DNA from: Streptomyces durmitorensis
Lineage (GTDB): Bacteria > Actinomycetota > Actinomycetes > Streptomycetales > Streptomycetaceae
Assembly (NCBI RefSeq): GCF_023498005.1
Contig: NZ_CP097289.1
Span: forward strand, 1,302,001 to 1,366,000
Length of the DNA: 64,000 nt
Direction of reading: 5' to 3'
The position numbers and the translations under genes were made by a program. The notes beneath the pieces were generated by a model. It saw nothing but the letters and a program-made list of their open reading frames with translations. It did no database searches and was not told where the DNA came from. Positions 1 through 64,000 of the stretch are shown here, in pieces. The stretch's first letter is position 1, and each line of letters opens with the position of its first letter.

Positions 1-30
1 TGGGCGCGTTCTCCAGCGTGCTGCGCATGG

Positions 31-1275
31 TCAGCGGTCGAGGGTGTTCTTGAAGACTTCGCCGTCCTTGACGACCACGGCGATGTTCGTGGCGTCACCC
101 AGCGCGTGGATGTCGGAGAGCGGGTCGCAGGGGGCGATGACGAGGTCGGCCCGTTTGCCGACTTCAAGGGTTCCGATCTCGTGCGAGAGGCCGAGGAGTT
201 CGGCGGCGACCGATGTACCCGCGAGGATCGCGTCCATGGGGGCCATGCCGTGGTCCACAAGATGGCCGAGCTCTCGGAGGTTGTTTCCGTGCGCGGCGAT
301 GCCGCAGTCCGTGCCCATGGCGATCTTCACGCCGCGCTCGATGGCCCGTGGAACCGAGGCGAGGGCGTGTCCCTGCCACTGCTTCTTCTTCGCCAGTGTC
401 CACGGCGGTGTGGTGGCCGGGTCGAAGGTGTGGGTGGCGGTGGAGAGGGTGGGTACGAGGTAGGTCCCCTGGGCGAGCATGAGGTCGATGATCTCGTCGT
501 CGAGCTGATAGCCGTGCTCGATGCTGTCGACGCCTGCGCGCAGGGCGTTGAGGATTCCACCGCGGCCCTGCGCGTGGGCGGCGACCCGCTTGCCGCGGTG
601 GGCACGGGCCACCCCGACGACGGCCCGGATCTCCTCTTCGGTGAAGCCCTCGTCGTCCGGCTGGTCGGTGGGGCTGCCGACTCCTCCGGTCGCCGCGATC
701 TTGATGAGGTCGGCGCCTTGCCGCAGGAGATTCCGTGCCTCGCGGCGGCACTCCGCCACGCCGTCGGCTATGCGGCTGACGGAGGCTTCCACCGGACCGT
801 TGTCCGTGGGCATGCGGAAGTCGCCGTGGCCGCCGGTGGTCGACATCATGGCCACGGCCACGTGCAGACGCGGTCCCGCGACAAGGCCGCGGTCGACCGC
901 CGTCTTGAAGCCCGCGTCGAGCCCCGCCAGGTCGCGGGCCGTCGTCACGCCCGACATCAGTGTGGCCAGAAGCCTCGGGGCCGTCAGAAAGGTGCGCAGG
1001 GAGGCCGGCATGGCGGCAAGGGCCGCGCGGCTCATCTCACCGCCGGGCGCGGCGAGATGGACGTGGCAGTCGATGAAGCCGGGCAGGATCGTGGCGCCCT
1101 GGGCGTCGATCACGGCCGCTCCCGCTGAGGGCCGGGGTGCTTCGGCCTCGGGGCCTGCCCAGGAGATGCGGCCGTCGGCGACGTGAACGGTGGCGTCGGG
1201 CACGGGCTCGGCGCCGGTCCCGTCGATGAGCCGGCCGCTGCGGATGACGAGGTCGTGCGCGTTCTTGTCGTTCAT
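31..1275 (-). CDS. metal-dependent amidohydrolase
   Basis: Predicted cytoplasmic hydrolase of the amidohydrolase superfamily (imidazolonepropionase/Xaa-Pro dipeptidase-like branch); the substrate is unknown. The metal-site residues appear in canonical order in a 414-residue protein: HVH (His71, His73), Lys192 in LIKIAATGG (expected to be carboxylated), His234 in AAHAQG, His254 in SIEHG and Asp323 in MGTDCG. The ATG is preceded by GGAAG; the open frame continues upstream but shows no family features there. It is the last gene of a minus-strand run that starts at 6260 and includes an MFS transporter, a racemase-like protein and two acyl-CoA enzymes. This suggests hydrolysis of an amide or cyclic intermediate in a catabolic route, which is inference from context. 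Confidence 0.85.
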   Translation of the reverse strand: MNDKNAHDLVIRSGRLIDGTGAEPVPDATVHVADGRISWAGPEAEAPRPSAGAAVIDAQGATILPGFIDCHVHLAAPGGEMSRAALAAMPASLRTFLTAPRLLATLMSGVTTARDLAGLDAGFKTAVDRGLVAGPRLHVAVAMMSTTGGHGDFRMPTDNGPVEASVSRIADGVAECRREARNLLRQGADLIKIAATGGVGSPTDQPDDEGFTEEEIRAVVGVARAHRGKRVAAHAQGRGGILNALRAGVDSIEHGYQLDDEIIDLMLAQGTYLVPTLSTATHTFDPATTPPWTLAKKKQWQGHALASVPRAIERGVKIAMGTDCGIAAHGNNLRELGHLVDHGMAPMDAILAGTSVAAELLGLSHEIGTLEVGKRADLVIAPCDPLSDIHALGDATNIAVVVKDGEVFKNTLDR

Positions 1276-1361
1276 CGGGATTGCTGCTTCCTTCGTTCTT
1301 CGTTGCGCTGTGCCTGGGGACGGACGAGCCGTCGAGAGCTTTGTGCTCACGAGCGGGGCAT

Positions 1362-2669
1362 TCAGGACTTCGGACTGCCGGTTCGCGGTTCGGCGACGGC
1401 GGCGCTGTCCCGCGCGTAGGGCCGGTACAGGGCTGCGGAGGCCAGCCCATTGGCGGCGGTGAGCAGCACGGTGATGATCAGTAGGGCCTTCTGCAGTCCG
1501 ATGGTGTCGCCGAGTCGGCCGACGAGCAGCGCGTATCCGGCGTAGGCGAGGGCTTCGACGGTGGTGACGGAGACCGCGAAGGCTAGGGCGCGCAGCTCGG
1601 GGCGGACGACCGCCATGATGAGGGGACGGTTGACGACGGGGACCTGGCCCTGGAGGAGGCCGAGCAGCGCGAAGAGGACGGCGTAGACCGCGATGCCGCT
1701 CCAGCCCACCTGTGTGGTGACGAACGCGACCGCTGCGAAGGCGAGTTGGCTGGCCTGCAGCATGATGATCCGGCCGCTGCGGGGCCGGAGGCGGTGCACG
1801 TGGTCGTTGGCCCGGCCGCCCAGGACCGTTCCGGTGAGGTAGCCGACGGCGAAAGGAAGGGCGGCGATCGAGGCGGTCGCCGTGGAGAAGCCGCGTTCCT
1901 CGACGAGGAAGACCACGCCGAAGCTCATCATGACGTTCTGGCCGGAGCACAGCCGCTGCACGAGGATGAGACGGAAGGTGCTGATGGCGAGCAGCTCGCG
2001 CAGACCGATGCGTACGGATCGCGCCTTGAGTTCGACCGCGTCGAGAGCGGGGCGGGTCTCGTCCGGGGCCGGGGCCGGGTCGTCCAGGAGTATCAGGATC
2101 AGCAGGCCGACCAGCAGGCATATCGTGCCGGAGGCGAGGTATCCGTAGCGCCATCCGTCGGCGCTGTGGGAGAGCAGACCGAAGAGCGGTGCGCTCACGC
2201 CCGCGATGAGGGCGACGCCGCCGTACAGGAGTCCGGTCGCGCCGCCCCGACGGCTGTCGCCGTACAGGTCTCCGAGGATCTCCAGCGCGATGGGTCCTGC
2301 GCCTGCGAAGCCCGCTGCCGCGATGGCGTAGAGGATGACGAACTGGGTGAAGGAGGTGGAGAAGCCGGCAGCGATGACCCAGATTCCCCAGAAGCCGGAG
2401 CAGGTGGCCAGGACCACCTTGCGCGGGTAGCGGCGTGCCAGAAAGACCCAGGGGATGCCGGAGACCATCCCGACCACCTTGCCCACGGCGACGATGGTGC
2501 CCAGGGCGGACGAGGTGAGCCCCATCGCCTCGCGCATGAGGGGGAACAGGACGGTCACCACGCTGCTCTCGGCGTTGTCCATCGCCGTGGACGCGGTCAA
2601 CAGCGTGAGGTTCTTCCTGCGCTTGGCCCGGCTCAGTGGGGCGGACGCGGCAACTGTGTCCGTGGTCAT
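1362..2669 (-). CDS. MFS transporter
   Basis: Major facilitator superfamily permease of 435 residues, the usual length, with about 12 hydrophobic segments and a basic loop motif (FLARRYPRK) between early helices. It probably imports or exports the small molecule handled by the neighbouring catabolic enzymes; the sequence does not show substrate or direction. The ATG is preceded by GAGAGGG. It lies 86 bp upstream of the amidohydrolase and 81 bp downstream of the racemase-like gene, all on the same strand, so co-transcription from the promoter near 6260 is plausible. Confidence 0.85.
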   Translation of the reverse strand: MTTDTVAASAPLSRAKRRKNLTLLTASTAMDNAESSVVTVLFPLMREAMGLTSSALGTIVAVGKVVGMVSGIPWVFLARRYPRKVVLATCSGFWGIWVIAAGFSTSFTQFVILYAIAAAGFAGAGPIALEILGDLYGDSRRGGATGLLYGGVALIAGVSAPLFGLLSHSADGWRYGYLASGTICLLVGLLILILLDDPAPAPDETRPALDAVELKARSVRIGLRELLAISTFRLILVQRLCSGQNVMMSFGVVFLVEERGFSTATASIAALPFAVGYLTGTVLGGRANDHVHRLRPRSGRIIMLQASQLAFAAVAFVTTQVGWSGIAVYAVLFALLGLLQGQVPVVNRPLIMAVVRPELRALAFAVSVTTVEALAYAGYALLVGRLGDTIGLQKALLIITVLLTAANGLASAALYRPYARDSAAVAEPRTGSPKS

Positions 2670-2750
2670 GGGATCCCTCTCGATGAGTGCGGCCGTCGTC
2701 GGGCCACCGAGCTGGTGAGGGTGGGCAGGGGAGGTTTCACGAACCGTGTT

Positions 2751-3440
2751 TCAAGGGGTGGCGGCCTCGGCGAGGACGGCGCGGGCGTAGAGGTCACCGA
2801 CGTCATGACCGCCTGGCGGAAGGTCGGACAGCAGCGGAGACAGGTCCGTGCAACCGATGACGAAGGCGTCCCCGGAAGCAGTCCAGGAAGCGGACACGAG
2901 GGAACGGAACTGCGCCCGCACCGTGCCGGATCGGCCCGCCTTGACCAGCCGTACGCATTCCTGGATCCGCGCCTGACCCTGCTCGTCGGGGTAGACGGGG
3001 TCCAGGCCGGCAGCAGTCAGCGCCTGGTGGAGCCGGCCGGCTCTGCGAGTGCCGCCGGTGACGGCCAGAGCGGGCCGACGTACGCCGGCGGTGCGCAATT
3101 GCCCAGCTACCGCCGTCAGCATGCCGATCACCGGGATGGCGACCGCTGCCGCCATCTCGTCGAGGAATGCCTGGGTCGTGAGGGACGGAACGGCGATCAC
3201 CTCGGCCCCGGCCCGTTCGAGCCGCCGGGCGACGCGCTGAAGTTCCGGGACGGGGCTGGGTCCGCCCTCCAACAGGTGAGCCAGTCGGCTGGGAACGTCC
3301 GGGCTCGACAGGAGCATCACTTCCGGGTGCCCGCTGTCGCTGTCGGCCTGGGTCAGTTCGACGAGGCGGGCGTAGAAATACGCGCAGGCCAGGGGGCCGA
3401 GGCCGCCTACGATGCCGATCCTCTTCCACCCGGTGGGCAT
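2751..3440 (-). CDS. aspartate/glutamate racemase family protein
   Basis: 229-residue protein of the Asp/Glu racemase superfamily (two-cysteine, cofactor-independent racemases and isomerases). It begins with the family signature IGIVGGLGP and ends with the conserved VIGCTDLSPLL, giving Cys197 as the second catalytic cysteine. The first catalytic cysteine, normally in P-C-N-T, is replaced: the sequence reads AVPSLTTQ, so Ser86 occupies the place of Cys. I recall E. coli YgeA as an asymmetric member with Thr and Cys, so activity is still possible. The start ATG at 3440 follows AAAGGACG; the open frame extends further but without conserved sequence. Its neighbours suggest a role in degrading an amino-acid-derived or dicarboxylic compound. 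Confidence 0.8.
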   Translation of the reverse strand: MPTGWKRIGIVGGLGPLACAYFYARLVELTQADSDSGHPEVMLLSSPDVPSRLAHLLEGGPSPVPELQRVARRLERAGAEVIAVPSLTTQAFLDEMAAAVAIPVIGMLTAVAGQLRTAGVRRPALAVTGGTRRAGRLHQALTAAGLDPVYPDEQGQARIQECVRLVKAGRSGTVRAQFRSLVSASWTASGDAFVIGCTDLSPLLSDLPPGGHDVGDLYARAVLAEAATP

Positions 3441-3472
3441 GGCGGAACGTCCTTTCCGGCTTTCCGAACGTG

Positions 3473-4666
3473 TCAGGCGAGGAAGGCGAGACCGTGCGCG
3501 ATGCCGTTGCGCTGGATCTCCGAAGTGCCGGTCAGGATGCGGAACATCCGGATCTTGCGGAAGAGGTACTCGATCTCGTTGCCCTGGGTCAGCCCTTCCT
3601 TGCCGTGGATCTGCACGGCCTCGTCGAGGATGCGGAAGGCGGACTCGGCGACGTACAACTTGCACATGAAGGCTTCGGTACGGACGTCCTCGCCCCGGTC
3701 GAGGGCCGCGAGCGCGGCGTAGGTCATGGAGCGGGCGGCGTAGAGCTCGGTGGCCATGTCGGCGACCTTGTGCTGGATGGCCTGGAGCATCAGTAGGGGC
3801 TGACCGGCGACCTTGCGGTTGCGGGTGCGATCGAGGGTGAGGTCCAGGGCCCGCCGGGTCGCGCCGAGGGCGGTGGGGCAGTGCAGGAGGCGGTTGACGG
3901 TGACCCTGCCGAGGGCGATCCGCATGCCCTTGCCCTCCTCCCCCAGCAGGTTCTCCGCAGGGACCCGGCAGTTGTCCAGGACGATGTCGCTTTCGATGTG
4001 CTCGCCCGACATCGGCGTGGCACCGTCCTCGACCCGGCAGCCGGGGCTGTCCAGGTCGACGAGGAAGGCCGAGAAGCGCGGCTTGTCGCCCTCGGTCTCA
4101 CCGCTGCCTGCCATACGGGCGACGACGATGGCGAAGTCGGCGAAGGGTCCTGCGGAGGAGAAGACCTTGTGCCCGTTGAGGACGTAACTGTCGCCGTCCT
4201 TCTCGGCGGTGGTGCGCATGGACCGGACGTCGGAGCCGGCGTCGGTCTCGGTGAGCGAGAAGCAGCAGGCCCGTTCGCCGCGGACCACCGGCAGGAAGTA
4301 CGTCTTCAACTGCCCCTCGGTGGCGTGCCGCAGGATGTCTCCGGCGCGCAGGGGCCCGCCCATGTCGCCGAGCACACTGTGCCCCAGGACTCGGCCGCTC
4401 GCCGCGACTTCCTCCTTGAGGACGGCGAGCTGGGTGTAGGTGAGGTTCTGCCCGCCGTGTTCCTCGGGAAGGTGGATGCCGTAGAAGCCGAGCTCGCGGC
4501 TGCGCTGCCAGACGGGTTCGAGGTCGGCGCGGGTCAGCCTGGTGGCGGGAGTGATGCCCCGCTCGCGCTCGTAGTCGGCGAGCTCTCCCTCCAGGTAGTC
4601 GCGGAGGCGGTCGACGAGGGCGGCCAGGGGCGGGGCGTCGTAGGCGGGGCGCAGGGAAAACGTCAT
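3473..4666 (-). CDS. acyl-CoA dehydrogenase family protein
   Basis: FAD-dependent acyl-CoA dehydrogenase of 397 residues, normal length, expected to oxidise an acyl-CoA at the alpha-beta bond and pass electrons to ETF (an etfBA pair lies at 22084-23901). Family motifs include FSLTETDAGSD, GHKVFSSAG, AVQIHGKEGLTQG and the C-terminal GTSEIQRN. The usual catalytic glutamate is not evident: the position before GTSEIQ, Glu in medium-chain enzymes, is Thr379, and the alternative helix position used by isovaleryl- and long-chain enzymes aligns with Asn in VNRLLH. The start is preceded by GGAGAG. It lies 28 bp downstream of the acyl-CoA synthetase, which probably supplies its substrate. Confidence 0.88.
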   Translation of the reverse strand: MTFSLRPAYDAPPLAALVDRLRDYLEGELADYERERGITPATRLTRADLEPVWQRSRELGFYGIHLPEEHGGQNLTYTQLAVLKEEVAASGRVLGHSVLGDMGGPLRAGDILRHATEGQLKTYFLPVVRGERACCFSLTETDAGSDVRSMRTTAEKDGDSYVLNGHKVFSSAGPFADFAIVVARMAGSGETEGDKPRFSAFLVDLDSPGCRVEDGATPMSGEHIESDIVLDNCRVPAENLLGEEGKGMRIALGRVTVNRLLHCPTALGATRRALDLTLDRTRNRKVAGQPLLMLQAIQHKVADMATELYAARSMTYAALAALDRGEDVRTEAFMCKLYVAESAFRILDEAVQIHGKEGLTQGNEIEYLFRKIRMFRILTGTSEIQRNGIAHGLAFLA

Positions 4667-4694
4667 GGGTCTCTCCTCGTTTCGGGGCGGTGGA

Positions 4695-6260
4695 TCAGTT
4701 CACGCGGCGGGCGGCGCCGGCCCAGAACGGTTCGCGGACGGCTTTGCGGTCGAGCTTTCCGTTGCGGTTGTGGGGCAGTTCGGCCACGAAGTCCACGGAC
4801 CGGGGCTTCTTGAGCCGGTCGAGGCGCTGCGCGCAGAAGTCGGTCAGCTCCTGCTCGGTCACCGCGTGGCCGGGGTGGGCAACGACGACGGCCTTCACTG
4901 CCTCGCCCCACTTCTCATCGGGTACGCCGACGACGCACGCCTCTTGCACGGCGGGGTGTTCGTACAGGGCGCCCTCCACCTCGGTGCAGTAGATGTTGAA
5001 GCCACCCGAAATGATCATGTCTTTCTTGCGGTCGACGAGGAAGAGGAAGCCGTCCTCGCGCATCCAGGCCAGGTCGCCGGTGTGGACCCAACCGCCCCGG
5101 AAGGTCTCGGCCGACAGCTCCGGCTCGCGCCAGTACTCGCGGACGCAGTCGGGTCCACGGACGATCACTTCGCCGACGGTGCGCGGCGCGAGCTCCTGGC
5201 CGGTCTCGTCGACGACGCGTATCTCGGTGTCGTACGTGGCCCGGCCGCAGGACTGGAGCAGTTCGGGGTCGTCGGTGACGGCGTGGGCGATCTCGGCGCC
5301 GGTCAGACCCGCGACGACGCTCGTGGTCTCCCCCAGGCCGTACCCCTGGGCGACGATCGGGCCGAACAGCGCGACGGCGTCCCGCAGTCGCTGGGGCGAT
5401 ACGGGGGCGCCGCCGATGCGGACGCTGGTCAGGCTCGACAGGTCGCGATCGGCCACGCCGGGGTGGGCCAGCACCATGTTGAGCATGGCCGGGACCAGGA
5501 AGGTGGTGGTGATGCGGTCCTTCTCGACCGCGTCCAGGAACGCCTCCGCGCTCCAGGCCGGCAGGACGTAGGTGGTCGAGCCTCCGAAGACGCCGGCAAG
5601 CAGCCCCATTCCGGTGGCGTGGGTGATGGGGCCGCAGGCGAGAAACCGGGTGCTGGGGCCTGGCCGGGACTCGTCGCTCATCAGCAGCTTGCGCATGTTC
5701 GCGAGCCGGTTTCCGACGGTCTGCACGGCCGCCTTGAGGGCGCCGGTCGAACCGGAGGTGAAGTTCAGGACCGCAGGTGCGTCCTCGGCGACCTCGACGG
5801 CGATCGGAGCAGGGGCGCCCTCGGCCAGCAGATCAGCGTAGGTGAGAGCGTCCTGGCCGCCGGCCGGACCGGCATCGATCAGTACCGGTACGCAGTCCGT
5901 CCGCGCCTCAGCGATCGCGGCCAGCGCGTCCTCACGGTGGGCGGCATCGAAGATCAGCATCCGCACCGGGGCGTAGCGCAGGATGTGGGCGATCTCCCCC
6001 CTGCCGAGCCGCGCGTTGATCGGTGCTCGCATCAGACCCGCCTTGTAGAGGGCGAACTCGACCTCCACCAGCTCACCCCGGTTCCACGCGAGGGATGCGA
6101 CCGCGTCACCGGGGCGCAAGCCACGGGAGATCAGCGCCGACGCCAGCTGATTGGCGGCGTGGTCGAGCCGGTCGAAGGTCCAGGCGCGGTCTCCGCAGAC
6201 GAGCGCGGTCTCGACGGGCCAGTAGCGGGCGCTGCGGGAGAGATAGGTACCGAGGTTCAT
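4695..6260 (-). CDS. acyl-CoA synthetase (AMP-binding)
   Basis: ATP-dependent acyl-CoA ligase of the ANL superfamily, 521 residues. The P-loop is NFTSGSTGALKAA near residues 167-178, where Ala replaces the usual Pro/Gly residues around the Lys. Later motifs are GYGLGETT, HTGDL, VDRKKDMIISGG and the C-terminal NGKLDRK with the catalytic Lys. ATG at 6260 is chosen because CAGGAG precedes it and MNLGTYL is a typical beginning; the frame also runs 30 bp further upstream. First gene of the five-gene catabolic run and divergent from the TetR gene at 6408; the palindrome at 6321-6337 is probably its operator. The specific carboxylic acid activated is unknown. Confidence 0.9.
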   Translation of the reverse strand: MNLGTYLSRSARYWPVETALVCGDRAWTFDRLDHAANQLASALISRGLRPGDAVASLAWNRGELVEVEFALYKAGLMRAPINARLGRGEIAHILRYAPVRMLIFDAAHREDALAAIAEARTDCVPVLIDAGPAGGQDALTYADLLAEGAPAPIAVEVAEDAPAVLNFTSGSTGALKAAVQTVGNRLANMRKLLMSDESRPGPSTRFLACGPITHATGMGLLAGVFGGSTTYVLPAWSAEAFLDAVEKDRITTTFLVPAMLNMVLAHPGVADRDLSSLTSVRIGGAPVSPQRLRDAVALFGPIVAQGYGLGETTSVVAGLTGAEIAHAVTDDPELLQSCGRATYDTEIRVVDETGQELAPRTVGEVIVRGPDCVREYWREPELSAETFRGGWVHTGDLAWMREDGFLFLVDRKKDMIISGGFNIYCTEVEGALYEHPAVQEACVVGVPDEKWGEAVKAVVVAHPGHAVTEQELTDFCAQRLDRLKKPRSVDFVAELPHNRNGKLDRKAVREPFWAGAARRVN

Positions 6261-6320
6261 GGACGTACTCCTGAGCCGGGAACAGCACACCCCAACCAGT
6301 TGGAGACATGCTGAATGTTT

Positions 6321-6337
6321 CCGAACAGGTTGTTCGG
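6321..6337. promoter_or_regulatory. TetR-type palindromic operator
   Basis: Perfect inverted repeat CCGAACA-GGT-TGTTCGG (7-bp arms, 3-bp spacer) between the divergent acyl-CoA synthetase and TetR genes. Position and form fit the binding site of the adjacent TetR repressor, controlling both itself and the catabolic run. The sequence shows the repeat; the binding partner is inferred. Confidence 0.65.
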
Positions 6338-6407
6338 TAACGTGTGAGGTGTCAAGAGTCGCCTAGACTCATCCGCGATCAACGGCGCAAGAGCGAAGAG
6401 GGGGCCA

Positions 6408-7004
6408 ATGGCCGAGGACAGGCGCACACGGCGCACCCGCAGGGCCCTGAGTGCGGCCCTGGTGGAGTTGGTGCTGGAGCGCGGTTTCAGCACACTCACG
6501 GTGGAGGACATCACCGAACGCGCCGACGTCGGCCGGGCCACGTTCTACAGCCACTTCCGGGACAAGGAGGATCTCTTCGCACGGGTGACCGGCAACCTCC
6601 TGGACGAGCTCGCCGAGCGGCTGCGCCCCGCGATGGCAGACAGCCCGGTCGGCTTCACCGGCAAGCCGGTGCTGGAGATGCTGCGGCACGCCCGGGACGA
6701 ACGCGACGTCTACCGGATCGTTCTGCGCGGCGAGGGTGACGGCAAGCCGCTCCAGATGTTCATGGACACCCTCGCGCACGCGACCGCCGAGGAGTTCCGG
6801 GACCGCGCCGAACGCAACGCGGTCGAACCGAGAATCGACCCCGGTCTCCTCGCCCGCATCTGGGTGGGCGAGCAGATCGCCGTCCTGCGCTGGTGGGCGG
6901 AGCAGGAGGCACCGCCGATGCCGGTCGAGGACGTCGTACGCATGCTGCTCGACCTGGGCCTGCACGGCCGGTACTGGGCCAGCGGCTTCGACGCGTCGAC
7001 CTGA
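6408..7004 (+). CDS. TetR family regulator
   Basis: 198-residue transcriptional regulator. The N-terminal helix-turn-helix is clear (TVEDITERADVGRATFYSHFRDK), followed by a helical ligand domain without recognisable subfamily motifs. The ATG is preceded by a purine-rich AGAGGGGG ribosome site. It is divergent from the acyl-CoA synthetase/dehydrogenase run, with a palindrome in the 147-bp gap. The likely role is repression of the run, relieved by an acyl-CoA or pathway intermediate; this is inferred from arrangement only. Confidence 0.9.
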   Translation: MAEDRRTRRTRRALSAALVELVLERGFSTLTVEDITERADVGRATFYSHFRDKEDLFARVTGNLLDELAERLRPAMADSPVGFTGKPVLEMLRHARDERDVYRIVLRGEGDGKPLQMFMDTLAHATAEEFRDRAERNAVEPRIDPGLLARIWVGEQIAVLRWWAEQEAPPMPVEDVVRMLLDLGLHGRYWASGFDAST

Positions 7005-7110
7005 GGAAGCGCCTTTCGGCGTGCGGCCCATGGGCAGTGGCCGGGGAATGCGTGAAAGCGATCAGGATTCAAGAAGCGCCGGTCACCGGACCGCGGCTAG
7101 CGTCGACGAC

Positions 7111-7722
7111 ATGACCTCCATCGATTGCATCACCCTCGAAGTGGCCGACCCCACGGCTGCCGAGCGCTTCTACACGGACGCCTTCGGGCTCGACAAGCAG
7201 GTGCGGCTGCGGGCCTCCGAGGCGCAGACGTCCGGCTTCCGCGGGTTCACCGTCTCGCTCGTGGTCTCCCAGCCCTCGATCGTCAACGGCTTGTTCGGAG
7301 CCGCTCTGGTCGCCGGGGCCACGGAGCTGAAGCCCGCCAAGAAGTCCATGTGGGGCTACGGCGGCGTCGTACAGGCCCCTGACGGGACGATCTGGCAGCT
7401 CGCGAGCTCGTCGAAGAAGGACACCGGGCCTGACAGCCGGCAGATCGACGAGGTCGTGCTTCTGCTCGGCGTCTCGGACATGGCCGCGACCAAGCGGTTC
7501 TACGTCGACCGCGGCCTGACCGTCGCGAAGAGCTTCGGCAGCAAGTACGTCGAGTTCGACGGTTCGTCGAGTCGCGTGAAGCTGTCGCTGTACGGGCGTC
7601 GAGGACTGGCCAAGGTCGCCGGTGCTTCGCCGGAGGGCAGCGGCTCGCACCGGCTCACGATCTGCGGCGGCGCCGAGACCTTCACCGACCCGGACGGATT
7701 CACATGGGAGCCCGCGGCATGA
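7111..7722 (+). CDS. VOC/glyoxalase family protein
   Basis: 203-residue protein of the vicinal-oxygen-chelate superfamily. It shows two tandem VOC modules: residues 3-100 (ITLEVADPTAAERFY to DGTIWQLA) and about 112-203 (VVLLLGVSDMAATKRFY to DPDGFTWEP). Such proteins act as lyases, dioxygenases or binding proteins for small molecules, including drug resistance; no specific reaction is evident. The start is placed at the ATG that begins the first module. It overlaps the downstream DUF1905 gene by 4 nt (ATGA), implying translational coupling. Confidence 0.8.
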   Translation: MTSIDCITLEVADPTAAERFYTDAFGLDKQVRLRASEAQTSGFRGFTVSLVVSQPSIVNGLFGAALVAGATELKPAKKSMWGYGGVVQAPDGTIWQLASSSKKDTGPDSRQIDEVVLLLGVSDMAATKRFYVDRGLTVAKSFGSKYVEFDGSSSRVKLSLYGRRGLAKVAGASPEGSGSHRLTICGGAETFTDPDGFTWEPAA

Positions 7723-8165
7723 AGTTCCGGACGTACGTCGAGCCCCCCGAGCCCATGAAGGGCCTGGAGGTGCCGCCCGAGGTCGTGGAGGCGCTCGGTG
7801 GCGGGAAGCGGCCGCCGGTGATCATCACGGTCAACGGGCACACGTGGAGGAGCAGGGTCGCCGTCATGCGCGGCCGCTGCCTGCTCGGCCTCAGCAAGGC
7901 CAACCGTCTTGCGGCGGGCGTCGGACCCGGCGAGGAGGTCGAGGTCGACCTAGAGCTGGACACCGAGCCCCGCGTCGTCACCGAACCCGAGGACTTCAGC
8001 CGCGCGCTGGACGCCGACCCGGCCGCCCGCGCCGCCTACGACCGCCTGCCCCAGGGCCGGAAGCGGCAGCACGTGCTCGCCGTCGACGGCGCGAAGAAGC
8101 CCGAGACGCGAGCGCGACGCATCGAGAGCGCCCTGGCCTCGCTCCGGGACGAAGCGGACCGGTAG
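7719..8165 (+). CDS. DUF1905/YdeI-like domain protein
   Basis: 148-residue cytoplasmic protein with an N-terminal DUF1905 fold (KFRTYVEPPEPMKGLEVP to EVEVDLELD) and a C-terminal YdeI/OmpD-associated helical segment with the conserved RKRQHVLAVDGAKKPETRARRI pattern split by short gaps. YdeI relatives have been linked to resistance to some peptides, but the molecular function is unsettled. The ATG at 7719 overlaps the preceding stop as ATGA and has GGGAG upstream; an ATG 15 nt earlier is less likely. Confidence 0.75.
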   Translation: MKFRTYVEPPEPMKGLEVPPEVVEALGGGKRPPVIITVNGHTWRSRVAVMRGRCLLGLSKANRLAAGVGPGEEVEVDLELDTEPRVVTEPEDFSRALDADPAARAAYDRLPQGRKRQHVLAVDGAKKPETRARRIESALASLRDEADR

Positions 8166-8214
8166 CCACGGATCCCCCGCGGCACCCACCCCCTTCGTGC
8201 TGTTCGCCGCACGG

Positions 8215-10482
8215 TCAATCGCTGTGCAGCGCCGCCCGCACCTCGTCCTCGGCGGACCGCTTCGCCGCCTTGCCCTCCACCCGTGCGGCGGTGGTGTCGA
8301 CGACCACCTCGTGCAAGGTCCCCCGCCAGGGGAACGGGGGCCGGTAGTGCCCCGCGTCGACCGGCAGCCCCCGGTCGTGGCCGACACACAGCCCCGTGCC
8401 GCCGTGCTGGAAGGTGTACGGGAACGGGCCGCCGAGCGGGACGGTCGCCACGTCCTCGCCGTCCACCCGGAGGGTGAAAGCCCCGCTGCCTCCTTCTCGA
8501 TGCTCCGCGTCGAACCGCACGCCCACCTGGTGACGGCCCGCAGCGAGCGGTTCGCCCGCCACCACGCGGTCCAGGTCCCCTGCCCGTGAACAGGCGAAGG
8601 CGAGGCGGCCCTCCCGCGCGTACAGGACGAACCCGCCGTTGAGGTCGCCGAGCGCGCACAGCACCCCGGATGCCGCCGTGCCGTCCGGCACCTCGGCGTC
8701 GGCCGTCAGCGTGAATCCGCCGAAGAGCAGCGGCAGCGCCTCGTCGTGGACGGGGGTGCCGCCCGGCACGTAGGCCGCGCGGGCGGGCGGCGGCCAGGCG
8801 GGCGGGACCATCGCGGTGAGGCGTTCCTGCATGCGGTCGTCCAGGGGCAGCACGCCGTTGCGCACGGCCTCCTCGTCCCACAGCGCGGCCAGCTTCCGTA
8901 CGACGTCGGGGTGCTGGTCCGCCACGTCGCGCGCCTCGGCGAAGTCGTCGGCGAGGCGGAAGAGCGACCAGCGGTCCGCCGCGAAGTCGCGGCTGCCGGG
9001 CAGGAGGCGTTCCTCGTCCGCGACTCCGCGGGAGACGTGGTCGGTGGTCGCCTTCCACTCGCCGTGCACGAGTGAGCGGGAGCCCAACATCTCGAAGTAC
9101 TGGGTGGGGCTGGGCAGTTGATGGCGGGCGTCGTCGATGACGGGCAGCAGGCTGCGGCCGTCGACCGGCTGCTGGGGCACTCCGTCGACCTCCGTGGGCG
9201 CCCGGACCCCGCACGCGTCGAGGATCGTCGGCATGAGGTCGACCGCGTGCGCGAACCCGGAGCGGACGGCTCCCGCGTCCCGGACACGGCGCGGCCAGTG
9301 GGCGATGAGCGGGGCCCGGGTGCCGCCGAGCCAGGTGTAGCGCTTCCACAGCCGCAGCGGAGTGTTGCCCGCCCAGGCCCAGCCCCAGGCGTAATGCGGG
9401 TAGGTCGCGGGGCCTCCCCAGTCGTCGAGCGCGGCGAGGTTGCGGGCGGCGCTGTCGCCCGAACGAGCCGTGAAGCGGTGTTCGTTGAGGGTGCCGAGGC
9501 TGCCGCCCTCCGCGCTGGCCCCGTTGTCGGAGAGGACGAGGACGAGGGTGTTGTCGAGGCGTCCTGTGCGGCGCAGGAAGTCGGCCAGACGCCCTATCTG
9601 GGCGTCGGTGTGGGTGAGGAACCCGGCGAACACCTCCTGCATGCGCGCGAAGACCCGTCGCTCGTCCCCGTCGAGGCTCCGCCAGTCCTGGATCCAGGGC
9701 GGGCGGGGCGAGAGCGCGGTGCCTTCCGGTACGACGCCGAGCGCGGTCTGCCGGGCGAACGTCTCCTCGCGCCAGCGCTCCCAGCCCTGGTCGTACCGGC
9801 CCCGGTAGCTCTCGCTCCAGGCGCGGGGCACGTGGTGCGGTGCGTGTGTCGCGCCGAGCGGGAAGTAGAGGAAGTACGGCTTGTCGGGGGTGGCCTGCTT
9901 CTGGTCGAGGATCATGCGGATCGCCGAGTCGGCCAGGTCCTCGCTGAGGTGGTAGCCGTCGTCGGGGCCCGCCGGGGGCTCGGTGTAGTGGTTGTCGCGC
10001 ACGAGCTGCGGGGCGTAGTGGTTGGTGTCGCCCTGCAGGAATCCGTAGAAGCGCTCGAAGCCGTAGCCGAGCGGCCAGCGGTCGAAGGGGCCCGATGCCG
10101 TGCGTTCCCAGCGCGGCGTGAGGTGCCATTTGCCGACGGCGAGCGTGGAGTAGCCGGCGTCGCGCAGCAGTCGCGGCAGCGGCGCGGCGGACTTCGGCAG
10201 GCGCGCGGTGTAGCCGGGATGCGCGATCGGCAGGTCGACGAGGAAGCCCATGCCGACGGCGTGGTGGTTGCGGCCCGTCAGGACACTGGCGCGGGTCGGT
10301 GAGCACATGGCGGTGACGTGGAAGCGGTTGAAGCGCAGCCCGTCGGTGGCGAGGCGGTCCATGTGCGGGGTGGCCATGTCGGAGCCGTAGCAGCCGAGTT
10401 GGGCGAACCCCAGGTCGTCGAGGACGATGACGACGACGTCCGGGGGCCTGCGCGACGAAGTCACGTCGGCCAGTGTGGGCAT
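8215..10482 (-). CDS. arylsulfatase
   Basis: Type I sulfatase of 755 residues that hydrolyses sulfate esters at a formylglycine made from Cys60 in the signature CSPTR. The metal-binding DD pair is at residues 22-23 (VLDDLGFAQLGCYG). Further family motifs are KWHLTP, SDNGA and, in the last third, a beta-rich C-terminal region (about 600-740) typical of large actinobacterial arylsulfatases. No signal peptide is evident, so a cytoplasmic enzyme is expected. The start is preceded by GAAGGGG. It lies downstream of the SoxR-type ABC exporter on the same strand but is separated from it by a strong terminator, so it needs its own promoter in 10483-10570. Confidence 0.92.
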   Translation of the reverse strand: MPTLADVTSSRRPPDVVVIVLDDLGFAQLGCYGSDMATPHMDRLATDGLRFNRFHVTAMCSPTRASVLTGRNHHAVGMGFLVDLPIAHPGYTARLPKSAAPLPRLLRDAGYSTLAVGKWHLTPRWERTASGPFDRWPLGYGFERFYGFLQGDTNHYAPQLVRDNHYTEPPAGPDDGYHLSEDLADSAIRMILDQKQATPDKPYFLYFPLGATHAPHHVPRAWSESYRGRYDQGWERWREETFARQTALGVVPEGTALSPRPPWIQDWRSLDGDERRVFARMQEVFAGFLTHTDAQIGRLADFLRRTGRLDNTLVLVLSDNGASAEGGSLGTLNEHRFTARSGDSAARNLAALDDWGGPATYPHYAWGWAWAGNTPLRLWKRYTWLGGTRAPLIAHWPRRVRDAGAVRSGFAHAVDLMPTILDACGVRAPTEVDGVPQQPVDGRSLLPVIDDARHQLPSPTQYFEMLGSRSLVHGEWKATTDHVSRGVADEERLLPGSRDFAADRWSLFRLADDFAEARDVADQHPDVVRKLAALWDEEAVRNGVLPLDDRMQERLTAMVPPAWPPPARAAYVPGGTPVHDEALPLLFGGFTLTADAEVPDGTAASGVLCALGDLNGGFVLYAREGRLAFACSRAGDLDRVVAGEPLAAGRHQVGVRFDAEHREGGSGAFTLRVDGEDVATVPLGGPFPYTFQHGGTGLCVGHDRGLPVDAGHYRPPFPWRGTLHEVVVDTTAARVEGKAAKRSAEDEVRAALHSD

Positions 10483-10526
10483 CGTGCCCCTTCAACGCAA
10501 GGGCACCGAATCCTTAACTCGCGCTA

Positions 10527-10544
10527 CTTCAAGGCTACTTGATG
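10527..10544. promoter_or_regulatory. degenerate SoxR-like palindrome / direct repeat
   Basis: CTTCAAG-GCTA-CTTGATG keeps the TCAAG-N4-CTTGA core of a SoxR box but not the outer bases. It lies 45 bp upstream of the sulfatase start. The heptamer GCTACTT also recurs 11 bp apart (10523 and 10534). No clear 19-bp-spaced promoter surrounds it. Any function is speculative. Confidence 0.25.
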
Positions 10545-10570
10545 GAGCGTCACCTGAATGTGGGGAAACA

Positions 10571-10603
10571 GTCCCGCCCCGTCGTGGATCGACGGGGCGG
10601 GAC
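10571..10603. terminator. strong hairpin terminator after ABC exporter
   Basis: Perfect 14-bp inverted repeat GTCCCGCCCCGTCG with a 5-nt TGGAT loop, 27 bp downstream of the ABC exporter stop. There is no clear U-tract, as is usual for streptomycete terminators. It separates the exporter from the sulfatase. Confidence 0.8.
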
Positions 10604-10630
10604 CGGAGGAGCCGGAGATGAGCCGCGCGC

Positions 10631-12562
10631 CTACGCCGCCACCCCCGCCGTCTCCGCCTTCTCCGCCTTCTCCACGTCCACCGTCTCCTCCCCCTTCCCC
10701 GCCTTCCCCGCGAACTGCGTCCGGTACAGCTCCGCGTACCGGCCCTCCACCGCGAGCAGTTCCTCGTGCGTCCCGCGCTCCACGATCCGTCCGGCCTCGA
10801 CGACGAGGATCTGGTCGGCCGACCGCACCGTCGAGAGCCGGTGCGCGATGACGATCGCGGTGCGGCCCTCCAGCGCCTCGGCCAGAGCCTCCTGCACCGC
10901 CGCCTCCGACGTGTTGTCCAGGTGCGCCGTGGCCTCGTCGAGGATGACCACCCGCTGCTGGGCGAGCAGCAGCCGGGCGATGGTCATGCGCTGGCGCTCG
11001 CCGCCGGAGAGGCGGTAGCCGCGCTCGCCGACCACGGTGTCGAGGCCGTCGGGCAGGGAGCGTACGAGGTCTTCGAGGCGGGCCCTGCGCAGGACGTCCC
11101 ACAGGTTGTCCTCGGTGGCCTCGGGGCGGGCGAGCAGCAGGTTGGCGCGGACCGACTCGTGGAAGAGGTGGCCGTCCTGGGTGACCATGCCGAGCGTCCG
11201 GCGCATGGATGCCGCCGAGAGGTCGCGGACGTCGACTCCCCCGATGCGTACGGCCCCGCCGTCCGTGTCGTACAGCCGGGGAAGCAGTTGCGCGATCGTC
11301 GACTTGCCCGCGCCCGACGATCCGACGAGCGCCACGGTCTGGCCGGGCTCGGCGCGGAAGGAGAGGCCGTGCAGGACTTCGTCGCCGCCTCGGGTGTCGA
11401 GGGAGGCGACCTCTTCGAGGGAGGCCAGGGAGACCTTGTCGGCGGAGGGGTAGCCGAAGCGGACGTCGTCGAACTCCACCGCCACCGGGCCATCGGGGAC
11501 CTTCGTCGCGTCCGGCTTCTCGTCGATCAGCGGCTTCAGGTCGAGGACCTCGAAGACCCGCTCGAAGCTGACGAGCGCGCTCATGACCTCGACCCGGGCT
11601 CCCGCCAGGGACGTCAGCGGCGCGTAGAGGCGGGTCAGGAGCATGGCGAGGGACACGACCGCGCCGGTTTCCAGGGTGCCGCTCAGGGCGAAGTAGCCGC
11701 CGAGGCCGTAGACGAGGGCCAGGGCGAGCGCCGAGACCAGCGTGAGCGCGGTGATGAAGGTGGACTGCGCCATGGCCGTGCGGACACCGATGTCCCGCAC
11801 CCGGCGGGCCCGCGTGGCGAACTCCTCCGACTCGGCGCCGGGGCGCCCGAAGAGCTTGATGAGGGTGGCGCCAGGAGCGGAGAAGCGCTCGGTCATGCGC
11901 GTGCCCATCGCGGCATTGTGGTGCGCGGCCTCGCGCTGGAGCTTCGCCATCCGGGAGCCCATGCGGCGCGCGGGCACGATGAAGACGGGGAGCAGGACAA
12001 GGGCGAGGAGCGTGATCTCCCAGGAGAGCCTCAGCATCATGGCCAGCGTCAGGAGCAGCATGACCACGTTGCCGACGACACCGGAGAGCGTGTTGCTGAA
12101 CGCGCGCTGGGCGCCGATCACGTCGTTGTTGAGGCGGCTGACGAGGGCGCCGGTCCGGGTGCGGGTGAAGAAGGCGACGGGCATGCGCTGGACGTGGTCG
12201 AAGACGGCCGTGCGCAGGTCGAGGATGAGCCCCTCCCCCAGGTTCGCCGACAGCCAGCGGCTGAGCAGGCCGAAGCCGGCCTCGGCGACGGCGATGGCGG
12301 CGATGAGCAGGGCGTACCGGACGACGAGCGAGGAATCCCCGTCCGAGACGATCGTGTCCACGACGCTGCCCGCCAGAAGGGGCGTCGCCACGGCGAGCAT
12401 CGCGGTGACGATGCTCAGGAGCACGAAGTAGACGATGCGACGTTTGTGCGGGCGGGCGAAGGTCCCGATGCGGCGCAAGGTGGCGCGGGCGAAGGGACGG
12501 CGGTCCTGCTCGGCGTTCATGACGCTCTGCAGCTGGGTCCAGGCTGTCGTTTCCATGCTCAT
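10631..12562 (-). CDS. ABC exporter, fused membrane and ATPase domains (SoxR-type control)
   Basis: Half-size type IV ABC exporter of 643 residues: six membrane helices in about residues 40-340, then a nucleotide-binding domain with Walker A GSSGAGKST, signature LSGGERQR, Walker B VVILDEATAHLD and H-loop AHRLST. It should work as a homodimer exporting lipophilic or drug-like compounds. ATG at 12562 is chosen over a more upstream frame opening because that opening lies inside the SoxR box and upstream of the predicted transcription start. In S. coelicolor one of the few SoxR targets is an ABC transporter gene (SCO7008, from memory); this may be its counterpart, so induction by redox-active metabolites is expected. 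A lysine/glutamate/alanine-rich tail ends the protein. Confidence 0.92.
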   Translation of the reverse strand: MSMETTAWTQLQSVMNAEQDRRPFARATLRRIGTFARPHKRRIVYFVLLSIVTAMLAVATPLLAGSVVDTIVSDGDSSLVVRYALLIAAIAVAEAGFGLLSRWLSANLGEGLILDLRTAVFDHVQRMPVAFFTRTRTGALVSRLNNDVIGAQRAFSNTLSGVVGNVVMLLLTLAMMLRLSWEITLLALVLLPVFIVPARRMGSRMAKLQREAAHHNAAMGTRMTERFSAPGATLIKLFGRPGAESEEFATRARRVRDIGVRTAMAQSTFITALTLVSALALALVYGLGGYFALSGTLETGAVVSLAMLLTRLYAPLTSLAGARVEVMSALVSFERVFEVLDLKPLIDEKPDATKVPDGPVAVEFDDVRFGYPSADKVSLASLEEVASLDTRGGDEVLHGLSFRAEPGQTVALVGSSGAGKSTIAQLLPRLYDTDGGAVRIGGVDVRDLSAASMRRTLGMVTQDGHLFHESVRANLLLARPEATEDNLWDVLRRARLEDLVRSLPDGLDTVVGERGYRLSGGERQRMTIARLLLAQQRVVILDEATAHLDNTSEAAVQEALAEALEGRTAIVIAHRLSTVRSADQILVVEAGRIVERGTHEELLAVEGRYAELYRTQFAGKAGKGEETVDVEKAEKAETAGVAA

Positions 12563-12568
12563 GAGAAG

Positions 12569-12599
12569 AACGTAGAACCTCAAGCTTCCTTGAGGTCAA
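12569..12599 (-). promoter_or_regulatory. SoxR box in 19-bp-spaced promoter
   Basis: On the minus strand, -35 TTGACC (12594-12599) and -10 TACGTT (12569-12574) are separated by exactly 19 bp, the over-long spacing typical of MerR-family promoters. The operator CCTCAAGCTTCCTTGAGG (12578-12595) fits between and just into the -35. Its arms are identical to the classical SoxR site CCTCAAG-N4-CTTGAGG. The -10 ends 6 nt before the ATG, so the mRNA is probably leaderless. No soxR gene is in the window. Confidence 0.88.
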
Positions 12600-12743
12600 G
12601 CTTCGGAGAGCAAGGCACCGGAACAAGGCCCCCGCGCGTCCCTGCCGCATCCCTTGACCCGCATGTAACAGGAACGTACTTTCGCTTCAACTCTTGTGGC
12701 CATCACAGAGGTTGTCGACTTCCTGACGCGAGAAGGCGAACAC

Positions 12744-15044
12744 ATGCGAGAGCTACGAAGGCGTACTCTGCTGTCCGCGATCGGCGGCACTGCCGTCGCG
12801 GGAGGCGGCTTCACCGCCGTCGGAACCGGAATCGCCCAGGCCGCGCCGCAGCGCCCGAGCGCCCCGAGCCCCCCGAGCCCTCTTGACCCGAAGATCAAGA
12901 AGCTGCTCGACCGTATGACTGTCGAAGAGAAGCTGGGTCAGTTGCAGCAGCTCCCCTGGGCCGTCAGCACGGGTCCCGGCGGCAGCGAGACGAAGGACGT
13001 CGAGGACGCGGCGCGCGCCGGACGGCTCGGTTCGGTCCTGAACATCTTCGGCGCCAAGAGCAGCAACGCCCTGCAGCGCATGGCCGTGGAGGAGTCCCGG
13101 CTCGGCATCCCGCTGCTCTTCGGGCTCGATGTCATCCATGGCCTGTGGACGACCTTCCCGATCCCCCTCGCCCAGGCATCCAGCTTCGACCCGGAGGTCA
13201 CACGGCGGGACGCCGAGGTGTCGGCGAAGGAGTCCCGCTCGAACGGCGTGCACTGGACGTTCTCGCCGATGATGGACGTCACGCACGAGCCGCGCTGGGG
13301 CCGTATCGCCGAGGGCTGCGGCGAGGACCCGTACCTCACGACGGCGTTCGCCGTGGCCAAGGTCGAGGGTTATCAGGGCGAGAAGGGTTCGGGCCTCGAC
13401 GCCGAGGACCGCATCGCCGCCTGCGCCAAGCACTTCGTCGCGTACGGCGGGGCCGAGGGCGGCCGGGACTACAACACGGTCGACGTGTCGGAGTCGCGCC
13501 TGCGCAACCACTATCTGCCGCCGTTCAAGGCCGCGCTGGACGCGGGCGTGGCCACGGTGATGGCCTCCTTCAACACCATCAGCGGCGTCCCGGCCCACGG
13601 CAACTCCCACACGCTGACCGGCATCCTCTCCAAGGAGTGGGGCTTCGACGGCTTCGTCGTCAGCGACTGGAACGGCGTCGACGAGCTGATCGCGCACGGC
13701 TTCGCCGAGGACGGCGCCGACGCGGCCCGCCTCGCGCTGAACGCCGGCGTCGACATGGAGATGGCGAGCACGGACCTGGCCAAGCACGGCAAGAAGCTCC
13801 TGAGCAGCGGCAGGATCAGCGAGAAGCGCCTGGACGAGGCCGTCGCGCGGATCCTGCGCCTGAAGTTCGAGCTCGGCCTCTTCGAGCATCCGTACGCCGA
13901 CGAGGACACCGCCATCGACAAGCCGTCCGCAGAGGCCCGCAGGGCCGCACGCGAGACCGCCGCCCGCTCGATGGTGCTCCTGAAGAACGACGACAAGGCG
14001 CTTCCGCTCAAGAAGTCGGCCGGATCGATCGCGGTGGTCGGCCCGTTCGGCGACTCCGACGACCTCCTCGGCACCTGGACGTTCCCCGGCGCGGCGAAGA
14101 GCTTCCCCTCGGGCAAGGTCCTCGCCGCGGTGAAGGCCGCGGCTCCGCGGGCGAAGGTGACGTACGCGAAGGGCGTCGACCCCGAGGGCACGGACACCGG
14201 TGGCATCCCGGCGGCGGTCGCCGCGGCCAAGGCGGCGGACGTCACCGTCGTCGTGGTCGGCGAGCCCCCGGCGATGAGCGGCGAGGCGGCGGCGCGCAGC
14301 GACATCGGCCTGCCGGGCGGGCAGGAGAAGCTGATCGAGGCGATCGCCGCGACGGGCAAGCCGTTCGTGGTGGTCCTGGTCAACGGGCGCCCGCTGACCG
14401 TCGGCGGCTGGCTGAAGTCGGCGCCCGCCGTCCTCGAGGCCTGGCACCCGGGCCTGGAAGCGGGCAACGCGATCGCCGACGTGCTGTTCGGCAAGGTCAA
14501 TCCGGGCGGCAAGCTGCCCGTCTCGTTCCCGCGCACGGTCGGCCAGATCCCGGTCCACTACAACCACGAGTCGACGGGCCGCCCTTACAACGCGGACAAC
14601 AAGTACACGTCCAAGTACCTCGACCTGCCCCAGGACCCCCAGTTCGCCTTCGGCCACGGACTCTCCTACACGGAGTTCGAGATCGGCGAGCCGAAGCTGA
14701 GCCGCGACCACGTGTCGGCGCGGGCGCTGCGCAAGGGCGACACCCTGGAGGTCTCGGTCACCGTCCGCAACACGGGCGAGCGCACGGGCGACGAGGTCGT
14801 CCAGCTGTACGTCCACGACATCGCGGCGAGCATCGCCCAGCCGGTGCGCAAGCTGCGCGGGTTCCGCCGGGTGACGCTTGAGCCCGGCAAGTCGCGAACC
14901 GTCCGCTTCCGGCTCGGGGCCGACGACTTCGGGTTCTGGACGAACGCGGAGAGCGGCGAGTTCCGGGTCGAGGAGGGGGCCGTGGACATCTACGTGGGCA
15001 ACAGCTCCGAGGCCAAGGCCAAGAAGAGGCTGACGATCACGTGA
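12744..15044 (+). CDS. secreted GH3 beta-glucosidase
   Basis: Glycoside hydrolase family 3 enzyme of 766 residues, releasing terminal beta-linked glucose or related sugars. Domain order: Tat-type signal (RRRTLLSAIGG, cleavage probably after AQA near residue 33), GH3 N-terminal barrel with nucleophile Asp308 in VVSDWNGV and the KHFVAYGG motif, GH3 C-terminal sandwich (about 400-610), and a fibronectin-III-like C-terminal domain (about 655-760). The chosen ATG follows AGAAGG and gives a proper twin-arginine signal; the frame is open 48 nt further upstream. It is divergent from the SoxR-controlled exporter and transcribed toward the terminator at 15066. Role: extracellular oligosaccharide use. 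Confidence 0.93.
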   Translation: MRELRRRTLLSAIGGTAVAGGGFTAVGTGIAQAAPQRPSAPSPPSPLDPKIKKLLDRMTVEEKLGQLQQLPWAVSTGPGGSETKDVEDAARAGRLGSVLNIFGAKSSNALQRMAVEESRLGIPLLFGLDVIHGLWTTFPIPLAQASSFDPEVTRRDAEVSAKESRSNGVHWTFSPMMDVTHEPRWGRIAEGCGEDPYLTTAFAVAKVEGYQGEKGSGLDAEDRIAACAKHFVAYGGAEGGRDYNTVDVSESRLRNHYLPPFKAALDAGVATVMASFNTISGVPAHGNSHTLTGILSKEWGFDGFVVSDWNGVDELIAHGFAEDGADAARLALNAGVDMEMASTDLAKHGKKLLSSGRISEKRLDEAVARILRLKFELGLFEHPYADEDTAIDKPSAEARRAARETAARSMVLLKNDDKALPLKKSAGSIAVVGPFGDSDDLLGTWTFPGAAKSFPSGKVLAAVKAAAPRAKVTYAKGVDPEGTDTGGIPAAVAAAKAADVTVVVVGEPPAMSGEAAARSDIGLPGGQEKLIEAIAATGKPFVVVLVNGRPLTVGGWLKSAPAVLEAWHPGLEAGNAIADVLFGKVNPGGKLPVSFPRTVGQIPVHYNHESTGRPYNADNKYTSKYLDLPQDPQFAFGHGLSYTEFEIGEPKLSRDHVSARALRKGDTLEVSVTVRNTGERTGDEVVQLYVHDIAASIAQPVRKLRGFRRVTLEPGKSRTVRFRLGADDFGFWTNAESGEFRVEEGAVDIYVGNSSEAKAKKRLTIT

Positions 15045-15065
15045 CGACCGGAGGCAGGTGAGCGG

Positions 15066-15096
15066 GAGGGCCGGGTCCCGGTGGGGCCCGGCCCTC
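15066..15096. terminator. bidirectional hairpin terminator
   Basis: GAGGGCCGGG paired with CCCGGCCCTC around an 11-nt loop, placed between the convergent GH3 gene (stop 15044) and GNAT gene (stop 15104). It can serve both strands. Confidence 0.75.
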
Positions 15097-15103
15097 GTCT
15101 CCC

Positions 15104-15961
15104 TCAGCCCAGTTCGAGCGTGGTCACGCCGAAGACCCGCTCCTCGGCCCGCTCCCGCACCGGACCGGTGTACATACGGGCGGTCTCGAACGTGGGCTTC
15201 ATGCCGCGCGTCTCGGCCAGGGCGACGGCGTGCGGCTGCGACTCGGGGACGTCGATGACGACGGGCACGCCGTCCGTCTCCGCCGTCAGCGCGTCGAAGA
15301 GCTCCTCCGCGTCGGCGCGCGTATCGGCGAACAGGGGCCCGATGCGCAGGGCGCCGTGGGCCGGGCGCAGCACGCCGTAACCGGTGATGCGGCCGTCGAC
15401 GATGCGGGCGAGGGCGCGGTGCCCGGGAGCGGTGAGCCAGGACTCCAGGAAGCGCGGGCGGTCGGCGGGGTAGCTCGCGGCGTCGTACGCGGTGATCGCC
15501 CGCAGGCCCGCGGCCTCGACCGGCAGGATCCGCGCGGGTCGTGCGGCACCTCCGGGCACGGTGCCCGAGTAGCGGATGGTGCGGTGGGCGAACTCGAAGC
15601 CCGAGCGGCGGTAGTTGTCCTGCTGGGCGACCACGCCGTCGAGGCCGACGGTGCGGTTGCCCGCGTGGGCGAGCGCGGTCCGCCAGGTGGCGAGGCCGTG
15701 GCCGTGGCCGCGCAGGTCGGGGCGGACGAGATAGAAGCCGAGGAAGGCGTACACCTCGTCGTAGTTCACGACGGAGATCGCGGAGACCGGCTCCCCCTCG
15801 ATGCGGCCCATGAAGAATCCTTCGGGGTCCTGCGCGAAGAAGGAAGCGCCGTCCCGCAGACCCGGGTTCCAGCCCTCGTCCGCCGCCCATCCGCTGACGA
15901 CCCGCCAGTCGTCGGGCGTCGCCCGCGAGACGGTGAGCTCCCCAGGGACCGAATCTGTCAT
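15104..15961 (-). CDS. GNAT family N-acetyltransferase (two-domain)
   Basis: 285-residue acetyltransferase. Residues about 8-140 form the catalytic GNAT domain with the acetyl-CoA-binding stretch LVRPDLRGHGHGLATW. Residues about 150-285 resemble the second, substrate-side domain found in YitH-type proteins (ARIVDGRITGYGVLRP). The acceptor substrate is unknown. ATG at 15961 with GAAGGG upstream gives a start at the first conserved residues; the frame stays open to 16381 but the added sequence looks non-coding. Convergent with the GH3 gene and divergent from the encapsulin gene. Confidence 0.82.
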   Translation of the reverse strand: MTDSVPGELTVSRATPDDWRVVSGWAADEGWNPGLRDGASFFAQDPEGFFMGRIEGEPVSAISVVNYDEVYAFLGFYLVRPDLRGHGHGLATWRTALAHAGNRTVGLDGVVAQQDNYRRSGFEFAHRTIRYSGTVPGGAARPARILPVEAAGLRAITAYDAASYPADRPRFLESWLTAPGHRALARIVDGRITGYGVLRPAHGALRIGPLFADTRADAEELFDALTAETDGVPVVIDVPESQPHAVALAETRGMKPTFETARMYTGPVRERAEERVFGVTTLELG

Positions 15962-16295
15962 CGCTGCACCCTTCGTACGCCGGAGGGGACCGTCCCTCGC
16001 GCCGGAACCATCCTTCCCGACTCCTGTCCCCGCTACCCGAGACATAAGCGCTCCTTTCAGGGGTGCTTGGCTCCGGTATTGGGATGATTTGAGCCTGATA
16101 TCTGCTGTGGAGTGAATTTTCGCAAGGGCCCTGGAAGGGTGGCCCTGGGGCGCGAGGCCCACTGTCAGTTCATTTCCGGCCTTTTCCCAACTACCTTTGA
16201 AAAAAGACCACTTGCGGTCATGGAACAACGCGAAGACGATCGGCGCCGAATGCCATAGCGGCAGCCACGAAAGACCGTTCTTCCAGGAGGTTCCA
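15962..16295. promoter_or_regulatory. divergent intergenic region, GNAT / encapsulin
   Basis: 334 bp without a convincing gene; it must carry the promoters of both divergent genes. The stretch 16190-16230 is less GC-rich than its surroundings (a run of A after CTTTG, then GACC-ACTTGC-GGTC), a plausible promoter or operator zone for the encapsulin gene. A strong ribosome site AGGAGG is at 16285-16290. No further structure was recognised. Confidence 0.4.
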
Positions 16296-17684
16296 GTGAA
16301 CGACCGGCTCGCACTCGGCCCGGATGCCGCACGGCAACTGGCGACGACCACCAAGACCACTCCGCAGATGCGCGGCATCACGCCGCGCTATCTGCTGCGC
16401 GCCCTGCCCTGGGTGGACGTCGAGTCGGGCACCTACCGGGTGAACCGCCGCCGGACGTTCGTGCTCGGCGACGACCGCATCACCACGTACGAGGAGAGCG
16501 GCTCGCAGCGTGTCGTGCCGGGCGACTTACGCGAGGTGCCCTACCTCCGCGACGCCGACGACGCACTGCTCGCGGAGTTGGCCGGTGCCTTCACCGAGGT
16601 CACCTTCGAGGCCGGGCAGGTCCTCGCCCAGGAGGGCGACCCCGCCGACCGGCTGTGGGTGATCGTGCAGGGCAAGGCCGAGAAGCGGGTGACCGGGCGG
16701 TACGGCGAGGACGCGCTGCTCGAAGTCGTCGGCGACGGCCAGTTCTTCGACCTCGGCGCGTGGACGCGGACCGCGGCGATGCCGTACCGCGTCAAGGCAC
16801 TCACCCCGGGTGTGGCGCTCTGCGCCGACCGCAGCGCGCTCGCGGGGCTCGCCGACCGGGACGAGGCGCTGGGGGGTGCGATCACCGCGTACTGCGACGG
16901 GGACGCCATGACGCCCGGTGCCGAGGTGCCGGTGGACCTGAGCGCCGGGCACGTCGGTGAGCCCGATCTGCCCGGGACGTTCGTCGACTACGAGGACGCG
17001 CCGCGTGAGTACCACATGACGCTCGCGCAGACGGTGCTCCGCGTGCACACCCGGGTCGCCGACCTCTACAACGGGCCCATCGACCAGACGCGCGCGCAGT
17101 CCAACCTCACCATCGCGGCGCTGCGGGAGCGGCAGGAGTCCTCGCTCCTCAACCACCCCGAGTACGGCCTGTTCCACAACGTCTCCGCCGGGCAGCGGGT
17201 CCAGGCGCGCACCGGCGCCCCCACCCCCGACGACATGGACGAGCTCCTGACCCGGGTCTGGAAGCAGCCCGGCTTCTTCCTGGCCCACCCCAGGGCGATC
17301 GCCGCCTTCGGCCGTGAATGTACGCGGCGGGGCGTACCCCCGGTGACGGACAACCGCTTCGGCAGCCCGCTCCTGACCTGGCGCGGCGTTCCGCTGATCC
17401 CGTCGGACAAGGTGCGGTTCTCGAACGGCATGGGTGCCGGCGTCGGCACCACGGAGATCCTGCTGATGCGGACGGGCGAGGCCGAGCAGGGTGTCGTGGG
17501 GCTGCGTCCCGCGGGCGTCGCGGACGAGGTCGAGCCGGGCCTGTCCATGCGGAACATGGGCGTCGACCAGAAGGGCATCACGTCGTACCTGATGACGGCG
17601 TACTTCAACACGGCGGTCCTGGTCGAGGACGCCATCGCCGTCCTGCAGAACGTCGAGGTGTCGAACTACCATGACTACTCCTGA
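16296..17684 (+). CDS. family 2 encapsulin shell protein with cyclic-nucleotide-binding insert
   Basis: 462-residue HK97-fold shell protein that self-assembles into a protein nanocompartment. The N-terminus (ATTTKTTPQMRGITPRYLLR, PWVDVESGTYRVN) and C-terminal part (YEDAPREYHMTLAQTVLRVHTRVADLYN, DDMDELLTRVWKQPGFFLAHP, YLMTAYFNTAVLVEDAI) match the EshA/SrpI family. Residues about 83-190 are an inserted cNMP-binding domain (FEAGQVLAQEGDPADRLWVI; the phosphate-cassette region reads FFDLGAWTRTAAMPYRVKA, divergent from the classical FGE...RAA). The GTG start is fixed by AGGAGG six bases before it. It overlaps the cysteine desulfurase gene by 14 nt. By its insert it is family 2B-like, although desulfurase cargo is best known for family 2A. 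Confidence 0.92.
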   Translation: MNDRLALGPDAARQLATTTKTTPQMRGITPRYLLRALPWVDVESGTYRVNRRRTFVLGDDRITTYEESGSQRVVPGDLREVPYLRDADDALLAELAGAFTEVTFEAGQVLAQEGDPADRLWVIVQGKAEKRVTGRYGEDALLEVVGDGQFFDLGAWTRTAAMPYRVKALTPGVALCADRSALAGLADRDEALGGAITAYCDGDAMTPGAEVPVDLSAGHVGEPDLPGTFVDYEDAPREYHMTLAQTVLRVHTRVADLYNGPIDQTRAQSNLTIAALRERQESSLLNHPEYGLFHNVSAGQRVQARTGAPTPDDMDELLTRVWKQPGFFLAHPRAIAAFGRECTRRGVPPVTDNRFGSPLLTWRGVPLIPSDKVRFSNGMGAGVGTTEILLMRTGEAEQGVVGLRPAGVADEVEPGLSMRNMGVDQKGITSYLMTAYFNTAVLVEDAIAVLQNVEVSNYHDYS

Positions 17685-19128
17685 CGTCACGGCGCGCGGG
17701 CTCGGCGTTCCGGGGCTCTCGGGTGTGACGGGGGTGCCGGGGCTGCCCGGCACGGGTGCGGGTCCGACAGGACCGACGGGGTCGACAGGACCGACGGGGT
17801 CGACGGCGGTGCTGCCGACGGCCCCCGCGGAACCCGCTTCCCCGGCCGCGGCCCCCGGGCCGGGCGCGCTCCCGCAGCTCCAACCCCCGGGGTTCTCGCC
17901 CGAGTCGGCGCGCCAGGACATCCCGATCCTGCACCGCACCGTCAACGGCCACCCCCTCGTCTGGCTCGACAACGGCGCCACCACGCAGAAGCCCCGCCAG
18001 GTCATCGAGGCGCTCGGCGCCTTCTACGGCGCCGCGAACTCCAACATCCACCGGGGCGCGCACACCATGGCGCGCGAGGCGACGGAGATGTACGAGGCGG
18101 GACGGTCGGCGGTCGCCCAGTTCCTGGGGGCCGGTTCGCCGGACGACATCGTCTTCGTACGCGGCACGACCGAGGCCATCAACCTGGTCGCCCAGAGCTG
18201 GGGGCGGGCCAACCTCGGTCCCGGGGACGACATTCTGGTGGCCACCCTCGAACACCACTCCGACATCGTCCCCTGGCAGTTGATCGCGAAGGAGACCCGC
18301 GCCCGGGTCGTCCCGATCCCCCTCACGCCCGAGGGAGCGATCGACCAGGACGCCTACGCCGATCTCCTCTCGTCCCGCACCCAGCTCGTCGCCGTCAGCC
18401 ACGCGTCGAACGTCCTCGGCACCGTCCCGCCGGTGAAGGAGATGACGGCCCTCGCCCACCGGTACGGCGCCAAGGTCCTGGTGGACGGGGCGCAGGCCGT
18501 CGCGCACTTCCCGGTCGACGTGCGGGATCTGGACGCAGATTTCTACGCCTTCTCGGGGCACAAGCTCTTCGCCCCGACCGGCATCGGAGCGCTCTACGCC
18601 AAGCCGGAGATCCTCCAGGCCATGCGGCCCTGGCAGGGCGGCGGCAACATGATCGAGTCGGTCGACTTCACGCGGACCACGTTCGCACCGGTCCCGCACC
18701 GCCTCGAAGCGGGGACGGGCCACATCTCGGGCGTGGTCGGCCTGCTTGCCGCGCTGAACTGGTTCACGTCCTTCGACCGGGACGCCGTCGCCGCGTACGA
18801 GACCGCGCTCATGACGTACGCGCAACAGGCGCTGGCCACGGTGCCGGGCCTTGAGGTCCTGGGTTCGGCGCCCGAGCGGATCGCGGTCCTCACGTTCACG
18901 CTCGCGGGCCACGACCCGGCCGGCATCGCGGACTGGCTCGACCGCGACGGCATCGCCATCCGCGCGGGCCACCACTGCGCCCAGCCCGCGCTGGCGCACT
19001 ACGGCCTGGAGTCGGCCGCCCGCGCGTCACTCGCGCTCTACAACACGTCGGAGGAGGTGGATCAGCTGGTGGCGTCCTTGCGGCGGCTCCAGGAGGCGCC
19101 GGAGGCCGAGCAACCGGGGCGGATCTAG
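17671..19128 (+). CDS. SufS-like cysteine desulfurase, encapsulin cargo
   Basis: PLP enzyme that converts cysteine to alanine and an enzyme-bound persulfide; 485 residues, about 75 longer than free SufS. PLP lysine is Lys298 (AFSGHKLF) and the persulfide cysteine is Cys436 (RAGHHCAQPAL). The extra N-terminal 75 residues are low-complexity, rich in Gly, Pro, Thr, Ser and Ala, with collagen-like GxP spacing (GPTGPTGSTGPTGS), then a short segment LPQLQPPGFSPESARQDIP leading into the enzyme. In described family 2 systems such a disordered N-terminal domain targets the desulfurase into the shell. The gene starts within the shell gene. Likely role: sulfur sequestration or storage. Confidence 0.92.
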   Translation: MTTPDVTARGLGVPGLSGVTGVPGLPGTGAGPTGPTGSTGPTGSTAVLPTAPAEPASPAAAPGPGALPQLQPPGFSPESARQDIPILHRTVNGHPLVWLDNGATTQKPRQVIEALGAFYGAANSNIHRGAHTMAREATEMYEAGRSAVAQFLGAGSPDDIVFVRGTTEAINLVAQSWGRANLGPGDDILVATLEHHSDIVPWQLIAKETRARVVPIPLTPEGAIDQDAYADLLSSRTQLVAVSHASNVLGTVPPVKEMTALAHRYGAKVLVDGAQAVAHFPVDVRDLDADFYAFSGHKLFAPTGIGALYAKPEILQAMRPWQGGGNMIESVDFTRTTFAPVPHRLEAGTGHISGVVGLLAALNWFTSFDRDAVAAYETALMTYAQQALATVPGLEVLGSAPERIAVLTFTLAGHDPAGIADWLDRDGIAIRAGHHCAQPALAHYGLESAARASLALYNTSEEVDQLVASLRRLQEAPEAEQPGRI

Positions 19129-19209
19129 TCGACGGACGTCAAGGGGTCCCGTTTCCGGCGCGGCATGGTCGGATAGGCGACGTACATCGACTGAGCTTCG
19201 GGAGGCAGG

Positions 19210-20745
19210 ATGTTCGTCCCGTTCGGGGCCCTTGATTTTCTGGACCGCGCCACGGCGGTGTACGGCGACCGGGTCGGCATCGTCGACGAGCCCGATCAGC
19301 CTGCCGAGCCCTGGCAGGGGCTCACCTATCGGCGCGTGGGTGAGCTGGCGCGGGCACAGGCCGCCGGTCTCGATGCGCTCGGGGTGCCGCACGGCGCCCG
19401 GGTGGCCGTGGTCTCGCACAACAGCGCGCGGCTGCTGACGTCGTTCTTCGGCGTCAGCGGCCACGGCCGGGTCCTCGTGCCGGTCAACTTCCGCCTCTCG
19501 CCCGACGAGGTGAGCTACATCGTCGCCCAGTCGGGGGCGAGCGTGCTCCTGGTCGACCCCGAGCTGGAGGACCGCCTCTCCGAGGTGGCCTGCAAGCACC
19601 GCTTCACGCTCGGGGCACAGGCCGACGCGGAGCTGTACCGGTTCGACACCGAGCCCGAGCCCTGGGAGCACGACGAGAACGCCACCGCGACCATCAACTT
19701 CACCAGCGGTACGACCGCGCGCCCCAAGGGCGTACAGATCACGCACCGCAACATCTGGGTGAACGCCCTGACGTTCGCGCTGCACGCCGGGGTCACGGAC
19801 CGGGACGTCTATCTGCACACCCTGCCGATGTTCCACGCGAACGGCTGGGGCATGCCGTTCGCGATGTCCGGCATGGGCGCGCGCCAGATCGTGCTGCGCA
19901 AGGTGGACGGCACGGAGATCCTGCGCCGCGTGGCCGAGCACGGGGTCACGGTGATGTGCGCGGCGCCCGCGGTGGTCAACGCGGTGCTCGCCGCCGCGCG
20001 TTCTTGGGACGGGGAGATCCCGGGCCGGGACCGGGTGCGCATCATCGTCGCGGGAGCTCCGCCGCCCACCAAGACGGTCGAACAGGTCGAGTCCGAGCTC
20101 GGCTGGGAGTTCATCCAGATCTACGGCCTCACGGAGACCTCTCCCCTGCTCACCATCAACCGCACCCGCGCCGAGTGGGACGGCCTCACCTCGCAGCAGC
20201 GCGCGGAGAAACTGGTCCAGGCCGGTGCCCCGGCCCTGGGCGTGACGCTGCGCACGTCGGACGAGGGAGAGGTGCTCGCCCGCTCGAACGTGATCCTGGA
20301 GGGGTACTGGGAGCAGCCCGAGGAGAGCGCGAAGGCCCTGGAGGACGGCTGGTTCCACACGGGCGACGGCGGGTCGATCGGCGCGGACGGACATCTGACG
20401 ATCAGTGACCGCAAGAAGGACGTCATCATCACCGGCGGTGAGAACGTGTCCTCGATCGAGGTGGAGGACGTGCTGTTCAGCCACCCCGCGGTCGCCGAGG
20501 TCGCGGTCATCGGGGTGCCGGACGAGAAGTGGGGCGAGACCATCAAGGCCCTGGTCGTCCTCGCCTCCGGCGCGCACGCCACGGAGGAGGAGCTCATCCG
20601 GCACTGCAAGGATCATCTCGCCGGCTTCAAGGCGCCGACCTCGGTGGAGTTCCGCGCGGAACTGGCCCGCACGGCCACAGGGAAACTCCAGAAGTACAAG
20701 CTGCGCGGACCTTACTGGGAAGGGCGCGAACGCGGCGTCAACTGA
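19210..20745 (+). CDS. acyl-CoA synthetase (AMP-binding)
   Basis: 511-residue ANL ligase activating a carboxylate as its CoA thioester. Motifs: NFTSGTTARPKGV (residues 163-175), YGLTETSP, WFHTGDGG, SDRKKDVIITGGENV and the C-terminal TGKLQKYKLR with the adenylation lysine. It resembles medium/long-chain FadD-type enzymes of actinomycetes. GGGAGG lies just upstream of the ATG. It is 81 bp downstream of the desulfurase gene and convergent with the DUF35 gene. Proximity to the DUF35/TetR/EtfBA group suggests fatty-acid use rather than encapsulin function. Confidence 0.9.
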   Translation: MFVPFGALDFLDRATAVYGDRVGIVDEPDQPAEPWQGLTYRRVGELARAQAAGLDALGVPHGARVAVVSHNSARLLTSFFGVSGHGRVLVPVNFRLSPDEVSYIVAQSGASVLLVDPELEDRLSEVACKHRFTLGAQADAELYRFDTEPEPWEHDENATATINFTSGTTARPKGVQITHRNIWVNALTFALHAGVTDRDVYLHTLPMFHANGWGMPFAMSGMGARQIVLRKVDGTEILRRVAEHGVTVMCAAPAVVNAVLAAARSWDGEIPGRDRVRIIVAGAPPPTKTVEQVESELGWEFIQIYGLTETSPLLTINRTRAEWDGLTSQQRAEKLVQAGAPALGVTLRTSDEGEVLARSNVILEGYWEQPEESAKALEDGWFHTGDGGSIGADGHLTISDRKKDVIITGGENVSSIEVEDVLFSHPAVAEVAVIGVPDEKWGETIKALVVLASGAHATEEELIRHCKDHLAGFKAPTSVEFRAELARTATGKLQKYKLRGPYWEGRERGVN

Positions 20746-20770
20746 TCGGCGGCATCACCTGCCAAAAGCG

Positions 20771-21151
20771 CTACCAGTCGACGCTCGTGTGCGTCTCGCA
20801 GAGCTCGAAGACGGCCTCCCCGGTCTCCGGATCGGACCCGGCCACGGGCCGCACACGCGCGCCGACCCACACCAGATGCGGTGAGGCGCCCACGACACGG
20901 CAGCGGAACACGAACCCTTCGGGGAAGCGGACGAGGGACTCGTTGCGTGCGGTCCCCGTGTAGCGGTTGACCACGCTGGACTGGACGACGACGCCTTCGC
21001 CGTCGCTCCGCTCGGACGCCAGATCACTGGACGCGCACACCGGACACAGCATGCGCCGGAAGGACGCGGTGCCGCACCATCGGCAGCGCTGGTAGATCAT
21101 GCCGGTTCGCTCGTGCTCTGTCGGCGCGATGCTCAATTCCTGCTGGGACAC
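20771..21151 (-). CDS. Zn-ribbon OB-fold protein (DUF35)
   Basis: 126-residue protein with an N-terminal rubredoxin-like zinc ribbon (Cys23, Cys26, Cys36, Cys39 in CRWCG and CPVC) followed by a DUF35 OB-fold (VNRYTGTARNESLVRFPEGFVF). Such proteins partner thiolases, acyl-CoA dehydratases or HMG-CoA synthase-like enzymes as CoA-substrate adaptors. The GTG start is chosen because AGGGGG precedes it by 7 nt; the longer frame would read through the promoter and operator at 21218-21261. The operator it shares with the etfB promoter suggests co-regulation by the adjacent TetR protein. Confidence 0.83.
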   Translation of the reverse strand: MSQQELSIAPTEHERTGMIYQRCRWCGTASFRRMLCPVCASSDLASERSDGEGVVVQSSVVNRYTGTARNESLVRFPEGFVFRCRVVGASPHLVWVGARVRPVAGSDPETGEAVFELCETHTSVDW

Positions 21152-21217
21152 GACTCGACCCCCTGCATTGACCTGCACTCGGCTCGGATGCGCCGCGCTC
21201 GGCGTCGACGCATCCGC

Positions 21218-21261
21218 ACCATATGGCACTGAGTGCCAGAAGGTAAAGGTACTGAGTGCTA
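21218..21261 (-). promoter_or_regulatory. DUF35 promoter with TetR operator in the spacer
   Basis: On the minus strand -35 TTTACC (21242-21247) and -10 TATGGT (21218-21223) are 18 bp apart, and the spacer holds the perfect palindrome TGGCACT-G-AGTGCCA (21224-21238). A second, partial copy GGTACTGAGTGCT is at 21249-21261. The same motif occurs at the etfB promoter (22007-22041), so one regulator probably controls both. Confidence 0.72.
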
Positions 21262-21267
21262 CTTTGC

Positions 21268-21975
21268 TCAGTCCTGGCCGAGGGCCGACTCGACGCGCTG
21301 CACCACGCGCCACATGGGGGCACGCTTCGAGACCACCATGACGACGACCTCGTCAGCGGCGTCGGCGGCCGCTCCCCCGCCGGTGGCGGCGCTCCCCCAC
21401 CCGTCCCGCACGAGCCCGAGCGCGTGGTCCACCGCGGCCTCGGCGTCGCCGTCACCGCCCGAACGCAGCCAGGAGCGCAGGGCGTTGTTGTGCGCGGCGA
21501 CCACGGCGGCGGCGATCACCTCGGCACGCAGCGAGCCGTCCTCGGCGTCGGCGTAGCGACCGCGGAGGTAACCGGCCATGGTGCGTTCGTAGCGGCGCAC
21601 CACGGAGAGTTCGTACGTACGCAGACCGGGGACCTCCTGCGTGAGGCGGTAGCGCTGCACGGAGAACTCGGGGTTCGTGGCGTACATCCGGAGCACGATC
21701 CGGGCCGCGTCGCACACGGCGTCCACGGGATCAGCGCCGTCGGCCGCGTCCAGGAACGCCGTCATGTCGGCCAGGCAGCTCTCGTGGTCGGGGAAGACCG
21801 CGTCCTCTTTCGACGGGAAGTACCGGAAGAAGGAGCGGCGCCCCACCCCGGCCCGCGCCACGATGTCGTCCACCGTGGTCTGCTCGAAGCCGCGCTCCAG
21901 GAACAGCTGGAACGCCGCCTTGGCGAGCACCTCCCGCATGGGGGCCTTCTTCGCTGCTCCGCGCGCCTCAGTCAT
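21268..21975 (-). CDS. TetR family regulator of the etf/DUF35 group
   Basis: 235-residue regulator with a clear TetR helix-turn-helix (TTVDDIVARAGVGRRSFFRYFPSKED) and an alpha-helical C-terminal domain. ATG at 21975 is used; a GTG at 22011 would put the start inside the operator. No strong ribosome site is visible, so a leaderless mRNA is possible. It lies between two copies of the same operator motif (21224 and 22007-22041), facing etfB on one side and preceding the DUF35 gene on the other. It is therefore the obvious candidate to bind them, probably responding to an acyl-CoA. Confidence 0.88.
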   Translation of the reverse strand: MTEARGAAKKAPMREVLAKAAFQLFLERGFEQTTVDDIVARAGVGRRSFFRYFPSKEDAVFPDHESCLADMTAFLDAADGADPVDAVCDAARIVLRMYATNPEFSVQRYRLTQEVPGLRTYELSVVRRYERTMAGYLRGRYADAEDGSLRAEVIAAAVVAAHNNALRSWLRSGGDGDAEAAVDHALGLVRDGWGSAATGGGAAADAADEVVVMVVSKRAPMWRVVQRVESALGQD

Positions 21976-22006
21976 GCGGGGAACGTAGCATCGTGAAGGC
22001 CTATCT

Positions 22007-22048
22007 GGCACTACGTACCTTTACAGGGGGTACTGAGTGCCATACCGT
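22007..22048 (+). promoter_or_regulatory. etfB promoter with paired TetR operators
   Basis: -35 TTTACA (22020-22025) and -10 TACCGT (22043-22048) with 17-bp spacing. GGTACTGAGTGCC (22029-22041) fills the spacer, and GGCACTACGTACC (22007-22019), nearly its reverse complement (11/13), lies just upstream. Same motif as at 21224. The arrangement fits repression by occlusion of RNA polymerase. Confidence 0.75.
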
Positions 22049-22083
22049 CGTCATAACGAATCGCACCAGGTAGGAGAGCCGGC

Positions 22084-22878
22084 GTGAGCTTGAGGATCGT
22101 TGTCACCGTGAAGTACGTGCCTGACGCCACCGGCGACCGGCACTTCGCCGATGACCTGACCGTCGACCGGGATGACGTCGATGGCCTGCTGTCGGAGCTG
22201 GACGAGTATGCGGTCGAGCAGGCTTTGCAGATCGCGGACGAGGCAGACTCCGACAATCCAGCGGAGATCACCGTGTTGACGGTGGGTCCGGAGGATGCCA
22301 AGGACGCGCTGCGCAAGGCGCTGTCGATGGGCGCGGACAAGGCGATCCATGTCGAGGACGAGGACCTGCACGGCACCGACATCATCGGTACGTCGCTGGT
22401 CCTTGCGAAGGCGATCGAGAAGGCCGGCTACGACCTGGTGATCTCGGGGATGGCGTCCACCGACGGCACCGCGGGTGTGGTCCCGGCGCTGCTTGCGGAG
22501 CGTCTGGGTGTGCCGCAGGTGACGCTGCTGTCCGAGGTGTCCGTCGAGGGCGGTGTGGTCAAGGGCCGCCGTGACGGGGATGCCGCGTCCGAGCAGCTGG
22601 AGGCCTCGCTGCCTGCGGTGGTGTCGGTGACCGACCAGTCGGGCGAGGCGCGTTACCCCTCCTTCAAGGGGATCATGGCCGCCAAGAAGAAGCCGGTGCA
22701 GGCGTGGGACCTGTCGGATCTGGACCTGGAGGCGGACGAGGTCGGCCTGGAGGGTGCCTGGACGAAGGTCGATTCCGCCACCGAGCGTCCCGCGCGCACC
22801 GCGGGCACGATCGTCAAGGACGAGGGCGAGGGCGGCAAGCAGCTCGCTGAGTTCCTCGCGGGCCAGAAGTTCATCTGA
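22084..22878 (+). CDS. etfB: electron transfer flavoprotein beta subunit
   Basis: 264-residue beta subunit of ETF, which accepts electrons from acyl-CoA dehydrogenases and passes them toward ETF-quinone oxidoreductase. It begins LRIVVTVKYVPD and contains ADLVISG-type core sequence (YDLVISGMASTDGTAGVVP), the AMP-binding ALRKALSMGADKAIHV region and the KGIMAAKKKP segment. GTG start with AGGAGAG a few bases upstream. It is 60 bp from etfA and under the TetR-type operator at 22007-22041. It may serve the acyl-CoA dehydrogenase at 3473. Confidence 0.95.
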   Translation: MSLRIVVTVKYVPDATGDRHFADDLTVDRDDVDGLLSELDEYAVEQALQIADEADSDNPAEITVLTVGPEDAKDALRKALSMGADKAIHVEDEDLHGTDIIGTSLVLAKAIEKAGYDLVISGMASTDGTAGVVPALLAERLGVPQVTLLSEVSVEGGVVKGRRDGDAASEQLEASLPAVVSVTDQSGEARYPSFKGIMAAKKKPVQAWDLSDLDLEADEVGLEGAWTKVDSATERPARTAGTIVKDEGEGGKQLAEFLAGQKFI

Positions 22879-22938
22879 GCTTCGGCCGCCCCTCATCATC
22901 CGCCGCACTTTCTTGTAACCGCAGGAGATTGAAGTCCC

Positions 22939-23901
22939 ATGGCTGAAGTTCTCGTCTATGTCGACCACGTGGACGGTGCCGTCCGCAAGCCCACCCTGGA
23001 GCTGTTGACGCTGGCCCGCCGTATCGGTGACCCGGTCGCCGTGGCGCTGGGCAACGGTGCCGCTGACACGGTGGCCGTGCTGGCCGAGCACGGCGCGGTC
23101 AAGGTCCTCACCAGTGACGCCGCCGAGTTCGCCGACTACCTGGTGGTACCGAAGGTGGACGCGCTGCAGGCCGCCTACGAGGCGGTGTCGCCGGCCGCGG
23201 TGCTGGTGCCCTCCTCCGCCGAGGGCAAGGAGATCGCTGCCCGTCTGGCGCTGCGGGTCAAGGGCGGCATCATCACCGACGCCGTCGACCTGGAGGCCGA
23301 CGGTGAGGCTGTGGTGGCCACGCAGTCCGCGTTCGCCGCCTCGTACTCCACCAAGTCGCGCATCACGACCGGCACCCCGGTCATCACCGTGAAGCCCAAC
23401 AGCGCCGCCGTGGAGGCCGCTCCGGCCGCGGGCGCCGTGGAGGCTCTCACTGTTTCCTTCTCGGAGCAGGCCACCGGGACGAAGGTCACCGGGCGTACGC
23501 CGCGGGAGTCGACCGGGCGTCCGGAGCTGACCGAGGCCGCGATCGTGGTCTCCGGCGGGCGCGGGGTGAACGGCGCGGACAACTTCCACCTCATCGAGTC
23601 GCTGGCCGACTCGCTGGGTGCGGCCGTGGGTGCCTCGCGTGCCGCGGTGGACGCGGGCTGGTACCCGCACTCCAACCAGGTCGGCCAGACCGGCAAGAGT
23701 GTCTCGCCGCAGCTGTACATCGCCTCGGGCATCTCCGGTGCCATCCAGCACCGGGCGGGCATGCAGACCTCCAAGACGATCGTGGCGATCAACAAGGACG
23801 CCGAGGCCCCGATCTTCGACCTCGTCGACTACGGAGTGGTCGGCGACCTCTTCGACGTCGTCCCCCAGCTCACCGAAGAGGTCAACACCCGCAAGGGCTG
23901 A
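22939..23901 (+). CDS. etfA: electron transfer flavoprotein alpha subunit
   Basis: 320-residue alpha subunit of ETF that binds FAD and pairs with EtfB. The FAD site is complete in the C-terminal domain: VGQTGKSVSPQLYIASGISG, AIQHRAGM, VAINKDAEAPIFDLVDYGVVGDL. The N-terminal domain begins VLVYVDHVDGAVRKPTLELL. GCAGGAG precedes the ATG. It is the second gene of the etfBA unit and is followed by a strong hairpin at 23934. Confidence 0.96.
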   Translation: MAEVLVYVDHVDGAVRKPTLELLTLARRIGDPVAVALGNGAADTVAVLAEHGAVKVLTSDAAEFADYLVVPKVDALQAAYEAVSPAAVLVPSSAEGKEIAARLALRVKGGIITDAVDLEADGEAVVATQSAFAASYSTKSRITTGTPVITVKPNSAAVEAAPAAGAVEALTVSFSEQATGTKVTGRTPRESTGRPELTEAAIVVSGGRGVNGADNFHLIESLADSLGAAVGASRAAVDAGWYPHSNQVGQTGKSVSPQLYIASGISGAIQHRAGMQTSKTIVAINKDAEAPIFDLVDYGVVGDLFDVVPQLTEEVNTRKG

Positions 23902-23933
23902 CCCTCCCAAGGCAGTACGAGGTTCCGGCAGTA

Positions 23934-23974
23934 CGAGGCCTTCGCCACCGCACGCAGCGGCGGCGAAGGCCTCG
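23934..23974. terminator. hairpin terminator after etfA
   Basis: CGAGGCCTTCGCC pairs perfectly (13 bp) with GGCGAAGGCCTCG around a 15-nt loop, between the convergent etfA and TPR genes. A direct repeat GGCAGTACGAGG (23911 and 23927) precedes it. The rest of the gap to 24137 shows nothing recognisable. Confidence 0.78.
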
Positions 23975-24137
23975 CCACGTCACAGGCGCCGACGACCACG
24001 GGCGCACCAACGAGCCGGCGAGCGAGGCAGGGACTTGGCTGAGCCGGTCCGCCACCGCCTCCGCCTCCGCCACCGCCACCGAGCGACACACCGCGGCCGT
24101 GATCGCGGACCGTTTCCCGGATCGCGAGGGTTCGCCG

Positions 24138-25097
24138 CTATCTCGGCTGGGCCAGCACGATAGCGGCTCGGACCACGCCTGCCCCGGCTGCTTGGATGAG
24201 CAGTTCGCGGCCCTCGTCCACCCGCCCGGGCGCTTCGAGGAGCATGACGCCCAGGACCCAAGCGCACTTGGGGTCCGTCGGCAGCCCTGCTCGCAGTACC
24301 TCCTCCGCCTCTGCCGGGCGGCCCTGGCACCGCAACAGGTCGCCGTAGTACGGGAGGAGTTCGGTAGCGCCCCGGGTGATGCCGTCCCGGAAGGCGGCCT
24401 CCGCGCTGTCCAGCCGCCCGAGTTCCTTGAGCGCGATGGTCAGGCTGTTCCACGCACCCTGCGCTCCGCCTTCGGCAGCTCGTCGGAGCGCTTCGATGCG
24501 ATCCTCTTCGCGACCCGGTATCCGGTGCAGCAGGGCGGACAGCAGGGACTGCGCTTCGGCTATGCCGGAGTCGCGCAGGGCCCGCTCGGCATCTGCCTCG
24601 CGTCCGGGGATTCCCATGAGCAGCTGACCCAGATGGAACTGTGCCGCCGGCCTGATGTCGGGATGGACTTCGGCGGCGAGGGAGGCCTCGGCCTCGGCTT
24701 CCCGGCCTGGCTGGCGGGCCAGGATCTTGCCGAGGACGAAGTTCGAGCTGATCGCGCCGAGCTCGGCGCCGCGACGCGCCAGCTCCTCGGCCTCGTCCAG
24801 GCGAGGCTGGTCCGAGAACAGCATGTCTGCGAGTTGAAGGAGGGACTCGTCGTGGCCGGCGGCGATCGCCTCGCGGTAGGCACTCTCCGCCTCGGCAAAG
24901 CGCCCCTGCTTGTCGAGCGCGATGGCAAGCAGCGGAAGTGCCCGGGACGAGCCCGCGTCACGGGCCGCTCTGGCCACTTCCTCGGCGGCCGGCAGATCAT
25001 TCGCCGCGAAGAACAGCTCCTTGGCCAGATTCAACAGCCCTTCGTGGTCGCCGCCGGCGATGAGGCCATCCGTCAGACGCCGCAGATCCTTGTTCAT
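24138..25097 (-). CDS. TPR/Sel1-like repeat protein of the CHAT operon
   Basis: 319-residue all-helical protein made of about eight degenerate tetratricopeptide/Sel1-like repeats of roughly 35 residues (recurring LLALALDKQGRFAEAESAYR-type units, A-E-A-E-x-x-L/A patterns). No signal peptide or membrane segment. It probably acts as a scaffold or target-recognition partner of the CHAT proteases. The ATG overlaps the stop of the upstream CHAT gene (ATGA), and it is the last gene of the five-gene coupled operon starting at 31432. Specific function unknown. Confidence 0.8.
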   Translation of the reverse strand: MNKDLRRLTDGLIAGGDHEGLLNLAKELFFAANDLPAAEEVARAARDAGSSRALPLLAIALDKQGRFAEAESAYREAIAAGHDESLLQLADMLFSDQPRLDEAEELARRGAELGAISSNFVLGKILARQPGREAEAEASLAAEVHPDIRPAAQFHLGQLLMGIPGREADAERALRDSGIAEAQSLLSALLHRIPGREEDRIEALRRAAEGGAQGAWNSLTIALKELGRLDSAEAAFRDGITRGATELLPYYGDLLRCQGRPAEAEEVLRAGLPTDPKCAWVLGVMLLEAPGRVDEGRELLIQAAGAGVVRAAIVLAQPR

Positions 25098-26971
25098 GGC
25101 CGTCCCGTCGCCGCCAGGGGGTCGCCGTAAAAGCAGTACGCCGCGAAGCTGTCGGCACCGCCCTCGTGGTAGGCGCGCGCCCGGACCGAGCACAGTACGT
25201 CGGCGAACGGGCGGCTGGGGTCCTCTTGGAGTGCCTGGTAGAAGTCGATGGCGACCTGATGGGCCGGGCCGTCGTCCACCGCCCACAGTGGGGCGATGAC
25301 GGCGGCCGCGTCGCAGGCGATGAACGCGGCCGGGAAGCCCTCGACGCTGGCGAGCCCGAGGCCCGGCCGGCCCAGTTCACACGCGTTGAGGAAGATCAGC
25401 GGACGGCGCTGCTCGCAGGCCAGGCCGAGCCCGCCACCGCGCATCTGGCGCGTCGACAGGGTTTGGTGGTTGAGCAACTGGATCGCCTGCAGTGTGGCGT
25501 CCTGGCCGTGGCAGACGAAGTGCAGGAGGCTCGCGTTGGTGGCGGCGTAGAACGCGTCGAGCTCGTCGAACGTGCCGGGGACTTCACGGCCCGGGTAGTG
25601 CGCGAGCACAAGGTCGCGTTCGGCACTCGCGTTCGGCAGCTTTCGCTCGCCGGGGTAGTCGGGGGCGAGCACCAGGCTGTCGGTGAGCCTCAGGCGCTGG
25701 CTGGGCGAGAAGTGCCCGGATTGGTGCCAGCGGCCGATCCCGCAGCTCACCCCGAGCGCCGGCATGGTCTGCCTCGGCTGACCATGCTCGCGGCGGTGCG
25801 GGATCATCAGCTCCCAGGGGATGGCCGGCTCCTCGGAGACCAGGTACATGTTTCGCGGTGGCGTCCCTGCGTCGACCAGCCGCCAGTACAGCTGCTTGAA
25901 GCACTCCGGGGCGACATCGAAGAAGTCCAGCCCGGCGCCCGTGAGCGACCGCTGCCGACCGGCCGGCGTGGCTGCCGGGTCGGCGAAATCGGCCATGATG
26001 CGCCGGGTGACGTCTTGGGCCGATTCGCTGAGCGCCCAGGTGCCCGTCATGACGAGGCCGCCGAGCAGGCCGGTCTGTAGCCGCACCAAGTAGTGGTGCC
26101 GCCGGCCCGCGTCACGCTCGATCACGACATAGAGGTCGGGTGCCTCGGCCCGGCCGTTCAGCAGCACGCCGCCCTGCTCAGCCGCCCCATGGCCGTCGCC
26201 CTGGGGCCGGGCAGCCAGGGAGGACCGCGTCCCGCCGGCTGCCCGCGGCCGCTCGCCATCGAAGCCCGCGACCGGAACGTGGCGCTGGACCGATCCGCTC
26301 GCCCGCAGCTGGTGGTCGAAGGTCGCACGCAAGGCAGGCGGTCCCGCGTCCTGGGGCACCGGGTCGCGCACGGCGAGGGTGAACCGTGCCTCGGTGGACC
26401 GGGCCTCGGCCGGGTCCACTTCGATCGTGGCGGTGGCCGGACCATCGATGACAAAGTGCGGAGTCACGGTCAGCCACACCTCGACGGACAGCTTCCGCAG
26501 GTCGGCGGGCGGGTTGCGGAGCACGAAGGCCGTGGCCTGTTCTCCGGCCTGCGACATCGTGGTGTCCAGTACGACATCGGCGGTGAACCGGGTACCGGGC
26601 CGCAGCGGCAGCGTCGCCTCGATGTCGATGTGCGGGTTCCGGCGGATCTCGGCGCCCGCCGCCGCCAGCTCCGCGGCCAGCTCGTCAAGGTGGGGCAGCA
26701 AGGCGGATGGGGGTGGTCCGGCCACGGGACCGGATCCGAGGCGGGTGGGGAACTCGCGGCCCTCTGACGTCAGCCCGCCGGCGCGAACGTCGCCGACTTG
26801 TTCCAGCGCGGCCAAGGCTGCCCTGAGCCTCGGCTCGTGCCGGGCGTACACCGCCAGCAGCATCTCGCGGACGAGCGTTGCGACCGCCGCCCACCGGTCC
26901 GCGTCGAACTCAAGCCGGCTCAGGATGCGCAGGGCCGCCCTGGTCCGTTCCAGTTGGCGGGGGGCGATCAT
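25094..26971 (-). CDS. CHAT domain protein (caspase-like), no TPR
   Basis: 625-residue protein. Residues 1-115 are helical (begins MIAPRQLERTRAALRIL), about 130-360 are beta-rich with a sandwich-like pattern (TADVVLDTTMSQAGEQATAFVLR, EVWLTVTPHFVIDG), and about 400-625 form a CHAT peptidase domain. The caspase-type dyad is His488 (LHFVCHGQDA) and Cys531 (IFLNACELG). CHAT proteins are cysteine proteases of the caspase/gasdermin-cleaving type used in bacterial conflict systems. Start ATG overlaps the stop of the TPR-CHAT gene by 4 nt. The N-terminal part is not assignable to a named family. Confidence 0.85.
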   Translation of the reverse strand: MIAPRQLERTRAALRILSRLEFDADRWAAVATLVREMLLAVYARHEPRLRAALAALEQVGDVRAGGLTSEGREFPTRLGSGPVAGPPPSALLPHLDELAAELAAAGAEIRRNPHIDIEATLPLRPGTRFTADVVLDTTMSQAGEQATAFVLRNPPADLRKLSVEVWLTVTPHFVIDGPATATIEVDPAEARSTEARFTLAVRDPVPQDAGPPALRATFDHQLRASGSVQRHVPVAGFDGERPRAAGGTRSSLAARPQGDGHGAAEQGGVLLNGRAEAPDLYVVIERDAGRRHHYLVRLQTGLLGGLVMTGTWALSESAQDVTRRIMADFADPAATPAGRQRSLTGAGLDFFDVAPECFKQLYWRLVDAGTPPRNMYLVSEEPAIPWELMIPHRREHGQPRQTMPALGVSCGIGRWHQSGHFSPSQRLRLTDSLVLAPDYPGERKLPNASAERDLVLAHYPGREVPGTFDELDAFYAATNASLLHFVCHGQDATLQAIQLLNHQTLSTRQMRGGGLGLACEQRRPLIFLNACELGRPGLGLASVEGFPAAFIACDAAAVIAPLWAVDDGPAHQVAIDFYQALQEDPSRPFADVLCSVRARAYHEGGADSFAAYCFYGDPLAATGRP

Positions 26972-29900
26972 GCGTGCAGCCCGAACAGCGCGAACCCAGC
27001 CCACCAGTAGGGATCGTCGTGGTCCGCCCTGATCTCGGCACGGGCCGCCTTGACAGCCTCGGGGATGGCCACACCGTCGAGCAGCGCCTCGTACAAGACC
27101 CGCATGAACGCCACCGACACGAGGTCGCCGACCGGCCAGAGCGCCACCAGCACCCAGCGTGCACCGCCTTGCAGGAGCGCACTGCCCACAGTGGCCAGCC
27201 CCTCGCCGTGCCACTCGCTACCGAAGCCGGTGCGGCAGGCCGCGACGACGACGAGCTCAGCCGCGATGTCAAGGTCGATCATCTCGTAGCCGTGCAGGAC
27301 ATCGTCGTGGCCCGGCTCGCGGAGTAACCGCATCATGCGAGATGAGCTGAGCACGATTCCGCTGCGCATGGGGTTGTCCAGATCGACGAGGCCGTGTGCC
27401 GCCACGTGCAGGTATCGGCAGCGCCGGGCCCAGGAGCGCAGCTCGTCCTCGGTGGCCCGGTCGCCGCAGAACGCGATCCCCCGGGAACCGAACAGCCCGG
27501 CGATCTCCTCGACCTCGACCTCGGCGCCGGGAAGGGACGGCAGGTCTGCGAACTCAGGCAGCGTCCGGTCGAACGCCGGGTTGCCGAAGCCGACGAATTC
27601 GGCTTCGGCGACCCGGTTCGGCCGTGGGGCACGGGGCCGCAGGCCGACGGTCGCGGACGGGACGTACACCACGGTCGGCCCATCGAGGAGCGGTTCGAAC
27701 GGCATGACGTTCAGCGGGCCAGCCGGGCTCACCAGCAGCATCCCCGTCTCCGGGGGCAGTGGCCCGAGCGGGCCGAGGACCGCCTCGCGCAGCTCGTCCC
27801 AGACGCCCGCTGCGTCTTCCGGCGGTAGCCCGGCGTGGTAGGGGCCGACCACCCGCAGGACCAGGTCGGTCAGCTCGCTCACGTCAGTCGGCAGGACTCG
27901 CAAGTCGATGGCGTACGTGGTCACCGTCCAGGCGAACACCCTGGAATTCACAACCTGGAACTCGAGCAGCACGGTGCCCTGATGCAGCGCGGCCTGTATC
28001 TGCGCGCTGGTGAGCATGCCCGCGCTCGCGACCGGGTGGGCCGGGCTCACGAGGTCCTCAAGTGCTGCGGACAACTCGCGTTCCTGGCGGTGGAGTCCGG
28101 CGAGCGTGGCCTCGCCGGACTCGGGATCGGTCCTCGCGTGCAGCAGGCGTCGCGAGACCGCCGCCAGTTTCTGGCGCAGCCGTGACGCCTCCAGTCGCGA
28201 CGCCTTCGGTGCCGTGGCGGCCGGCTCGCCCAGCCGTGCCTGCAGCGTCCGGGCCCGGGTCAGTTCTGCCAGCGTGAGGGCCTCCGCCGCGTTCCCCGGC
28301 GCGCCGAGCCGCTGGAGGGTCTCGAGCAGTTGGCTGTAGTAGTACTCCGACCGGGCGAACAGCGCGCTTCGGTTGGCGTCCCCTCTGGTCGCTGCCCACA
28401 TCTGCTCGGCGGTCGCGACCGTCTCCCTGAAGTAGCCCAGCGCGTCTTCGGTGCGTCCCTGCGCCGCCGCGATCTGCCCTCGACCGGAGATCGCTTCCGC
28501 GCGTGCCCGGTTGGCGCTCGTGATCCCGTCGACGACCGCGGCGTAATAGGCGTCCGCCTCGGCCAGATCCCCGCTACCGTGCAGGGCGGTAGCCAGGTTG
28601 TAAGTGATGTTCAGAACTGAGCGCAGGTCGGAGGCCAGTTCGAGTGCCTTCCGATATCGCAGGGCGGCAGCGTCGAAGTCGCCGCGCGCGTAGTGGACGC
28701 CCGCCAGGTTGGACAGCGCCATGGCGTGTTGGGGGGAATCGTCTGCGGTCCGCTCCACCACCGTCTCGTAGAGACGCTGTGCACGGTCAAGGTCACCGCT
28801 CCACCGGTACACGCCGGCCAGCGCCATCGAGGCACCGGCGATGAGCCCTTCGTTGCCCAACGCCTCCGCGTCGGCCAGGGCTTCCGCCAGCATGCGCTGT
28901 GCTTCCTCGTAGTGCCCGAGCTCCTTTGTGATGTCTCCGAGCCTGATCTCGCAGCTGACCCGCATGGTGGGGCTGAGGGTGATCCGCGCCGTCTCGCGCA
29001 GTGCGGCGGCGGCAGCGCCGATCTCCCCCGCCTCGGCCTGGGCTTCGCCCAAGCTGTAGAGCATCTCCACCAGTTGGTCGCCGCGCGGCGTGTGCTCGCG
29101 GAGCATCGCCACGCCCTGGGTGAGGTGTTCAATGGCCTGCCCGAGATCGCCTTGGGACCGCTCGGCCTTCGCGAGCCGCCAAAGGTTCACCGCGCTGGCC
29201 ATCGCCCCGTCGGCCGATTCCCCGGCCTCGGCCCTCAACACGGCAAGCGCCTCGCGGTACGTCGCCGCCTCGCCGGCAAGGTCTCCCTGCATCGACCGAA
29301 TCATGCCGAGGGCGCTCAGCGCGGCGGCCCGCTCGGCGGCCGCTCCCGCGGCGGTCGCCAGCTCTACCGCCTCGGCGGCGTCGGCAGCTCCGCCGTCCAC
29401 CTCGCCGGCCCTGGCACGGAGTTGCGCGATACTGCGCAGCAAGATCGAGGCGCCGCGCGGGTCCTCGGCGCGCACCTGGTCCTTGATGCTGTCCGCCAGC
29501 TCGATCGCCCCGGGCAGGTCGCCGTCCAGCCCGCGCATGCCCGCGAGGTTGCTCTGGCGCACAAGGGTCTCCGAACTGTCCGGCTCCAGTTCGAGCGCGA
29601 TCGCGACAGCTTCTTCCATGTGTGCGCGCGCCATTGCCGCGCCGCCCGCCTCAAGCCGTTCGAGCATGGCGAGCCGCGACAGGATGGACCCGAGCATCAC
29701 CCGCTCCTGGGGGGCGGTTCGCAGCGCCGCGACAAGCCGGCTCAGCCCTGCGACCGACAGGTCGAGCGGCGGCTCGAGGTGCTCGGTCAGTGCCTCAGCG
29801 GCACGCTCCAGGTCCTGCGCCTGCTGGAAACGTCCGTTTTGCTTGCAGACTTGGCCAAGGCGCCGGTAAAGATCGACCGCCAGTTCCAGGTGATCGTCGT

Positions 29901-30042
29901 CGACAGCCTGCAAGGCCTCGGTAAACGACTGCTCTGCCCGGCCGATGTCCTGCTGTAACAGGGCAAGTCTGCCGACCATCGTCAGCCGCTTGATGGTCGC
30001 TCCGGTCTCGTCGGCCGGATCGTGCTCCTCGCCGTTCTCCAT
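26968..30042 (-). CDS. TPR-CHAT protein (caspase-like)
   Basis: 1024-residue protein. Residues about 15-620 are a long array of tetratricopeptide repeats (for example MALSNLAGVHYARGDFDAAA, ALGYFRE), followed by a helical linker and a C-terminal CHAT domain from about 690. The catalytic dyad is His883 (YLHVAAHGLVD) and Cys936 (VVVAACRTGFG). The layout is that of TPR-CHAT proteases, in which the repeat array senses a partner and the CHAT domain cleaves a target, as in the type III-E CRISPR-associated protease; here no CRISPR genes are near. It starts at once after the membrane-protein stop (TAG-ATG) and overlaps the next CHAT gene by 4 nt. Confidence 0.9.
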   Translation of the reverse strand: MENGEEHDPADETGATIKRLTMVGRLALLQQDIGRAEQSFTEALQAVDDDHLELAVDLYRRLGQVCKQNGRFQQAQDLERAAEALTEHLEPPLDLSVAGLSRLVAALRTAPQERVMLGSILSRLAMLERLEAGGAAMARAHMEEAVAIALELEPDSSETLVRQSNLAGMRGLDGDLPGAIELADSIKDQVRAEDPRGASILLRSIAQLRARAGEVDGGAADAAEAVELATAAGAAAERAAALSALGMIRSMQGDLAGEAATYREALAVLRAEAGESADGAMASAVNLWRLAKAERSQGDLGQAIEHLTQGVAMLREHTPRGDQLVEMLYSLGEAQAEAGEIGAAAAALRETARITLSPTMRVSCEIRLGDITKELGHYEEAQRMLAEALADAEALGNEGLIAGASMALAGVYRWSGDLDRAQRLYETVVERTADDSPQHAMALSNLAGVHYARGDFDAAALRYRKALELASDLRSVLNITYNLATALHGSGDLAEADAYYAAVVDGITSANRARAEAISGRGQIAAAQGRTEDALGYFRETVATAEQMWAATRGDANRSALFARSEYYYSQLLETLQRLGAPGNAAEALTLAELTRARTLQARLGEPAATAPKASRLEASRLRQKLAAVSRRLLHARTDPESGEATLAGLHRQERELSAALEDLVSPAHPVASAGMLTSAQIQAALHQGTVLLEFQVVNSRVFAWTVTTYAIDLRVLPTDVSELTDLVLRVVGPYHAGLPPEDAAGVWDELREAVLGPLGPLPPETGMLLVSPAGPLNVMPFEPLLDGPTVVYVPSATVGLRPRAPRPNRVAEAEFVGFGNPAFDRTLPEFADLPSLPGAEVEVEEIAGLFGSRGIAFCGDRATEDELRSWARRCRYLHVAAHGLVDLDNPMRSGIVLSSSRMMRLLREPGHDDVLHGYEMIDLDIAAELVVVAACRTGFGSEWHGEGLATVGSALLQGGARWVLVALWPVGDLVSVAFMRVLYEALLDGVAIPEAVKAARAEIRADHDDPYWWAGFALFGLHA

Positions 30043-31026
30043 CTAGGACACCCCCCGGTACCACCACATCCACCAACGCCTGGCCGGTTCGTCGGCCGGT
30101 CCGGGCCGGGGACTCTCGGTCCGCAGCTGCTCCGTCACTGCCGTGCCCAGTTCGCGGTCCAGCGGGCCGGTGTGGTCGATGCCCAGTGTGCTCGCCAGCG
30201 TCGGGACATACAGTCGGCCTGCGGTTTCCAGCAGCCGGGCGTACTGGTCCGCGCCTGCCCGCATCCGTAACCGGGCAGCCGAAGCGAGCACCACCGCGAT
30301 CAGCGCGCCCGGCCACCACCACCAGGTGAGGAACGCGTACAGGACCGCCCATCCGGCCAGCGTGACCGCTCGCGCCATTGCTGCCCGGGCGTTCGCGATG
30401 TCACCGCACAGCCCGTCTGGGAGAACGCGCTCAAGGGCGGGCCACACCACCGCCAGGTCAACATGGTGGTCACGGTCCAGTCGCAGCACTGCCGCCTGGA
30501 TGCGGTCGCCGGTCCAGGTCGGCCGCTCGGGCCGCTCGGGCGCGATGCGCGCCCTGCGGCCTGCGGCGGCCTGGCGGACCGCTGGATCCGGCCGGTCCGC
30601 CGGATCGGGCAGCAGCGCCCGTTGCAGTTCGCCGTCGTAGAGCCGGTCGGCATGGTCCCATCGCAGCCGCCGCAGGCACACCCACCTGCGGACCAACCAT
30701 GCTGCGGGGACCGGCCACGCCGTCCACCCCGAGGCCAGCACCACCCGTTCCACGAAGACCCCGATGGCCTGGGCAACCACCCCTGCTGCCGCGGCCGCGA
30801 GCAGCACCGCGACCAGCAGCAGGATCTGCCCACTGGTGCCGGTGACAACCGGGTTCTTCGCCTCCGCCGTGATCGTGCGGACGAGCAGTTCCGCGTCGAA
30901 CGGGTGCTGGTTGCCGAGCGTGTGCGCGGCCGCCGCCACGCCCAGGAAGAGCAGGCCCGGCAGCACAAGCAGGGAGAGCCAGCGGTCGGCGAGCTGCTTG
31001 CTCAGCTCGGTCCACAGTTCGGACAC
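30043..31026 (-). CDS. membrane protein of the CHAT operon
   Basis: 327-residue protein of no named family. Hydrophobic segments are visible near the N-terminus (LSLLVLPGLLFLGVAAAA), at about residues 65-90 (ILLLVAVLLAAAAAGVVAQAI), and as a pair near 225-255 (WAVLYAFLTWWWWPGALIAVVLASA). The loop between is basic, and the C-terminal tail is cytoplasm-like. GTG at 31026 is chosen because GAGAGG precedes it by 7 nt; a TTG 21 nt upstream would overlap the preceding gene. It is zero bases from the TPR-CHAT start, so it is probably a membrane anchor or effector target of the CHAT pair. Confidence 0.72.
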   Translation of the reverse strand: MSELWTELSKQLADRWLSLLVLPGLLFLGVAAAAHTLGNQHPFDAELLVRTITAEAKNPVVTGTSGQILLLVAVLLAAAAAGVVAQAIGVFVERVVLASGWTAWPVPAAWLVRRWVCLRRLRWDHADRLYDGELQRALLPDPADRPDPAVRQAAAGRRARIAPERPERPTWTGDRIQAAVLRLDRDHHVDLAVVWPALERVLPDGLCGDIANARAAMARAVTLAGWAVLYAFLTWWWWPGALIAVVLASAARLRMRAGADQYARLLETAGRLYVPTLASTLGIDHTGPLDRELGTAVTEQLRTESPRPGPADEPARRWWMWWYRGVS

Positions 31027-31027
31027 C

Positions 31028-31432
31028 CTAGAGCCTCTCGCGTTCAAGCGGGAGCCGCTGCGGGCTCACCGGACAGACGGGCACCGATCTCCCGACCTCG
31101 CGAGCACTACGCCCCGTACACAGACGCAGCGGGCAACGGAACACGATCTGCAGCGCTTCCATCCCGCTCGGCTCCCCACGCCGGGTGTTGTCAGGCCCGT
31201 ACACCCCGTGCTGGTCGCCTGCCCGACGCGCGGCCTCGTCCACCATGTCAAGCAGCCCGCTGACTTCGGCCCCGGTTCCCCCCTCCCTCAGCACGCTCAG
31301 CAGCCGGCCTAGCGGAGTCCCGGGAAGAGCGCCGTCGTCGTTGAGCAGCTCACGCACTTCACCGAGGTGACCGCACAAGTAGGAGAGTCCCTTTGCGATC
31401 CAGAGAGCTTCCGGGCCGGATTCCGCTGCCAC
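31028..31432 (-). CDS. small Cys-containing protein of the CHAT operon
   Basis: 134-residue protein of unknown family. The N-terminal half is helical (ALWIAKGLSYLCGHLGEVRELL, GRLLSVLREGG, VSGLLDMVDEAARRAG). The C-terminal part has closely spaced cysteines (FRCPLRLCTG, VPVCPVSP) that could bind zinc. The GTG start has GGGGAG five bases upstream; the longer open frame has an Arg-rich, non-protein-like beginning. It is first in the coupled operon, one base from the next gene's GTG. Small leading proteins are common in CHAT conflict operons, where they act as sensors or adaptors; that role is inferred. Confidence 0.6.
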   Translation of the reverse strand: MAAESGPEALWIAKGLSYLCGHLGEVRELLNDDGALPGTPLGRLLSVLREGGTGAEVSGLLDMVDEAARRAGDQHGVYGPDNTRRGEPSGMEALQIVFRCPLRLCTGRSAREVGRSVPVCPVSPQRLPLERERL

Positions 31433-31997
31433 GTTGTCTCCCCACAAGCTGCCTGTTCGCGAAACACGAACTGCTCTGCCGCGCCCATCACAAACCGGGC
31501 CAGCATCGCGATAACCATATCGCCGAGTCCTTGTCGCCGACCCGCTAATCCTCAGAAGACCATCCAGGCCGGGCCCCGCGGTTCCGGCCGATGCTGGGCG
31601 CGCGCAGCTTCGGCAACGACGGCGCGGGCGGTCAATTCGCTTTCGGCGACGACGGGTTCGGCGTGGGCTTCGCCTGTACGGCGAACCGGATGATCGGCCA
31701 TGGCGACGCGCGGTCCGCACGGCTCATCGGGGCGGTCAAGGAGTGTTTGCAGGGGGCGTGATCTCGTACTGTCGTTCGACTCAATGGCGGTGCGGAGTCG
31801 GTCGACATCCGGTAAGCCGGACAAATGGCCACACGCCCTACTGAATCGCGCCCCCGGATACCCAGGTGCGTATGCTCACCGACTCGGCCCGGATTTCTGT
31901 TCGCTGATTTCTGTTATCTCCGAACGCTCACGCGATCTCCCAGGTGTAAGGCCACAACGGCCACACGTGCCGACGAAGAAAGCGAGTGAGGCAGTCC
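31433..31997. other. 565-bp intergenic region between CHAT operon and sigma-CAP gene
   Basis: Divergent control region. Several short open frames overlap here, including a 90-codon one on the minus strand (31552-31824, TTG start, no ribosome site), but none has clear coding features. Near the plus-strand gene there is a direct repeat GATTTCTGTT (14-bp period, from about 31892) in a locally AT-richer stretch, a plausible promoter zone for the gene at 31998. No gene can be supported. Confidence 0.45.
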
Positions 31998-33632
31998 ATG
32001 ATCGGTGAACACGATCCTCTGGTGACGGCGGCGCAGACCGGGGACCAGCAGGCGCAGGACGAGCTGGTCGCCGGATATCTGCCGCTGGTCTACAACATCG
32101 TCGGGCGGGCGCTCGACGGGCATGCCGACGTCGACGACGTGGTGCAGGAGACCATGCTGCGGGCGCTCGCGGGCCTGGCCTCGCTGCGCGACCCGGCGAG
32201 CTTCCGGTCCTGGCTCGTCGCCATCGCCATGAACGAGATCCGCAGGCACTGGCAGCAGCGCGCGTCCGGGCAGAAGAGCCCGAGCCCGCTCCACGAGGCG
32301 CACGACGTCGTGGACCCGGGCGCGGACTTCGTCGACCTGACCATCATCCGGCTCGGCCTGGTGGGGCAGCGCCGTGAGGTGGCCGAGGCCACCCGCTGGC
32401 TGGACACCGACGACCGTGCGCTCCTTTCGCTGTGGTGGCTTGAGGTCTCCGGCGAGCTCACCCGGGCGGAGGTCGCCTCCGCCATGGAGCTGCCGACGCA
32501 GCACGCCACGGTCCGTGTGCAGCGGATGAAGACCCAGCTGGAGACGGCCCGGATCGTGGTCCGGGCGCTGGCCGCGGAGCCCCGGTGCCCGTACCTGAGC
32601 GACGTGGTGGCCCCGTGGGACGGCGCTCCCTCCGGCCTCTGGCGCAAGCGCCTGGCCCGGCATGTGCGTGACTGCGCGATGTGCTCGGGCCACGGCGCGG
32701 GCCTCGTGCTCGCCGAGCGTCTCCTTGTGGGCGTCGCCCTGGTGCCGCCGACCGCAGCCCTTGCCGCCCCCGGCGCGATACGGGCGGTGAGCGCGGCCGA
32801 CGCGCACCACCTGACGGCCGGCTCACCGCACATACCGAACGACGCGCACACCACGGCCCCGAACACGTACGAGATATCCGGCTCCCGCAGCGCCCCGGCG
32901 AGACATGCCGCTCAGCGCAGCCACCGGATGCCGCGCAAGGGCCGCACCGTGGCAGCGGGCGTCGCCGTGCTCGTCATCGCGACCGGGGTCATCTACTCGG
33001 CCACGCGCCCCTCGGACGACGAACAGACCGAGGCGCAGCCGCTCACCGCCTCGCAGCCGCCCTCGTCCGCGGCCCCCTCCACCACGGCCCCCAAGCGCAG
33101 CACATCCCCCTCCGCCTCCCCGAGCCGGACCAAGAAGCCGTCCCCCAAGGCCACGCCGTCGAAGACGAAGACGCCGAAGCCGAAGGCGACCACCCCGAAG
33201 CCCACCCGCTCCACCAGCGCTCCCCAGGCGCCGCAGGCCCCGGCAGGCAGCTCCTCATACAGCCAGGAGGTCACCCGGCTCGCCAATGCCGAGCGCGCCA
33301 AGAGCGGCTGCGGCCCGCTGTCCCTCAACAGCAAGCTGGGCAACGCGGCGCAGGGCCACTCCGACGACATGGCGGAGCGCGACTTCTTCGACCACACGAA
33401 CCCCGACGGCAAGGACCCCGGCGACCGGGTCACGGCGGCGGGCTACCAGTGGAGCACCTACGGCGAGAACATCGCCGCGGGCCAGCGCACCCCGGCCGCG
33501 GTGATGGACTCCTGGATGAACAGCTCCGGCCACCGCGCCAACATCCTCAACTGTTCCTTCAAGGAGATCGGCATCGGCTACCGGCAGGGCAGCGGCGGCC
33601 CCTGGTGGACGCAGAACTTCGGCGCGAGGTGA
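31998..33632 (+). CDS. ECF-type sigma factor fused to zinc motif, membrane span and CAP domain
   Basis: 544-residue fusion. Residues 1-90 match sigma-70 region 2 (ELVAGYLPLVYNIVGRAL, DVDDVVQETMLRAL, FRSWLVAIAMNEIRRHW), and about 125-185 fit region 4 (LTRAEVASAMELPTQHATVRV). Residues 222-229 are HVRDCAMC, the H-x3-C-x2-C pattern of zinc anti-sigma domains. A membrane span lies at about 317-336, then a Ser/Pro/Thr/Lys-rich linker to about 415 and a C-terminal CAP/SCP domain (LANAERAKSGCGPLSLN, FFDHTNPDGKDPGDRV, SWMNSSGHRANILN). The CAP part should be outside the cell and the sigma part inside. ATG at 31998 has GAGG at proper spacing; a GTG 12 nt upstream is possible. Confidence 0.88.
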   Translation: MIGEHDPLVTAAQTGDQQAQDELVAGYLPLVYNIVGRALDGHADVDDVVQETMLRALAGLASLRDPASFRSWLVAIAMNEIRRHWQQRASGQKSPSPLHEAHDVVDPGADFVDLTIIRLGLVGQRREVAEATRWLDTDDRALLSLWWLEVSGELTRAEVASAMELPTQHATVRVQRMKTQLETARIVVRALAAEPRCPYLSDVVAPWDGAPSGLWRKRLARHVRDCAMCSGHGAGLVLAERLLVGVALVPPTAALAAPGAIRAVSAADAHHLTAGSPHIPNDAHTTAPNTYEISGSRSAPARHAAQRSHRMPRKGRTVAAGVAVLVIATGVIYSATRPSDDEQTEAQPLTASQPPSSAAPSTTAPKRSTSPSASPSRTKKPSPKATPSKTKTPKPKATTPKPTRSTSAPQAPQAPAGSSSYSQEVTRLANAERAKSGCGPLSLNSKLGNAAQGHSDDMAERDFFDHTNPDGKDPGDRVTAAGYQWSTYGENIAAGQRTPAAVMDSWMNSSGHRANILNCSFKEIGIGYRQGSGGPWWTQNFGAR

Positions 33633-33751
33633 GCAACGAGCGGTGAGCGGTGAGCGGCCGTGCCTCGGTCTCTTCGTCGTCCGAGGGGCGCGGGGGCCCG
33701 CGTTCGAATAGCGTGAAATCGACAGGATTCCCCCGTAAGGAGGCCCTCGCG

Positions 33752-34540
33752 ATGTCCGCGTACCCGGAAGGCACGCCCTGCTGGGCGGATGCGATGTTCC
33801 CCGACGTGGAGGCCGCGAAGAGCTTCTACGGCGAGGTGCTCGGCTGGACGTTCGACAGCGGCTCGGAAGAGTTCGGCGGCTACACCCAGGCCCGCTCGGA
33901 CGGCAAGGCCGTGGCCGCGGTCGTCCCGCAGATGGGAGGCGCGGACGGCCCCGCTGCCTGGAACCTCTACTTCGCCTCGCCCGACGCCGCCGCGACGGCC
34001 GCGAAGATCCGTGACAACGGCGGAACGCTCGCCATGGAGCCGGTGCAGGTCGGCGACTTCGGCACCATGGTCACGGCCCAGGAGCCCAGCGGCGCGTACT
34101 TCAGCGTCTGGCAGCCGGGCAGCCACGAGGGCTTCGAGAAGACCGGCGAGGCCGGCGCGTACTGCTGGGCGGAGCTCACCACACGGGATCCCGCCGCGGC
34201 GGACGCGTTCCTGCCTTCCGTCTTCCCCTTCGAGGTGAAGAAGATGGACGTCGACGACGTCGACTTCAGTGTCTTCGAAGTCGGTGGGCAGCCGGTGCTC
34301 GGCCGGCTCAAGATGACCGAGGACTTCCCGCCCGACGTGCCGCCGTTCCTCAACGTGCACTTCGCCGTGGACAACTGTGACGCCGCGATCGTCACCGTCG
34401 CCAAGCTCGGCGGCCACCTGCTCTTCGGCCCGATGGACAGCCCCTTCGGCCGCTTCGCCACGGTCGCCGACCAGCAGGGTGCCACCTTCAGCATCATCGA
34501 CCTGACGACCACGGAGGGCGAGATGCCCTCGTTCTCCTAG
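33752..34540 (+). CDS. VOC family protein
   Basis: 262-residue protein with two vicinal-oxygen-chelate modules (about 8-125 and 135-262), each beginning with a CWADAMFPDVEAAKSFY- or CWAELTTRDPAAADAF-type strand-helix. Similar actinobacterial proteins are annotated as glyoxalase or hydroxylase-like; the reaction cannot be told. The ATG is set by AAGGAGG. Its TAG stop overlaps the TAG stop of the convergent AraC-type gene in the shared CTAG at 34537-34540. Confidence 0.82.
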   Translation: MSAYPEGTPCWADAMFPDVEAAKSFYGEVLGWTFDSGSEEFGGYTQARSDGKAVAAVVPQMGGADGPAAWNLYFASPDAAATAAKIRDNGGTLAMEPVQVGDFGTMVTAQEPSGAYFSVWQPGSHEGFEKTGEAGAYCWAELTTRDPAAADAFLPSVFPFEVKKMDVDDVDFSVFEVGGQPVLGRLKMTEDFPPDVPPFLNVHFAVDNCDAAIVTVAKLGGHLLFGPMDSPFGRFATVADQQGATFSIIDLTTTEGEMPSFS

Positions 34541-35493
34541 GGCGCCCGGGTGAACGCGCGGCGGTAGGACCGCGGGGGCACTCCCCGACGGCGTACGAAC
34601 TGCTCGCGCAGGACGGCCGCGCTGCCGTACCCGACCCGGTGGGCGATCTCCTCCACCGGCAGGTCCGTGGTCTCCAGGAGCTCCTCGGCGCTGCTCAGCC
34701 GCAGGTTGACCAGCCAGGCGTGCGGGGTGGTGCCGGTCGCCGCGGTGAAGCGGCGGGCGAAGGAGCGCCTGCTCATCAGGGCGCGGCGGGCCAGCTCCGC
34801 GACCGGCAGCGGCTCGTGCAGATGCTCGCGGGCCCAGGCGAGCACGTCGGCCAGGCGGTCGTCCTGGCAGTCCTCCGGTACGGGAGCGGCGAGGTACTGG
34901 GCCTGGCCGCCGTCACGGTGTGAGGGCAGGACCAGGTCCCGCGCGATGGTGTTGGCGGTGGCCGCGCCGTACTCGCGTCTGAGCAGATGCAGGCTGAGGT
35001 CGAAGCCCGCTGCCGCTCCCGCGCCGGTGACGATCTGCCCTTCGTCGATGTACAGGGCCTCGGCCTCGACGGTGACGTCCGGGTGGCGCCGGGCGAGGAG
35101 CTCGGCGAACCGCCAGTGGGTGGTGGCGCGCCGCCCGTCAAGGAGTCCCGCTGCGGCCAGGGCGAACGCGCCGACGCAGTGCCCCGCGACCAGCGCGCCC
35201 CGCTCGTGCGCCGCGGTGAACGCGTCGAGCACAGCGGGCGCAGGCGGCGTACGGAAGTCGGCCCAGGGCAGGGCGATCACGAGGTCGGCGGCGGCGAGCC
35301 GCTCCACGCCGTGCTCCACGGTGATGGGCAGCCCGGCGTCGGTGCGGACCTGCCCCGGCCGGTCGGTGCACAGGGCGAAGTCGAAGCGGGGCAGTCCGGG
35401 GCCCCGCTCGTCGAACACCTCGGAGACGATGCCGGCGCCGAGGATGCCGACGCCCGTCGGGGCGTAGGCGGCGATGGTCACGAAAGGCGGCAT
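34537..35493 (-). CDS. GlxA-like AraC family regulator
   Basis: 318-residue transcription factor of the GATase-1/DJ-1-AraC type. Residues 1-170 are a class I amidotransferase-like domain with the nucleophile-elbow sequence AGHCVGAFALAAAGLL, usually not catalytic in these regulators. Residues about 215-315 are two AraC helix-turn-helices (VAELARRALMSRRSFARRF, VEEIAHRVGYGSAAVLREQF). Upstream of it is the divergent MBL-fold gene, a likely target. The start follows from the conserved beginning MPPFVTIAAYAPTG; a longer open frame enters the neighbouring gene's region. Confidence 0.88.
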   Translation of the reverse strand: MPPFVTIAAYAPTGVGILGAGIVSEVFDERGPGLPRFDFALCTDRPGQVRTDAGLPITVEHGVERLAAADLVIALPWADFRTPPAPAVLDAFTAAHERGALVAGHCVGAFALAAAGLLDGRRATTHWRFAELLARRHPDVTVEAEALYIDEGQIVTGAGAAAGFDLSLHLLRREYGAATANTIARDLVLPSHRDGGQAQYLAAPVPEDCQDDRLADVLAWAREHLHEPLPVAELARRALMSRRSFARRFTAATGTTPHAWLVNLRLSSAEELLETTDLPVEEIAHRVGYGSAAVLREQFVRRRGVPPRSYRRAFTRAP

Positions 35494-35574
35494 ACGGGAG
35501 TGTGGCACGTTTCCTGCGATCAGTGGCAGAAGGGCCACTCGTTGCCCGGCGCCCCGCCCGGAAGACTCATCGGC

Positions 35575-36240
35575 ATGACGAACACACAGGCAATCGCCCA
35601 GGCAGACGCACAGCTCGACACGCAGGCAGACGCGCAGGTCCACGCTCCGGCAGACGCCCCGCTCGGCCGCAGCGCCGTGTACACGATCCTGACCACCGGC
35701 TACACGGGCTCCACCGGCCCCGGAGTCGCCGCCACCGTCTCCTACGTCCGCGACGGTGACCGGCACGTGATCGTCGACCCGGGCATGGTGGCGAGCCGCA
35801 GCCGGATCCTGGACCCGCTCGCGGAGCTCGGCCTCGGCCCGGACGACATCACCGACGTGGTGCTCAGCCACCACCACCCGGACAACACCATGAACGTGGG
35901 CCTGTTCGGCCGGGCCCGGGTCCACGACCACAAGGCGATCTACGAGAACGACCAGTGGACCGACCGGGACGCCGAGGGCCATGAACTCGCCCCGTCGCTG
36001 CGGCTGATCCGCACTCCGGGACACAGCCGCGAGGACATCACCCTGCTCGCGGGGACGGCCGAGGGCACGGTGGCCTTCGTGGGCGACCTGTGGTGGCGGC
36101 CGAACGGCCCGGTGGAGGACCCGGTCGCCCCGGACCACACGGTGCTTCGGACGTCACGGCAGCGGGTGCTCGCCGCCGCGGATGTGATCGTGCCGGGCCA
36201 CGGCGGCGCGTTCAAGGCCGATGCATCGGCGCCGCTCTAG
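35575..36240 (+). CDS. MBL-fold metallo-hydrolase
   Basis: 221-residue metallo-beta-lactamase-fold hydrolase, similar in layout to MBLAC1-type proteins. The metal motif reads SHHHPDN, so the final His of HxHxDH is Asn. Further ligands are TPGHSREDI and the late His in VPGHGG. The first 30 residues are a low-complexity Ala/Gln/Asp stretch and are probably disordered. It is divergent from the GlxA-like regulator with about 80 bp between, suggesting regulation by it. Substrate unknown. Confidence 0.85.
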   Translation: MTNTQAIAQADAQLDTQADAQVHAPADAPLGRSAVYTILTTGYTGSTGPGVAATVSYVRDGDRHVIVDPGMVASRSRILDPLAELGLGPDDITDVVLSHHHPDNTMNVGLFGRARVHDHKAIYENDQWTDRDAEGHELAPSLRLIRTPGHSREDITLLAGTAEGTVAFVGDLWWRPNGPVEDPVAPDHTVLRTSRQRVLAAADVIVPGHGGAFKADASAPL

Positions 36241-36274
36241 GCGCCGGGCCGCCGGCTCCCGGTACGCGGCGAGC

Positions 36275-37111
36275 TCACAGCTTCCGCCAGCGCGCGGAGG
36301 CGAAGGAGAAGACCCCGAAGAGGATGAGCCCGGCCGCGACGGCGGCCAGGAGCCAGGGTCCCGCGGGGGTGTGCGCGAAGCTGCGGAGCGTCGCGTCCAC
36401 GCCCTTGGCCTCGTCGGGGTCGAACTGGACGGCCGCCGTCACGATGAAGACGCCCGCGGCGGCGAAGACGGCGCCGCGTGCGGTACCGCCGGTCACGCCA
36501 AGGACGGTGACGACCTTGCGTGTGCGGCCCTTGAGGGAGCCGAGGTCCAGCTGCTTCAAGAAGCGGCGCATCATGGCCCGTACGGCGAGCACGACCCCGA
36601 CGCCGATCAGGACGCAGCCCGCGGCACCCACCAGGTAGCGGCCGTAGGGAAGTTCCAGCGTGGTCTTCGTGTAGTCCTGCGATTTGGCGTCGCCGCTCGA
36701 CCCCTGGCTCCCCCCGGCCGCGTACGTGGCGGTCGCCCAGCAGACAAAGGCGTAGAAGGCCGCCCTGCCGCCGTCGAGTGCACGCGATGCGGCCTTGCGG
36801 CGCGGCCCCCGCCTGCCCGCCGCGCGGGAGCCCCGCCACAGCGCCATGCAGCCGAACCCGACGACCAGTGCCCACAGCATCACCTCGCCGAAGGGCTGCT
36901 CGGCGACCTCGGCCAACGCGCCCTGGCGGTCGGCCTCTTTGCCTCCGCTGCCGAGGGCTATCCGAAGGGCGAGCACACCTATGAGGACGTATACGACGCC
37001 ACGGGCGACGAAGCCCGCCCTGCCCGCCGCCGTCAGCGATTCGTTCTCCGCCGAGCGGCGGCCCGCGGCCTTCTTGGTCCGGCCGAGTGTGTGCGCCAGT
37101 GACGGCGTCAT
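36275..37111 (-). CDS. DUF1206 membrane protein
   Basis: 278-residue integral membrane protein of the DUF1206 family, with six predicted spans in three repeated pairs (FVARGVVYVLIGVLALRIAL, the region near 145, and GAVFAAAGVFIVTAAVQF), each starting with a G-RA/GAV-type motif. Function unknown in the family. GGGGAGG lies upstream of the ATG. Convergent with the MBL gene 34 bp away. Confidence 0.85.
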   Translation of the reverse strand: MTPSLAHTLGRTKKAAGRRSAENESLTAAGRAGFVARGVVYVLIGVLALRIALGSGGKEADRQGALAEVAEQPFGEVMLWALVVGFGCMALWRGSRAAGRRGPRRKAASRALDGGRAAFYAFVCWATATYAAGGSQGSSGDAKSQDYTKTTLELPYGRYLVGAAGCVLIGVGVVLAVRAMMRRFLKQLDLGSLKGRTRKVVTVLGVTGGTARGAVFAAAGVFIVTAAVQFDPDEAKGVDATLRSFAHTPAGPWLLAAVAAGLILFGVFSFASARWRKL

Positions 37112-37213
37112 CGTGTCCTCCCCAGAAACGTGGGCGCGCGGTACGCGCCCGGTCCCCGAGTGCCCCGGTCAGCGGCAGACCATGCCTGGCGGCCCTTGCC
37201 GCCGCCGGGAACC

Positions 37214-37900
37214 TCAGGTGACGCCCGAGAGAAGGAAACCGGCGATCAACAGGCCGAAGCCCACCGGCGCGACCACGAAGACCGACAGCAGGGGAACCCA
37301 TCCGATGAGTCCCTCGCGGACGGTCCGGCCCGCCTTGAGGCGGCCATGCGGGCGGCTCACTTCCGTCCGCAGGTCGAGGCGTTCGGCCGCGCGGTCCGAC
37401 ACGACCACTCCCGCGCCCTGCGGCCTGCGCAGAAGGGCCCTGCGCACCAGGGTGTCGACCTTCTCGTCGCCGCCCGCGAGCTTGTCGAGGATGAGCCGCA
37501 CCCCGTGCTCGTCGGTGAGGATCAGCCGGTCGTCGTTCCGGGACTGCCCCGGCACCTCCAGGCGGCCGACCTTGGTGAGCCGGGCGAGATCGACGGTGTG
37601 CCGCCCGGTCAGGGTCTGGGCGGACAGCAGGTCGCCGTCGTGCGGGCGGGCGCGCCAGCCCATGTGGGCGTAGGCCGCCACCAGGCCGCTGATGAAGAGC
37701 GAGACCAGGTTGAGGAAGAGGAACCCGTCGTCGATCAGCCGGGCGCGGATCAGCAGCGCCGGCACGACGAGGAGAAGGGGCGGCGTCAGGAACACGACGA
37801 TGTCGGCGACGCGACGCGCCGTTCGTCCTTGTCCTGCTCCTGCGGAGACCTCCGCGGTTCCGGCCGGGTCGGTGGTGGTCCCACGAGCGTTGATCGTCAC
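37214..37900 (-). CDS. membrane protein with possible PH-like domain
   Basis: 228-residue protein with two hydrophobic segments near residues 33-72 (VVFLTPPLLLVVPALLI, FLFLNLVSLFISGLVAAYA), a soluble beta-rich middle (LLSAQTLTGRHTVDLARLTKVG, DDRLILTDEHGVRLILDKL) and a C-terminal span (WVPLLSVFVVAPVGFGLLIAGFLL). The middle resembles bacterial PH-like domains of membrane proteins, but I am not certain. GTG start without a clear ribosome site. Lies 102 bp downstream of the DUF1206 gene start; function unknown. Confidence 0.65.
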   Translation of the reverse strand: MTINARGTTTDPAGTAEVSAGAGQGRTARRVADIVVFLTPPLLLVVPALLIRARLIDDGFLFLNLVSLFISGLVAAYAHMGWRARPHDGDLLSAQTLTGRHTVDLARLTKVGRLEVPGQSRNDDRLILTDEHGVRLILDKLAGGDEKVDTLVRRALLRRPQGAGVVVSDRAAERLDLRTEVSRPHGRLKAGRTVREGLIGWVPLLSVFVVAPVGFGLLIAGFLLSGVT

Positions 37901-37978
37901 GGCGGTGACGCTATCGCGCGCGGATCGCCGGGCGACAGGCGGCCGACGGCACGCATCGGGCGCCGGGCGGCAGCCGCC

Positions 37979-38386
37979 TCAGAGCAACGCCCCGCCGGAC
38001 CGGGATACCCGTGGAGATGCGGTGATGTGAGGGCATACCCCGGCGCCCGGCACGAACTCCACGCCGGTCTCCTCGGCCATCGTGGCGAAGAACTTCCGGC
38101 CGTCGGCGGACTGCCGGGAGGTGGTCCACGCGTACGCGGACCAGGAGTCCGTGGCGCGGTGGAGCACCTCGCGGCCCAGGCCCATGCCCTGCCAGGGCCC
38201 GGCGATCGCGATCGTGTTGATGTGAGCGGCGCCGCAGGGATGGCACACCTGATAGTCGAGGTGCCCGATGTCGCGGCCCTTACTGTCCAGGAGCGTGATG
38301 ACCTGGCGGCCCGCCGCCACCGCTGCCGGAGCGAACCGGTAGGTGACCGCCTGCGGGCAGGGGGGAGGCGGTCTGCGGAGCTTCAC
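37979..38386 (-). CDS. GNAT-like acetyltransferase, small
   Basis: 135-residue protein with a compact GNAT-like core: a beta strand INTIAIAGPWQGMGLGREVLHRA containing the Q/R-x-x-G-x-G/A acetyl-CoA loop as GPWQGMGLG, followed by a helix and a last strand. Four cysteines (CPQ, CHPC, VCPH) are notable. GTG start with GAGGG 11 nt upstream. The acceptor is unknown; it could also be a related non-catalytic fold. Upstream to 38543 nothing else is seen. Confidence 0.6.
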   Translation of the reverse strand: MKLRRPPPPCPQAVTYRFAPAAVAAGRQVITLLDSKGRDIGHLDYQVCHPCGAAHINTIAIAGPWQGMGLGREVLHRATDSWSAYAWTTSRQSADGRKFFATMAEETGVEFVPGAGVCPHITASPRVSRSGGALL

Positions 38387-38543
38387 CGCGGTGCCGCCCT
38401 CACGCGGGCAGCCGGGTGGCGATGCGTGACGTCGTCGGCACGGGACATTGCGAGCACAGTAGCCACAGGACGCGACACCCGTATATCCCCGTACGGGGTG
38501 GCATTTCGCGCCCGGAAGCCCCGGAGAGCGGCCATCAGGGCCG

Positions 38544-39566
38544 TCACACCGGCTGCCGCGGTTCCATCAGGCGGGCCAGCAGGTCGTCCAGGCTGACAAG
38601 GCCGGTGAGGCGGCCCGATTCGTCGCAGAGCACGGCGAGCGAGGCGCGGCGCCTGCGCAGTTCCTCGACGGCGTGGGCGAGGGTGTCGTCGGCGGCGAAT
38701 TCCGGTACGGGGCGCGCCAGTTCGCGTGCGGTCAGGGCGCGGCTCCGGGCGCGGGCCACCAGGGCGTCACGGGCGTGGACCGAGCCGAGGACGGTGGCGC
38801 CGTCCCTGACGAGCAGCCGGGTGCGGTCGCTCGCCGCGGCCACCTCGATGACCTCGTCGACGCTCGCACCGGCCGGGACGGACGTGATCTGCGCGGCGGC
38901 CGTCCGGAGGTCGCCGACCGCGGTCAGGGGTGCGGTGAGCGAGGTGGTGATGAGGCCCGAGTCGACCTCGCTGATCAGGCCGAGGCGCCACGACTCCTCG
39001 ACCAGGTGCCCGAGTTGCTCGCGGTTGTGGACCGAGGTGAGCTCGTCGCGCGGTGTGACCTTGCACAGGCGGACGAGGGCGTTGCTGACCTTGTTGAGGA
39101 GGGTGAGCAGGGGGCGTACGACCTTGACCACGGCCCGGAAGGGCGGGGTGAGCAGCATCGCCGAGCGCTCGGGGTGGGCGATGGCCCAGGACTTGGGTGC
39201 CATCTCGCCGACGACCATGTGCAGGAACACCACGACGACCATGGCGAGCGCGAAGGCGATGCCGTAGCTGAGCCCGGCGGGCAGGCCCAGCTTCTCCAGG
39301 AGCGGGTCGAGTTCATGGGAGATGGCGGGCTTGGAGACGGACCCGAGGCCCAAGGTACATACAGTGATGCCGAGTTGGGCCCCGGCGAGCATCAGGGACA
39401 GCTCCCGCATGCCCGCGAGCGCGGACTTGGCGCCGCGCTGTCCGGCGGCGACAGCGCGCTCCATGCGGTGGCGCTTGGCGGCGACCAGCGCGAACTCGGC
39501 GGCCACGAAGAAGCCGCTGGCGATCAGCAGCAGGACGGTGACGAAGAGGGCCAGGGGGAAGCTCAT
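38544..39566 (-). CDS. CNNM/CorC-type membrane protein, short form
   Basis: 340-residue member of the CNNM/HlyC-CorC family. An N-terminal DUF21 transmembrane domain (FVAAEFALVAAKRHRMERA, LAGAQLGITVCTLGLG, FLHMVVGEMAPKSWAIAHPE; the GE.APK motif is characteristic) is followed by a CBS pair (about 215-335, ending GLVSLDDLLARLM). It lacks the C-terminal CorC_HlyC domain that its upstream partner has. Family members take part in Mg2+ or Co2+ efflux or homeostasis. Its ATG overlaps the stop of the longer paralogue (ATGA), so the two are translated together and may form a heteromer. Confidence 0.88.
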   Translation of the reverse strand: MSFPLALFVTVLLLIASGFFVAAEFALVAAKRHRMERAVAAGQRGAKSALAGMRELSLMLAGAQLGITVCTLGLGSVSKPAISHELDPLLEKLGLPAGLSYGIAFALAMVVVVFLHMVVGEMAPKSWAIAHPERSAMLLTPPFRAVVKVVRPLLTLLNKVSNALVRLCKVTPRDELTSVHNREQLGHLVEESWRLGLISEVDSGLITTSLTAPLTAVGDLRTAAAQITSVPAGASVDEVIEVAAASDRTRLLVRDGATVLGSVHARDALVARARSRALTARELARPVPEFAADDTLAHAVEELRRRRASLAVLCDESGRLTGLVSLDDLLARLMEPRQPV

Positions 39567-40945
39567 GCGGTGCTCTCCTCGGCGCTCGGCACGTCCGCCG
39601 CCGGCAGGCGCTCGATCCGTACGCGCTCGGGCACGTGGCGGTCGAGGCCGAGTACGGCGAGGGCGACGCGGCTGCCGTCGGACAGCCTCACGGTCAGGCG
39701 GTCGCCGATGGCCGGGAAGCGGCCGAGCCGGTCGACGATCAGTCCGGCCACGGTGTCGTAGTCGTCCTCCTCGGGCAGGTCGATGCCGGTCGCGTCGGCC
39801 ACCTCGTCCAGGCGGCGGCCCGCGTCGACGAACCAGCCGCCGCCGTCCGCGACAGCGAGCTCGACGACGGTGTCGGACTCGTCGGCGATGTCCCCGACGA
39901 GTTCCTCTGCGATGTCCTCGTACGTCACGATGCCCGCCACTCCCCCGTGCTCGTCGAGGACGACCGCGAACTCGTCGTCCCGCTCGCGCATCTGCGCCAC
40001 CGCGCCCGGCAGCGGCAGGGTGTCGGGCAGCAGCAGGGGGCGCCGGGCCTGCTCGCCCGCCGTGGTGCGGCCGAAGCGTCCTGCGGGCAGCCGCATCAGT
40101 TCGCGTACCCCGAGGACGCCCGCGACGTCGTCCGGATGGTCGCCCATGACGGGGTAGTTCGAGTGTCCGTGTTCGGCGATGAGCCGCACGGCCTCGTCCG
40201 CCGTGGCGTCCTTGCGTACGAAGGTGACGTCCGCCCGGGGCACCATCACCTCGTCGAGCGTGCGCTCGGAGAACTCCAGGGCGTGGTCGAGGAGTTCGGC
40301 GCTCTCCCGCGGCAGCCTGCCGTGCTCGTGGGACTCGCCGATGAGATGGCTGAGCTCTTCGAGTGTGGCGCCGTGGTGCAGTTCCTCGACGGGCTCGATG
40401 CCGATCCGGCGCAGCAGCCGGTTGGCCGCGCTGTCGAAGACGCGGACCACGGGGCCGACGACCTTCAGGTACGCCAGCGTGGAGGCGGCAAGGGTCTTCG
40501 CGAGCCGCTCGGGGACGGCCAGCGCGAGGTTCTTGGGGGCGAGCTCCCCGAGGACCATCTGGAGCACGGTGGCGACGACGAAGCCGAGGACCACGGAGAG
40601 GGCGGAAACGGCGCCGTCGGAGAGTCCTGTGCCGTCCAGGGCGGGCTTCAGGAGCCCGGACACGGAGGGCTCGGCGAGGAAGCCGACGACCAGACCGGTG
40701 ACGGTGATGCCCAGCTGGGCGCCCGAAAGCATGAACGAGAGCCGCCCGAGGACCTGCACGGCGCGGGCCGCCCGCCGGTCGCCCGCTTCCGCCTCACGGG
40801 CGAGCGCGAGGCGGTCCGCGGCCACGTACGCGAACTCCTGTGCGACGAAGTAGCCGGTGCCCGCGGTCAGGACGAGGACGGCGAGCAGACCGAGTACGGC
40901 GGACAGCAACGGTGGCTCCGTTCCGATGAGGGGCGTGCCGGTCAT
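39563..40945 (-). CDS. CNNM/CorC-type membrane protein, long form
   Basis: 460-residue CNNM/HlyC-CorC protein: DUF21 membrane domain (YFVAQEFAYVAADRLALA, MLSGAQLGITVTGLVVGFLAEP, MVLGELAPKNLALAVPE), CBS pair (about 220-350; VMVPRADVTFV, HSNYPVM, VVLDEHGGVAGIVTYEDI) and a C-terminal CorC_HlyC domain (DYDTVAGLIVDRLGRFPAIGD). Role: divalent-cation transport or homeostasis. ATG at 40945 is preferred as MTGTPLIGTEPPLL is a standard start; a GTG at 40987 is possible. A long palindrome at 41003-41043 lies upstream and may regulate the pair. Confidence 0.88.
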   Translation of the reverse strand: MTGTPLIGTEPPLLSAVLGLLAVLVLTAGTGYFVAQEFAYVAADRLALAREAEAGDRRAARAVQVLGRLSFMLSGAQLGITVTGLVVGFLAEPSVSGLLKPALDGTGLSDGAVSALSVVLGFVVATVLQMVLGELAPKNLALAVPERLAKTLAASTLAYLKVVGPVVRVFDSAANRLLRRIGIEPVEELHHGATLEELSHLIGESHEHGRLPRESAELLDHALEFSERTLDEVMVPRADVTFVRKDATADEAVRLIAEHGHSNYPVMGDHPDDVAGVLGVRELMRLPAGRFGRTTAGEQARRPLLLPDTLPLPGAVAQMRERDDEFAVVLDEHGGVAGIVTYEDIAEELVGDIADESDTVVELAVADGGGWFVDAGRRLDEVADATGIDLPEEDDYDTVAGLIVDRLGRFPAIGDRLTVRLSDGSRVALAVLGLDRHVPERVRIERLPAADVPSAEESTA

Positions 40946-41002
40946 TCTCGGTGCGGCCGCGGCATCTCGCCATGTCAGGCGAAGCACCCAGCCCGCACGA
41001 CG

Positions 41003-41043
41003 ACAGTGGGTGCAGAAGTACGTCTAACTTCTACACCCACTGT
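41003..41043. promoter_or_regulatory. long near-perfect palindrome upstream of CNNM pair
   Basis: ACAGTGGGTGCAGAAGT and its near-perfect complement ACTTCTACACCCACTGT flank a 7-nt loop (16 of 17 pairs). It lies 58 bp upstream of the long CNNM gene and 72 bp downstream of the ABC permease stop. No T-run follows on the minus strand. It could be an operator, a leader RNA structure or a terminator. Confidence 0.5.
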
Positions 41044-41114
41044 AAAAGAATCGCAAAGTGCCTGCTCAGGCCGGTATGAGGCCGGACATCAGGACGCACC
41101 CCGCGACCGGGACG

Positions 41115-41912
41115 TCACGCGTCGCGTCGGCGCAGCCGCCACGCGGCCACGCCGAGGAGCAGCAGGGTGTACCCGGCGACCAGGGCGAGCGAGGGCCAGG
41201 CGCCGAGGCTGCCGACCGTCTCCGGGCTCGCGTCAGAGGTCTGCGTGAGCTTCTCCAGGGCGGCCGTCGGCGTCGCCCCTGCGACCCAGCGCTGGAGATC
41301 ACCGAGCAGCGGGCCGAACAGGGACGGCAGCATCAGGACGCCGACCACCGTGACGACGGCCCCCGCCGAGTGCTTCAGGAGGGTGCCGACCGCGAGGCCG
41401 ACGAGTCCGACGAGCGCGAAGAGACCGGCGATGCCGAACAGCGCGGGCAGCGGCTCCCCTCGGGCGTACTTGCCGTCCTCCAGGACCGCGCCGCCGACGA
41501 GATACGCCGCCGTGCAGCAGACGAGCCCGGTGACGTACAGGAGGCAGGCCAGCAGGGCCGCCTTCGCGGCGAGCACACGGCCGCGGCGCGGTACAGCGGT
41601 GAGGGTGGCGGTGATGGTGCCGCTCGCGTACTCGCCGCACACGGTGAGCGCGCCCACCGCGCCCGCGACCATCAGCGAGATGACACCGAGGGTGAGGCTG
41701 CCGCCCAGCACCGTGTCGTCGGGCTGCAGGCTGCCACTCAGGCCTACGAACACCGCGCCGACCACGGTCAGTACGCCGGTGACCAGGAGTGTCCAGCGGG
41801 TGGAGCGCAGGCTTGCGAACTTGGTCCACTCGAAGGCGAGGGCCGTACGGAAGCCGGGAGCGGCGGAGGCTGCTGTCGCTCTCGTTGTAGTTGTCGCTGT
41901 CGTCGTCGTCAT
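41115..41912 (-). CDS. ABC-2 type permease
   Basis: 265-residue membrane subunit of an ABC-2 exporter, with about six hydrophobic spans and the conserved early EWTKFASLRSTRWTLL and mid-protein VCGEYASGTITATLTAVPRRGRVLAAK (split by short gaps) typical of streptomycete BcrB-like permeases. A Thr/Ala-rich N-terminus (MTTTTATTTTR) comes from a trinucleotide-like repeat. Its ATG overlaps the stop of the ATPase gene by 4 nt. With the ATPase and the two-component system upstream it resembles antibiotic- or peptide-responsive efflux modules. Confidence 0.88.
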   Translation of the reverse strand: MTTTTATTTTRATAASAAPGFRTALAFEWTKFASLRSTRWTLLVTGVLTVVGAVFVGLSGSLQPDDTVLGGSLTLGVISLMVAGAVGALTVCGEYASGTITATLTAVPRRGRVLAAKAALLACLLYVTGLVCCTAAYLVGGAVLEDGKYARGEPLPALFGIAGLFALVGLVGLAVGTLLKHSAGAVVTVVGVLMLPSLFGPLLGDLQRWVAGATPTAALEKLTQTSDASPETVGSLGAWPSLALVAGYTLLLLGVAAWRLRRRDA

Positions 41913-42883
41913 CGGACCGGCTCCTTGTTCTCGGCGTTCTCGGCGTCCTCGGCGTTCTCGGCTTCGTACGTCCCAGCCGTGCCCCGGTACTCCACCGAGG
42001 CCCGCGTCATGTCGGTGTAGACCTCCTCCAAGGAGGAGAAGACCGGGGTGAGTTCATGAATCGCCAGGTCTTGCGTGCGCGCGAGCTCGCCGATCTCGGC
42101 GGGCGTCAGACCGCCGACCCGCCAGCCGCCGCGCGCGTCCAGGCGCACGGACGCCCCCGCCGTCTCCAGCAGGGCCCGCATCCGCTGCGCCTCGGCGCCG
42201 GGTGTACGCAGGAGGGTGGCTCCCTGGGAGTTGGTCTCGATGAAGTCCCTCATGTCCGTGTCCGCGAGCAGCCGGCCGCGTCCGATCACGATCAGGTGGT
42301 CTGCGGTCAGCTCCATCTCGCTCATGAGGTGACTGGAGAGGAACACCGTTCTGCCGTCCGCGGCAAGGGACTTGAGCAGGTCGCGGATCCAGCGGATGCC
42401 CTCGGTGTCCAGGCCGTTGACCGGCTCGTCGAGGATGAGTACGCCGGGGTCGCCGAGCAGCGCCGCCGCGATGCCCAGGCGCTGGCCCATGCCCAGGGAG
42501 AGCCCTTTGGCCCGCTTGCCCGCCACACGCGTGAGACCCACCGCTTCGAGGACCTCGTCGACCCGGCTTCCGCCGATTCCGTTGCTGCGGGCCAGGCCGA
42601 GGAGGTGCTGTCGCGCGGTGCGCCCGCCGTGCACCGATGTGGCGTCCAGGAGCGAGCCGACCTCGCGCAGGGGCGCGGCGCTGCGGTAGTAGCGTCGCCC
42701 GTTGACCGTGACCGCGCCGCCGCTCGGCGCGTCGAGGCCGAGGATCATGCGCATGGTGGTCGACTTGCCGGCGCCGTTCGGGCCGAGGAAGCCCGTCACG
42801 TGGCCGGGCCTGACGGTGAAGCTGAGCCGGTCGACGGCAGCCTTGCCGCCGTACCGCTTGGTGAGTTCCCGTGCTTCGATCAT
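41909..42883 (-). CDS. ABC transporter ATP-binding protein
   Basis: 324-residue ATPase of a BcrA-like ABC-2 exporter. Walker A GPNGAGKST, signature LSLGMGQR, Walker B VLILDEPVNGLD and H-loop SSHLMSE are all intact; residues about 230-324 are the extra C-terminal domain common in this group, ending in an acidic EAENAEDAENAEN repeat. The start MIEARELTKRYGG is canonical but has no obvious ribosome site. Upstream (42940-42959) is a palindrome containing GGGAGTA, which recurs in front of the kinase gene. Likely controlled by the adjacent two-component system. Confidence 0.92.
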   Translation of the reverse strand: MIEARELTKRYGGKAAVDRLSFTVRPGHVTGFLGPNGAGKSTTMRMILGLDAPSGGAVTVNGRRYYRSAAPLREVGSLLDATSVHGGRTARQHLLGLARSNGIGGSRVDEVLEAVGLTRVAGKRAKGLSLGMGQRLGIAAALLGDPGVLILDEPVNGLDTEGIRWIRDLLKSLAADGRTVFLSSHLMSEMELTADHLIVIGRGRLLADTDMRDFIETNSQGATLLRTPGAEAQRMRALLETAGASVRLDARGGWRVGGLTPAEIGELARTQDLAIHELTPVFSSLEEVYTDMTRASVEYRGTAGTYEAENAEDAENAENKEPVR

Positions 42884-42939
42884 GCCGTCGACGCTACGGA
42901 GGGCGACCGCCACCGGACATCTGCCGACGGGAGTCGGCC

Positions 42940-42959
42940 GCTACTCCCTGGGGAGTAGC
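42940..42959. promoter_or_regulatory. palindrome GCTACTCCC-TG-GGGAGTAGC
   Basis: Perfect 9-bp inverted repeat with a 2-bp centre, between the response regulator stop and the ABC ATPase start. The core GGGAGTA recurs twice in front of the kinase gene (45531-45562). A plausible binding site for the response regulator, driving the ABC genes; binding is inferred. Confidence 0.6.
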
Positions 42960-42970
42960 CACCCGCCGGG

Positions 42971-43645
42971 TCAGCCCTCGCCCGCGCGCACCAGGCCGGT
43001 CTCGTAGGCGAGCACCACCAACTGTGCCCTGTCCCGCGCCCCGAGCTTCGTCATCGCCCGGCTGACGTGCGTCTTCGCGGTGAGCGGCGACATGAGCAGG
43101 CGCGCGCCGATCTCGTCGTTCGCCAGGCCGTGGCCGACCAGTGCGAGCACCTCGCGCTCGCGGTCGGTCAGCGGATCGAGGAGCCTCATCGCCTCGGCCT
43201 CGGGCGCCTTGAGCCGGGCGAACTCCTCGATCACCCGCCGGGTGACACCGGGCGACAGGAGGCTCTGCCCGGCGGCGACGGTGCGGATCGCGGTGCGCAG
43301 GTCGTCCGGTTCGATGTCCTTCAGCAGGAAGCCCGCGGCCCCGGAGCGCAGCGCCTCGAAGACGTACTCGTCGGCCTCGAAGGTCGTCAGGACCAGGACG
43401 CGTACGGCATCGAGCGTGCGGTCGGCGACGATGCGGCGGGTGGCTTCGAGGCCGTCGGCACGCGGCATGCGGATGTCCATCAGGACGACGTCGGGGCGTG
43501 TGGTGCGGGTCAGCTCCACCGCCGCGACGCCGTCCGCCGCCTCGCCTACCACCGCCAGGTCGTCGGTGAGGTCGAGCAGGGCACGGAAGCCCGCGCGGAC
43601 GACGGTCTGATCGTCGGCAAGAAGCACCCTGATCCGCCCGCTCAC
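42971..43645 (-). CDS. NarL/LuxR-type response regulator
   Basis: 224-residue response regulator. Receiver domain residues 5-120 with acidic pair Asp11-Asp12 and phosphoacceptor Asp57 (VVLMDIRMP), then a LuxR-type helix-turn-helix at about 155-215 (LTDREREVLALVGHGLANDEI, SPLTAKTHVSRAM). GTG start with GAGGGGAGAG just upstream; translation begins MSGRIRVLLADDQ. Its cognate kinase is the gene at 44282, but 636 bp of repeats lie between the two, which is unusual because such pairs normally overlap. Downstream is the ABC-2 transporter it probably controls. Confidence 0.93.
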   Translation of the reverse strand: MSGRIRVLLADDQTVVRAGFRALLDLTDDLAVVGEAADGVAAVELTRTTRPDVVLMDIRMPRADGLEATRRIVADRTLDAVRVLVLTTFEADEYVFEALRSGAAGFLLKDIEPDDLRTAIRTVAAGQSLLSPGVTRRVIEEFARLKAPEAEAMRLLDPLTDREREVLALVGHGLANDEIGARLLMSPLTAKTHVSRAMTKLGARDRAQLVVLAYETGLVRAGEG

Positions 43646-44281
43646 GCGACTCTCCCCTCACTCCGGCCACTCACGCCGCCCACTCCTCACTCCGGCCACT
43701 CATGCCGCCCGCCCCTCGCCCCGCCCGCCCATGCCGGCCACTCCACGCCCCGCCGGCCCACGCGCGTCCCCTCTCGCCCCGCTCGCCCATGCCGGCCGCT
43801 CCTCACCCGGCCACCCATGCCGATCTCCCCTGGATCCCGCCGCTCACGCCGCCTGTCCCTCCTCGGCCTGCCCACCCCTGCCATCCACTCCTCACTCCGG
43901 CCACTCATGCCACCCGCCCCTCGCCCCGCTCGCCCATGCCGGCCTCCCCTCACCCGGCCACCCATGCCGATCTCCCCTGGATCCCGCCGCTCACGCCGCC
44001 TGTCCCTCCTCGGCCTGCCCACCCCTGCCATCCACTCCTCACTCCGGCCACTCATGCCACCCGCTCCTCGCCCCGCCCGCTCACACCATTCCCGCTCTGG
44101 ATCCGAACCGCCCACGCGCGTCCCCTCTCGACCCGCTCGCCCTACCGTTCGCTCCTCGGCTTGCCCACGCATGCCGTCCGCTCCTCAGACCACCCGCCTC
44201 ATGTCAGCCTCTCCTTGCCCCACCCGCTCGCGCCGATCCCCCTCGGCCCGCGCCCGTGCCGCCACTTCCCGCCCCAGCCAC
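43646..44281. repeat. degenerate tandem-repeat tract between kinase and regulator
   Basis: 636 bp of low-complexity, strongly strand-biased sequence (C/T-rich on plus). A 147-bp unit is duplicated in tandem: the stretch from 43804 is repeated from 43951, with at least 110 identical bases. Shorter variants of GCATGAGTGGCCGGAGTGAG (minus strand) recur throughout. On the minus strand these units read ATG/GTG-AGT-GGC-CGG, that is MSGR, as in the response regulator start, with purine-rich GGAG/GAGG motifs between. All frames are open by composition; no protein is supported. It looks like expansion of the kinase-regulator junction. Confidence 0.85.
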
Positions 44282-45496
44282 TCACGCCACCCCCTCCTCG
44301 ACAGGGATCACAGCACGCACCCGCCACCCGCCGCCGGACAGCGGGCCCGCTTCGAGGGTGCCGTCCACCGCTGTGGCCCGCTCCCGCATGCCGATCAGGC
44401 CGTACCCCTCTCCCGAGGCCGCAGCCGCGGTGCGCGGCGGTCCGTCGTCGGTGATCTCCACCGCGAGGCGGCCGCCCGCCGTGGCCACCGACACCGCCAC
44501 GTGTCGGGCGTCCGCATGCTTGATCACGTTGGTCAGCGCCTCCTGGACGATGCGGTACGCCGCCAACTCCACCAGCTGCGGCAGCTCACGGCCACCGGTG
44601 GCCGTGTCGGTGTCGGTGTCGGTGTGCAGGGACACCTGTAGGCCCGTGCCGCGTACCCCCTCCACCAAGTCGTCGAGCTGGGCCAGGCGGGGCGCCGGGT
44701 CGACGGAGGCCACCCTGCGCCCCTCGCGCAGCACGCCCACCGTGGCCCGCAGCTCGCGCACCGCCTCCTTGCCCGAGGTACGCACCTGCCGCATCGCCGT
44801 GCGCGCCACCTCCGGCCTGCTGTCGAGCGCGTCCAGGGCGAGGCCCGCCTGCACGGTCATCGCCGACACGGTGTGGGCCACCACGTCGTGCAGTTCGCGC
44901 GCGATGCGTACCCTCTCCTGGTCGACCTTGCGCCGCGCCTCCCGCTCCCGGTCGGCCTCGGCACGCTCGGCCCGGTCGGCGTACTCCTTCATCAACTCCC
45001 GCCGTCCGCGCACCACTTCACCCAGGAGCAGCGGTACAAGGGGCCACAGCATCTCCAGGAGCGGGGCACCCTGGGGCTGCGCCACATCCTTGCCCGCGAT
45101 GACCGACACCACCCCCGAGACGAGGGCGGCGACCACGGCGGTGCGCAGCGTGCGGCGCCGGTCGCCCTGCGCCGCGAGGGCGTACAGCGCGACCATCACC
45201 GGCAGATTGAGCAGCTCCCCGATGTGCCCGTAGAGCGCCCAGCCCGCGCAGGCGGCCCCGGTGACGACGGTGACGGCGACCGGCCACCGGCTCCGCACCA
45301 GGAGCGCGCCGATCGACACGGCGTACAGGAGCCACGTCAGCCGGTCGGCCTGCCGGTGACCGGAGTCGTTGACCGCCGCGTCCAGGCCCGTGAGGAGCGC
45401 GACGACCGCGGCCACGGCCAGGTCCGTGAGCTGCGAGGGCAAGGGCCACGTGAGGCGCCGCTGCCAGGAGCGGGAGGTGGGGGTCACGGAACTCAC
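44282..45496 (-). CDS. sensor histidine kinase (NarL partner type)
   Basis: 404-residue kinase. The N-terminal half holds about five hydrophobic spans (residues 25-160) with almost no extracellular loops, an intramembrane-sensing layout. HisKA_3 dimerisation domain has phosphoacceptor His203 (RIARELHDVVAH); the ATPase domain has N-box ALTNVIKHADA and G1 ITDDGPP, ending GYGLIGMRERA. A microrepeat encodes TDTDTDT near residue 300. GTG at 45496 is the most likely start (VSSVTPTSRSWQRRL); the frame opens earlier but would cross the repeats at 45531-45562. Pairs with the response regulator at 42971. Confidence 0.88.
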   Translation of the reverse strand: MSSVTPTSRSWQRRLTWPLPSQLTDLAVAAVVALLTGLDAAVNDSGHRQADRLTWLLYAVSIGALLVRSRWPVAVTVVTGAACAGWALYGHIGELLNLPVMVALYALAAQGDRRRTLRTAVVAALVSGVVSVIAGKDVAQPQGAPLLEMLWPLVPLLLGEVVRGRRELMKEYADRAERAEADREREARRKVDQERVRIARELHDVVAHTVSAMTVQAGLALDALDSRPEVARTAMRQVRTSGKEAVRELRATVGVLREGRRVASVDPAPRLAQLDDLVEGVRGTGLQVSLHTDTDTDTATGGRELPQLVELAAYRIVQEALTNVIKHADARHVAVSVATAGGRLAVEITDDGPPRTAAAASGEGYGLIGMRERATAVDGTLEAGPLSGGGWRVRAVIPVEEGVA

Positions 45497-45530
45497 GATA
45501 GGAGCCGCGCACGAAGGGCGCGTACGACAG

Positions 45531-45562
45531 CGGGAGTACCCCGAGCTCGGGAGTACCCCGAG
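45531..45562. promoter_or_regulatory. two direct repeats upstream of kinase gene
   Basis: CGGGAGTACCCCGAG occurs twice (45531-45545 and 45548-45562), 17 bp apart. Each holds GGGAGTA, also found in the palindrome at 42940. They lie 35 bp upstream of the kinase start and suggest autoregulation by the cognate response regulator. Confidence 0.6.
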
Positions 45563-45608
45563 GCTCCCCTCAGCGGATCCCCCATATAACCCTGATTCCA
45601 ACCCTGAG

Positions 45609-45896
45609 ATGTGTCAGGAATCCGCGCTCACCGGGCGCCGCAATTACGTCAGCGCGCTCGCCCGCGAGATCGGCATGGGCCGTCCACTGCTGCACATGCA
45701 CCTGAAACTGCTCGAGGCCGCGGGTCTCGTCATCGGGTCGCTGGAGGTCGCCGAGGGCGGCAAGTCCATGAAGTACTTCGAAGTGGCGCCGCTTCTCTAC
45801 GAGTTGACGCCACAGCTGTTAGCCAGGGTGGTCTCGACCCTCTCCGAGACCTGCCCCAAAGAGACCGCGGAAGCGGCGAAAGAGGAAGCGAAGTGA
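45609..45896 (+). CDS. winged-helix regulator, probably 5'-truncated
   Basis: 95 residues containing the recognition part of an ArsR-like winged helix (RRNYVSALAREIGMGRPLLHMHLKLLEAAGLV, read with short gaps) and the wing plus C-terminal helix. The usual first helix (of the P-x-R-x-x-I-L-x-x-L type) is missing; upstream sequence in frame shows no homology. No ribosome site precedes the ATG. The stop overlaps a GTG as GTGA, the original start of the downstream gene, which is broken. Either a short functional regulator or a remnant. Confidence 0.5.
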   Translation: MCQESALTGRRNYVSALAREIGMGRPLLHMHLKLLEAAGLVIGSLEVAEGGKSMKYFEVAPLLYELTPQLLARVVSTLSETCPKETAEAAKEEAK

Positions 45897-46026
45897 ACGG
45901 ACAACTGGTGACACTGGCGGACGGGAGCGACCCGTGGGCGAGGAGATGAAGCAGACCCGGGAGGAGCTGGCTCAGACGCGGCACTCCGTCGGTTCCATGG
46001 AGAAGATGATGCGCGAGATCGAATAG
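45893..46026 (+). pseudogene. internally deleted gene coupled to the winged-helix regulator
   Basis: A GTG overlapping the regulator stop opens a frame (VNGQLVTLADGSDPW) that ends after 18 codons at 45949. In another frame a coiled-coil-like tail follows (MKQTREELAQTRHSVGSMEK) and stops at 46026, directly before a strong terminator. The picture is of the first few and last thirty codons of one gene joined by an internal deletion with frameshift. Full-length relatives, from memory, are small membrane proteins with such a coiled-coil tail. Confidence 0.5.
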
Positions 46027-46044
46027 CGCCGGTCGCCGGCGCCG

Positions 46045-46078
46045 GGCGCGGCCGGGAGCAGCAACTCCCGGCCGCGCC
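46045..46078. terminator. perfect 14-bp hairpin terminator
   Basis: GGCGCGGCCGGGAG pairs with CTCCCGGCCGCGCC around a CAGCAA loop, 18 bp after the stop at 46026. It marks the end of the decayed winged-helix operon. Confidence 0.8.
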
Positions 46079-46140
46079 GATGCGGCACACGCCCCGGGCC
46101 TCAGCGACCCGGGCCCACACACCCACCCGTACGCCACGGC

Positions 46141-46400
46141 AGGTCGTCACATCTCACGCAGGCCGACCTGCGCCGGGACGAGGACATCAGGTCCGAGAAC
46201 GACGCGCGCACCGCGGCGACCGACCCGGTCCACAACGGAAAGGAGTGCGGCGAGGTCCCGGCCGACACCGGCCCGGACCTCGCCGCACTCGAACTCCACT
46301 GCCTGACCGAGGGCCTGTCCCTGCAGCTCGGCGCCGACCCCGGCACCACCGCATCGCAGGTGTCCACCGAATCACGGGCCGCCCTCGGCCTCGTCGCCGC
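46141..46400 (+). pseudogene. remnant of a TetR-family C-terminal domain
   Basis: In the frame starting at 46141 the translation resembles the end of a BetI/TetR_C_6-type regulator: LTQADLRRDEDIRSEN, then GEVPADTGPDLAALELHCLT, then EGLSLQLGADPGTTASQV. There is no start codon, no helix-turn-helix and no stop at the expected place; the frame runs on into the antisense of the next gene. It is best read as the tail of a deleted regulator gene. The stretch 46079-46140 shows nothing. Confidence 0.5.
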
Positions 46401-46404
46401 GGGG

Positions 46405-46791
46405 TCAGTCGGTGATGGTGACGCAGGGAAGGCCCACGCTGGCCCCGCCACGGAAGCCCTCCGCGCAGAGGCGGGTGCCCGCGGGGAAGTGCCGCTGCGG
46501 GTAGGCCTGGTCCCGGTAGGTCCTGAACTTGTCGACGTCCTCCACCTTGGTGTTGGCGCTCCAGCCGTTGGTGGTCCACACGCGCGCGCTGATGCGGTTC
46601 GGCTGGTTGGTGTTGGTGACCGACACCTCGACCCGGCCGAGATACGTGCCGCTGTCGTAGGTCCTGATGCAGACCGAGTGGTTGCACCACTCGCCGTCGG
46701 CGGCCGCCGACGGCCCGGTGACGATGACGCAGCCGAGCGCCGCGGCCAAGGTGGCGATCCCCGCGACGGTCTTCCTGGTGATGTCGAGCAT
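46405..46791 (-). CDS. small secreted protein with four cysteines
   Basis: 128 residues: Sec signal peptide (residues 1-31, hydrophobic core VAGIATLAAALGCVIVTG, cleavage near SAAA-DGEW) and a mature domain of about 97 residues with Cys36, Cys41, Cys109 and Cys123, consistent with two disulfides. The mature part is beta-rich (YLGRVEVSVTNTNQPNRISARVW read with gaps) and not assigned to a family. It ends next to the TetR remnant and lies downstream of the exopolysaccharide locus, separated by 119 bp, so association with that locus is only positional. Confidence 0.72.
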   Translation of the reverse strand: MLDITRKTVAGIATLAAALGCVIVTGPSAAADGEWCNHSVCIRTYDSGTYLGRVEVSVTNTNQPNRISARVWTTNGWSANTKVEDVDKFRTYRDQAYPQRHFPAGTRLCAEGFRGGASVGLPCVTITD

Positions 46792-46910
46792 GATGAGTGA
46801 CCCTCAAGCCTTCTTCATCGCCCCGCGCGTCCAGGCGCGGGTTCTGCCGGTACTTGCGGCACACCAACGCGAGGACAAGATCATCAGTTACGCGACTTCC
46901 CCCGATCGCC

Positions 46911-47699
46911 TCAGCACGGCCTGCGCCACGTGTCCAGGTCCAGCTTCTTGCGCATCGAGGACAGGCCGAGGCGGCGCGCCTGGGCACAGAACTCCGAGTT
47001 GGGCACGGCGTACTCGACGTGCAGCACCGCCTTGCCCGCCTTGATGAAGGGGGTCAGCGACGCGCACTCGTCGTACTGGGCGCACTCCTCGTTGACGGCG
47101 AAGTCGAAGTCCTTCACGAGCTGCGGGATCTGCGGCAGGTCGTTCTTCAGGCCGACGGACATTCCGCGGTCGTGCGCGAGGCGGGCGACCATGCGGTTGA
47201 AGGCCAGTTGGTGGTGTGCCTTCAGGGGGAACCCGGTGCGGTCGAGGTAGCTGTCGAGAAGGTCGGGCTCGACCGCGTCGAACCCCTTGCGGCGGCACAT
47301 GTCGAAGCGCTCGGCGAGCAGCGGGCGCAGCACGTCGAGGCGCCGGATGTCGAGCCAGCGCTCCCCCTTCCAGCCGTTGGGGCGGCCGAGGACGGATGCG
47401 GGGTAGTCGTCGCTGTCCGGGCGGAAGGACTCCCAGGCACCGGCGTTGATGTAGCAGATGACGCGGCGCCCGTCGCGGTGCAGGCGGGCCACGTCGGACG
47501 CGCGGTTCTCGAAGCCGTCGATGTCGTAGACGGGGACGTTCACGCCCGGGTCGACGCGGCCGTCGAGCTGCCACTGCCACGTGGTGCCGGGACGGGGCCG
47601 CCACCGGTCCGAACTGCCGTCCTGCCGCTCCGCCGACGAGCAGCCGGCGAGCAGCAGGACGGTGGCAAGGAACAGGCCGAGGCGGCCGCGGTGCCTCAC
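46911..47699 (-). CDS. GH114-like endo-alpha-1,4-polygalactosaminidase lipoprotein
   Basis: 262-residue exported hydrolase. The lipobox LLAGC places the lipidated Cys at residue 20. The mature part is a GH114-type barrel: WQWQLDGRVD, VPVYDIDGFEN, RRVICYINAGAWESFRPD, and FDAVEPDLLDSY with the acidic catalytic region, then VNEECAQYDEC with the second acid. Family members (for example fungal Ega3, and the hydrolase part of PelA) cut alpha-1,4-linked galactosamine polymers. ATG overlaps the stop of the spherulin-4-like gene by 4 nt. Likely trims or processes the polymer made by the locus upstream. Confidence 0.85.
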   Translation of the reverse strand: MRHRGRLGLFLATVLLLAGCSSAERQDGSSDRWRPRPGTTWQWQLDGRVDPGVNVPVYDIDGFENRASDVARLHRDGRRVICYINAGAWESFRPDSDDYPASVLGRPNGWKGERWLDIRRLDVLRPLLAERFDMCRRKGFDAVEPDLLDSYLDRTGFPLKAHHQLAFNRMVARLAHDRGMSVGLKNDLPQIPQLVKDFDFAVNEECAQYDECASLTPFIKAGKAVLHVEYAVPNSEFCAQARRLGLSSMRKKLDLDTWRRPC

Positions 47700-48361
47700 G
47701 GCGTGCCTCCGGCCGTGGCCAGGGGCGGCGGTTGCGTCCAGGGGTTGGGCCCCGCGCCGGGCACCGCGCAGTGCACCCCCGCGCCCCGCCGCACGGCGGT
47801 GCGCCCCGCGAGGCGGGTCAGCGCGGGCGGGACTCCGTAGACGAGATGGCAGAAGTGCTCGGGGGGATGCCTGGCCGTCCAGGACGGGGCGGTGAACGAG
47901 CGCAGATACGTCGTCCAGTGCCCCTCGAACGTGACGAGCAGGTCGGCGGCGCGGGCGTACCCGGGCGCCGGATGCACGCCCGGGTTGAGGACCACCGTGT
48001 CGGCGCCCCTCTCCCGCGCCGAGCGGACCAGACGCCTGCAGTGCCGCAGCTCGCGGCGTCCTGGCGCGACCCGGTCGAAGAAGCAGCCGTCCACGCCGTA
48101 CCAGTCGCGGTGCCGGGCCAGGTCGTCGGTGACGGCGCCGAGCGGCCGCTCCCCGTACGCCGTGTCGACGTATCCCAGCACCCGCACCCCCGCATCGCGC
48201 AGGGTCCGCGAGGCGGCGGTGAACGCCGGGTCGGGGGCCGTGCCCGGACCGTCGGCGGCGTTCAGGACGATGCCGTACAGCTGGGGCGCGGCCGCCACGA
48301 GCGCCTCCCAGGCCGCGGGATCCGCCGCCGGGTGGACGTACAACGGCACCAGCAGGGTCAT
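47696..48361 (-). CDS. spherulin-4/GH135-like hydrolase without signal peptide
   Basis: 221-residue protein of the spherulin-4 family (LLVPLYVHPAADPAAWEAL at the start, VLGYVDTAYGERPLGAV, VDGCFFDRVAP and TFEGHWTTY; the Asp and Glu of the last two are the likely catalytic acids). The fungal relative Sph3 (GH135) is an endo-alpha-1,4-N-acetylgalactosaminidase needed for galactosaminogalactan production. No signal peptide is present even if the longest frame is used, so the enzyme seems cytoplasmic or leaderless-exported, unlike the GH114 neighbour. Overlaps both neighbours by 4 nt. Confidence 0.85.
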   Translation of the reverse strand: MTLLVPLYVHPAADPAAWEALVAAAPQLYGIVLNAADGPGTAPDPAFTAASRTLRDAGVRVLGYVDTAYGERPLGAVTDDLARHRDWYGVDGCFFDRVAPGRRELRHCRRLVRSARERGADTVVLNPGVHPAPGYARAADLLVTFEGHWTTYLRSFTAPSWTARHPPEHFCHLVYGVPPALTRLAGRTAVRRGAGVHCAVPGAGPNPWTQPPPLATAGGTP

Positions 48362-49320
48362 CGCGGGTCCCCCGCGGTGGGCGTGAGGCGCGGCGAGCTG
48401 TCGCCCGCGCCTGCCTGCCGCGTCCGTGGCGCGCCGTCGGCGCGCCACAGCGCGGTCACGGAGTCCCGCAGGGAGTGCGTCGGCGTCCAGCCCAACTCCC
48501 TTTCCGCGGCGCCGATGTCGGCGCACTGCCAGGGCACGGCCACGGATCGGCCCACCTTGCCGAGCGTTTCCTCCACGTGCCCGGTGAAGCCCGCCGCGCC
48601 GACCAGGCCGTGCACCAGGTCGCGCACCGGCACGGCACTGCCGCTGCCGATGTTGAGCAGGCGCGGCAGCCGCCCAGGCAGGGCGAGCGCGAGCGCGACG
48701 GCGTGCGCGACATCGCGTACGTCGACGAAGTCCCGGTAGGCGGACAGGTCACCGACCTGGACCCTGCCGTGCGGCATCCGGGTCACCGCACGGCCGAGCT
48801 CGGCGGTGAGCCGGCCGGGCAGTCCGGCCCGGGGAGCCCTGGGGCCCACCGGGTTCGTGACCCGCAGCACGAGCGCGTCGAGCTCCGTGTCGAGCACGGT
48901 GAGGGTGCCGGCCAGCTTCGTGGCTCCGTACGGGGCGACCGGGCGGGCGGGGGCGTCCTCCGCCGTCCGCTCGCCCATGCCGGTCGGCCCGTACTCGGCC
49001 GCCGAGCCGAGGTGCACCAGACGTGCCGCGGGCGCCGCCACCCGCAGGGCCTCGCAAAGAGCAGCGGGGCCACGGGAGTTGACCTCGGCGAGGGTCAGCG
49101 CGCTGCCGCCGACCGCGCCCACGCAGTTGACCACGGCGTCGGGCTCGGCCCTGCCCAGCTGCTCGGCCAGTGCGGCGGGCGTCATGGCGGCGAGGTCGAC
49201 CCGGAGGTCGTCCTCGTGGGCGCGGCCGCCGCGGAGCAGCCGCACGCCCGGCAGGGCGTGCAGCCGCTCGGCGATGTGCCCGCCCAGGTATCCGGTGGAG
49301 CCCAGGACGAGAATGCGCAC
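48358..49320 (-). CDS. NAD-dependent epimerase/dehydratase
   Basis: 320-residue extended short-chain dehydrogenase acting on a nucleotide sugar. N-terminal Rossmann motif VLGSTGYLGGHIAERL, catalytic region HLGSAAEYGP and YGATKLAG (Tyr and Lys of YxxxK). The proline-rich tail is not conserved. It lies 7 bp downstream of the nucleotidyltransferase and overlaps the spherulin-4-like gene. By analogy with the UDP-glucose/GlcNAc 4-epimerase of fungal GAG clusters it may supply the galacto-configured donor; the exact sugar is not readable from sequence. Confidence 0.86.
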   Translation of the reverse strand: MRILVLGSTGYLGGHIAERLHALPGVRLLRGGRAHEDDLRVDLAAMTPAALAEQLGRAEPDAVVNCVGAVGGSALTLAEVNSRGPAALCEALRVAAPAARLVHLGSAAEYGPTGMGERTAEDAPARPVAPYGATKLAGTLTVLDTELDALVLRVTNPVGPRAPRAGLPGRLTAELGRAVTRMPHGRVQVGDLSAYRDFVDVRDVAHAVALALALPGRLPRLLNIGSGSAVPVRDLVHGLVGAAGFTGHVEETLGKVGRSVAVPWQCADIGAAERELGWTPTHSLRDSVTALWRADGAPRTRQAGAGDSSPRLTPTAGDPR

Positions 49321-49327
49321 GGCCTTG

Positions 49328-50041
49328 TCACGCTCCCTTGAGGAGAAGGGAGCGGTGCGTGGTGAACTCCGCGTTCGCGCGGTCGTAGTCGTCCGGGCGT
49401 CCGATGTCGAGCCAGTAGCCGTCGAACGCGTAGGCGTGCGGCGGGGTCTCGGACTTCAGGAGGTCGAGCACGAGCTCGTCGAAACCGAGCGGCAGGCCCG
49501 GGGTGTAGGAGGCGAGCGTGTCGCGCGAGAGCCCGTACACCCCCATGGAGACGCGGTAGTCCACGCTCGGCTTCTCCGTGAAGGCGACCACGCGGTCCGA
49601 CTCGGTGGTGAGCACCCCGAAGTCGATGCGCACCTCACGTGCGTACGTCGCGATGGTCAGCGGCGCCCCGGACGTGCTGTGGCTGTTCAGGACGTCCGCG
49701 TAGTCGAGGTCGGTGAGGATGTCGCCGTTCATCACGAGGAAGTGCTCGGGCAGCCGGTCCATCATCGTCAGGAGCGGGCCCATGGTGCCCAGCGGGCTCT
49801 CCTCCGTGGAGTAGCCCACGCGCAGGCCCCAGCGTGCGCCGTTGCCGACGTAGGCACGGATGATGTGGCCGAGGTGGCCGATCGCGATGGTGCAGCTGGT
49901 GAAGCCGGCGGTCGCCAGCTGGCGCAGCACGATCTCCAGGATCGCGTGCTGGTCGCCGATGGGAACCAGCGGCTTGGGCAGCGCGGTGGTGTACGGCCGG
50001 AGCCGGACACCCTTGCCTCCGGCAAGAATGACTGCGTGCAT
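49328..50041 (-). CDS. sugar-1-phosphate nucleotidyltransferase
   Basis: 237-residue NTP-transferase that makes an NDP-sugar from a sugar 1-phosphate. Signature VILAGGKGVRLRPYTTALPKPLVPI with the catalytic Arg and Lys (split here by no gap of importance), metal-binding MNGDILTDLD, FTEKP and the closing YWLDIGRPDDYDRANAEF. Short form without a C-terminal beta-helix. Start ATG is canonical; GGGGAGACGAACC precedes it. Clustered with an epimerase and a 4,6-dehydratase-like gene, it probably supplies an activated sugar for the exopolysaccharide locus. Confidence 0.9.
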   Translation of the reverse strand: MHAVILAGGKGVRLRPYTTALPKPLVPIGDQHAILEIVLRQLATAGFTSCTIAIGHLGHIIRAYVGNGARWGLRVGYSTEESPLGTMGPLLTMMDRLPEHFLVMNGDILTDLDYADVLNSHSTSGAPLTIATYAREVRIDFGVLTTESDRVVAFTEKPSVDYRVSMGVYGLSRDTLASYTPGLPLGFDELVLDLLKSETPPHAYAFDGYWLDIGRPDDYDRANAEFTTHRSLLLKGA

Positions 50042-50157
50042 GGTTCGTCTCCCCTGTGAGTGACCCGAAGTGGTCAAGTGGCCTGATGCGCAGATCGGTT
50101 GACGGTCGGGCGTTCGGCGGTCGGGCGGTCGGCGTTCGGCGTTCGGTCAGGGATGGC

Positions 50158-51159
50158 TCAGATGTTGTAGATGTCCGTCTTGTAGCGGGCCAGGTTGGCC
50201 GGGTCGCGGAAGAACTCGACGGTGCGCGCGAGGCCCTGCTCCAGGTCGTGTCCCGGTGCCCAGCCGGTGGCCGCGCGCAGCCGGCTCGCGTCGGCGACCA
50301 GGCGCATCACCTCGGAAGCCGCGGGGCGGATGCGCTGCTCGTCCTCGCTCACGTCGAGGTCGGCCTCCATCACCTTGCCTATGAGCCGCACCAGGTCACC
50401 GACGGAGATCTCGCCGCCGGTGCCCGCGTTGAAGGTGCGGCCCACGACGGCGTCGGCGGGTGCGGTGCCGACGGCGATGAAGGCCTGCGCGGTGTCCGCG
50501 ACGAAGGTGAAGTCGCGGGTGGGCCGCAGGTCGCCGAGAGTGATCTCCCGTGACCCCGAGGCCACTTGACCGATGACGGTCGGGATGACGGCCCGCATCG
50601 ACTGACGCGGACCGAAGGTGTTGAAGGGGCGCAGGGTGACCACGGGCGTCTCGAAACTCGCGTGGTAGCTGTCGGCGAGCCGGTCGCCGCCCGCCTTCGA
50701 AGCGGCGTACGGGGACTGGGTGTTGATGGGGTGGTCCTCGGTGATCGGGACGGTCTGCGCGGTGCCGTACGTCTCGCTGGTGGAGGTGTGCACCAGGCGC
50801 GGGATCTCCAAGTGGCGTACGGCTTCCAGGACATTGAGCGTGCCGGTCACGTTCGTGTCCACGTAGCTGTGCGGGGCCTGGTAGGAGTACGGGATCGCGA
50901 TGAGTGCGGCCAGGTGGTAGACCGTCTCGGCGCCGGTGACCAGGCCGCGGACCGAGCCCGGGTCGCGTACGTCGCCCAGGACGATCTCGACCTCGGCGAG
51001 CACCTCGGGCGCGAGCGTCTCCAGCCAGCCGTAGGAGGAGAAGGAGTTGTACTGCGCCATCGCGCGGACCCGGTGGCCCGACGCGACGAGCGCCTCGGTG
51101 AGGTGCGAGCCGATGAAGCCTTCGGCTCCGGTGACGGCGACGAGTGGTGCGGATGCCAT
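50158..51159 (-). CDS. NDP-sugar 4,6-dehydratase-like SDR
   Basis: 333-residue extended SDR. Rossmann motif VTGAEGFIGSHLTEAL, the family-typical RAMAQYNSFSSYGWLE, active-site HTSTSETYG and YAASKAGGD (YxxxK), and RPFNTFGPRQS. The layout matches bacterial LegB/GDP-mannose-dehydratase-like enzymes that act on GDP- or UDP-sugars; the particular substrate is not evident. It lies 116 bp upstream of the nucleotidyltransferase and 102 bp downstream of the membrane protein, all on one strand. Confidence 0.88.
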   Translation of the reverse strand: MASAPLVAVTGAEGFIGSHLTEALVASGHRVRAMAQYNSFSSYGWLETLAPEVLAEVEIVLGDVRDPGSVRGLVTGAETVYHLAALIAIPYSYQAPHSYVDTNVTGTLNVLEAVRHLEIPRLVHTSTSETYGTAQTVPITEDHPINTQSPYAASKAGGDRLADSYHASFETPVVTLRPFNTFGPRQSMRAVIPTVIGQVASGSREITLGDLRPTRDFTFVADTAQAFIAVGTAPADAVVGRTFNAGTGGEISVGDLVRLIGKVMEADLDVSEDEQRIRPAASEVMRLVADASRLRAATGWAPGHDLEQGLARTVEFFRDPANLARYKTDIYNI

Positions 51160-51261
51160 GAGTGCTCCTGATGACTGATCACGTGACGGTGATGGTGATG
51201 GAGGTGTAGGTGGAGGTGGTGCGCTGCGCGGCCTGGCCCGAGTGGTGTGGCGCGGGCCCGC

Positions 51262-52704
51262 TCAGGCGTGCGCCGTTGGCCGACCCAAGCGGTGGACGGC
51301 GACGGCGAGGAGCGCCAGGACGGCGGCGGTACAGCCGATGAGTTGCGCGGTGGGCACCGAGACGGTGCCGGTGAGCGGGAGCGCCGTGGCGGTGGCCGCG
51401 GCGGCAAGGCAGGGCGCGGCGGACGGCCAGGCCGCGCCGAACGCCTGGAGGAGCAGGGCGATCCACAGCACGGCGCCGAGAAGCAGGAGCCGGGCCGCGC
51501 TCGCACCGACGAGTACGGCGCCCAGGGCGAGCGGCAGGAGATAGGCCGCGCCGCACACGGCGAGCGCACGCGCGGCGCGCAACCGGAAGCCCCGGGGAGT
51601 GGTCGAGGCGTGCAGTGCGGCCACGGCGAGACCGCGGTAGCGGTAGAGAAGCCACTCGGCGGGGCCCATGCTCAGGGTCAGCACGATGACGGCGTACGGC
51701 TCCTGCTGTCCCGCCACCGCGGTCAGCGTCCCGGCCGCGAGACCGAACAGGCCGTACGGAAGCGAGCCCACCAGGGGCGGTACGGGTCCCGGCGCGGGGG
51801 TCGCCCGAAGCGCCGAGCGCAGTGCGTGGGCGGCGGCCGCCGTCGCCAGCAGCACGGTGAGCAGCGGCAGTCCGGTCCGCAGGAGCTGCGGCGGCTGCCA
51901 CCACGGCTCGGCGGCCGCGGCCAGCACGACCGGGAGGAGCGCCGCCGCGAGGATCTTCTCGCGGCCGAGCACGAGCAGCAGCCCGGCCGCTGCGAGATAG
52001 CAGGACTGCCCGACGGCGAACAGGGCGGCGGCTCCCGGCCCCGCGACCAGCAGGCCGGTGACCGACGCGGCCACGACGCCCAGCGGCGCACCGCGCAGCA
52101 GGGTGCGCCCGGCCTCGTGCCGCCCGGCCGCGAGGCGGCTGTACGCCCGGTGGCTCAGCGCCTGGGACCAGGCCCAGGACACCAGGGCTGCGGCGATCAG
52201 CCCGTACAGCCCCGAGGCCGAGGAGCCCCACGCGCCCTGCGCCAGTACATAGGCCGTACCCGGAAGCGCGAAGAGCAGCCCGCGCAGGGCGCAGCGCAGA
52301 TGGTCGGGCCGCCAGGGGTCGGGCGGCACAGGCGGCTTCGGATGGCTGCGCGGCACCCTCCGGAAGACGGCGTCGGCCAGCGAGAACAGATCGGGGTGCC
52401 CATACGTCTCCTGGATCCGGTCGCCGGTCAGGCCCTGCGACTCCAGGAGCGCGGCGACTTCGTAGGGGTGGACGGCCGCGCCCGCGTCGTCGGCGAGTTC
52501 GGCGGCAAGGCGGTCGACGGGGTCGTCGGCGCGGGCGGGGCGCAGCGCGACGCCCGTGCGGATGCGGGGACGGCCGTCGTCGGAGGCGGCGCGGGGCGGC
52601 CGTGCCAGACGCAGGGCGAGGGTGTCGTCCGCGCCGAAGGCGTCGCCGTTCTCCGTGCCGCGGGGGTTCCCGCCGCGCGGCCTGAGAGGGAGCGGTCCGC
52701 TCAT
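51262..52704 (-). CDS. polytopic membrane protein of the exopolysaccharide locus
   Basis: 480-residue protein. Residues 1-140 are soluble (LAAELADDAGAAVHPYEVAALL, TGDRIQETYGHPDLFSLADAVFRR, read with gaps) and 145-475 contain about 10-12 hydrophobic spans rich in Ala, Leu and Gly. I do not recognise a family; it is not obviously PelG or Wzx. Its ATG overlaps the stop of the PelF-like glycosyltransferase gene by 4 nt, so the two are translated together. The most likely job is polymer or precursor translocation or membrane docking of the glycosyltransferase; this is inference. Confidence 0.68.
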   Translation of the reverse strand: MSGPLPLRPRGGNPRGTENGDAFGADDTLALRLARPPRAASDDGRPRIRTGVALRPARADDPVDRLAAELADDAGAAVHPYEVAALLESQGLTGDRIQETYGHPDLFSLADAVFRRVPRSHPKPPVPPDPWRPDHLRCALRGLLFALPGTAYVLAQGAWGSSASGLYGLIAAALVSWAWSQALSHRAYSRLAAGRHEAGRTLLRGAPLGVVAASVTGLLVAGPGAAALFAVGQSCYLAAAGLLLVLGREKILAAALLPVVLAAAAEPWWQPPQLLRTGLPLLTVLLATAAAAHALRSALRATPAPGPVPPLVGSLPYGLFGLAAGTLTAVAGQQEPYAVIVLTLSMGPAEWLLYRYRGLAVAALHASTTPRGFRLRAARALAVCGAAYLLPLALGAVLVGASAARLLLLGAVLWIALLLQAFGAAWPSAAPCLAAAATATALPLTGTVSVPTAQLIGCTAAVLALLAVAVHRLGRPTAHA

Positions 52705-54239
52705 CCCGCCACCTCGTCCGAGAGGTGCTGACTCATCAACTCAGCCTCGGCTGGCGCCTGTTGACCGCGTGTGGCCAACTCCTCGTAGATCGAGCGGAAC
52801 GCGTCCACCGTCTGCCGGAGCGTGAACTGCTCGATCACCCGAAGGCGGGCCGCCTCGCCCATCGCGGCGCGGCGCCGGGGGTCGCGGAGCAGTTCGACGA
52901 CGGACCGCGCCATGGCCTCCGGGGCGCGCGGCGGCACCACGAGGCCGGTGGGGCCCACGGCCTCCCGCACCCCGCCGACGTCGGTGGAGACCGTGGCGCG
53001 ACCGCAGGACATCGCCTCGATCAGGGTGAACGGGAAGCCCTCGCTGATGCTGGACAGCATCACCACGTTGCCCGCGGAGTAGGCGTCCTTGATGTGCTCG
53101 ACGCGGCCCTCAAAGACCACCGCGTCACCGTGACCGAGCTCGGCGGCCAGCGCCTCGCAGCGCTCGCGGTAGGCCTCGCCACCGCGCGGGGTGCCGCCGA
53201 ACAGCCGGAGCCTGGCGTCCGGTATCTCCTGCCTGACCAGGGCGAAGCAGCGGATCAGGGTCTCCAGGTCCTTGATCGGGTCGACGCGGCCCGCCCAGCT
53301 CAGGGTGGGGCTCTGCGGCTCGGGGCCCGCGGGCGGGAAGGCCTCGGGGTCCACGCCGTTGTAGACGGTGCGGATGAGGGACGGCCGCGCGCCGCCGCGC
53401 TCCTCCCAGAGGCGGTTGTAGCGGTTGCCCGGGGTGATCAGGGAGGCCTGGCGGTACGTCTCCTCGGCGAGCAACCGGAAGAAGCCGAGCAGCAGGGCCT
53501 TCACGGGCCAGCTGTACGGGCCCGTGCGGTAGCCGAGGTAGCGCTCACGCAGATACACGCCGTGCTCGGTCAACAGCAGTGGGACGCCATGGAGTTGACG
53601 TCCTATCAGACCGGGCAGGGCCGCGATGCCGCCGCTGACCGCGTGTGCGACGCCGTGCTCGGGCGGCCGGGCGGCGAGCGGCCGCAGCGCGTGTTCGAGC
53701 AGGCCGGTGGCGGTGACCGCGTCGTGCAGCGTCGGCCGCGCCTCGGCGGTCGCGCGCCCGGGGACATTCCATACGGAGGTCAGGACGTGCACCGCGCGGT
53801 CGGTGCGCAGCGCCGGTGACAGGGCGCCGTCGCGGGCGTGCCGGGCGAGGTCGTGGAGCGCGGGGGCGAAGCCGTCCTCGGCGGCCGGGTCGAGCAGTGC
53901 GGTGAGGAACTGTTCGTAGGAGCCGAGGAGTTGACGCCGACGTCGGCCGCGCGGGGCGTGCCCGGCGGGGGTCGGTCCCCACATGGGCAGGCAGACGGGC
54001 TCGTCGACGTGCGGCGGGAGGTCCCAGGCGAGGCTCTCGCTGCCGGTGCCGGTGACGGCGAGGACGCCGAAGTCGATGTCGGGCATGCCGCGCACGAGTT
54101 GGTCGCACCAGACGCTGACACCACCGTGGCTGTGCGGGTAGGTGCCTTCGGTCAGCAGGGTGACGCGGGTCCTTGCGGGGCGGGGCGACGGCATGGGGAA
54201 GGGTGCCGGTATCGGCACGGGCGAGGGCGAGGTGGACAT
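52701..54239 (-). CDS. PelF-like GT4 glycosyltransferase (DUF3492)
   Basis: 512-residue cytoplasmic GT-B glycosyltransferase. After a Pro/Ser-rich start, residues about 25-290 match the DUF3492 N-domain of PelF (VTLLTEGTYPHSHGGVSVWCDQLV with a gap; LLTEHGVYLRER; ITPGNRYNRLWEERGG). Residues 300-500 are the GT4 C-domain (VYNGVDPEAFPP, SWAGRVDPIKDLETLI, ISEGFPFTLIEAMSCGRATVSTDVGGVREAV with gaps, containing the E-x7-E donor motif). PelF polymerises an N-acetylhexosamine polymer of the Pel/GalNAc type. It is coupled to the membrane protein and follows the CE18 gene after a terminator. Confidence 0.88.
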   Translation of the reverse strand: MSTSPSPVPIPAPFPMPSPRPARTRVTLLTEGTYPHSHGGVSVWCDQLVRGMPDIDFGVLAVTGTGSESLAWDLPPHVDEPVCLPMWGPTPAGHAPRGRRRRQLLGSYEQFLTALLDPAAEDGFAPALHDLARHARDGALSPALRTDRAVHVLTSVWNVPGRATAEARPTLHDAVTATGLLEHALRPLAARPPEHGVAHAVSGGIAALPGLIGRQLHGVPLLLTEHGVYLRERYLGYRTGPYSWPVKALLLGFFRLLAEETYRQASLITPGNRYNRLWEERGGARPSLIRTVYNGVDPEAFPPAGPEPQSPTLSWAGRVDPIKDLETLIRCFALVRQEIPDARLRLFGGTPRGGEAYRERCEALAAELGHGDAVVFEGRVEHIKDAYSAGNVVMLSSISEGFPFTLIEAMSCGRATVSTDVGGVREAVGPTGLVVPPRAPEAMARSVVELLRDPRRRAAMGEAARLRVIEQFTLRQTVDAFRSIYEELATRGQQAPAEAELMSQHLSDEVAG

Positions 54240-54435
54240 GGTGGGGCTCCGCGGGTGAGATACGAACGCGAGGGAGCCGACGGCAGCGCCCCGCCCCGGC
54301 GTGGACCGGGGTGCGGCGAGTTCCGTGAACGGCGGGGTGCGGGACGTACTGGCGCGGGGGGATGGTCGTGCGGTGTGGGCCCCTGGGCGACGGGGGCTGT
54401 GTGCGGCGGCAGGGGCGTGCCGCGCGAGGCGTGGT

Positions 54436-54473
54436 CCCGGAGGCCGGCCGGGAGGGGCCGGCCGGCCTCCGGG
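54436..54473. terminator. strong hairpin terminator after CE18-like gene
   Basis: CCCGGAGGCCGGCCG pairs perfectly over 15 bp with CGGCCGGCCTCCGGG around an 8-nt loop, 14 bp after the CE18-like stop. The remainder of the gap (54240-54435) must hold the promoter of the glycosyltransferase gene; nothing else is recognisable in it. Confidence 0.82.
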
Positions 54474-54486
54474 TGCGACCGGAAGG

Positions 54487-56646
54487 TCAGCGCCGGGTGG
54501 GCAGCGCGCGTGGCGTGTGGCCGTCGGTGCCTGGCTTTACGTATCGGGTGACCCCGGACGGGACGGGCAATTCCTTGGCCGCCTTCGGGACGTCGGCCTG
54601 CTCGGCCGCCGCCTTGCCCGCCGTGAGGGCGGTCGGCAGCTTGAGCGTGACCCGGCTCTGGAGGAGCGACGGGGATGCCCAGCCGGAGGTTCTTCCGGCG
54701 TAAGCCGATCCGAACGGGTCGGTTCCCAGGAGGAGTTGCTGCACGGTACCGGTGGGCATGGTGGCACGGGCGGCCACACCTGACGGGGCCTGGACCGTCA
54801 CCGTGCCGCCGATCCGGTAGGCGGTGACGCGGCCCGCCTTGACGGCCGTGTCCCAGGCCGCGCGGGAGCGCAGCTCGCCGCCGATGTCGGCCATCCGCAG
54901 GTTGACCACGGGGGCGTTGTCCGCGAACAGCGCGCCGTACGCGTCCAGGACGGAGCCGAGCACGGGGTACGCGATGCGGTCCTCGGCGAGGTTCGACTGG
55001 TGGATGAAGTGCGGCCGGGGGTCGTTCGCCAGGGCGTGCCCGAGCGCGATCGTCGACTCGACCGGCACGATGTGGTCCTGGTAGCCGGTGGTGGTGTCGA
55101 GAGGGCTCTCCAAGCAGGTGGCCACGGAGGAGTTCTCGCAGACGCCGCTGCCGCCGTCCGCCTTGCGGGTGTAGATCCAGTTGTACTCGTCTACCTGCTC
55201 GCTGGCGCGGCCCGCGTTGTAGAAGACGTTCATCGGGTAGCGGGGCACGGTCAGGGCGGCGCCCACCTGGCGCTGCCCTCTGTCCCGGGAGTTGTCCGAG
55301 CCGAGCCAGCTCACGCCGTTGTCCCGCAGAGCCGTGCTCAGGTTCGGGTTGTCGTCGGGCTGCTGGGGAAGCACCTTGAGCCCGGAGTGCTCGCCGGTGA
55401 CCAACTCGCCGTTCACGAGCGGGAGTCCGGCGCGCTGGCCCCAGTTGCGGTTGTCGGAGATCTGCTGGGAGATCTCGGTACGGGAGACGTAGCGGGTGCT
55501 GCCGTCCGCGTTCTTCGCGCAGGTCCACGGCACGGTGCTGACGTCCTGGACGCAGCCGAGGAAGGGGTGGTTGTAGGTGTGGTTGATCCAGCGGTGCTCG
55601 CTCCGGTCGGCGATCAGCCGGTCCGCCAGCGGGTCCGCGCCGCCGTTCTCCTCGCGGAAGAGCTCGCTGCCACCGCCGTTGAAGGCCATGTCGAGCGGGA
55701 ACTTGCGCCCCTTGGACCACTGGGCCGCGTAGGCCGCGTCGTCCGGCGTCATCCGGATCGGGTCGGGAGTGCCCTGGCCCGGCGGGCAGTCCACGTCGCC
55801 CGGTGTGCAGTTGAGTTCGCTGTCCCAGCGGTCGTCGGCGCCGAAGACGTCGTCGACGTGCACGGCGAAGTAGTTGCGGGAGGAGCCGAGTTGGACGCCC
55901 TGGGTCATCCAGTCGACGATGCCGCGGGCGAGCAGCCGGAACTGCTGCTGATGCTGGTTGTAGACGAAGGTCACCACCAGCTCGCGGCGCCCGTCGTGGC
56001 GGTACTCGCCCACGAGCGAGCCGCGGCCGGAGGCGCCGGGGATCGGCGCGTCCACGTAGCTCGTGAAGTCGGCGCCCGGCGCCGGCTTGGACAGGAAGCC
56101 GTAGCTCTCGCTCGCCGCGGGCGAGTTGTCCTCGAAGGGCACCTGCCCCGCGAGGTAGCCGAAGGGACCGCTCTTGCCCGACGCGGTCACCTGGGCCCGC
56201 ACCCCGTCGAGCGATCCGCTGAACTCCGGTGTCTGCAGGCCTGCTTCGGGCCTGGCGTAGGTGTAGGCGTCCACTTGCGGGATGGCGTAGGTCTGCTCGT
56301 AGGCGGCCAGGGCGGCCATCTCGGCGGATCCGGCGCCGAACGGATTGTCGTTGGGCAGCACGACGGCCTGGAACTTGGCGCGGGCCCTGCCGTCCACGCT
56401 GTCCGCGAGGAACGCGGCGTCGATCACAGGACGTCCGCTCTGCCGCAGGTCGACGGTGGTGTACGGCGTTCCCTGGCCGTCGAGTTCGGCGGTGAGCGCG
56501 GCGGTGGCAGGGCCTCCGTCGGTCACCACCAGGACGCGCAGGTCGATGCGTGGCAGCTCGGCGGCCGAAGCCGGAGTGCCGGGCAGCGAGAGCGCGAGAA
56601 GCAGAGCGCCGGCGCCGAGAGCCGCCGCTCGCGCGGTGTGATTCAT
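54487..56646 (-). CDS. secreted CE18/Agd3-like polysaccharide deacetylase
   Basis: 719-residue exported protein. Signal peptide residues 1-28 (core AALGAGALLLALSLPG, cleavage after ASA). Residues about 30-245 are an N-terminal region with a CBM- or flavodoxin-like pattern (DLRVLVVTDGGPATAALTAEL). The deacetylase domain follows with metal motif HVDDVFG (Asp265, Asp266) and the H-x3-H pair His356/His360 in NHTYNHPFLG, then IHQSNLAED. This is the arrangement of fungal Agd3, founding member of CE18, which deacetylates galactosaminogalactan. ATG at 56646 chosen because a clean signal peptide follows; GGAGGGG lies upstream. It heads the locus and has its own terminator. Confidence 0.83.
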   Translation of the reverse strand: MNHTARAAALGAGALLLALSLPGTPASAAELPRIDLRVLVVTDGGPATAALTAELDGQGTPYTTVDLRQSGRPVIDAAFLADSVDGRARAKFQAVVLPNDNPFGAGSAEMAALAAYEQTYAIPQVDAYTYARPEAGLQTPEFSGSLDGVRAQVTASGKSGPFGYLAGQVPFEDNSPAASESYGFLSKPAPGADFTSYVDAPIPGASGRGSLVGEYRHDGRRELVVTFVYNQHQQQFRLLARGIVDWMTQGVQLGSSRNYFAVHVDDVFGADDRWDSELNCTPGDVDCPPGQGTPDPIRMTPDDAAYAAQWSKGRKFPLDMAFNGGGSELFREENGGADPLADRLIADRSEHRWINHTYNHPFLGCVQDVSTVPWTCAKNADGSTRYVSRTEISQQISDNRNWGQRAGLPLVNGELVTGEHSGLKVLPQQPDDNPNLSTALRDNGVSWLGSDNSRDRGQRQVGAALTVPRYPMNVFYNAGRASEQVDEYNWIYTRKADGGSGVCENSSVATCLESPLDTTTGYQDHIVPVESTIALGHALANDPRPHFIHQSNLAEDRIAYPVLGSVLDAYGALFADNAPVVNLRMADIGGELRSRAAWDTAVKAGRVTAYRIGGTVTVQAPSGVAARATMPTGTVQQLLLGTDPFGSAYAGRTSGWASPSLLQSRVTLKLPTALTAGKAAAEQADVPKAAKELPVPSGVTRYVKPGTDGHTPRALPTRR

Positions 56647-57565
56647 GCGGTGTGTGGTCCCCTCCGCGGTCGGGCACAGGGGATGTCTCCACCCCGTGGC
56701 CCGCCCCCCAACGACAAGGACACCCATCGCAGTGTGTGTCCGTGTCACTCTGACGCGTCACATAGTGCGTCCCACCTGTGGGGTCTGTGCGGATTCTGTG
56801 AAACCTGGCGGAAAAATGCTGGCGAACCCTTAGCGGTACGAAATGGCAGGCACGGGGCGGGAGATGGCTCCCCGGAATGGGGTGTTCCGGGACGCCGTGG
56901 CCGATCAGAGGGGTTGCCGCTCCCCTGGCCGCCTGTAGGTGCCGGTTACACGCGTCGACCCTCCGCCCGCTCGGCGGAGATCGAAATTGGGGGCGCGCGG
57001 AACCGCGCGTAATCAGCCAAGCGAGAGAGACGCGCGCTGCGGCGCCTTCTCCTGGAAAGCGCGTTCTGACCTGCACAGCAAGCGCGTTCCATGAACATCG
57101 GGGGGCGCAATTCAGGGCACGATGGGGGGCGTGCAGGGGGGCGCTCTTGCATTCATGGCCCCCGGTACCCCCTTCGTCGCCGCCGAGGCCAATCCATCAT
57201 GCGGTCGCCGACGAATCACTTATGTCCGACGGGGCTGTGAGGGACCTTCCGGACGCACGGAGGTGGTGACGGGCGCACGTTGTCCCGGCGGAGTGTCGAG
57301 GCCTGAGCCTCCTCCGCCCGGACTCCGCCGTCGCCACCTCCGCCTTCGCCCTCCGCCTTCGCCCTCGCCCTTCGCCCTCGCCCTCGCCCCTCGCCCTTCG
57401 CCTTCGCCCCTCGCCTTCGCCCTTCGCCTTCGCCCCTCGCCCTTCGCCCTCGCCCCTCGCCCCTCGCCCCTCGCCCCTCGCCCCTCGCTGTGACCATCGC
57501 ACGATTCACTCGTTTGAACCTGGTCAGGACGCAACGTCGTCAGCCTTTGGAAGGCTTCTTGATCG
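56647..57565. other. 919-bp divergent intergenic region
   Basis: No gene is supported. It holds the promoters of the divergent CE18-like and sigma-like genes and several inverted repeats: TGACGCGTCA (56751-56760), CCCAC-CT-GTGGG (56771-56782) and CCCGGAA-N7-TTCCGGG (56871-56891). Four G-runs (57100-57141) could form a G-quadruplex. AGCGCGTTC is repeated at about 57057 and 57081. The pyrimidine tract 57340-57487 is listed separately. Confidence 0.5.
57340..57487. repeat. pyrimidine-rich short tandem repeat
   Basis: About 148 bp of CGCCCTT/CGCCCCT-type units of 6-7 bp, nearly pure C/T apart from one G per unit. The last 30 bp are an almost perfect CGCCCCT array. It ends about 80 bp upstream of the sigma-like gene. 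Likely prone to slippage; no coding function. Confidence 0.85.
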
Positions 57566-59557
57566 ATGAGCACATCGCAACGGCGGTCGGCCACGGAGTC
57601 CGGGCGGGTGGCCCTTGACCAGGCCGAAGCCGTCATCGTCGACCAGTACACCCGCCTCGTACGCCTCGCCTACCTCACGCTCCCCCACACCCTCAGCAGG
57701 CACCAGCGGGTTCTCGTCGCCCATTCGCTGGTACAGCGCGCCCTGCCCGGCTTCCGCATAGGACGGGCCACACCCCGGGTGCCCGCGCAGCGGGGCAGGC
57801 CCGACCCCGCGGTGGCGAGCGTGCGAGCGCGCGTCGTTCGCTCGGCGCTGGCCCACGACCGCCGCCCGCGCGGCTGGCCGGGTCTCCTGCCGCCTCCCCG
57901 CACGCTGCGCCCCACGCTCCCGGTGGTCTGGGGGCTGCGTCTCTTCCCGCGCGCCGGTGGCGGCGAGGAGATCGCCCTTGGGCAGGTCCTCTCCGAGGTC
58001 CCCGCACCCGCCCGTGCGGCCTTCGTGCTGCTCCAGCTGGAAGGCCTGTCCCGCTCCGAGGTCGTCGAGCTGCTCACCGCCGCCGATGTGCCCGAGCCGG
58101 AGCACGCGCTGCGCACCGCCTGCGACGTGGAGGCGGCGGCGGGCGGGGCGATCGCGGGCGAGGCGACACAAACGCTCCTGCGTTCGCGGGAGTTCGACGC
58201 CTGTTCCGTACAGACCCGTCCGACCGATCTGCTGCGCCGCAGACGCCGGTACCAGCTCGCCTGGGTCACCGCGGGCATCGTCGCCCTCGCTGGTGCGGTG
58301 CTGCTGACCGGCATCTGGGCCACGCCCCCGGCCGAGCCCTCCCGCACTGCCGGCATCCGCCCCGCGATCAGCCCCGCCCAGTTGCTCCGCACCCCGGGCG
58401 ACACCTGGGCCGACACCTCACGCGTGGACTTCACCGCCTGGCCCGCACGCGGCGCACGTACCGGCGACGACGAGCTGATCAACCGAGCGCTCGCCACGTG
58501 GACCGACCCGCCACGCGGCACCAGGGTCGGCGTCGCGAAGGCCACCACCGCCGAACCGCCGCCCAGGACCACCCAGTTGCTGTACGCGGGTGCCGTCGGC
58601 CGGGAGGCGGTCGTGCTGTTCCACGACGGCCGGCGCGTCGTCCGCTACGGCGAACCGCTCTCGTCGCGGGGCGCGGCAGCCGCGTCCCTGGACATCTCCC
58701 GCTCCGACGAGGCCGACGTGACCACGGCGGCCGCGCTCGTCCTCAGCCGCGAGGCGGGCAAGATCCGCTATCTGACCGCCCCTTGGATCGCCGAGGCGCA
58801 GACGCGCGACCTGCTGACCCCCAACTCCCCCGGCCGTCCGCTCGACGTGTCGGACGAGGGCGTCACCGATGCCGTCGGCCAGCCGCCGGGCAAGGGAGCG
58901 TGCGACAGCCTGCCGGTCATGCAGCTGCGCTCCTCCAGCAAGATCGTGGAGAAGCACGCCTTCCTCGTCACGGACCTCGGCGACCTGACTCCCACGCATC
59001 TCAGCTACACGCCCCTGCCCGGCACCGGAGCCCCGCCCCGGCAGCCCCGCGAGGCCACCAGCAGCACGGCACTGCGGAGTTGGGCCCGCACCGCGTGCCA
59101 GCTCCCCGAGATGCGGGGCGGCGGCGTGCGGTCCGTCAACCAGTGGGACTTCGCCGAGCAGGACCTTCCCGAGCAGGGCGGCCGAGCGGTGTGGTCCTGC
59201 ACCCGTGCCTCCACCTGGCGCGGCCCCGGCGACGTCCTTGTGCAGTTCCGCACGTCCACGGCGTCCGCCACCGCCCCGGCGAAGGTCGTCGGGCAGGCAC
59301 GCTCGACCGCTGCCTGCAGCCGGTTCGGCCAGCACATCGTGGCCAGTACCCCCTGGACGGCGGGCTCCGGGCGCCACTACCTCCTCGCCGCGGGCAGTCG
59401 CGAGGTCACCGACATCGAGGTGACCGGTGAGGTCGAGGAGACCGAGCGAGGGCGCACACTGGCCGTCAAGGCTCCCAAGGACCCCGGCGTGAGTGTGCGG
59501 GCACGCCTGACCGACGGTGAGACCCTGGACGAGGTCGGCTCGCGCCCCGCGCGCTAG
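57566..59557 (+). CDS. membrane-tethered sigma-like protein
   Basis: 663 residues. The cytoplasmic part (1-225) has a degenerate sigma region 2 pattern (AVIVDQYTRLVRLAYLTLP) and a region-4-like helix-turn-helix (VPAPARAAFVLLQLEGLSRSEVVELL with a gap). One membrane span lies at residues 231-251. The extracellular part of about 410 residues has no recognised domain and contains several cysteines (GACDSLP, ARTACQLPEM, VWSCTRAS, TAACSRFG) likely in disulfides. GGAAGG precedes the ATG by about 11 nt. It could be a non-canonical sigma factor or an inactive derivative acting as membrane receptor. Layout parallels the sigma-CAP fusion at 31998. Confidence 0.78.
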   Translation: MSTSQRRSATESGRVALDQAEAVIVDQYTRLVRLAYLTLPHTLSRHQRVLVAHSLVQRALPGFRIGRATPRVPAQRGRPDPAVASVRARVVRSALAHDRRPRGWPGLLPPPRTLRPTLPVVWGLRLFPRAGGGEEIALGQVLSEVPAPARAAFVLLQLEGLSRSEVVELLTAADVPEPEHALRTACDVEAAAGGAIAGEATQTLLRSREFDACSVQTRPTDLLRRRRRYQLAWVTAGIVALAGAVLLTGIWATPPAEPSRTAGIRPAISPAQLLRTPGDTWADTSRVDFTAWPARGARTGDDELINRALATWTDPPRGTRVGVAKATTAEPPPRTTQLLYAGAVGREAVVLFHDGRRVVRYGEPLSSRGAAAASLDISRSDEADVTTAAALVLSREAGKIRYLTAPWIAEAQTRDLLTPNSPGRPLDVSDEGVTDAVGQPPGKGACDSLPVMQLRSSSKIVEKHAFLVTDLGDLTPTHLSYTPLPGTGAPPRQPREATSSTALRSWARTACQLPEMRGGGVRSVNQWDFAEQDLPEQGGRAVWSCTRASTWRGPGDVLVQFRTSTASATAPAKVVGQARSTAACSRFGQHIVASTPWTAGSGRHYLLAAGSREVTDIEVTGEVEETERGRTLAVKAPKDPGVSVRARLTDGETLDEVGSRPAR

Positions 59558-59706
59558 GCGGACCGCACGGAGCCGACGAGCGGCCGCGGCGGAGGCAGCC
59601 GTGCCGTACGACCCATCCGGCACCGGCGCGGCTCCGAATCACGGGTGTCCGCCACGTTCGGCCGGCCACCGGCTTCGGCCGGTCACCGACATGTCGAGGA
59701 GTCCCC

Positions 59707-60408
59707 GTGCCCATCCGCGACGGCCACCGCCCGGCCCTTGAACTGAGCGGGCCGGTCGAGAAGCCGCGTGCCGCCGTGCTCCTGCTGCACGGCGGCCGTG
59801 AGCACGGGACCGCCGCGCCGCCGCCGTGGAATCTGCCGGATGTGCGCCTGCGTCTCTTCGAGGGCGCGATCCGGGGCGCGATCCGGCGGTCCACGTCGCA
59901 GGACGCCGTACTCCTCGGGCGGGTGCGCTATCGCTTCCGGGGCTGGAACGGAGAGCGCCAGGACGCGGCGCAGGACGCCCGCCGCGCCCTGCGTGAGCTG
60001 GAACTGCTCGCGGGTGAGGTGCCGACCGTCCTGGTCGGCCATTCGATGGGGGCCCGCGCCGCGCTCGCGGCCGCCGGGGACCCGCTGGTCCGAGGGGTGG
60101 TCGGCCTCGCACCCTGGTGCCCCGCCGGGGAGCCCGTGGCGCACCTGCGCGGGCGGCGCGTGGTGCTGCTGCACGGCGACAAGGACCGTACGACCGATCC
60201 CAGGTCGTCCCTGGACTTCGCGGCGCGGGCGGGCGCCGCGGGCGCCGACGCGGCCACCGTGCTGATGTGCGGCAGCGGCCACGCCATGCTGAGACGGGCC
60301 ACCGCGTGGCACGACCTGACCGGCAGGGCCGTGGCCGGGTTCCTGGGCCTCGCCGAGCTCCCCGCGGTGATCGCCGAACAGTTTCCTCCCACCAGCACGT
60401 CGCGGTGA
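59707..60408 (+). CDS. alpha/beta hydrolase
   Basis: 233-residue cytoplasmic serine hydrolase. Nucleophile Ser113 in VGHSMGARAAL, acid in HGDKDRTTDP, and His in GSGHAMLRR; an oxyanion-region LLHGG is at about residues 26-30. Small dienelactone-hydrolase/esterase-like type; substrate unknown. GTG start set by CGAGGAG upstream. It stands alone between the sigma-like gene and the lipid-modification operon. Confidence 0.85.
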   Translation: MPIRDGHRPALELSGPVEKPRAAVLLLHGGREHGTAAPPPWNLPDVRLRLFEGAIRGAIRRSTSQDAVLLGRVRYRFRGWNGERQDAAQDARRALRELELLAGEVPTVLVGHSMGARAALAAAGDPLVRGVVGLAPWCPAGEPVAHLRGRRVVLLHGDKDRTTDPRSSLDFAARAGAAGADAATVLMCGSGHAMLRRATAWHDLTGRAVAGFLGLAELPAVIAEQFPPTSTSR

Positions 60409-60569
60409 CGCCCCGCACGTCGCGATGACAGCCAGTACGTCACGGTGACGCTGTGACGCTGTGACGCGGGTGCCGGAGATCGTCGCGCTCCTGACCAAGC
60501 CGCGGCACGTCCCGCTCCGAATCATCTCCAGAGCACGTCCGGCGGCACCGGACGAGGAGATGGGACGGC

Positions 60570-61883
60570 ATGAGAGAACAGCGACGGCGTACGGCGGTGG
60601 TGGGATCCGGGGTGGCGGGGCTCACCGCCGCGTACATCCTGCGATCCGCACACGATGTGACCCTCTACGAGGCGGACGACCGCCTCGGCGGTCATGCGCA
60701 CACCCACGACGTCCCGGGGTCGGACGGCCGGACACGCGCCGTGGACTCCGGCTTCATCGTGCACAACGCCCGCACCTATCCGAACCTGCTCCGCCTGTTC
60801 CGGGAACTGGCCGTCACCTCGCAGCCGACGGAGATGAGCATGTCCGTGCGGTGCGAGGGGTGCGGTCTCGAATACGCGGGCGCGCGGGGCCCGCGCGGCC
60901 TGTTCGCGCAGCCGCGCAACGCGCTGCGCGGCCCGTACCTGCGGATGCTCTCCGAGATACCTCGCTTCCACCGCAGGGCATCGGAGTCCCTGACACGGAA
61001 CCCGGACGACGCGGACGACGGGGACGACGGGGACGACGGGGACGGCACCGGACGCGACGCCACGTTCGGCGCGTTCCTCACGCGCCACCGCTTCTCCCCC
61101 TACTTCGTGCGCCACTTCGCGGTGCCTCTCGTGTCGGCGGTGTGGTCCTGCCCGCCGGGCACGGCCCTGCGCTATCCGGCCCGTTATCTGTTCCGGTTCC
61201 TGGACCACCACGGGATGCTCACGGTGACCGGGTCTCCCGCCTGGCGCACGGTGGCGGGCGGCTCAAGGGAGTACGTGGAGCGGATCGGCAAGCAGCTCCA
61301 GGCCGTTCACACATCCATGCCGGTGCGGTCCGTGCGCCGTGGTGACGGCCGCGTGACCCTCACCACCGTGGACGGCACGACCGATACGTACGACTCCGTG
61401 GTCGTCGCGGTCCATCCGGACCAGGCGCTGCGTCTGCTGGCGGACGCGTCCACCGAGGAACGCGAGATCCTGGGGGCCTTCCGGTACTCCCGCAACCCGG
61501 CCCTGCTGCACACCGACACCACGGTGCTGCCGCGCAGCCGCGCCGCGCGCGCCTCGTGGAACTATCTGCTCCCCTCATGCGGCGCCACCACCGACCACGT
61601 GCGGGTCAGCTACGACATGACCCGTCTGCAGCGGCTCGACGCCCCCGAGACGTACGTGGTGACCCTGGGCGGCGAGGACGAGGTAAGCCCCGACCGGGTG
61701 CTGGCCGAGATGGCGTACGAACACCCCGTCTACACCCCTCAGTCGCTCGCCGCACAGCGCAGGCTCTCCTCCCTGAACGGCCCCGTCACCGCCTTCGCGG
61801 GCGCCTATCACGGCTGGGGTTTCCACGAGGACGGCTGCCGCTCGGGGGTCGAGGCGGCCCTGGCGATGGGGGTGCGCTGGTGA
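60570..61883 (+). CDS. FAD-dependent oxidoreductase of the lipid-modification operon
   Basis: 437-residue amine-oxidase-like flavoprotein. FAD Rossmann motif AVVGSGVAGLTAAYIL and the follow-on YEADDRLGGHAHT; the C-terminal closing motif is FAGAYHGWGFHEDGCRSG. This protein, a DUF1365 protein and cyclopropane-synthase-like methyltransferases form a conserved operon in many bacteria; in Rhodobacter related genes are in the singlet-oxygen regulon and act in fatty-acid modification. A GAC-rich microrepeat encodes DDGDDGDDGDG near residue 150, a likely disordered loop. Overlaps DUF1365 by GTGA. Confidence 0.88.
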   Translation: MREQRRRTAVVGSGVAGLTAAYILRSAHDVTLYEADDRLGGHAHTHDVPGSDGRTRAVDSGFIVHNARTYPNLLRLFRELAVTSQPTEMSMSVRCEGCGLEYAGARGPRGLFAQPRNALRGPYLRMLSEIPRFHRRASESLTRNPDDADDGDDGDDGDGTGRDATFGAFLTRHRFSPYFVRHFAVPLVSAVWSCPPGTALRYPARYLFRFLDHHGMLTVTGSPAWRTVAGGSREYVERIGKQLQAVHTSMPVRSVRRGDGRVTLTTVDGTTDTYDSVVVAVHPDQALRLLADASTEEREILGAFRYSRNPALLHTDTTVLPRSRAARASWNYLLPSCGATTDHVRVSYDMTRLQRLDAPETYVVTLGGEDEVSPDRVLAEMAYEHPVYTPQSLAAQRRLSSLNGPVTAFAGAYHGWGFHEDGCRSGVEAALAMGVRW

Positions 61884-62641
61884 ACGCCTCCCCCGGCCAG
61901 GTGCCCGCGCTGTATCCGAGCGTCATCACCCACGTCCGCACAAGCCCGCGTCACTACCGGCTCACGCACCGCACGTACCTGTGGCTGATCGACCTGGCCG
62001 CACCTCCCCGACTTCCCTTCCTGCTGCGCCCGTTGGCCCGTTTCGACGGACGCGACCACTTCGGCGGCTCGGCCACCGGCATCAGGGCGGGGCTCGATGC
62101 CTTTCTCGCCACGCGCGGGATCACGCTGGACGGCGGGCGCGTGCTGATGCTCGCCCATGCCCGGGTCCTCGGACACGTCTTCAATCCGCTGTCCCTGTAC
62201 TGGTGTCACGGACCCGGCGGTGAGCTGCGCTGCGTCGTGGCCGAGGTGCACAACACCTACGGCGAGCGGCACTGCTACCTCCTGGGGCCCGACGCCGCGC
62301 AGAGCGCGGACGCGCCCCAGGAGTTCGAGGTGGCCAAGGAGTTCTACGTCTCGCCGTTCTTCCCGGTCGACGGCGCGTACCGGATGCGGCTTCCCACGCC
62401 GGGCGAACGCCTCGCCGTCACCTTGCACTTCGACCAGGGCGGCCACCGGAAGTTCACGGCGACCGTGCGCGGCGAGCGCCGCCCCGCGACCACCGGTGTG
62501 CTGCTGCGGGCGGCCGTCCGCCACCCCTGGTCCACGGTCGCCGTCTCGGCGGCCATCCGGCGCCACGGCATCGCGCTGTGGCTGCGCGGTCTGCCCGTGC
62601 AGAAGCGACCCCGACATCGTCCCCAGGAGGGCCTGAAGTGA
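61880..62641 (+). CDS. DUF1365 protein
   Basis: 253-residue member of DUF1365, a family always found beside FAD oxidoreductases and cyclopropane-fatty-acid synthase-like enzymes and assumed to act with them in membrane-lipid modification. Conserved motifs: VRTSPRHYRLTHRTYLWLID with a gap, LGHVFNPLSLYWCH, EVHNTYGERHCYLL, KEFYVSPFFPVDG. GTG start overlaps the preceding stop (GTGA), and its own stop overlaps the next GTG, so the three genes are coupled. Confidence 0.9.
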   Translation: MNASPGQVPALYPSVITHVRTSPRHYRLTHRTYLWLIDLAAPPRLPFLLRPLARFDGRDHFGGSATGIRAGLDAFLATRGITLDGGRVLMLAHARVLGHVFNPLSLYWCHGPGGELRCVVAEVHNTYGERHCYLLGPDAAQSADAPQEFEVAKEFYVSPFFPVDGAYRMRLPTPGERLAVTLHFDQGGHRKFTATVRGERRPATTGVLLRAAVRHPWSTVAVSAAIRRHGIALWLRGLPVQKRPRHRPQEGLK

Positions 62642-63939
62642 GTACGTCCACAACCGGTGTATCCAGTGCGTCCGGCCCGTCCGGTGTGTCCGGCGACGCC
62701 CGTGCGCGGGTCGCGGTCGACGCCGAGCGGTGGCCCGATGTCGTGGCCGTTCCGCGGTGTTCCGCGGCGCGGCAGGCACTGGCCCGGACCGTCGTGCGCC
62801 GTGCGCTGAACGGGCTGCCGCTCCAGGTGGCGATGGGCGGCGCTGAACTCCTGGGCAGGGGCGGCCCGTTGCTGGAGGTGCGCGATCCCGACAGCTTCCT
62901 GCGGCGCGTCGCGACGCACGGGCTCGTCGGCTTCGGCGAGTCGTACATGGCGCACGAGTGGGACGCGCGGGAGCTGGTCGCGGTGCTCACCGTGCTCGCC
63001 GAGCACACGGCCACGCTGGTACCGCCCTCGCTGCAGCGGCTGCGCACCCTCTGGGCCCCCAGGCAGCCGGCCGAGCAGCGCAACACCCCCAGTGGCGCGC
63101 AGGCCAACATCCGGCACCACTACGACCTGTCGAACGACCTGTTCGCCCTGTTCCTCGACGACTCCCTGAGTTACTCCTCCGCTCTCTTCGACGGCTTGCC
63201 CGCGGCCTGGTCCGATCTGGAGACAGGCCAGCACCGCAAGATCGACCGCATGCTCGACCTGTGCGGTGCGGGACCCGGTACGCGGCTGCTTGAGATCGGC
63301 ACGGGCTGGGGCGCCCTGGCCATCCGCGCGGCGGCGCGGGGAGCGAGCGTCCACTCGGTCACCCTCTCGGCCCAGCAGCGCGACCTGGCCCGGGAACGGG
63401 TGCGTGCGGCGGGCCACGAGGACCGGGTCCGCATCGAGCTGTGCGACTACCGCCAGGTGCGCGGCAGATACGACGCGATCGCGAGCGTGGAGATGATCGA
63501 GGCGGTCGGGGCGGAGTACTGGCCCACGTTCTTCCGCACCCTGGACTCCTTGCTGGCGCCGGGCGGCTCGGTGGCGCTCCAGGCGATCACCATGCCGCAC
63601 GACCGGATGCTCGCGAGCCGGAGCACCTACACCTGGGTGCAGAAGTACATCTTCCCCGGCGGTCAACTGCCCTCCGTCCGCGCCGTCGAGGAGACCGCAC
63701 GCGCCCACACCGGGCTGCGGGTCACCGCGTGCGACGGATTCGGCGCGCACTACGCGCAGACGCTGGCGCTGTGGCGCGAGCGCTTCGCCCAACAGGACGA
63801 CGCCGTGGGCGACTTGGGCTTCGATGCCACCTTCCGTCGCATGTGGGACTTCTACCTCGCCTACTCCGAGGCGGGCTTCCGCTCCGGCTACCTCGACGTG
63901 CACCAGATCCAGCTGACCGGACAGGGAGCAGGACAGTGA
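62638..63939 (+). CDS. cyclopropane-fatty-acyl-phospholipid synthase-like methyltransferase
   Basis: 433-residue SAM-dependent enzyme adding a methylene or methyl group to unsaturated phospholipid chains. N-terminal CFA domain (about 60-130: FGESYMAHEWDARELVAVL with a gap), signature NIRHHYDLSNDLFALFLDDSL with a gap, SAM site LLEIGTGWGALAIRAA, then ASVEMIEAVG and WVQKYIFPGGQLPS, all typical of CfaS. The first 35 residues are Ser/Gly-rich and non-conserved. CAGGAGG precedes the GTG, which overlaps the DUF1365 stop. Confidence 0.92.
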   Translation: MSTSTTGVSSASGPSGVSGDARARVAVDAERWPDVVAVPRCSAARQALARTVVRRALNGLPLQVAMGGAELLGRGGPLLEVRDPDSFLRRVATHGLVGFGESYMAHEWDARELVAVLTVLAEHTATLVPPSLQRLRTLWAPRQPAEQRNTPSGAQANIRHHYDLSNDLFALFLDDSLSYSSALFDGLPAAWSDLETGQHRKIDRMLDLCGAGPGTRLLEIGTGWGALAIRAAARGASVHSVTLSAQQRDLARERVRAAGHEDRVRIELCDYRQVRGRYDAIASVEMIEAVGAEYWPTFFRTLDSLLAPGGSVALQAITMPHDRMLASRSTYTWVQKYIFPGGQLPSVRAVEETARAHTGLRVTACDGFGAHYAQTLALWRERFAQQDDAVGDLGFDATFRRMWDFYLAYSEAGFRSGYLDVHQIQLTGQGAGQ

Positions 63940-64000
63940 CCTCGACCGCCGAACGACTCAACGGACTTCTCTGCGACGCGCTGGGCGGACCCGTGCCGCT
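63936..64000 (+). CDS. next gene of the lipid operon, cut by window end
   Basis: A GTG overlapping the previous stop (GTGA) opens a frame reading MTSTAERLNGLLCDALGGPV up to the window edge. The beginning and position suit a second CFA-synthase-like SAM methyltransferase, which often follows in such operons, but only 21 codons are visible. Confidence 0.5.
   Translation, partial: MTSTAERLNGLLCDALGGPVP

Follow-up and report, generated by a model that had tools for sequence, protein, structure and literature searches.

The locus comprised eight open reading frames arranged head to tail on the minus strand, between positions 46911 and 56646 of the window (the whole stretch of 64,000 nucleotides that was analysed). 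All eight were open over the coordinates given below, which confirmed the first-pass annotation in describing a gene set on one strand, and all displayed GC3 values of the coding type (0.89–0.96). The eight proteins were searched with Pfam and NCBIfam models, and the features were as follows:

54487..56646, minus strand: AGD, Agd3/CE18-like polysaccharide deacetylase, 719 aa (open reading frame; profile match to Agd3)
52701..54239, minus strand: PelF-type GT4 glycosyltransferase, DUF3492 plus GT4 (PF11997, NCBIfam PelF)
51262..52704, minus strand: TM, polytopic membrane protein and candidate exporter (hydropathy; no Pfam or NCBIfam match)
50158..51159, minus strand: DEH, LegB-like NAD-dependent sugar-nucleotide 4,6-dehydratase (TIGR04180 near the cut-off; motif)
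49328..50041, minus strand: NTP, sugar-1-phosphate nucleotidyltransferase, 237 aa (PF00483)
48358..49320, minus strand: EPI, extended SDR, RMD-like (PF01370; profile against solved SDRs)
47696..48361, minus strand: SPH, spherulin-4 (GH135-like) protein (PF12138; alignment to Sph3)
46911..47699, minus strand: GH114, lipobox-bearing member of the Ega3 endo-alpha-1,4-galactosaminidase family (PF03537; alignment to Ega3)

Reading from AGD to GH114, the gaps between each stop codon and the next start were 247, -4, 102, 116, 7, -4 and -4 bp; because of the -4 bp gaps, PelF-TM and EPI-SPH-GH114 look translationally coupled. The region downstream of the operon (41118–45601) encoded a two-component system alongside an ABC-2-type transporter.

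PelF is a predicted cytosolic polymerase, judging by its matches to PF11997 (202.8 bits) and to the NCBIfam PelF equivalog (170.6 bits, cut-off 100). The first and second glutamates of its GT4 E-x7-E motif were each present in 167 of 168 rows, the second having one gap. The adjoining TM contained a conserved N-terminal domain (about residues 57–124), which was also found in the genome's other PelF locus (hhalign probability 97.9). The first-pass annotation had recognised no PelG at the locus, and this was borne out: TM bore no similarity to two PelG sequences (hhalign probability 0.1), and in a PelG family search of the genome the top match scored 21.5 bits, below the cut-off of 29, and lay at a distant site, C1:7396163. 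Neither PelD nor PelE families were matched among the eight proteins in the Pfam and NCBIfam searches. By its position, TM is a candidate exporter, and may represent an unrecognised membrane protein family that could replace PelE/PelG.

AGD was read from an ATG at 56646, with a longer GTG start possible at 56748; its hydrophobic N-terminus resembles a Sec-type leader and the protein appears to be secreted. It matched no Pfam or NCBIfam family and a single-sequence search against PDB chains found nothing; similarity to Agd3 (PDB 6nwz, E = 1.3e-19) emerged only with an 18-row profile. The best stretch (i-Evalue = 3e-13) covered residues 26–264 of the chain, from the N-terminal domain (CBM87 region) to CM1, and AGD appears on this basis to have the sequence relation to Agd3, including the CBM87 region, that defines CE18. 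The metal motif consisted of D265-D266 (CM1) and H356/H360 (CM2, HxxxH), accompanied by R469 and by H549 (CM4). The CM1 and CM4 regions were aligned to Agd3, the CM4 stretch weakly (i-Evalue = 0.011), and CM2 fell outside the aligned stretches. D265, D266, H356, H360 and H549 were kept in all 153 distinct sequences with PelF in the fetched stretch, while the metal ligands were lost in all four copies that had wide flanks without PelF. R469, the candidate for the CM3 arginine, was equated with Agd3 R613 by position only; it was present here and in 141 of the 153 PelF-linked sequences.

GH114 was matched by PF03537 (276.6 bits) and aligned with Ega3 (6oj1, E = 2.1e-50), such that D146 and E204 corresponded to the catalytic D189 and E247, and L147 stood where Ega3 has Asn. 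Both acids were present in 90/90 type A rows (defined below); the two GH114-like rows from type D loci showed no Glu at position 204 of the GH114 alignment. When the starts of 108 relatives were assigned by rule, 78 of them showed a lipobox-like string, and the protein appears to be a lipoprotein retained at the cell.

SPH belongs to the spherulin-4 family (PF12138, 116.9 bits) and aligned with Sph3 (5c5g/5d6t, E about 4e-13). Its D96 and E146 aligned with Sph3 D166 and E222, and R97 stood at Sph3 E167. Among 122 rows, the putative catalytic acids of Sph3 were found at the positions of Asp166 in 122, Glu167 in none and Glu222 in 121. No leader was visible on SPH, the sole upstream frame extension (to 48526) overlapping EPI and having no hydrophobic stretch; in 81/122 rows, the first barrel strand began about three residues from the chosen start, taken as the nearest upstream start codon. 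A role as a secreted GH135 hydrolase is unproven, because of the absent leader and the replacement of Glu167. The majority of type D loci had no SPH, nor did six loci of type B in one genus, which counts against the operon model proposed below. Altogether, 25 of 29 spherulin-4 matches in a 236-genome sample of the class lay within 10 kb of a PelF-type match (paired by eye), and this probably cytosolic spherulin-4 protein may be a frequent partner of PelF-type synthases. The first-pass annotation, which had proposed a bacterial relative of the fungal GAG set, was thus upheld by the family searches for the Agd3-like (by profile only), PelF-type, spherulin-4 and GH114 members. The catalytic residues were reproduced by alignment for Ega3 and, weakly in the case of CM4, for CM1 and CM4 of Agd3, but not for Sph3 Glu167; hence, of the 'spherulin-4/GH135-like hydrolase' described there, the family stood, while the Sph3 catalytic set did not and no leader was visible.

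These genes probably form an operon for the synthesis, export and processing of a GAG/Pel-class polymer, cationic, composed of amino sugars and partly deacetylated. The sequences show family membership, catalytic motifs and a conserved linkage, from which we infer the polymer, its export, the secretion of enzymes and the following order of steps. In the cytosol, NTP, DEH and EPI would make a dedicated sugar nucleotide, which PelF would polymerise (with alpha-1,4 linkage, by family), and TM would carry the chain out, standing in for PelE/PelG. Secreted AGD would strip acetyl groups, and the lipoprotein GH114 would cut deacetylated stretches outside the cell. SPH would not leave the cytosol, where, alongside PelF and TM, it might remove stalled chains or trim them to size. 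The deacetylase and the two hydrolase-family proteins, with the ABC-2-type transporter and two-component system downstream, could alternatively point to a locus for the breakdown, in soil, of GAG from fungi or Pel from bacteria; this is very improbable, since the locus also encodes a PelF synthase, enzymes of nucleotide-sugar synthesis and a polytopic membrane protein, no catabolic gene occurs among the eight, and SPH lacks a visible leader. A cell-wall or spore-coat glycan or glycoconjugate, rather than a free matrix exopolysaccharide, is a better candidate, although still rather unlikely. It would suit the apparent retention of GH114 at the cell, the low levels of galactosamine polymer reported from Streptomyces cell walls in the text sections of PMC7229062, and the presence of at least one PelF-type match in all 21 same-genus genomes, among the matches listed. 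However, AGD appears to be secreted, AGD genes are accessory (found in 89 of 199 genomes), and a scan of the eight genes and of ten flanking ORFs revealed neither an anchoring ligase nor a sporulation gene.

The operon proposed to make and export a GAG/Pel-class polymer recurred in the same order in dozens of Streptomyces, and was shuffled in other actinobacterial families. A synteny survey, as the first-pass annotation had suggested, gave a conserved gene order, which speaks against a chance grouping: among 40 loci fetched around AGD relatives, AGD-PelF-TM-DEH-NTP-EPI-SPH was kept in 25, with GH114 last where visible (type A). Another 12 had PelF and TM without DEH, NTP or EPI, a sister architecture (type B), and 3 had AGD alone. 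Just the eight genes in order were found in 51 of 80 named loci (the best 80 of 496, biased to close relatives), and a further 9 of these 80 were cut by contig ends. Within the genus, 48 genomes contained a DEH at 82% identity or more; in 43 of them, AGD sequence lay no further than 10 kb away on that contig (pairing by eye). Two of the five exceptions were fetched, and PelF-TM-DEH-NTP-EPI-SPH was kept in the absence of AGD. Type D operons contained a nucleotide-sugar 6-dehydrogenase and an SDR. Family searches around G495 and G314 each yielded a single genome and added no lineages.

The nucleotidyltransferase and dehydratase had at first been regarded as mere additions to the GAG set. Instead, NTP-DEH-EPI is a conserved module that sets type A apart from its sister architecture, and DEH and NTP were the best conserved proteins of the operon (82–95% identity across 25 type A loci). 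DEH scored just under the cut-off for LegB (TIGR04180, 458.3 bits against 475) and contained the motif TSTSETYG, which was present in 121/121 rows of the LegB-like kind; we take its TSE to support a 4,6-dehydratase. The suggestion that DEH works like LegB rests on this score and motif. LegB feeds an aminotransferase, and none was present among the eight genes. NTP matched PF00483 (129.2 bits), and its best NCBIfam match was a mannose-1-phosphate guanylyltransferase model, at 133.1 bits far below the cut-off of 440. EPI, which matched PF01370 (115.8 bits) and had the motif G[SC]xxEYG in 133/133 rows, had been taken for an epimerase equivalent to Uge3. With a 14-row profile, RMD (2pk3) ranked first (125.2 bits, E = 3.3e-35), ahead of the best UDP-glucose 4-epimerase (GalE; 95.1 bits, E = 5e-26), while a single-sequence search gave the reverse, with GalE-type entries above RMD. 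By profile, EPI resembles a 4-keto-6-deoxy-sugar reductase (GDP-6-deoxy-D-lyxo-4-hexulose reductase, RMD) more than GalE, contrary to the earlier assignment. EPI was also present without a LegB-like DEH, in the same genome's type C locus and in type D operons; it cannot, therefore, simply be the reductase for the DEH product, and these loci weakened its interpretation as a pure RMD reductase.

Bacterial GAG-like operons are not new as a concept, having been published in 2020 (PMC7229062). Bamford et al. described, in the text sections of that paper, bacterial agd3 operons with a CE18 deacetylase, a cytoplasmic glycosyltransferase, a polytopic membrane protein and GH114, accompanied in some Actinobacteria by spherulin-4, all of which are shared with the present locus. 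Those sections contain no dehydratase/nucleotidyltransferase/reductase module of the 4,6-dehydratase kind, which may be drawn in Fig. 8c or the supplements, nor a leaderless spherulin or architectures differing in their sugar module. The GAG cluster of Aspergillus fumigatus (uge3, sph3, ega3, agd3 and gtb3) likewise has a glycosyltransferase and a membrane part, and its agd3, ega3 and sph3 all have relatives at the present locus. However, Gtb3 is a single transmembrane glycosyltransferase, according to the text of PMC4817252, and glycosyltransferase and membrane part are separate genes here; moreover, SPH has no visible leader and the Sph3 Glu167 is replaced, an RMD-like SDR takes the place of the Uge3 epimerase, and a dehydratase and nucleotidyltransferase are extra. 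Gram-positive pelDEADAFG shares a PelF glycosyltransferase, a deacetylase and an expected GalNAc-type polymer (text of PMC7112168), but here no PelG family match lies near the locus, TM is unrelated by profile and the deacetylase is CE18-like. No Streptomyces operon combining PelF with a 4,6-dehydratase module was found in the literature searched, mostly outside subscription papers and including the text seen of PMC7229062, PMC10485009, PMC7112168, PMC13254593 and PMC4817252.

Within the family, the two architectures corresponded to two clades in the PelF tree: type A (36 rows, support 94/85) and type B (14 rows, 98/93). PelF residue 271 was G in 110/111 distinct type A sequences (one gap), C, V or L in 25/26 of a group including the type C locus and two distant PelF loci, and H in 11/12 type D sequences; these counts omit nine sequences on contigs ending after PelF (7 G, 1 C, 1 V), and the pattern may be a mere marker of ancestry. 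GH114 residue 147, which adjoins the catalytic Asp, was L, V or T in all 83 distinct sequences with the sugar module and N or Q in 17 of 18 without it, locus L049 breaking the pattern. Because the deep branches of the GH114 tree lack resolution, this pattern may represent few events. Since DEH and NTP belong to a conserved module, the locus can also be read as making something other than a plain GalNAc polymer. A plain GAG/Pel counterpart, producing alpha-1,4 GalNAc/GalN and using NTP, DEH and EPI for a minor side sugar or another pathway, is nonetheless a real possibility, if somewhat short of probable: Agd3 and Ega3 act on GalNAc/GalN polymers (text of PMC7229062 and PMC10485009), sister type B operons without the sugar module must use housekeeping donors, and galactosamine polymers and an endogalactosaminidase have been reported in Streptomyces (text sections of PMC7229062). 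Against this, the module lies inside the operon, contains its best conserved proteins, and tracks with the PelF clade and with the neighbour of the GH114 active site.

Within the GAG/Pel class, the building block would perhaps be an amino sugar modified at C6, for instance a 6-deoxy-HexNAc; this is proposed more weakly than the other steps. A broader suggestion, tentative and on the unlikely side, is that actinobacterial operons of this class combine a shared synthesis core with interchangeable C6-changing modules, the GH114 active site being adapted to the altered sugar: a 4,6-dehydratase in type A (giving a 6-deoxy amino sugar), a 6-dehydrogenase with an SDR in type D, and none in type B. 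If true, these bacteria would produce a whole family of cationic matrix polymers that differ in chemistry, and not just a copy of GAG. Natural sister operons differing by one sugar module predict a testable difference in polymer chemistry, and the Streptomyces loci offer a laboratory-tractable setting for a polymer class known mainly from pathogens. AGD residue 547 (F or Y) also differed between architectures within the family, but was rejected as a substrate marker, as the module-bearing loci L155 and L160, outside the main clade, have Y.

The window (G000:C1:1302001-1366000) belongs to a genome of 9.86 Mb, and eight ORFs were found on its minus strand at 46911-56646. In order of transcription these were AGD (Agd3/CE18-like deacetylase), PelF (PelF-type GT4), TM (polytopic membrane protein), DEH (LegB-like 4,6-dehydratase), NTP (nucleotidyltransferase), EPI (extended SDR), SPH (spherulin-4, Sph3-like) and GH114 (Ega3 family). 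Their codon-position GC was streptomycete-like, with 4-bp overlaps at three gene junctions. Family scans recognised PelF, DEH (near LegB), NTP, EPI, SPH (Spherulin4) and GH114, and gave no match for AGD or TM. The first-pass annotation had placed five activities resembling those of the fungal galactosaminogalactan (GAG) cluster on one strand; AGD, PelF, SPH, GH114 and EPI were all found there. The operon is genuine, conserved and of a known kind. AGD is adjoined on the opposite strand by a 663-aa ORF (57566-59557, plus), which belonged to no Pfam family and had no match in 40 related loci.

As a concept, the bacterial counterpart of the GAG gene set is already published in the available text of Bamford et al. 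2020 (PMC7229062), whose operon descriptions therefore anticipate the headline of the first-pass annotation. That text gives Agd3 homologues in 45 bacterial species, with agd3 within or near carbohydrate operons in 30 of the 35 species of its tree. Every operon identified had a cytoplasmic glycosyltransferase and a polytopic membrane protein, GH114 was highly consistent, spherulin-4 occurred in some Actinobacteria operons, and bacterial agd3 operons were linked to galactosamine polymers in Streptomyces. The portions of the literature searched contained no division into the types A to D described below, no sugar module (DEH, NTP and EPI) with a GH114 signature, no spherulin without Glu167 and no decay of solitary deacetylases. 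It is probable that the operon serves an amino-sugar polymer of the GAG/Pel class.

The proposed CE18/Agd3-like deacetylase was borne out by a profile relationship between AGD and Agd3 (6nwz, E 1.3e-19; three aligned stretches, i-Evalues 3e-13, 0.33 and 0.011) and by its metal ligands. Among 161 distinct sequences (rows below 60% query coverage left out; threshold 40% for loci L188-L223), D265, D266, H356, H360 and H549 were retained in all 153 with PelF in the fetched stretch, and R469 in 141 of these 153. Metal ligands were lost in 4/4 sequences that had wide flanks and lacked PelF, and the full set was retained in four further sequences without PelF that came from short or cut stretches. 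Predicted deacetylase function, as read from ligand retention, thus goes with the operon. The four solitary genes, with no PelF in 20 kb and the metal-binding Asp/His replaced, are probably non-catalytic paralogues, perhaps sugar-binding proteins:

L046:9489-11501, solitary AGD
L047:9495-11612, solitary AGD
L048:9007-11061, solitary AGD
L161:9064-11319, solitary AGD

AGD matches were present in 89 of 199 genomes of the genus, 59 of 121 in the family sample (8 of 17 genera) and 18 of 296 in the class sample. Forty genus loci of 20 kb, picked non-randomly from the listed matches, comprised 25 with the architecture of the window (type A), 12 without the sugar module (type B, AGD-PelF-TM) and three with AGD alone; SPH and/or GH114 accompanied 11 of the type B loci, and neither was seen in L036. 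L155, from another family, carried the type A genes in shuffled order. Among the best 80 of 496 named relatives, a selection that leans to type A, 51 had exactly these eight genes in unchanged order and 14 had the first seven, nine were interrupted by contig ends and six differed otherwise; the top relative was Streptomyces sp. WAC 01529 (AGD 88% identical). Some genomes had both type A and type B loci (e.g., G067, G080, G159). None of the 40 loci matched three neighbouring genes (up1, up2, dn1), and a few matched a neighbouring histidine kinase weakly, so the operon is apparently an accessory element whose position varies. Type A operons without adjoining AGD were seen in G095 and G125, and with AGD pieces only in G016 and G069 (loci L178, L179, L180, L181); G016, G095 and G125 had another AGD elsewhere.

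The spherulin-4/GH135-like assignment of SPH stood in part: it matched Sph3 (E about 4e-13), but Sph3 Glu167 was replaced in every one of 122 aligned rows (R 66, Q 54, C 1, G 1; window included, some genomes present twice). Asp166 was kept in 122/122 and Glu222 in 121/122; this remaining Asp/Glu pair may still act, so loss of Glu167 does not prove inactivity. With each start set at the closest start codon upstream, the distance from start to barrel was about three residues in 81/122 rows; the SPH start in the window is supported by a 4-bp overlap with EPI and the absence of an upstream hydrophobic stretch. In a class sample of 236 genomes, spherulin-4 occurred in 18 and PelF-type matches in 25; for 25 of 29 spherulin-4 places a PelF-type place lay no more than 10 kb away (paired by eye), the others being in G317, G484, G314:C174 and G173:C13. 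Absence of SPH from most type D loci and from L189-L193 and L195 counts against an obligate role.

GH114 matched Ega3 (E 2.1e-50), as the predicted GH114-like hydrolase should; D146 and E204 aligned with chain positions equated, by one constant offset, to Ega3 D189 and E247, the catalytic residues named in the available text of a review. Residue 147, immediately after the catalytic Asp and Asn in Ega3, was L 80, V 1, T 2 in 83 distinct sequences with the sugar module and N 15, Q 2, L 1 in 18 without it; deep branching of the GH114 tree was not resolved, and its starred branches demand as few as one change here. Within the family, it was the sole GH114 position (1/108) conserved in both types A and B yet different between them; such positions numbered 4/225 in PelF, 1/219 in AGD, 0/55 in SPH and 1/94 in TM. 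Two clades were seen in the within-family PelF tree: A, with 36 rows and support of 94/85, and B, with 14 rows and support of 98/93. L160, L155 (family f41) and L156 (labelled A merely for a 30% SDR) fell outside the A clade; L155 and L160 fit the residue-147 pattern. AGD F547Y was rejected as a module-following site, L155 and L160 carrying Y.

EPI had been called an NAD-dependent epimerase, which its 14-row profile did not favour: the RMD reductase 2pk3 ranked first (125.2 bits), followed by a generic SDR (110.7) and GDP-6-deoxy-D-mannose reductase (107.5), with UDP-glucose 4-epimerases at 95.1 bits and lower. As a single sequence, EPI gave generic and GalE-type entries on top. All 121 LegB-like DEH rows had TSTSETYG, which we take to be the pattern of 4,6-dehydratases with a catalytic Glu, and NTP resembled guanylyl- and uridylyltransferases, all below family cut-off. 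Together, the homologies of the three suggest a nucleotide 6-deoxy sugar, and the operon variant may make a chemically different polymer. A DEH paralogue (53% identical) lies at G000:C1:3312230-3313165 (L176:10201-11163) beside a MurG-like gene (named by eye); further genomes of the genus carry similar paralogues (52-56%), frequently within a longer open frame.

In families f37 and f46, type D loci (L156, L210-L219) clustered AGD, PelF, TM, NTP and EPI without LegB-like DEH. Family scans of L156 and L210 identified, next to these genes, a further SDR and a nucleotide-sugar 6-dehydrogenase (TIGR03026, 292 bits in L156 and 306 bits in L210), on the opposite strand in L210; L217 had a similar ORF by eye. 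L209 (f106), with SPH and no 6-dehydrogenase identified, was assigned to type D by rule. SPH was found in 2/12 type D loci (tblastn). That C6 modules are exchangeable between such operons is a tentative and rather doubtful reading. L156, where SPH was missing, had a weakly GH114-like protein with no visible leader.

Type C was a second PelF-type locus in the genome of the window (PelF-TM-EPI-SPH, about C1:3555148-3559985; L177:5148-9985), whose SPH lacked both Glu residues aligned to Sph3 E167 and E222. A lower-scoring PF11997 match of this kind was present in all 21 same-genus genomes shown (three as split matches), among which gene content was read at the locus of the window's genome; this locus adjoins a MoeZ-like gene (named by eye).

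Failure to recognise PelG was confirmed genome-wide, the best PF16933 match (21.5 bits; cut-off 29) lying far from the locus, and profile comparison of TM with two PelG sequences revealed no similarity. TM comprised a conserved N-terminal domain and then a strongly hydrophobic part, the former being common to types A, B and C and to two loci from other families.
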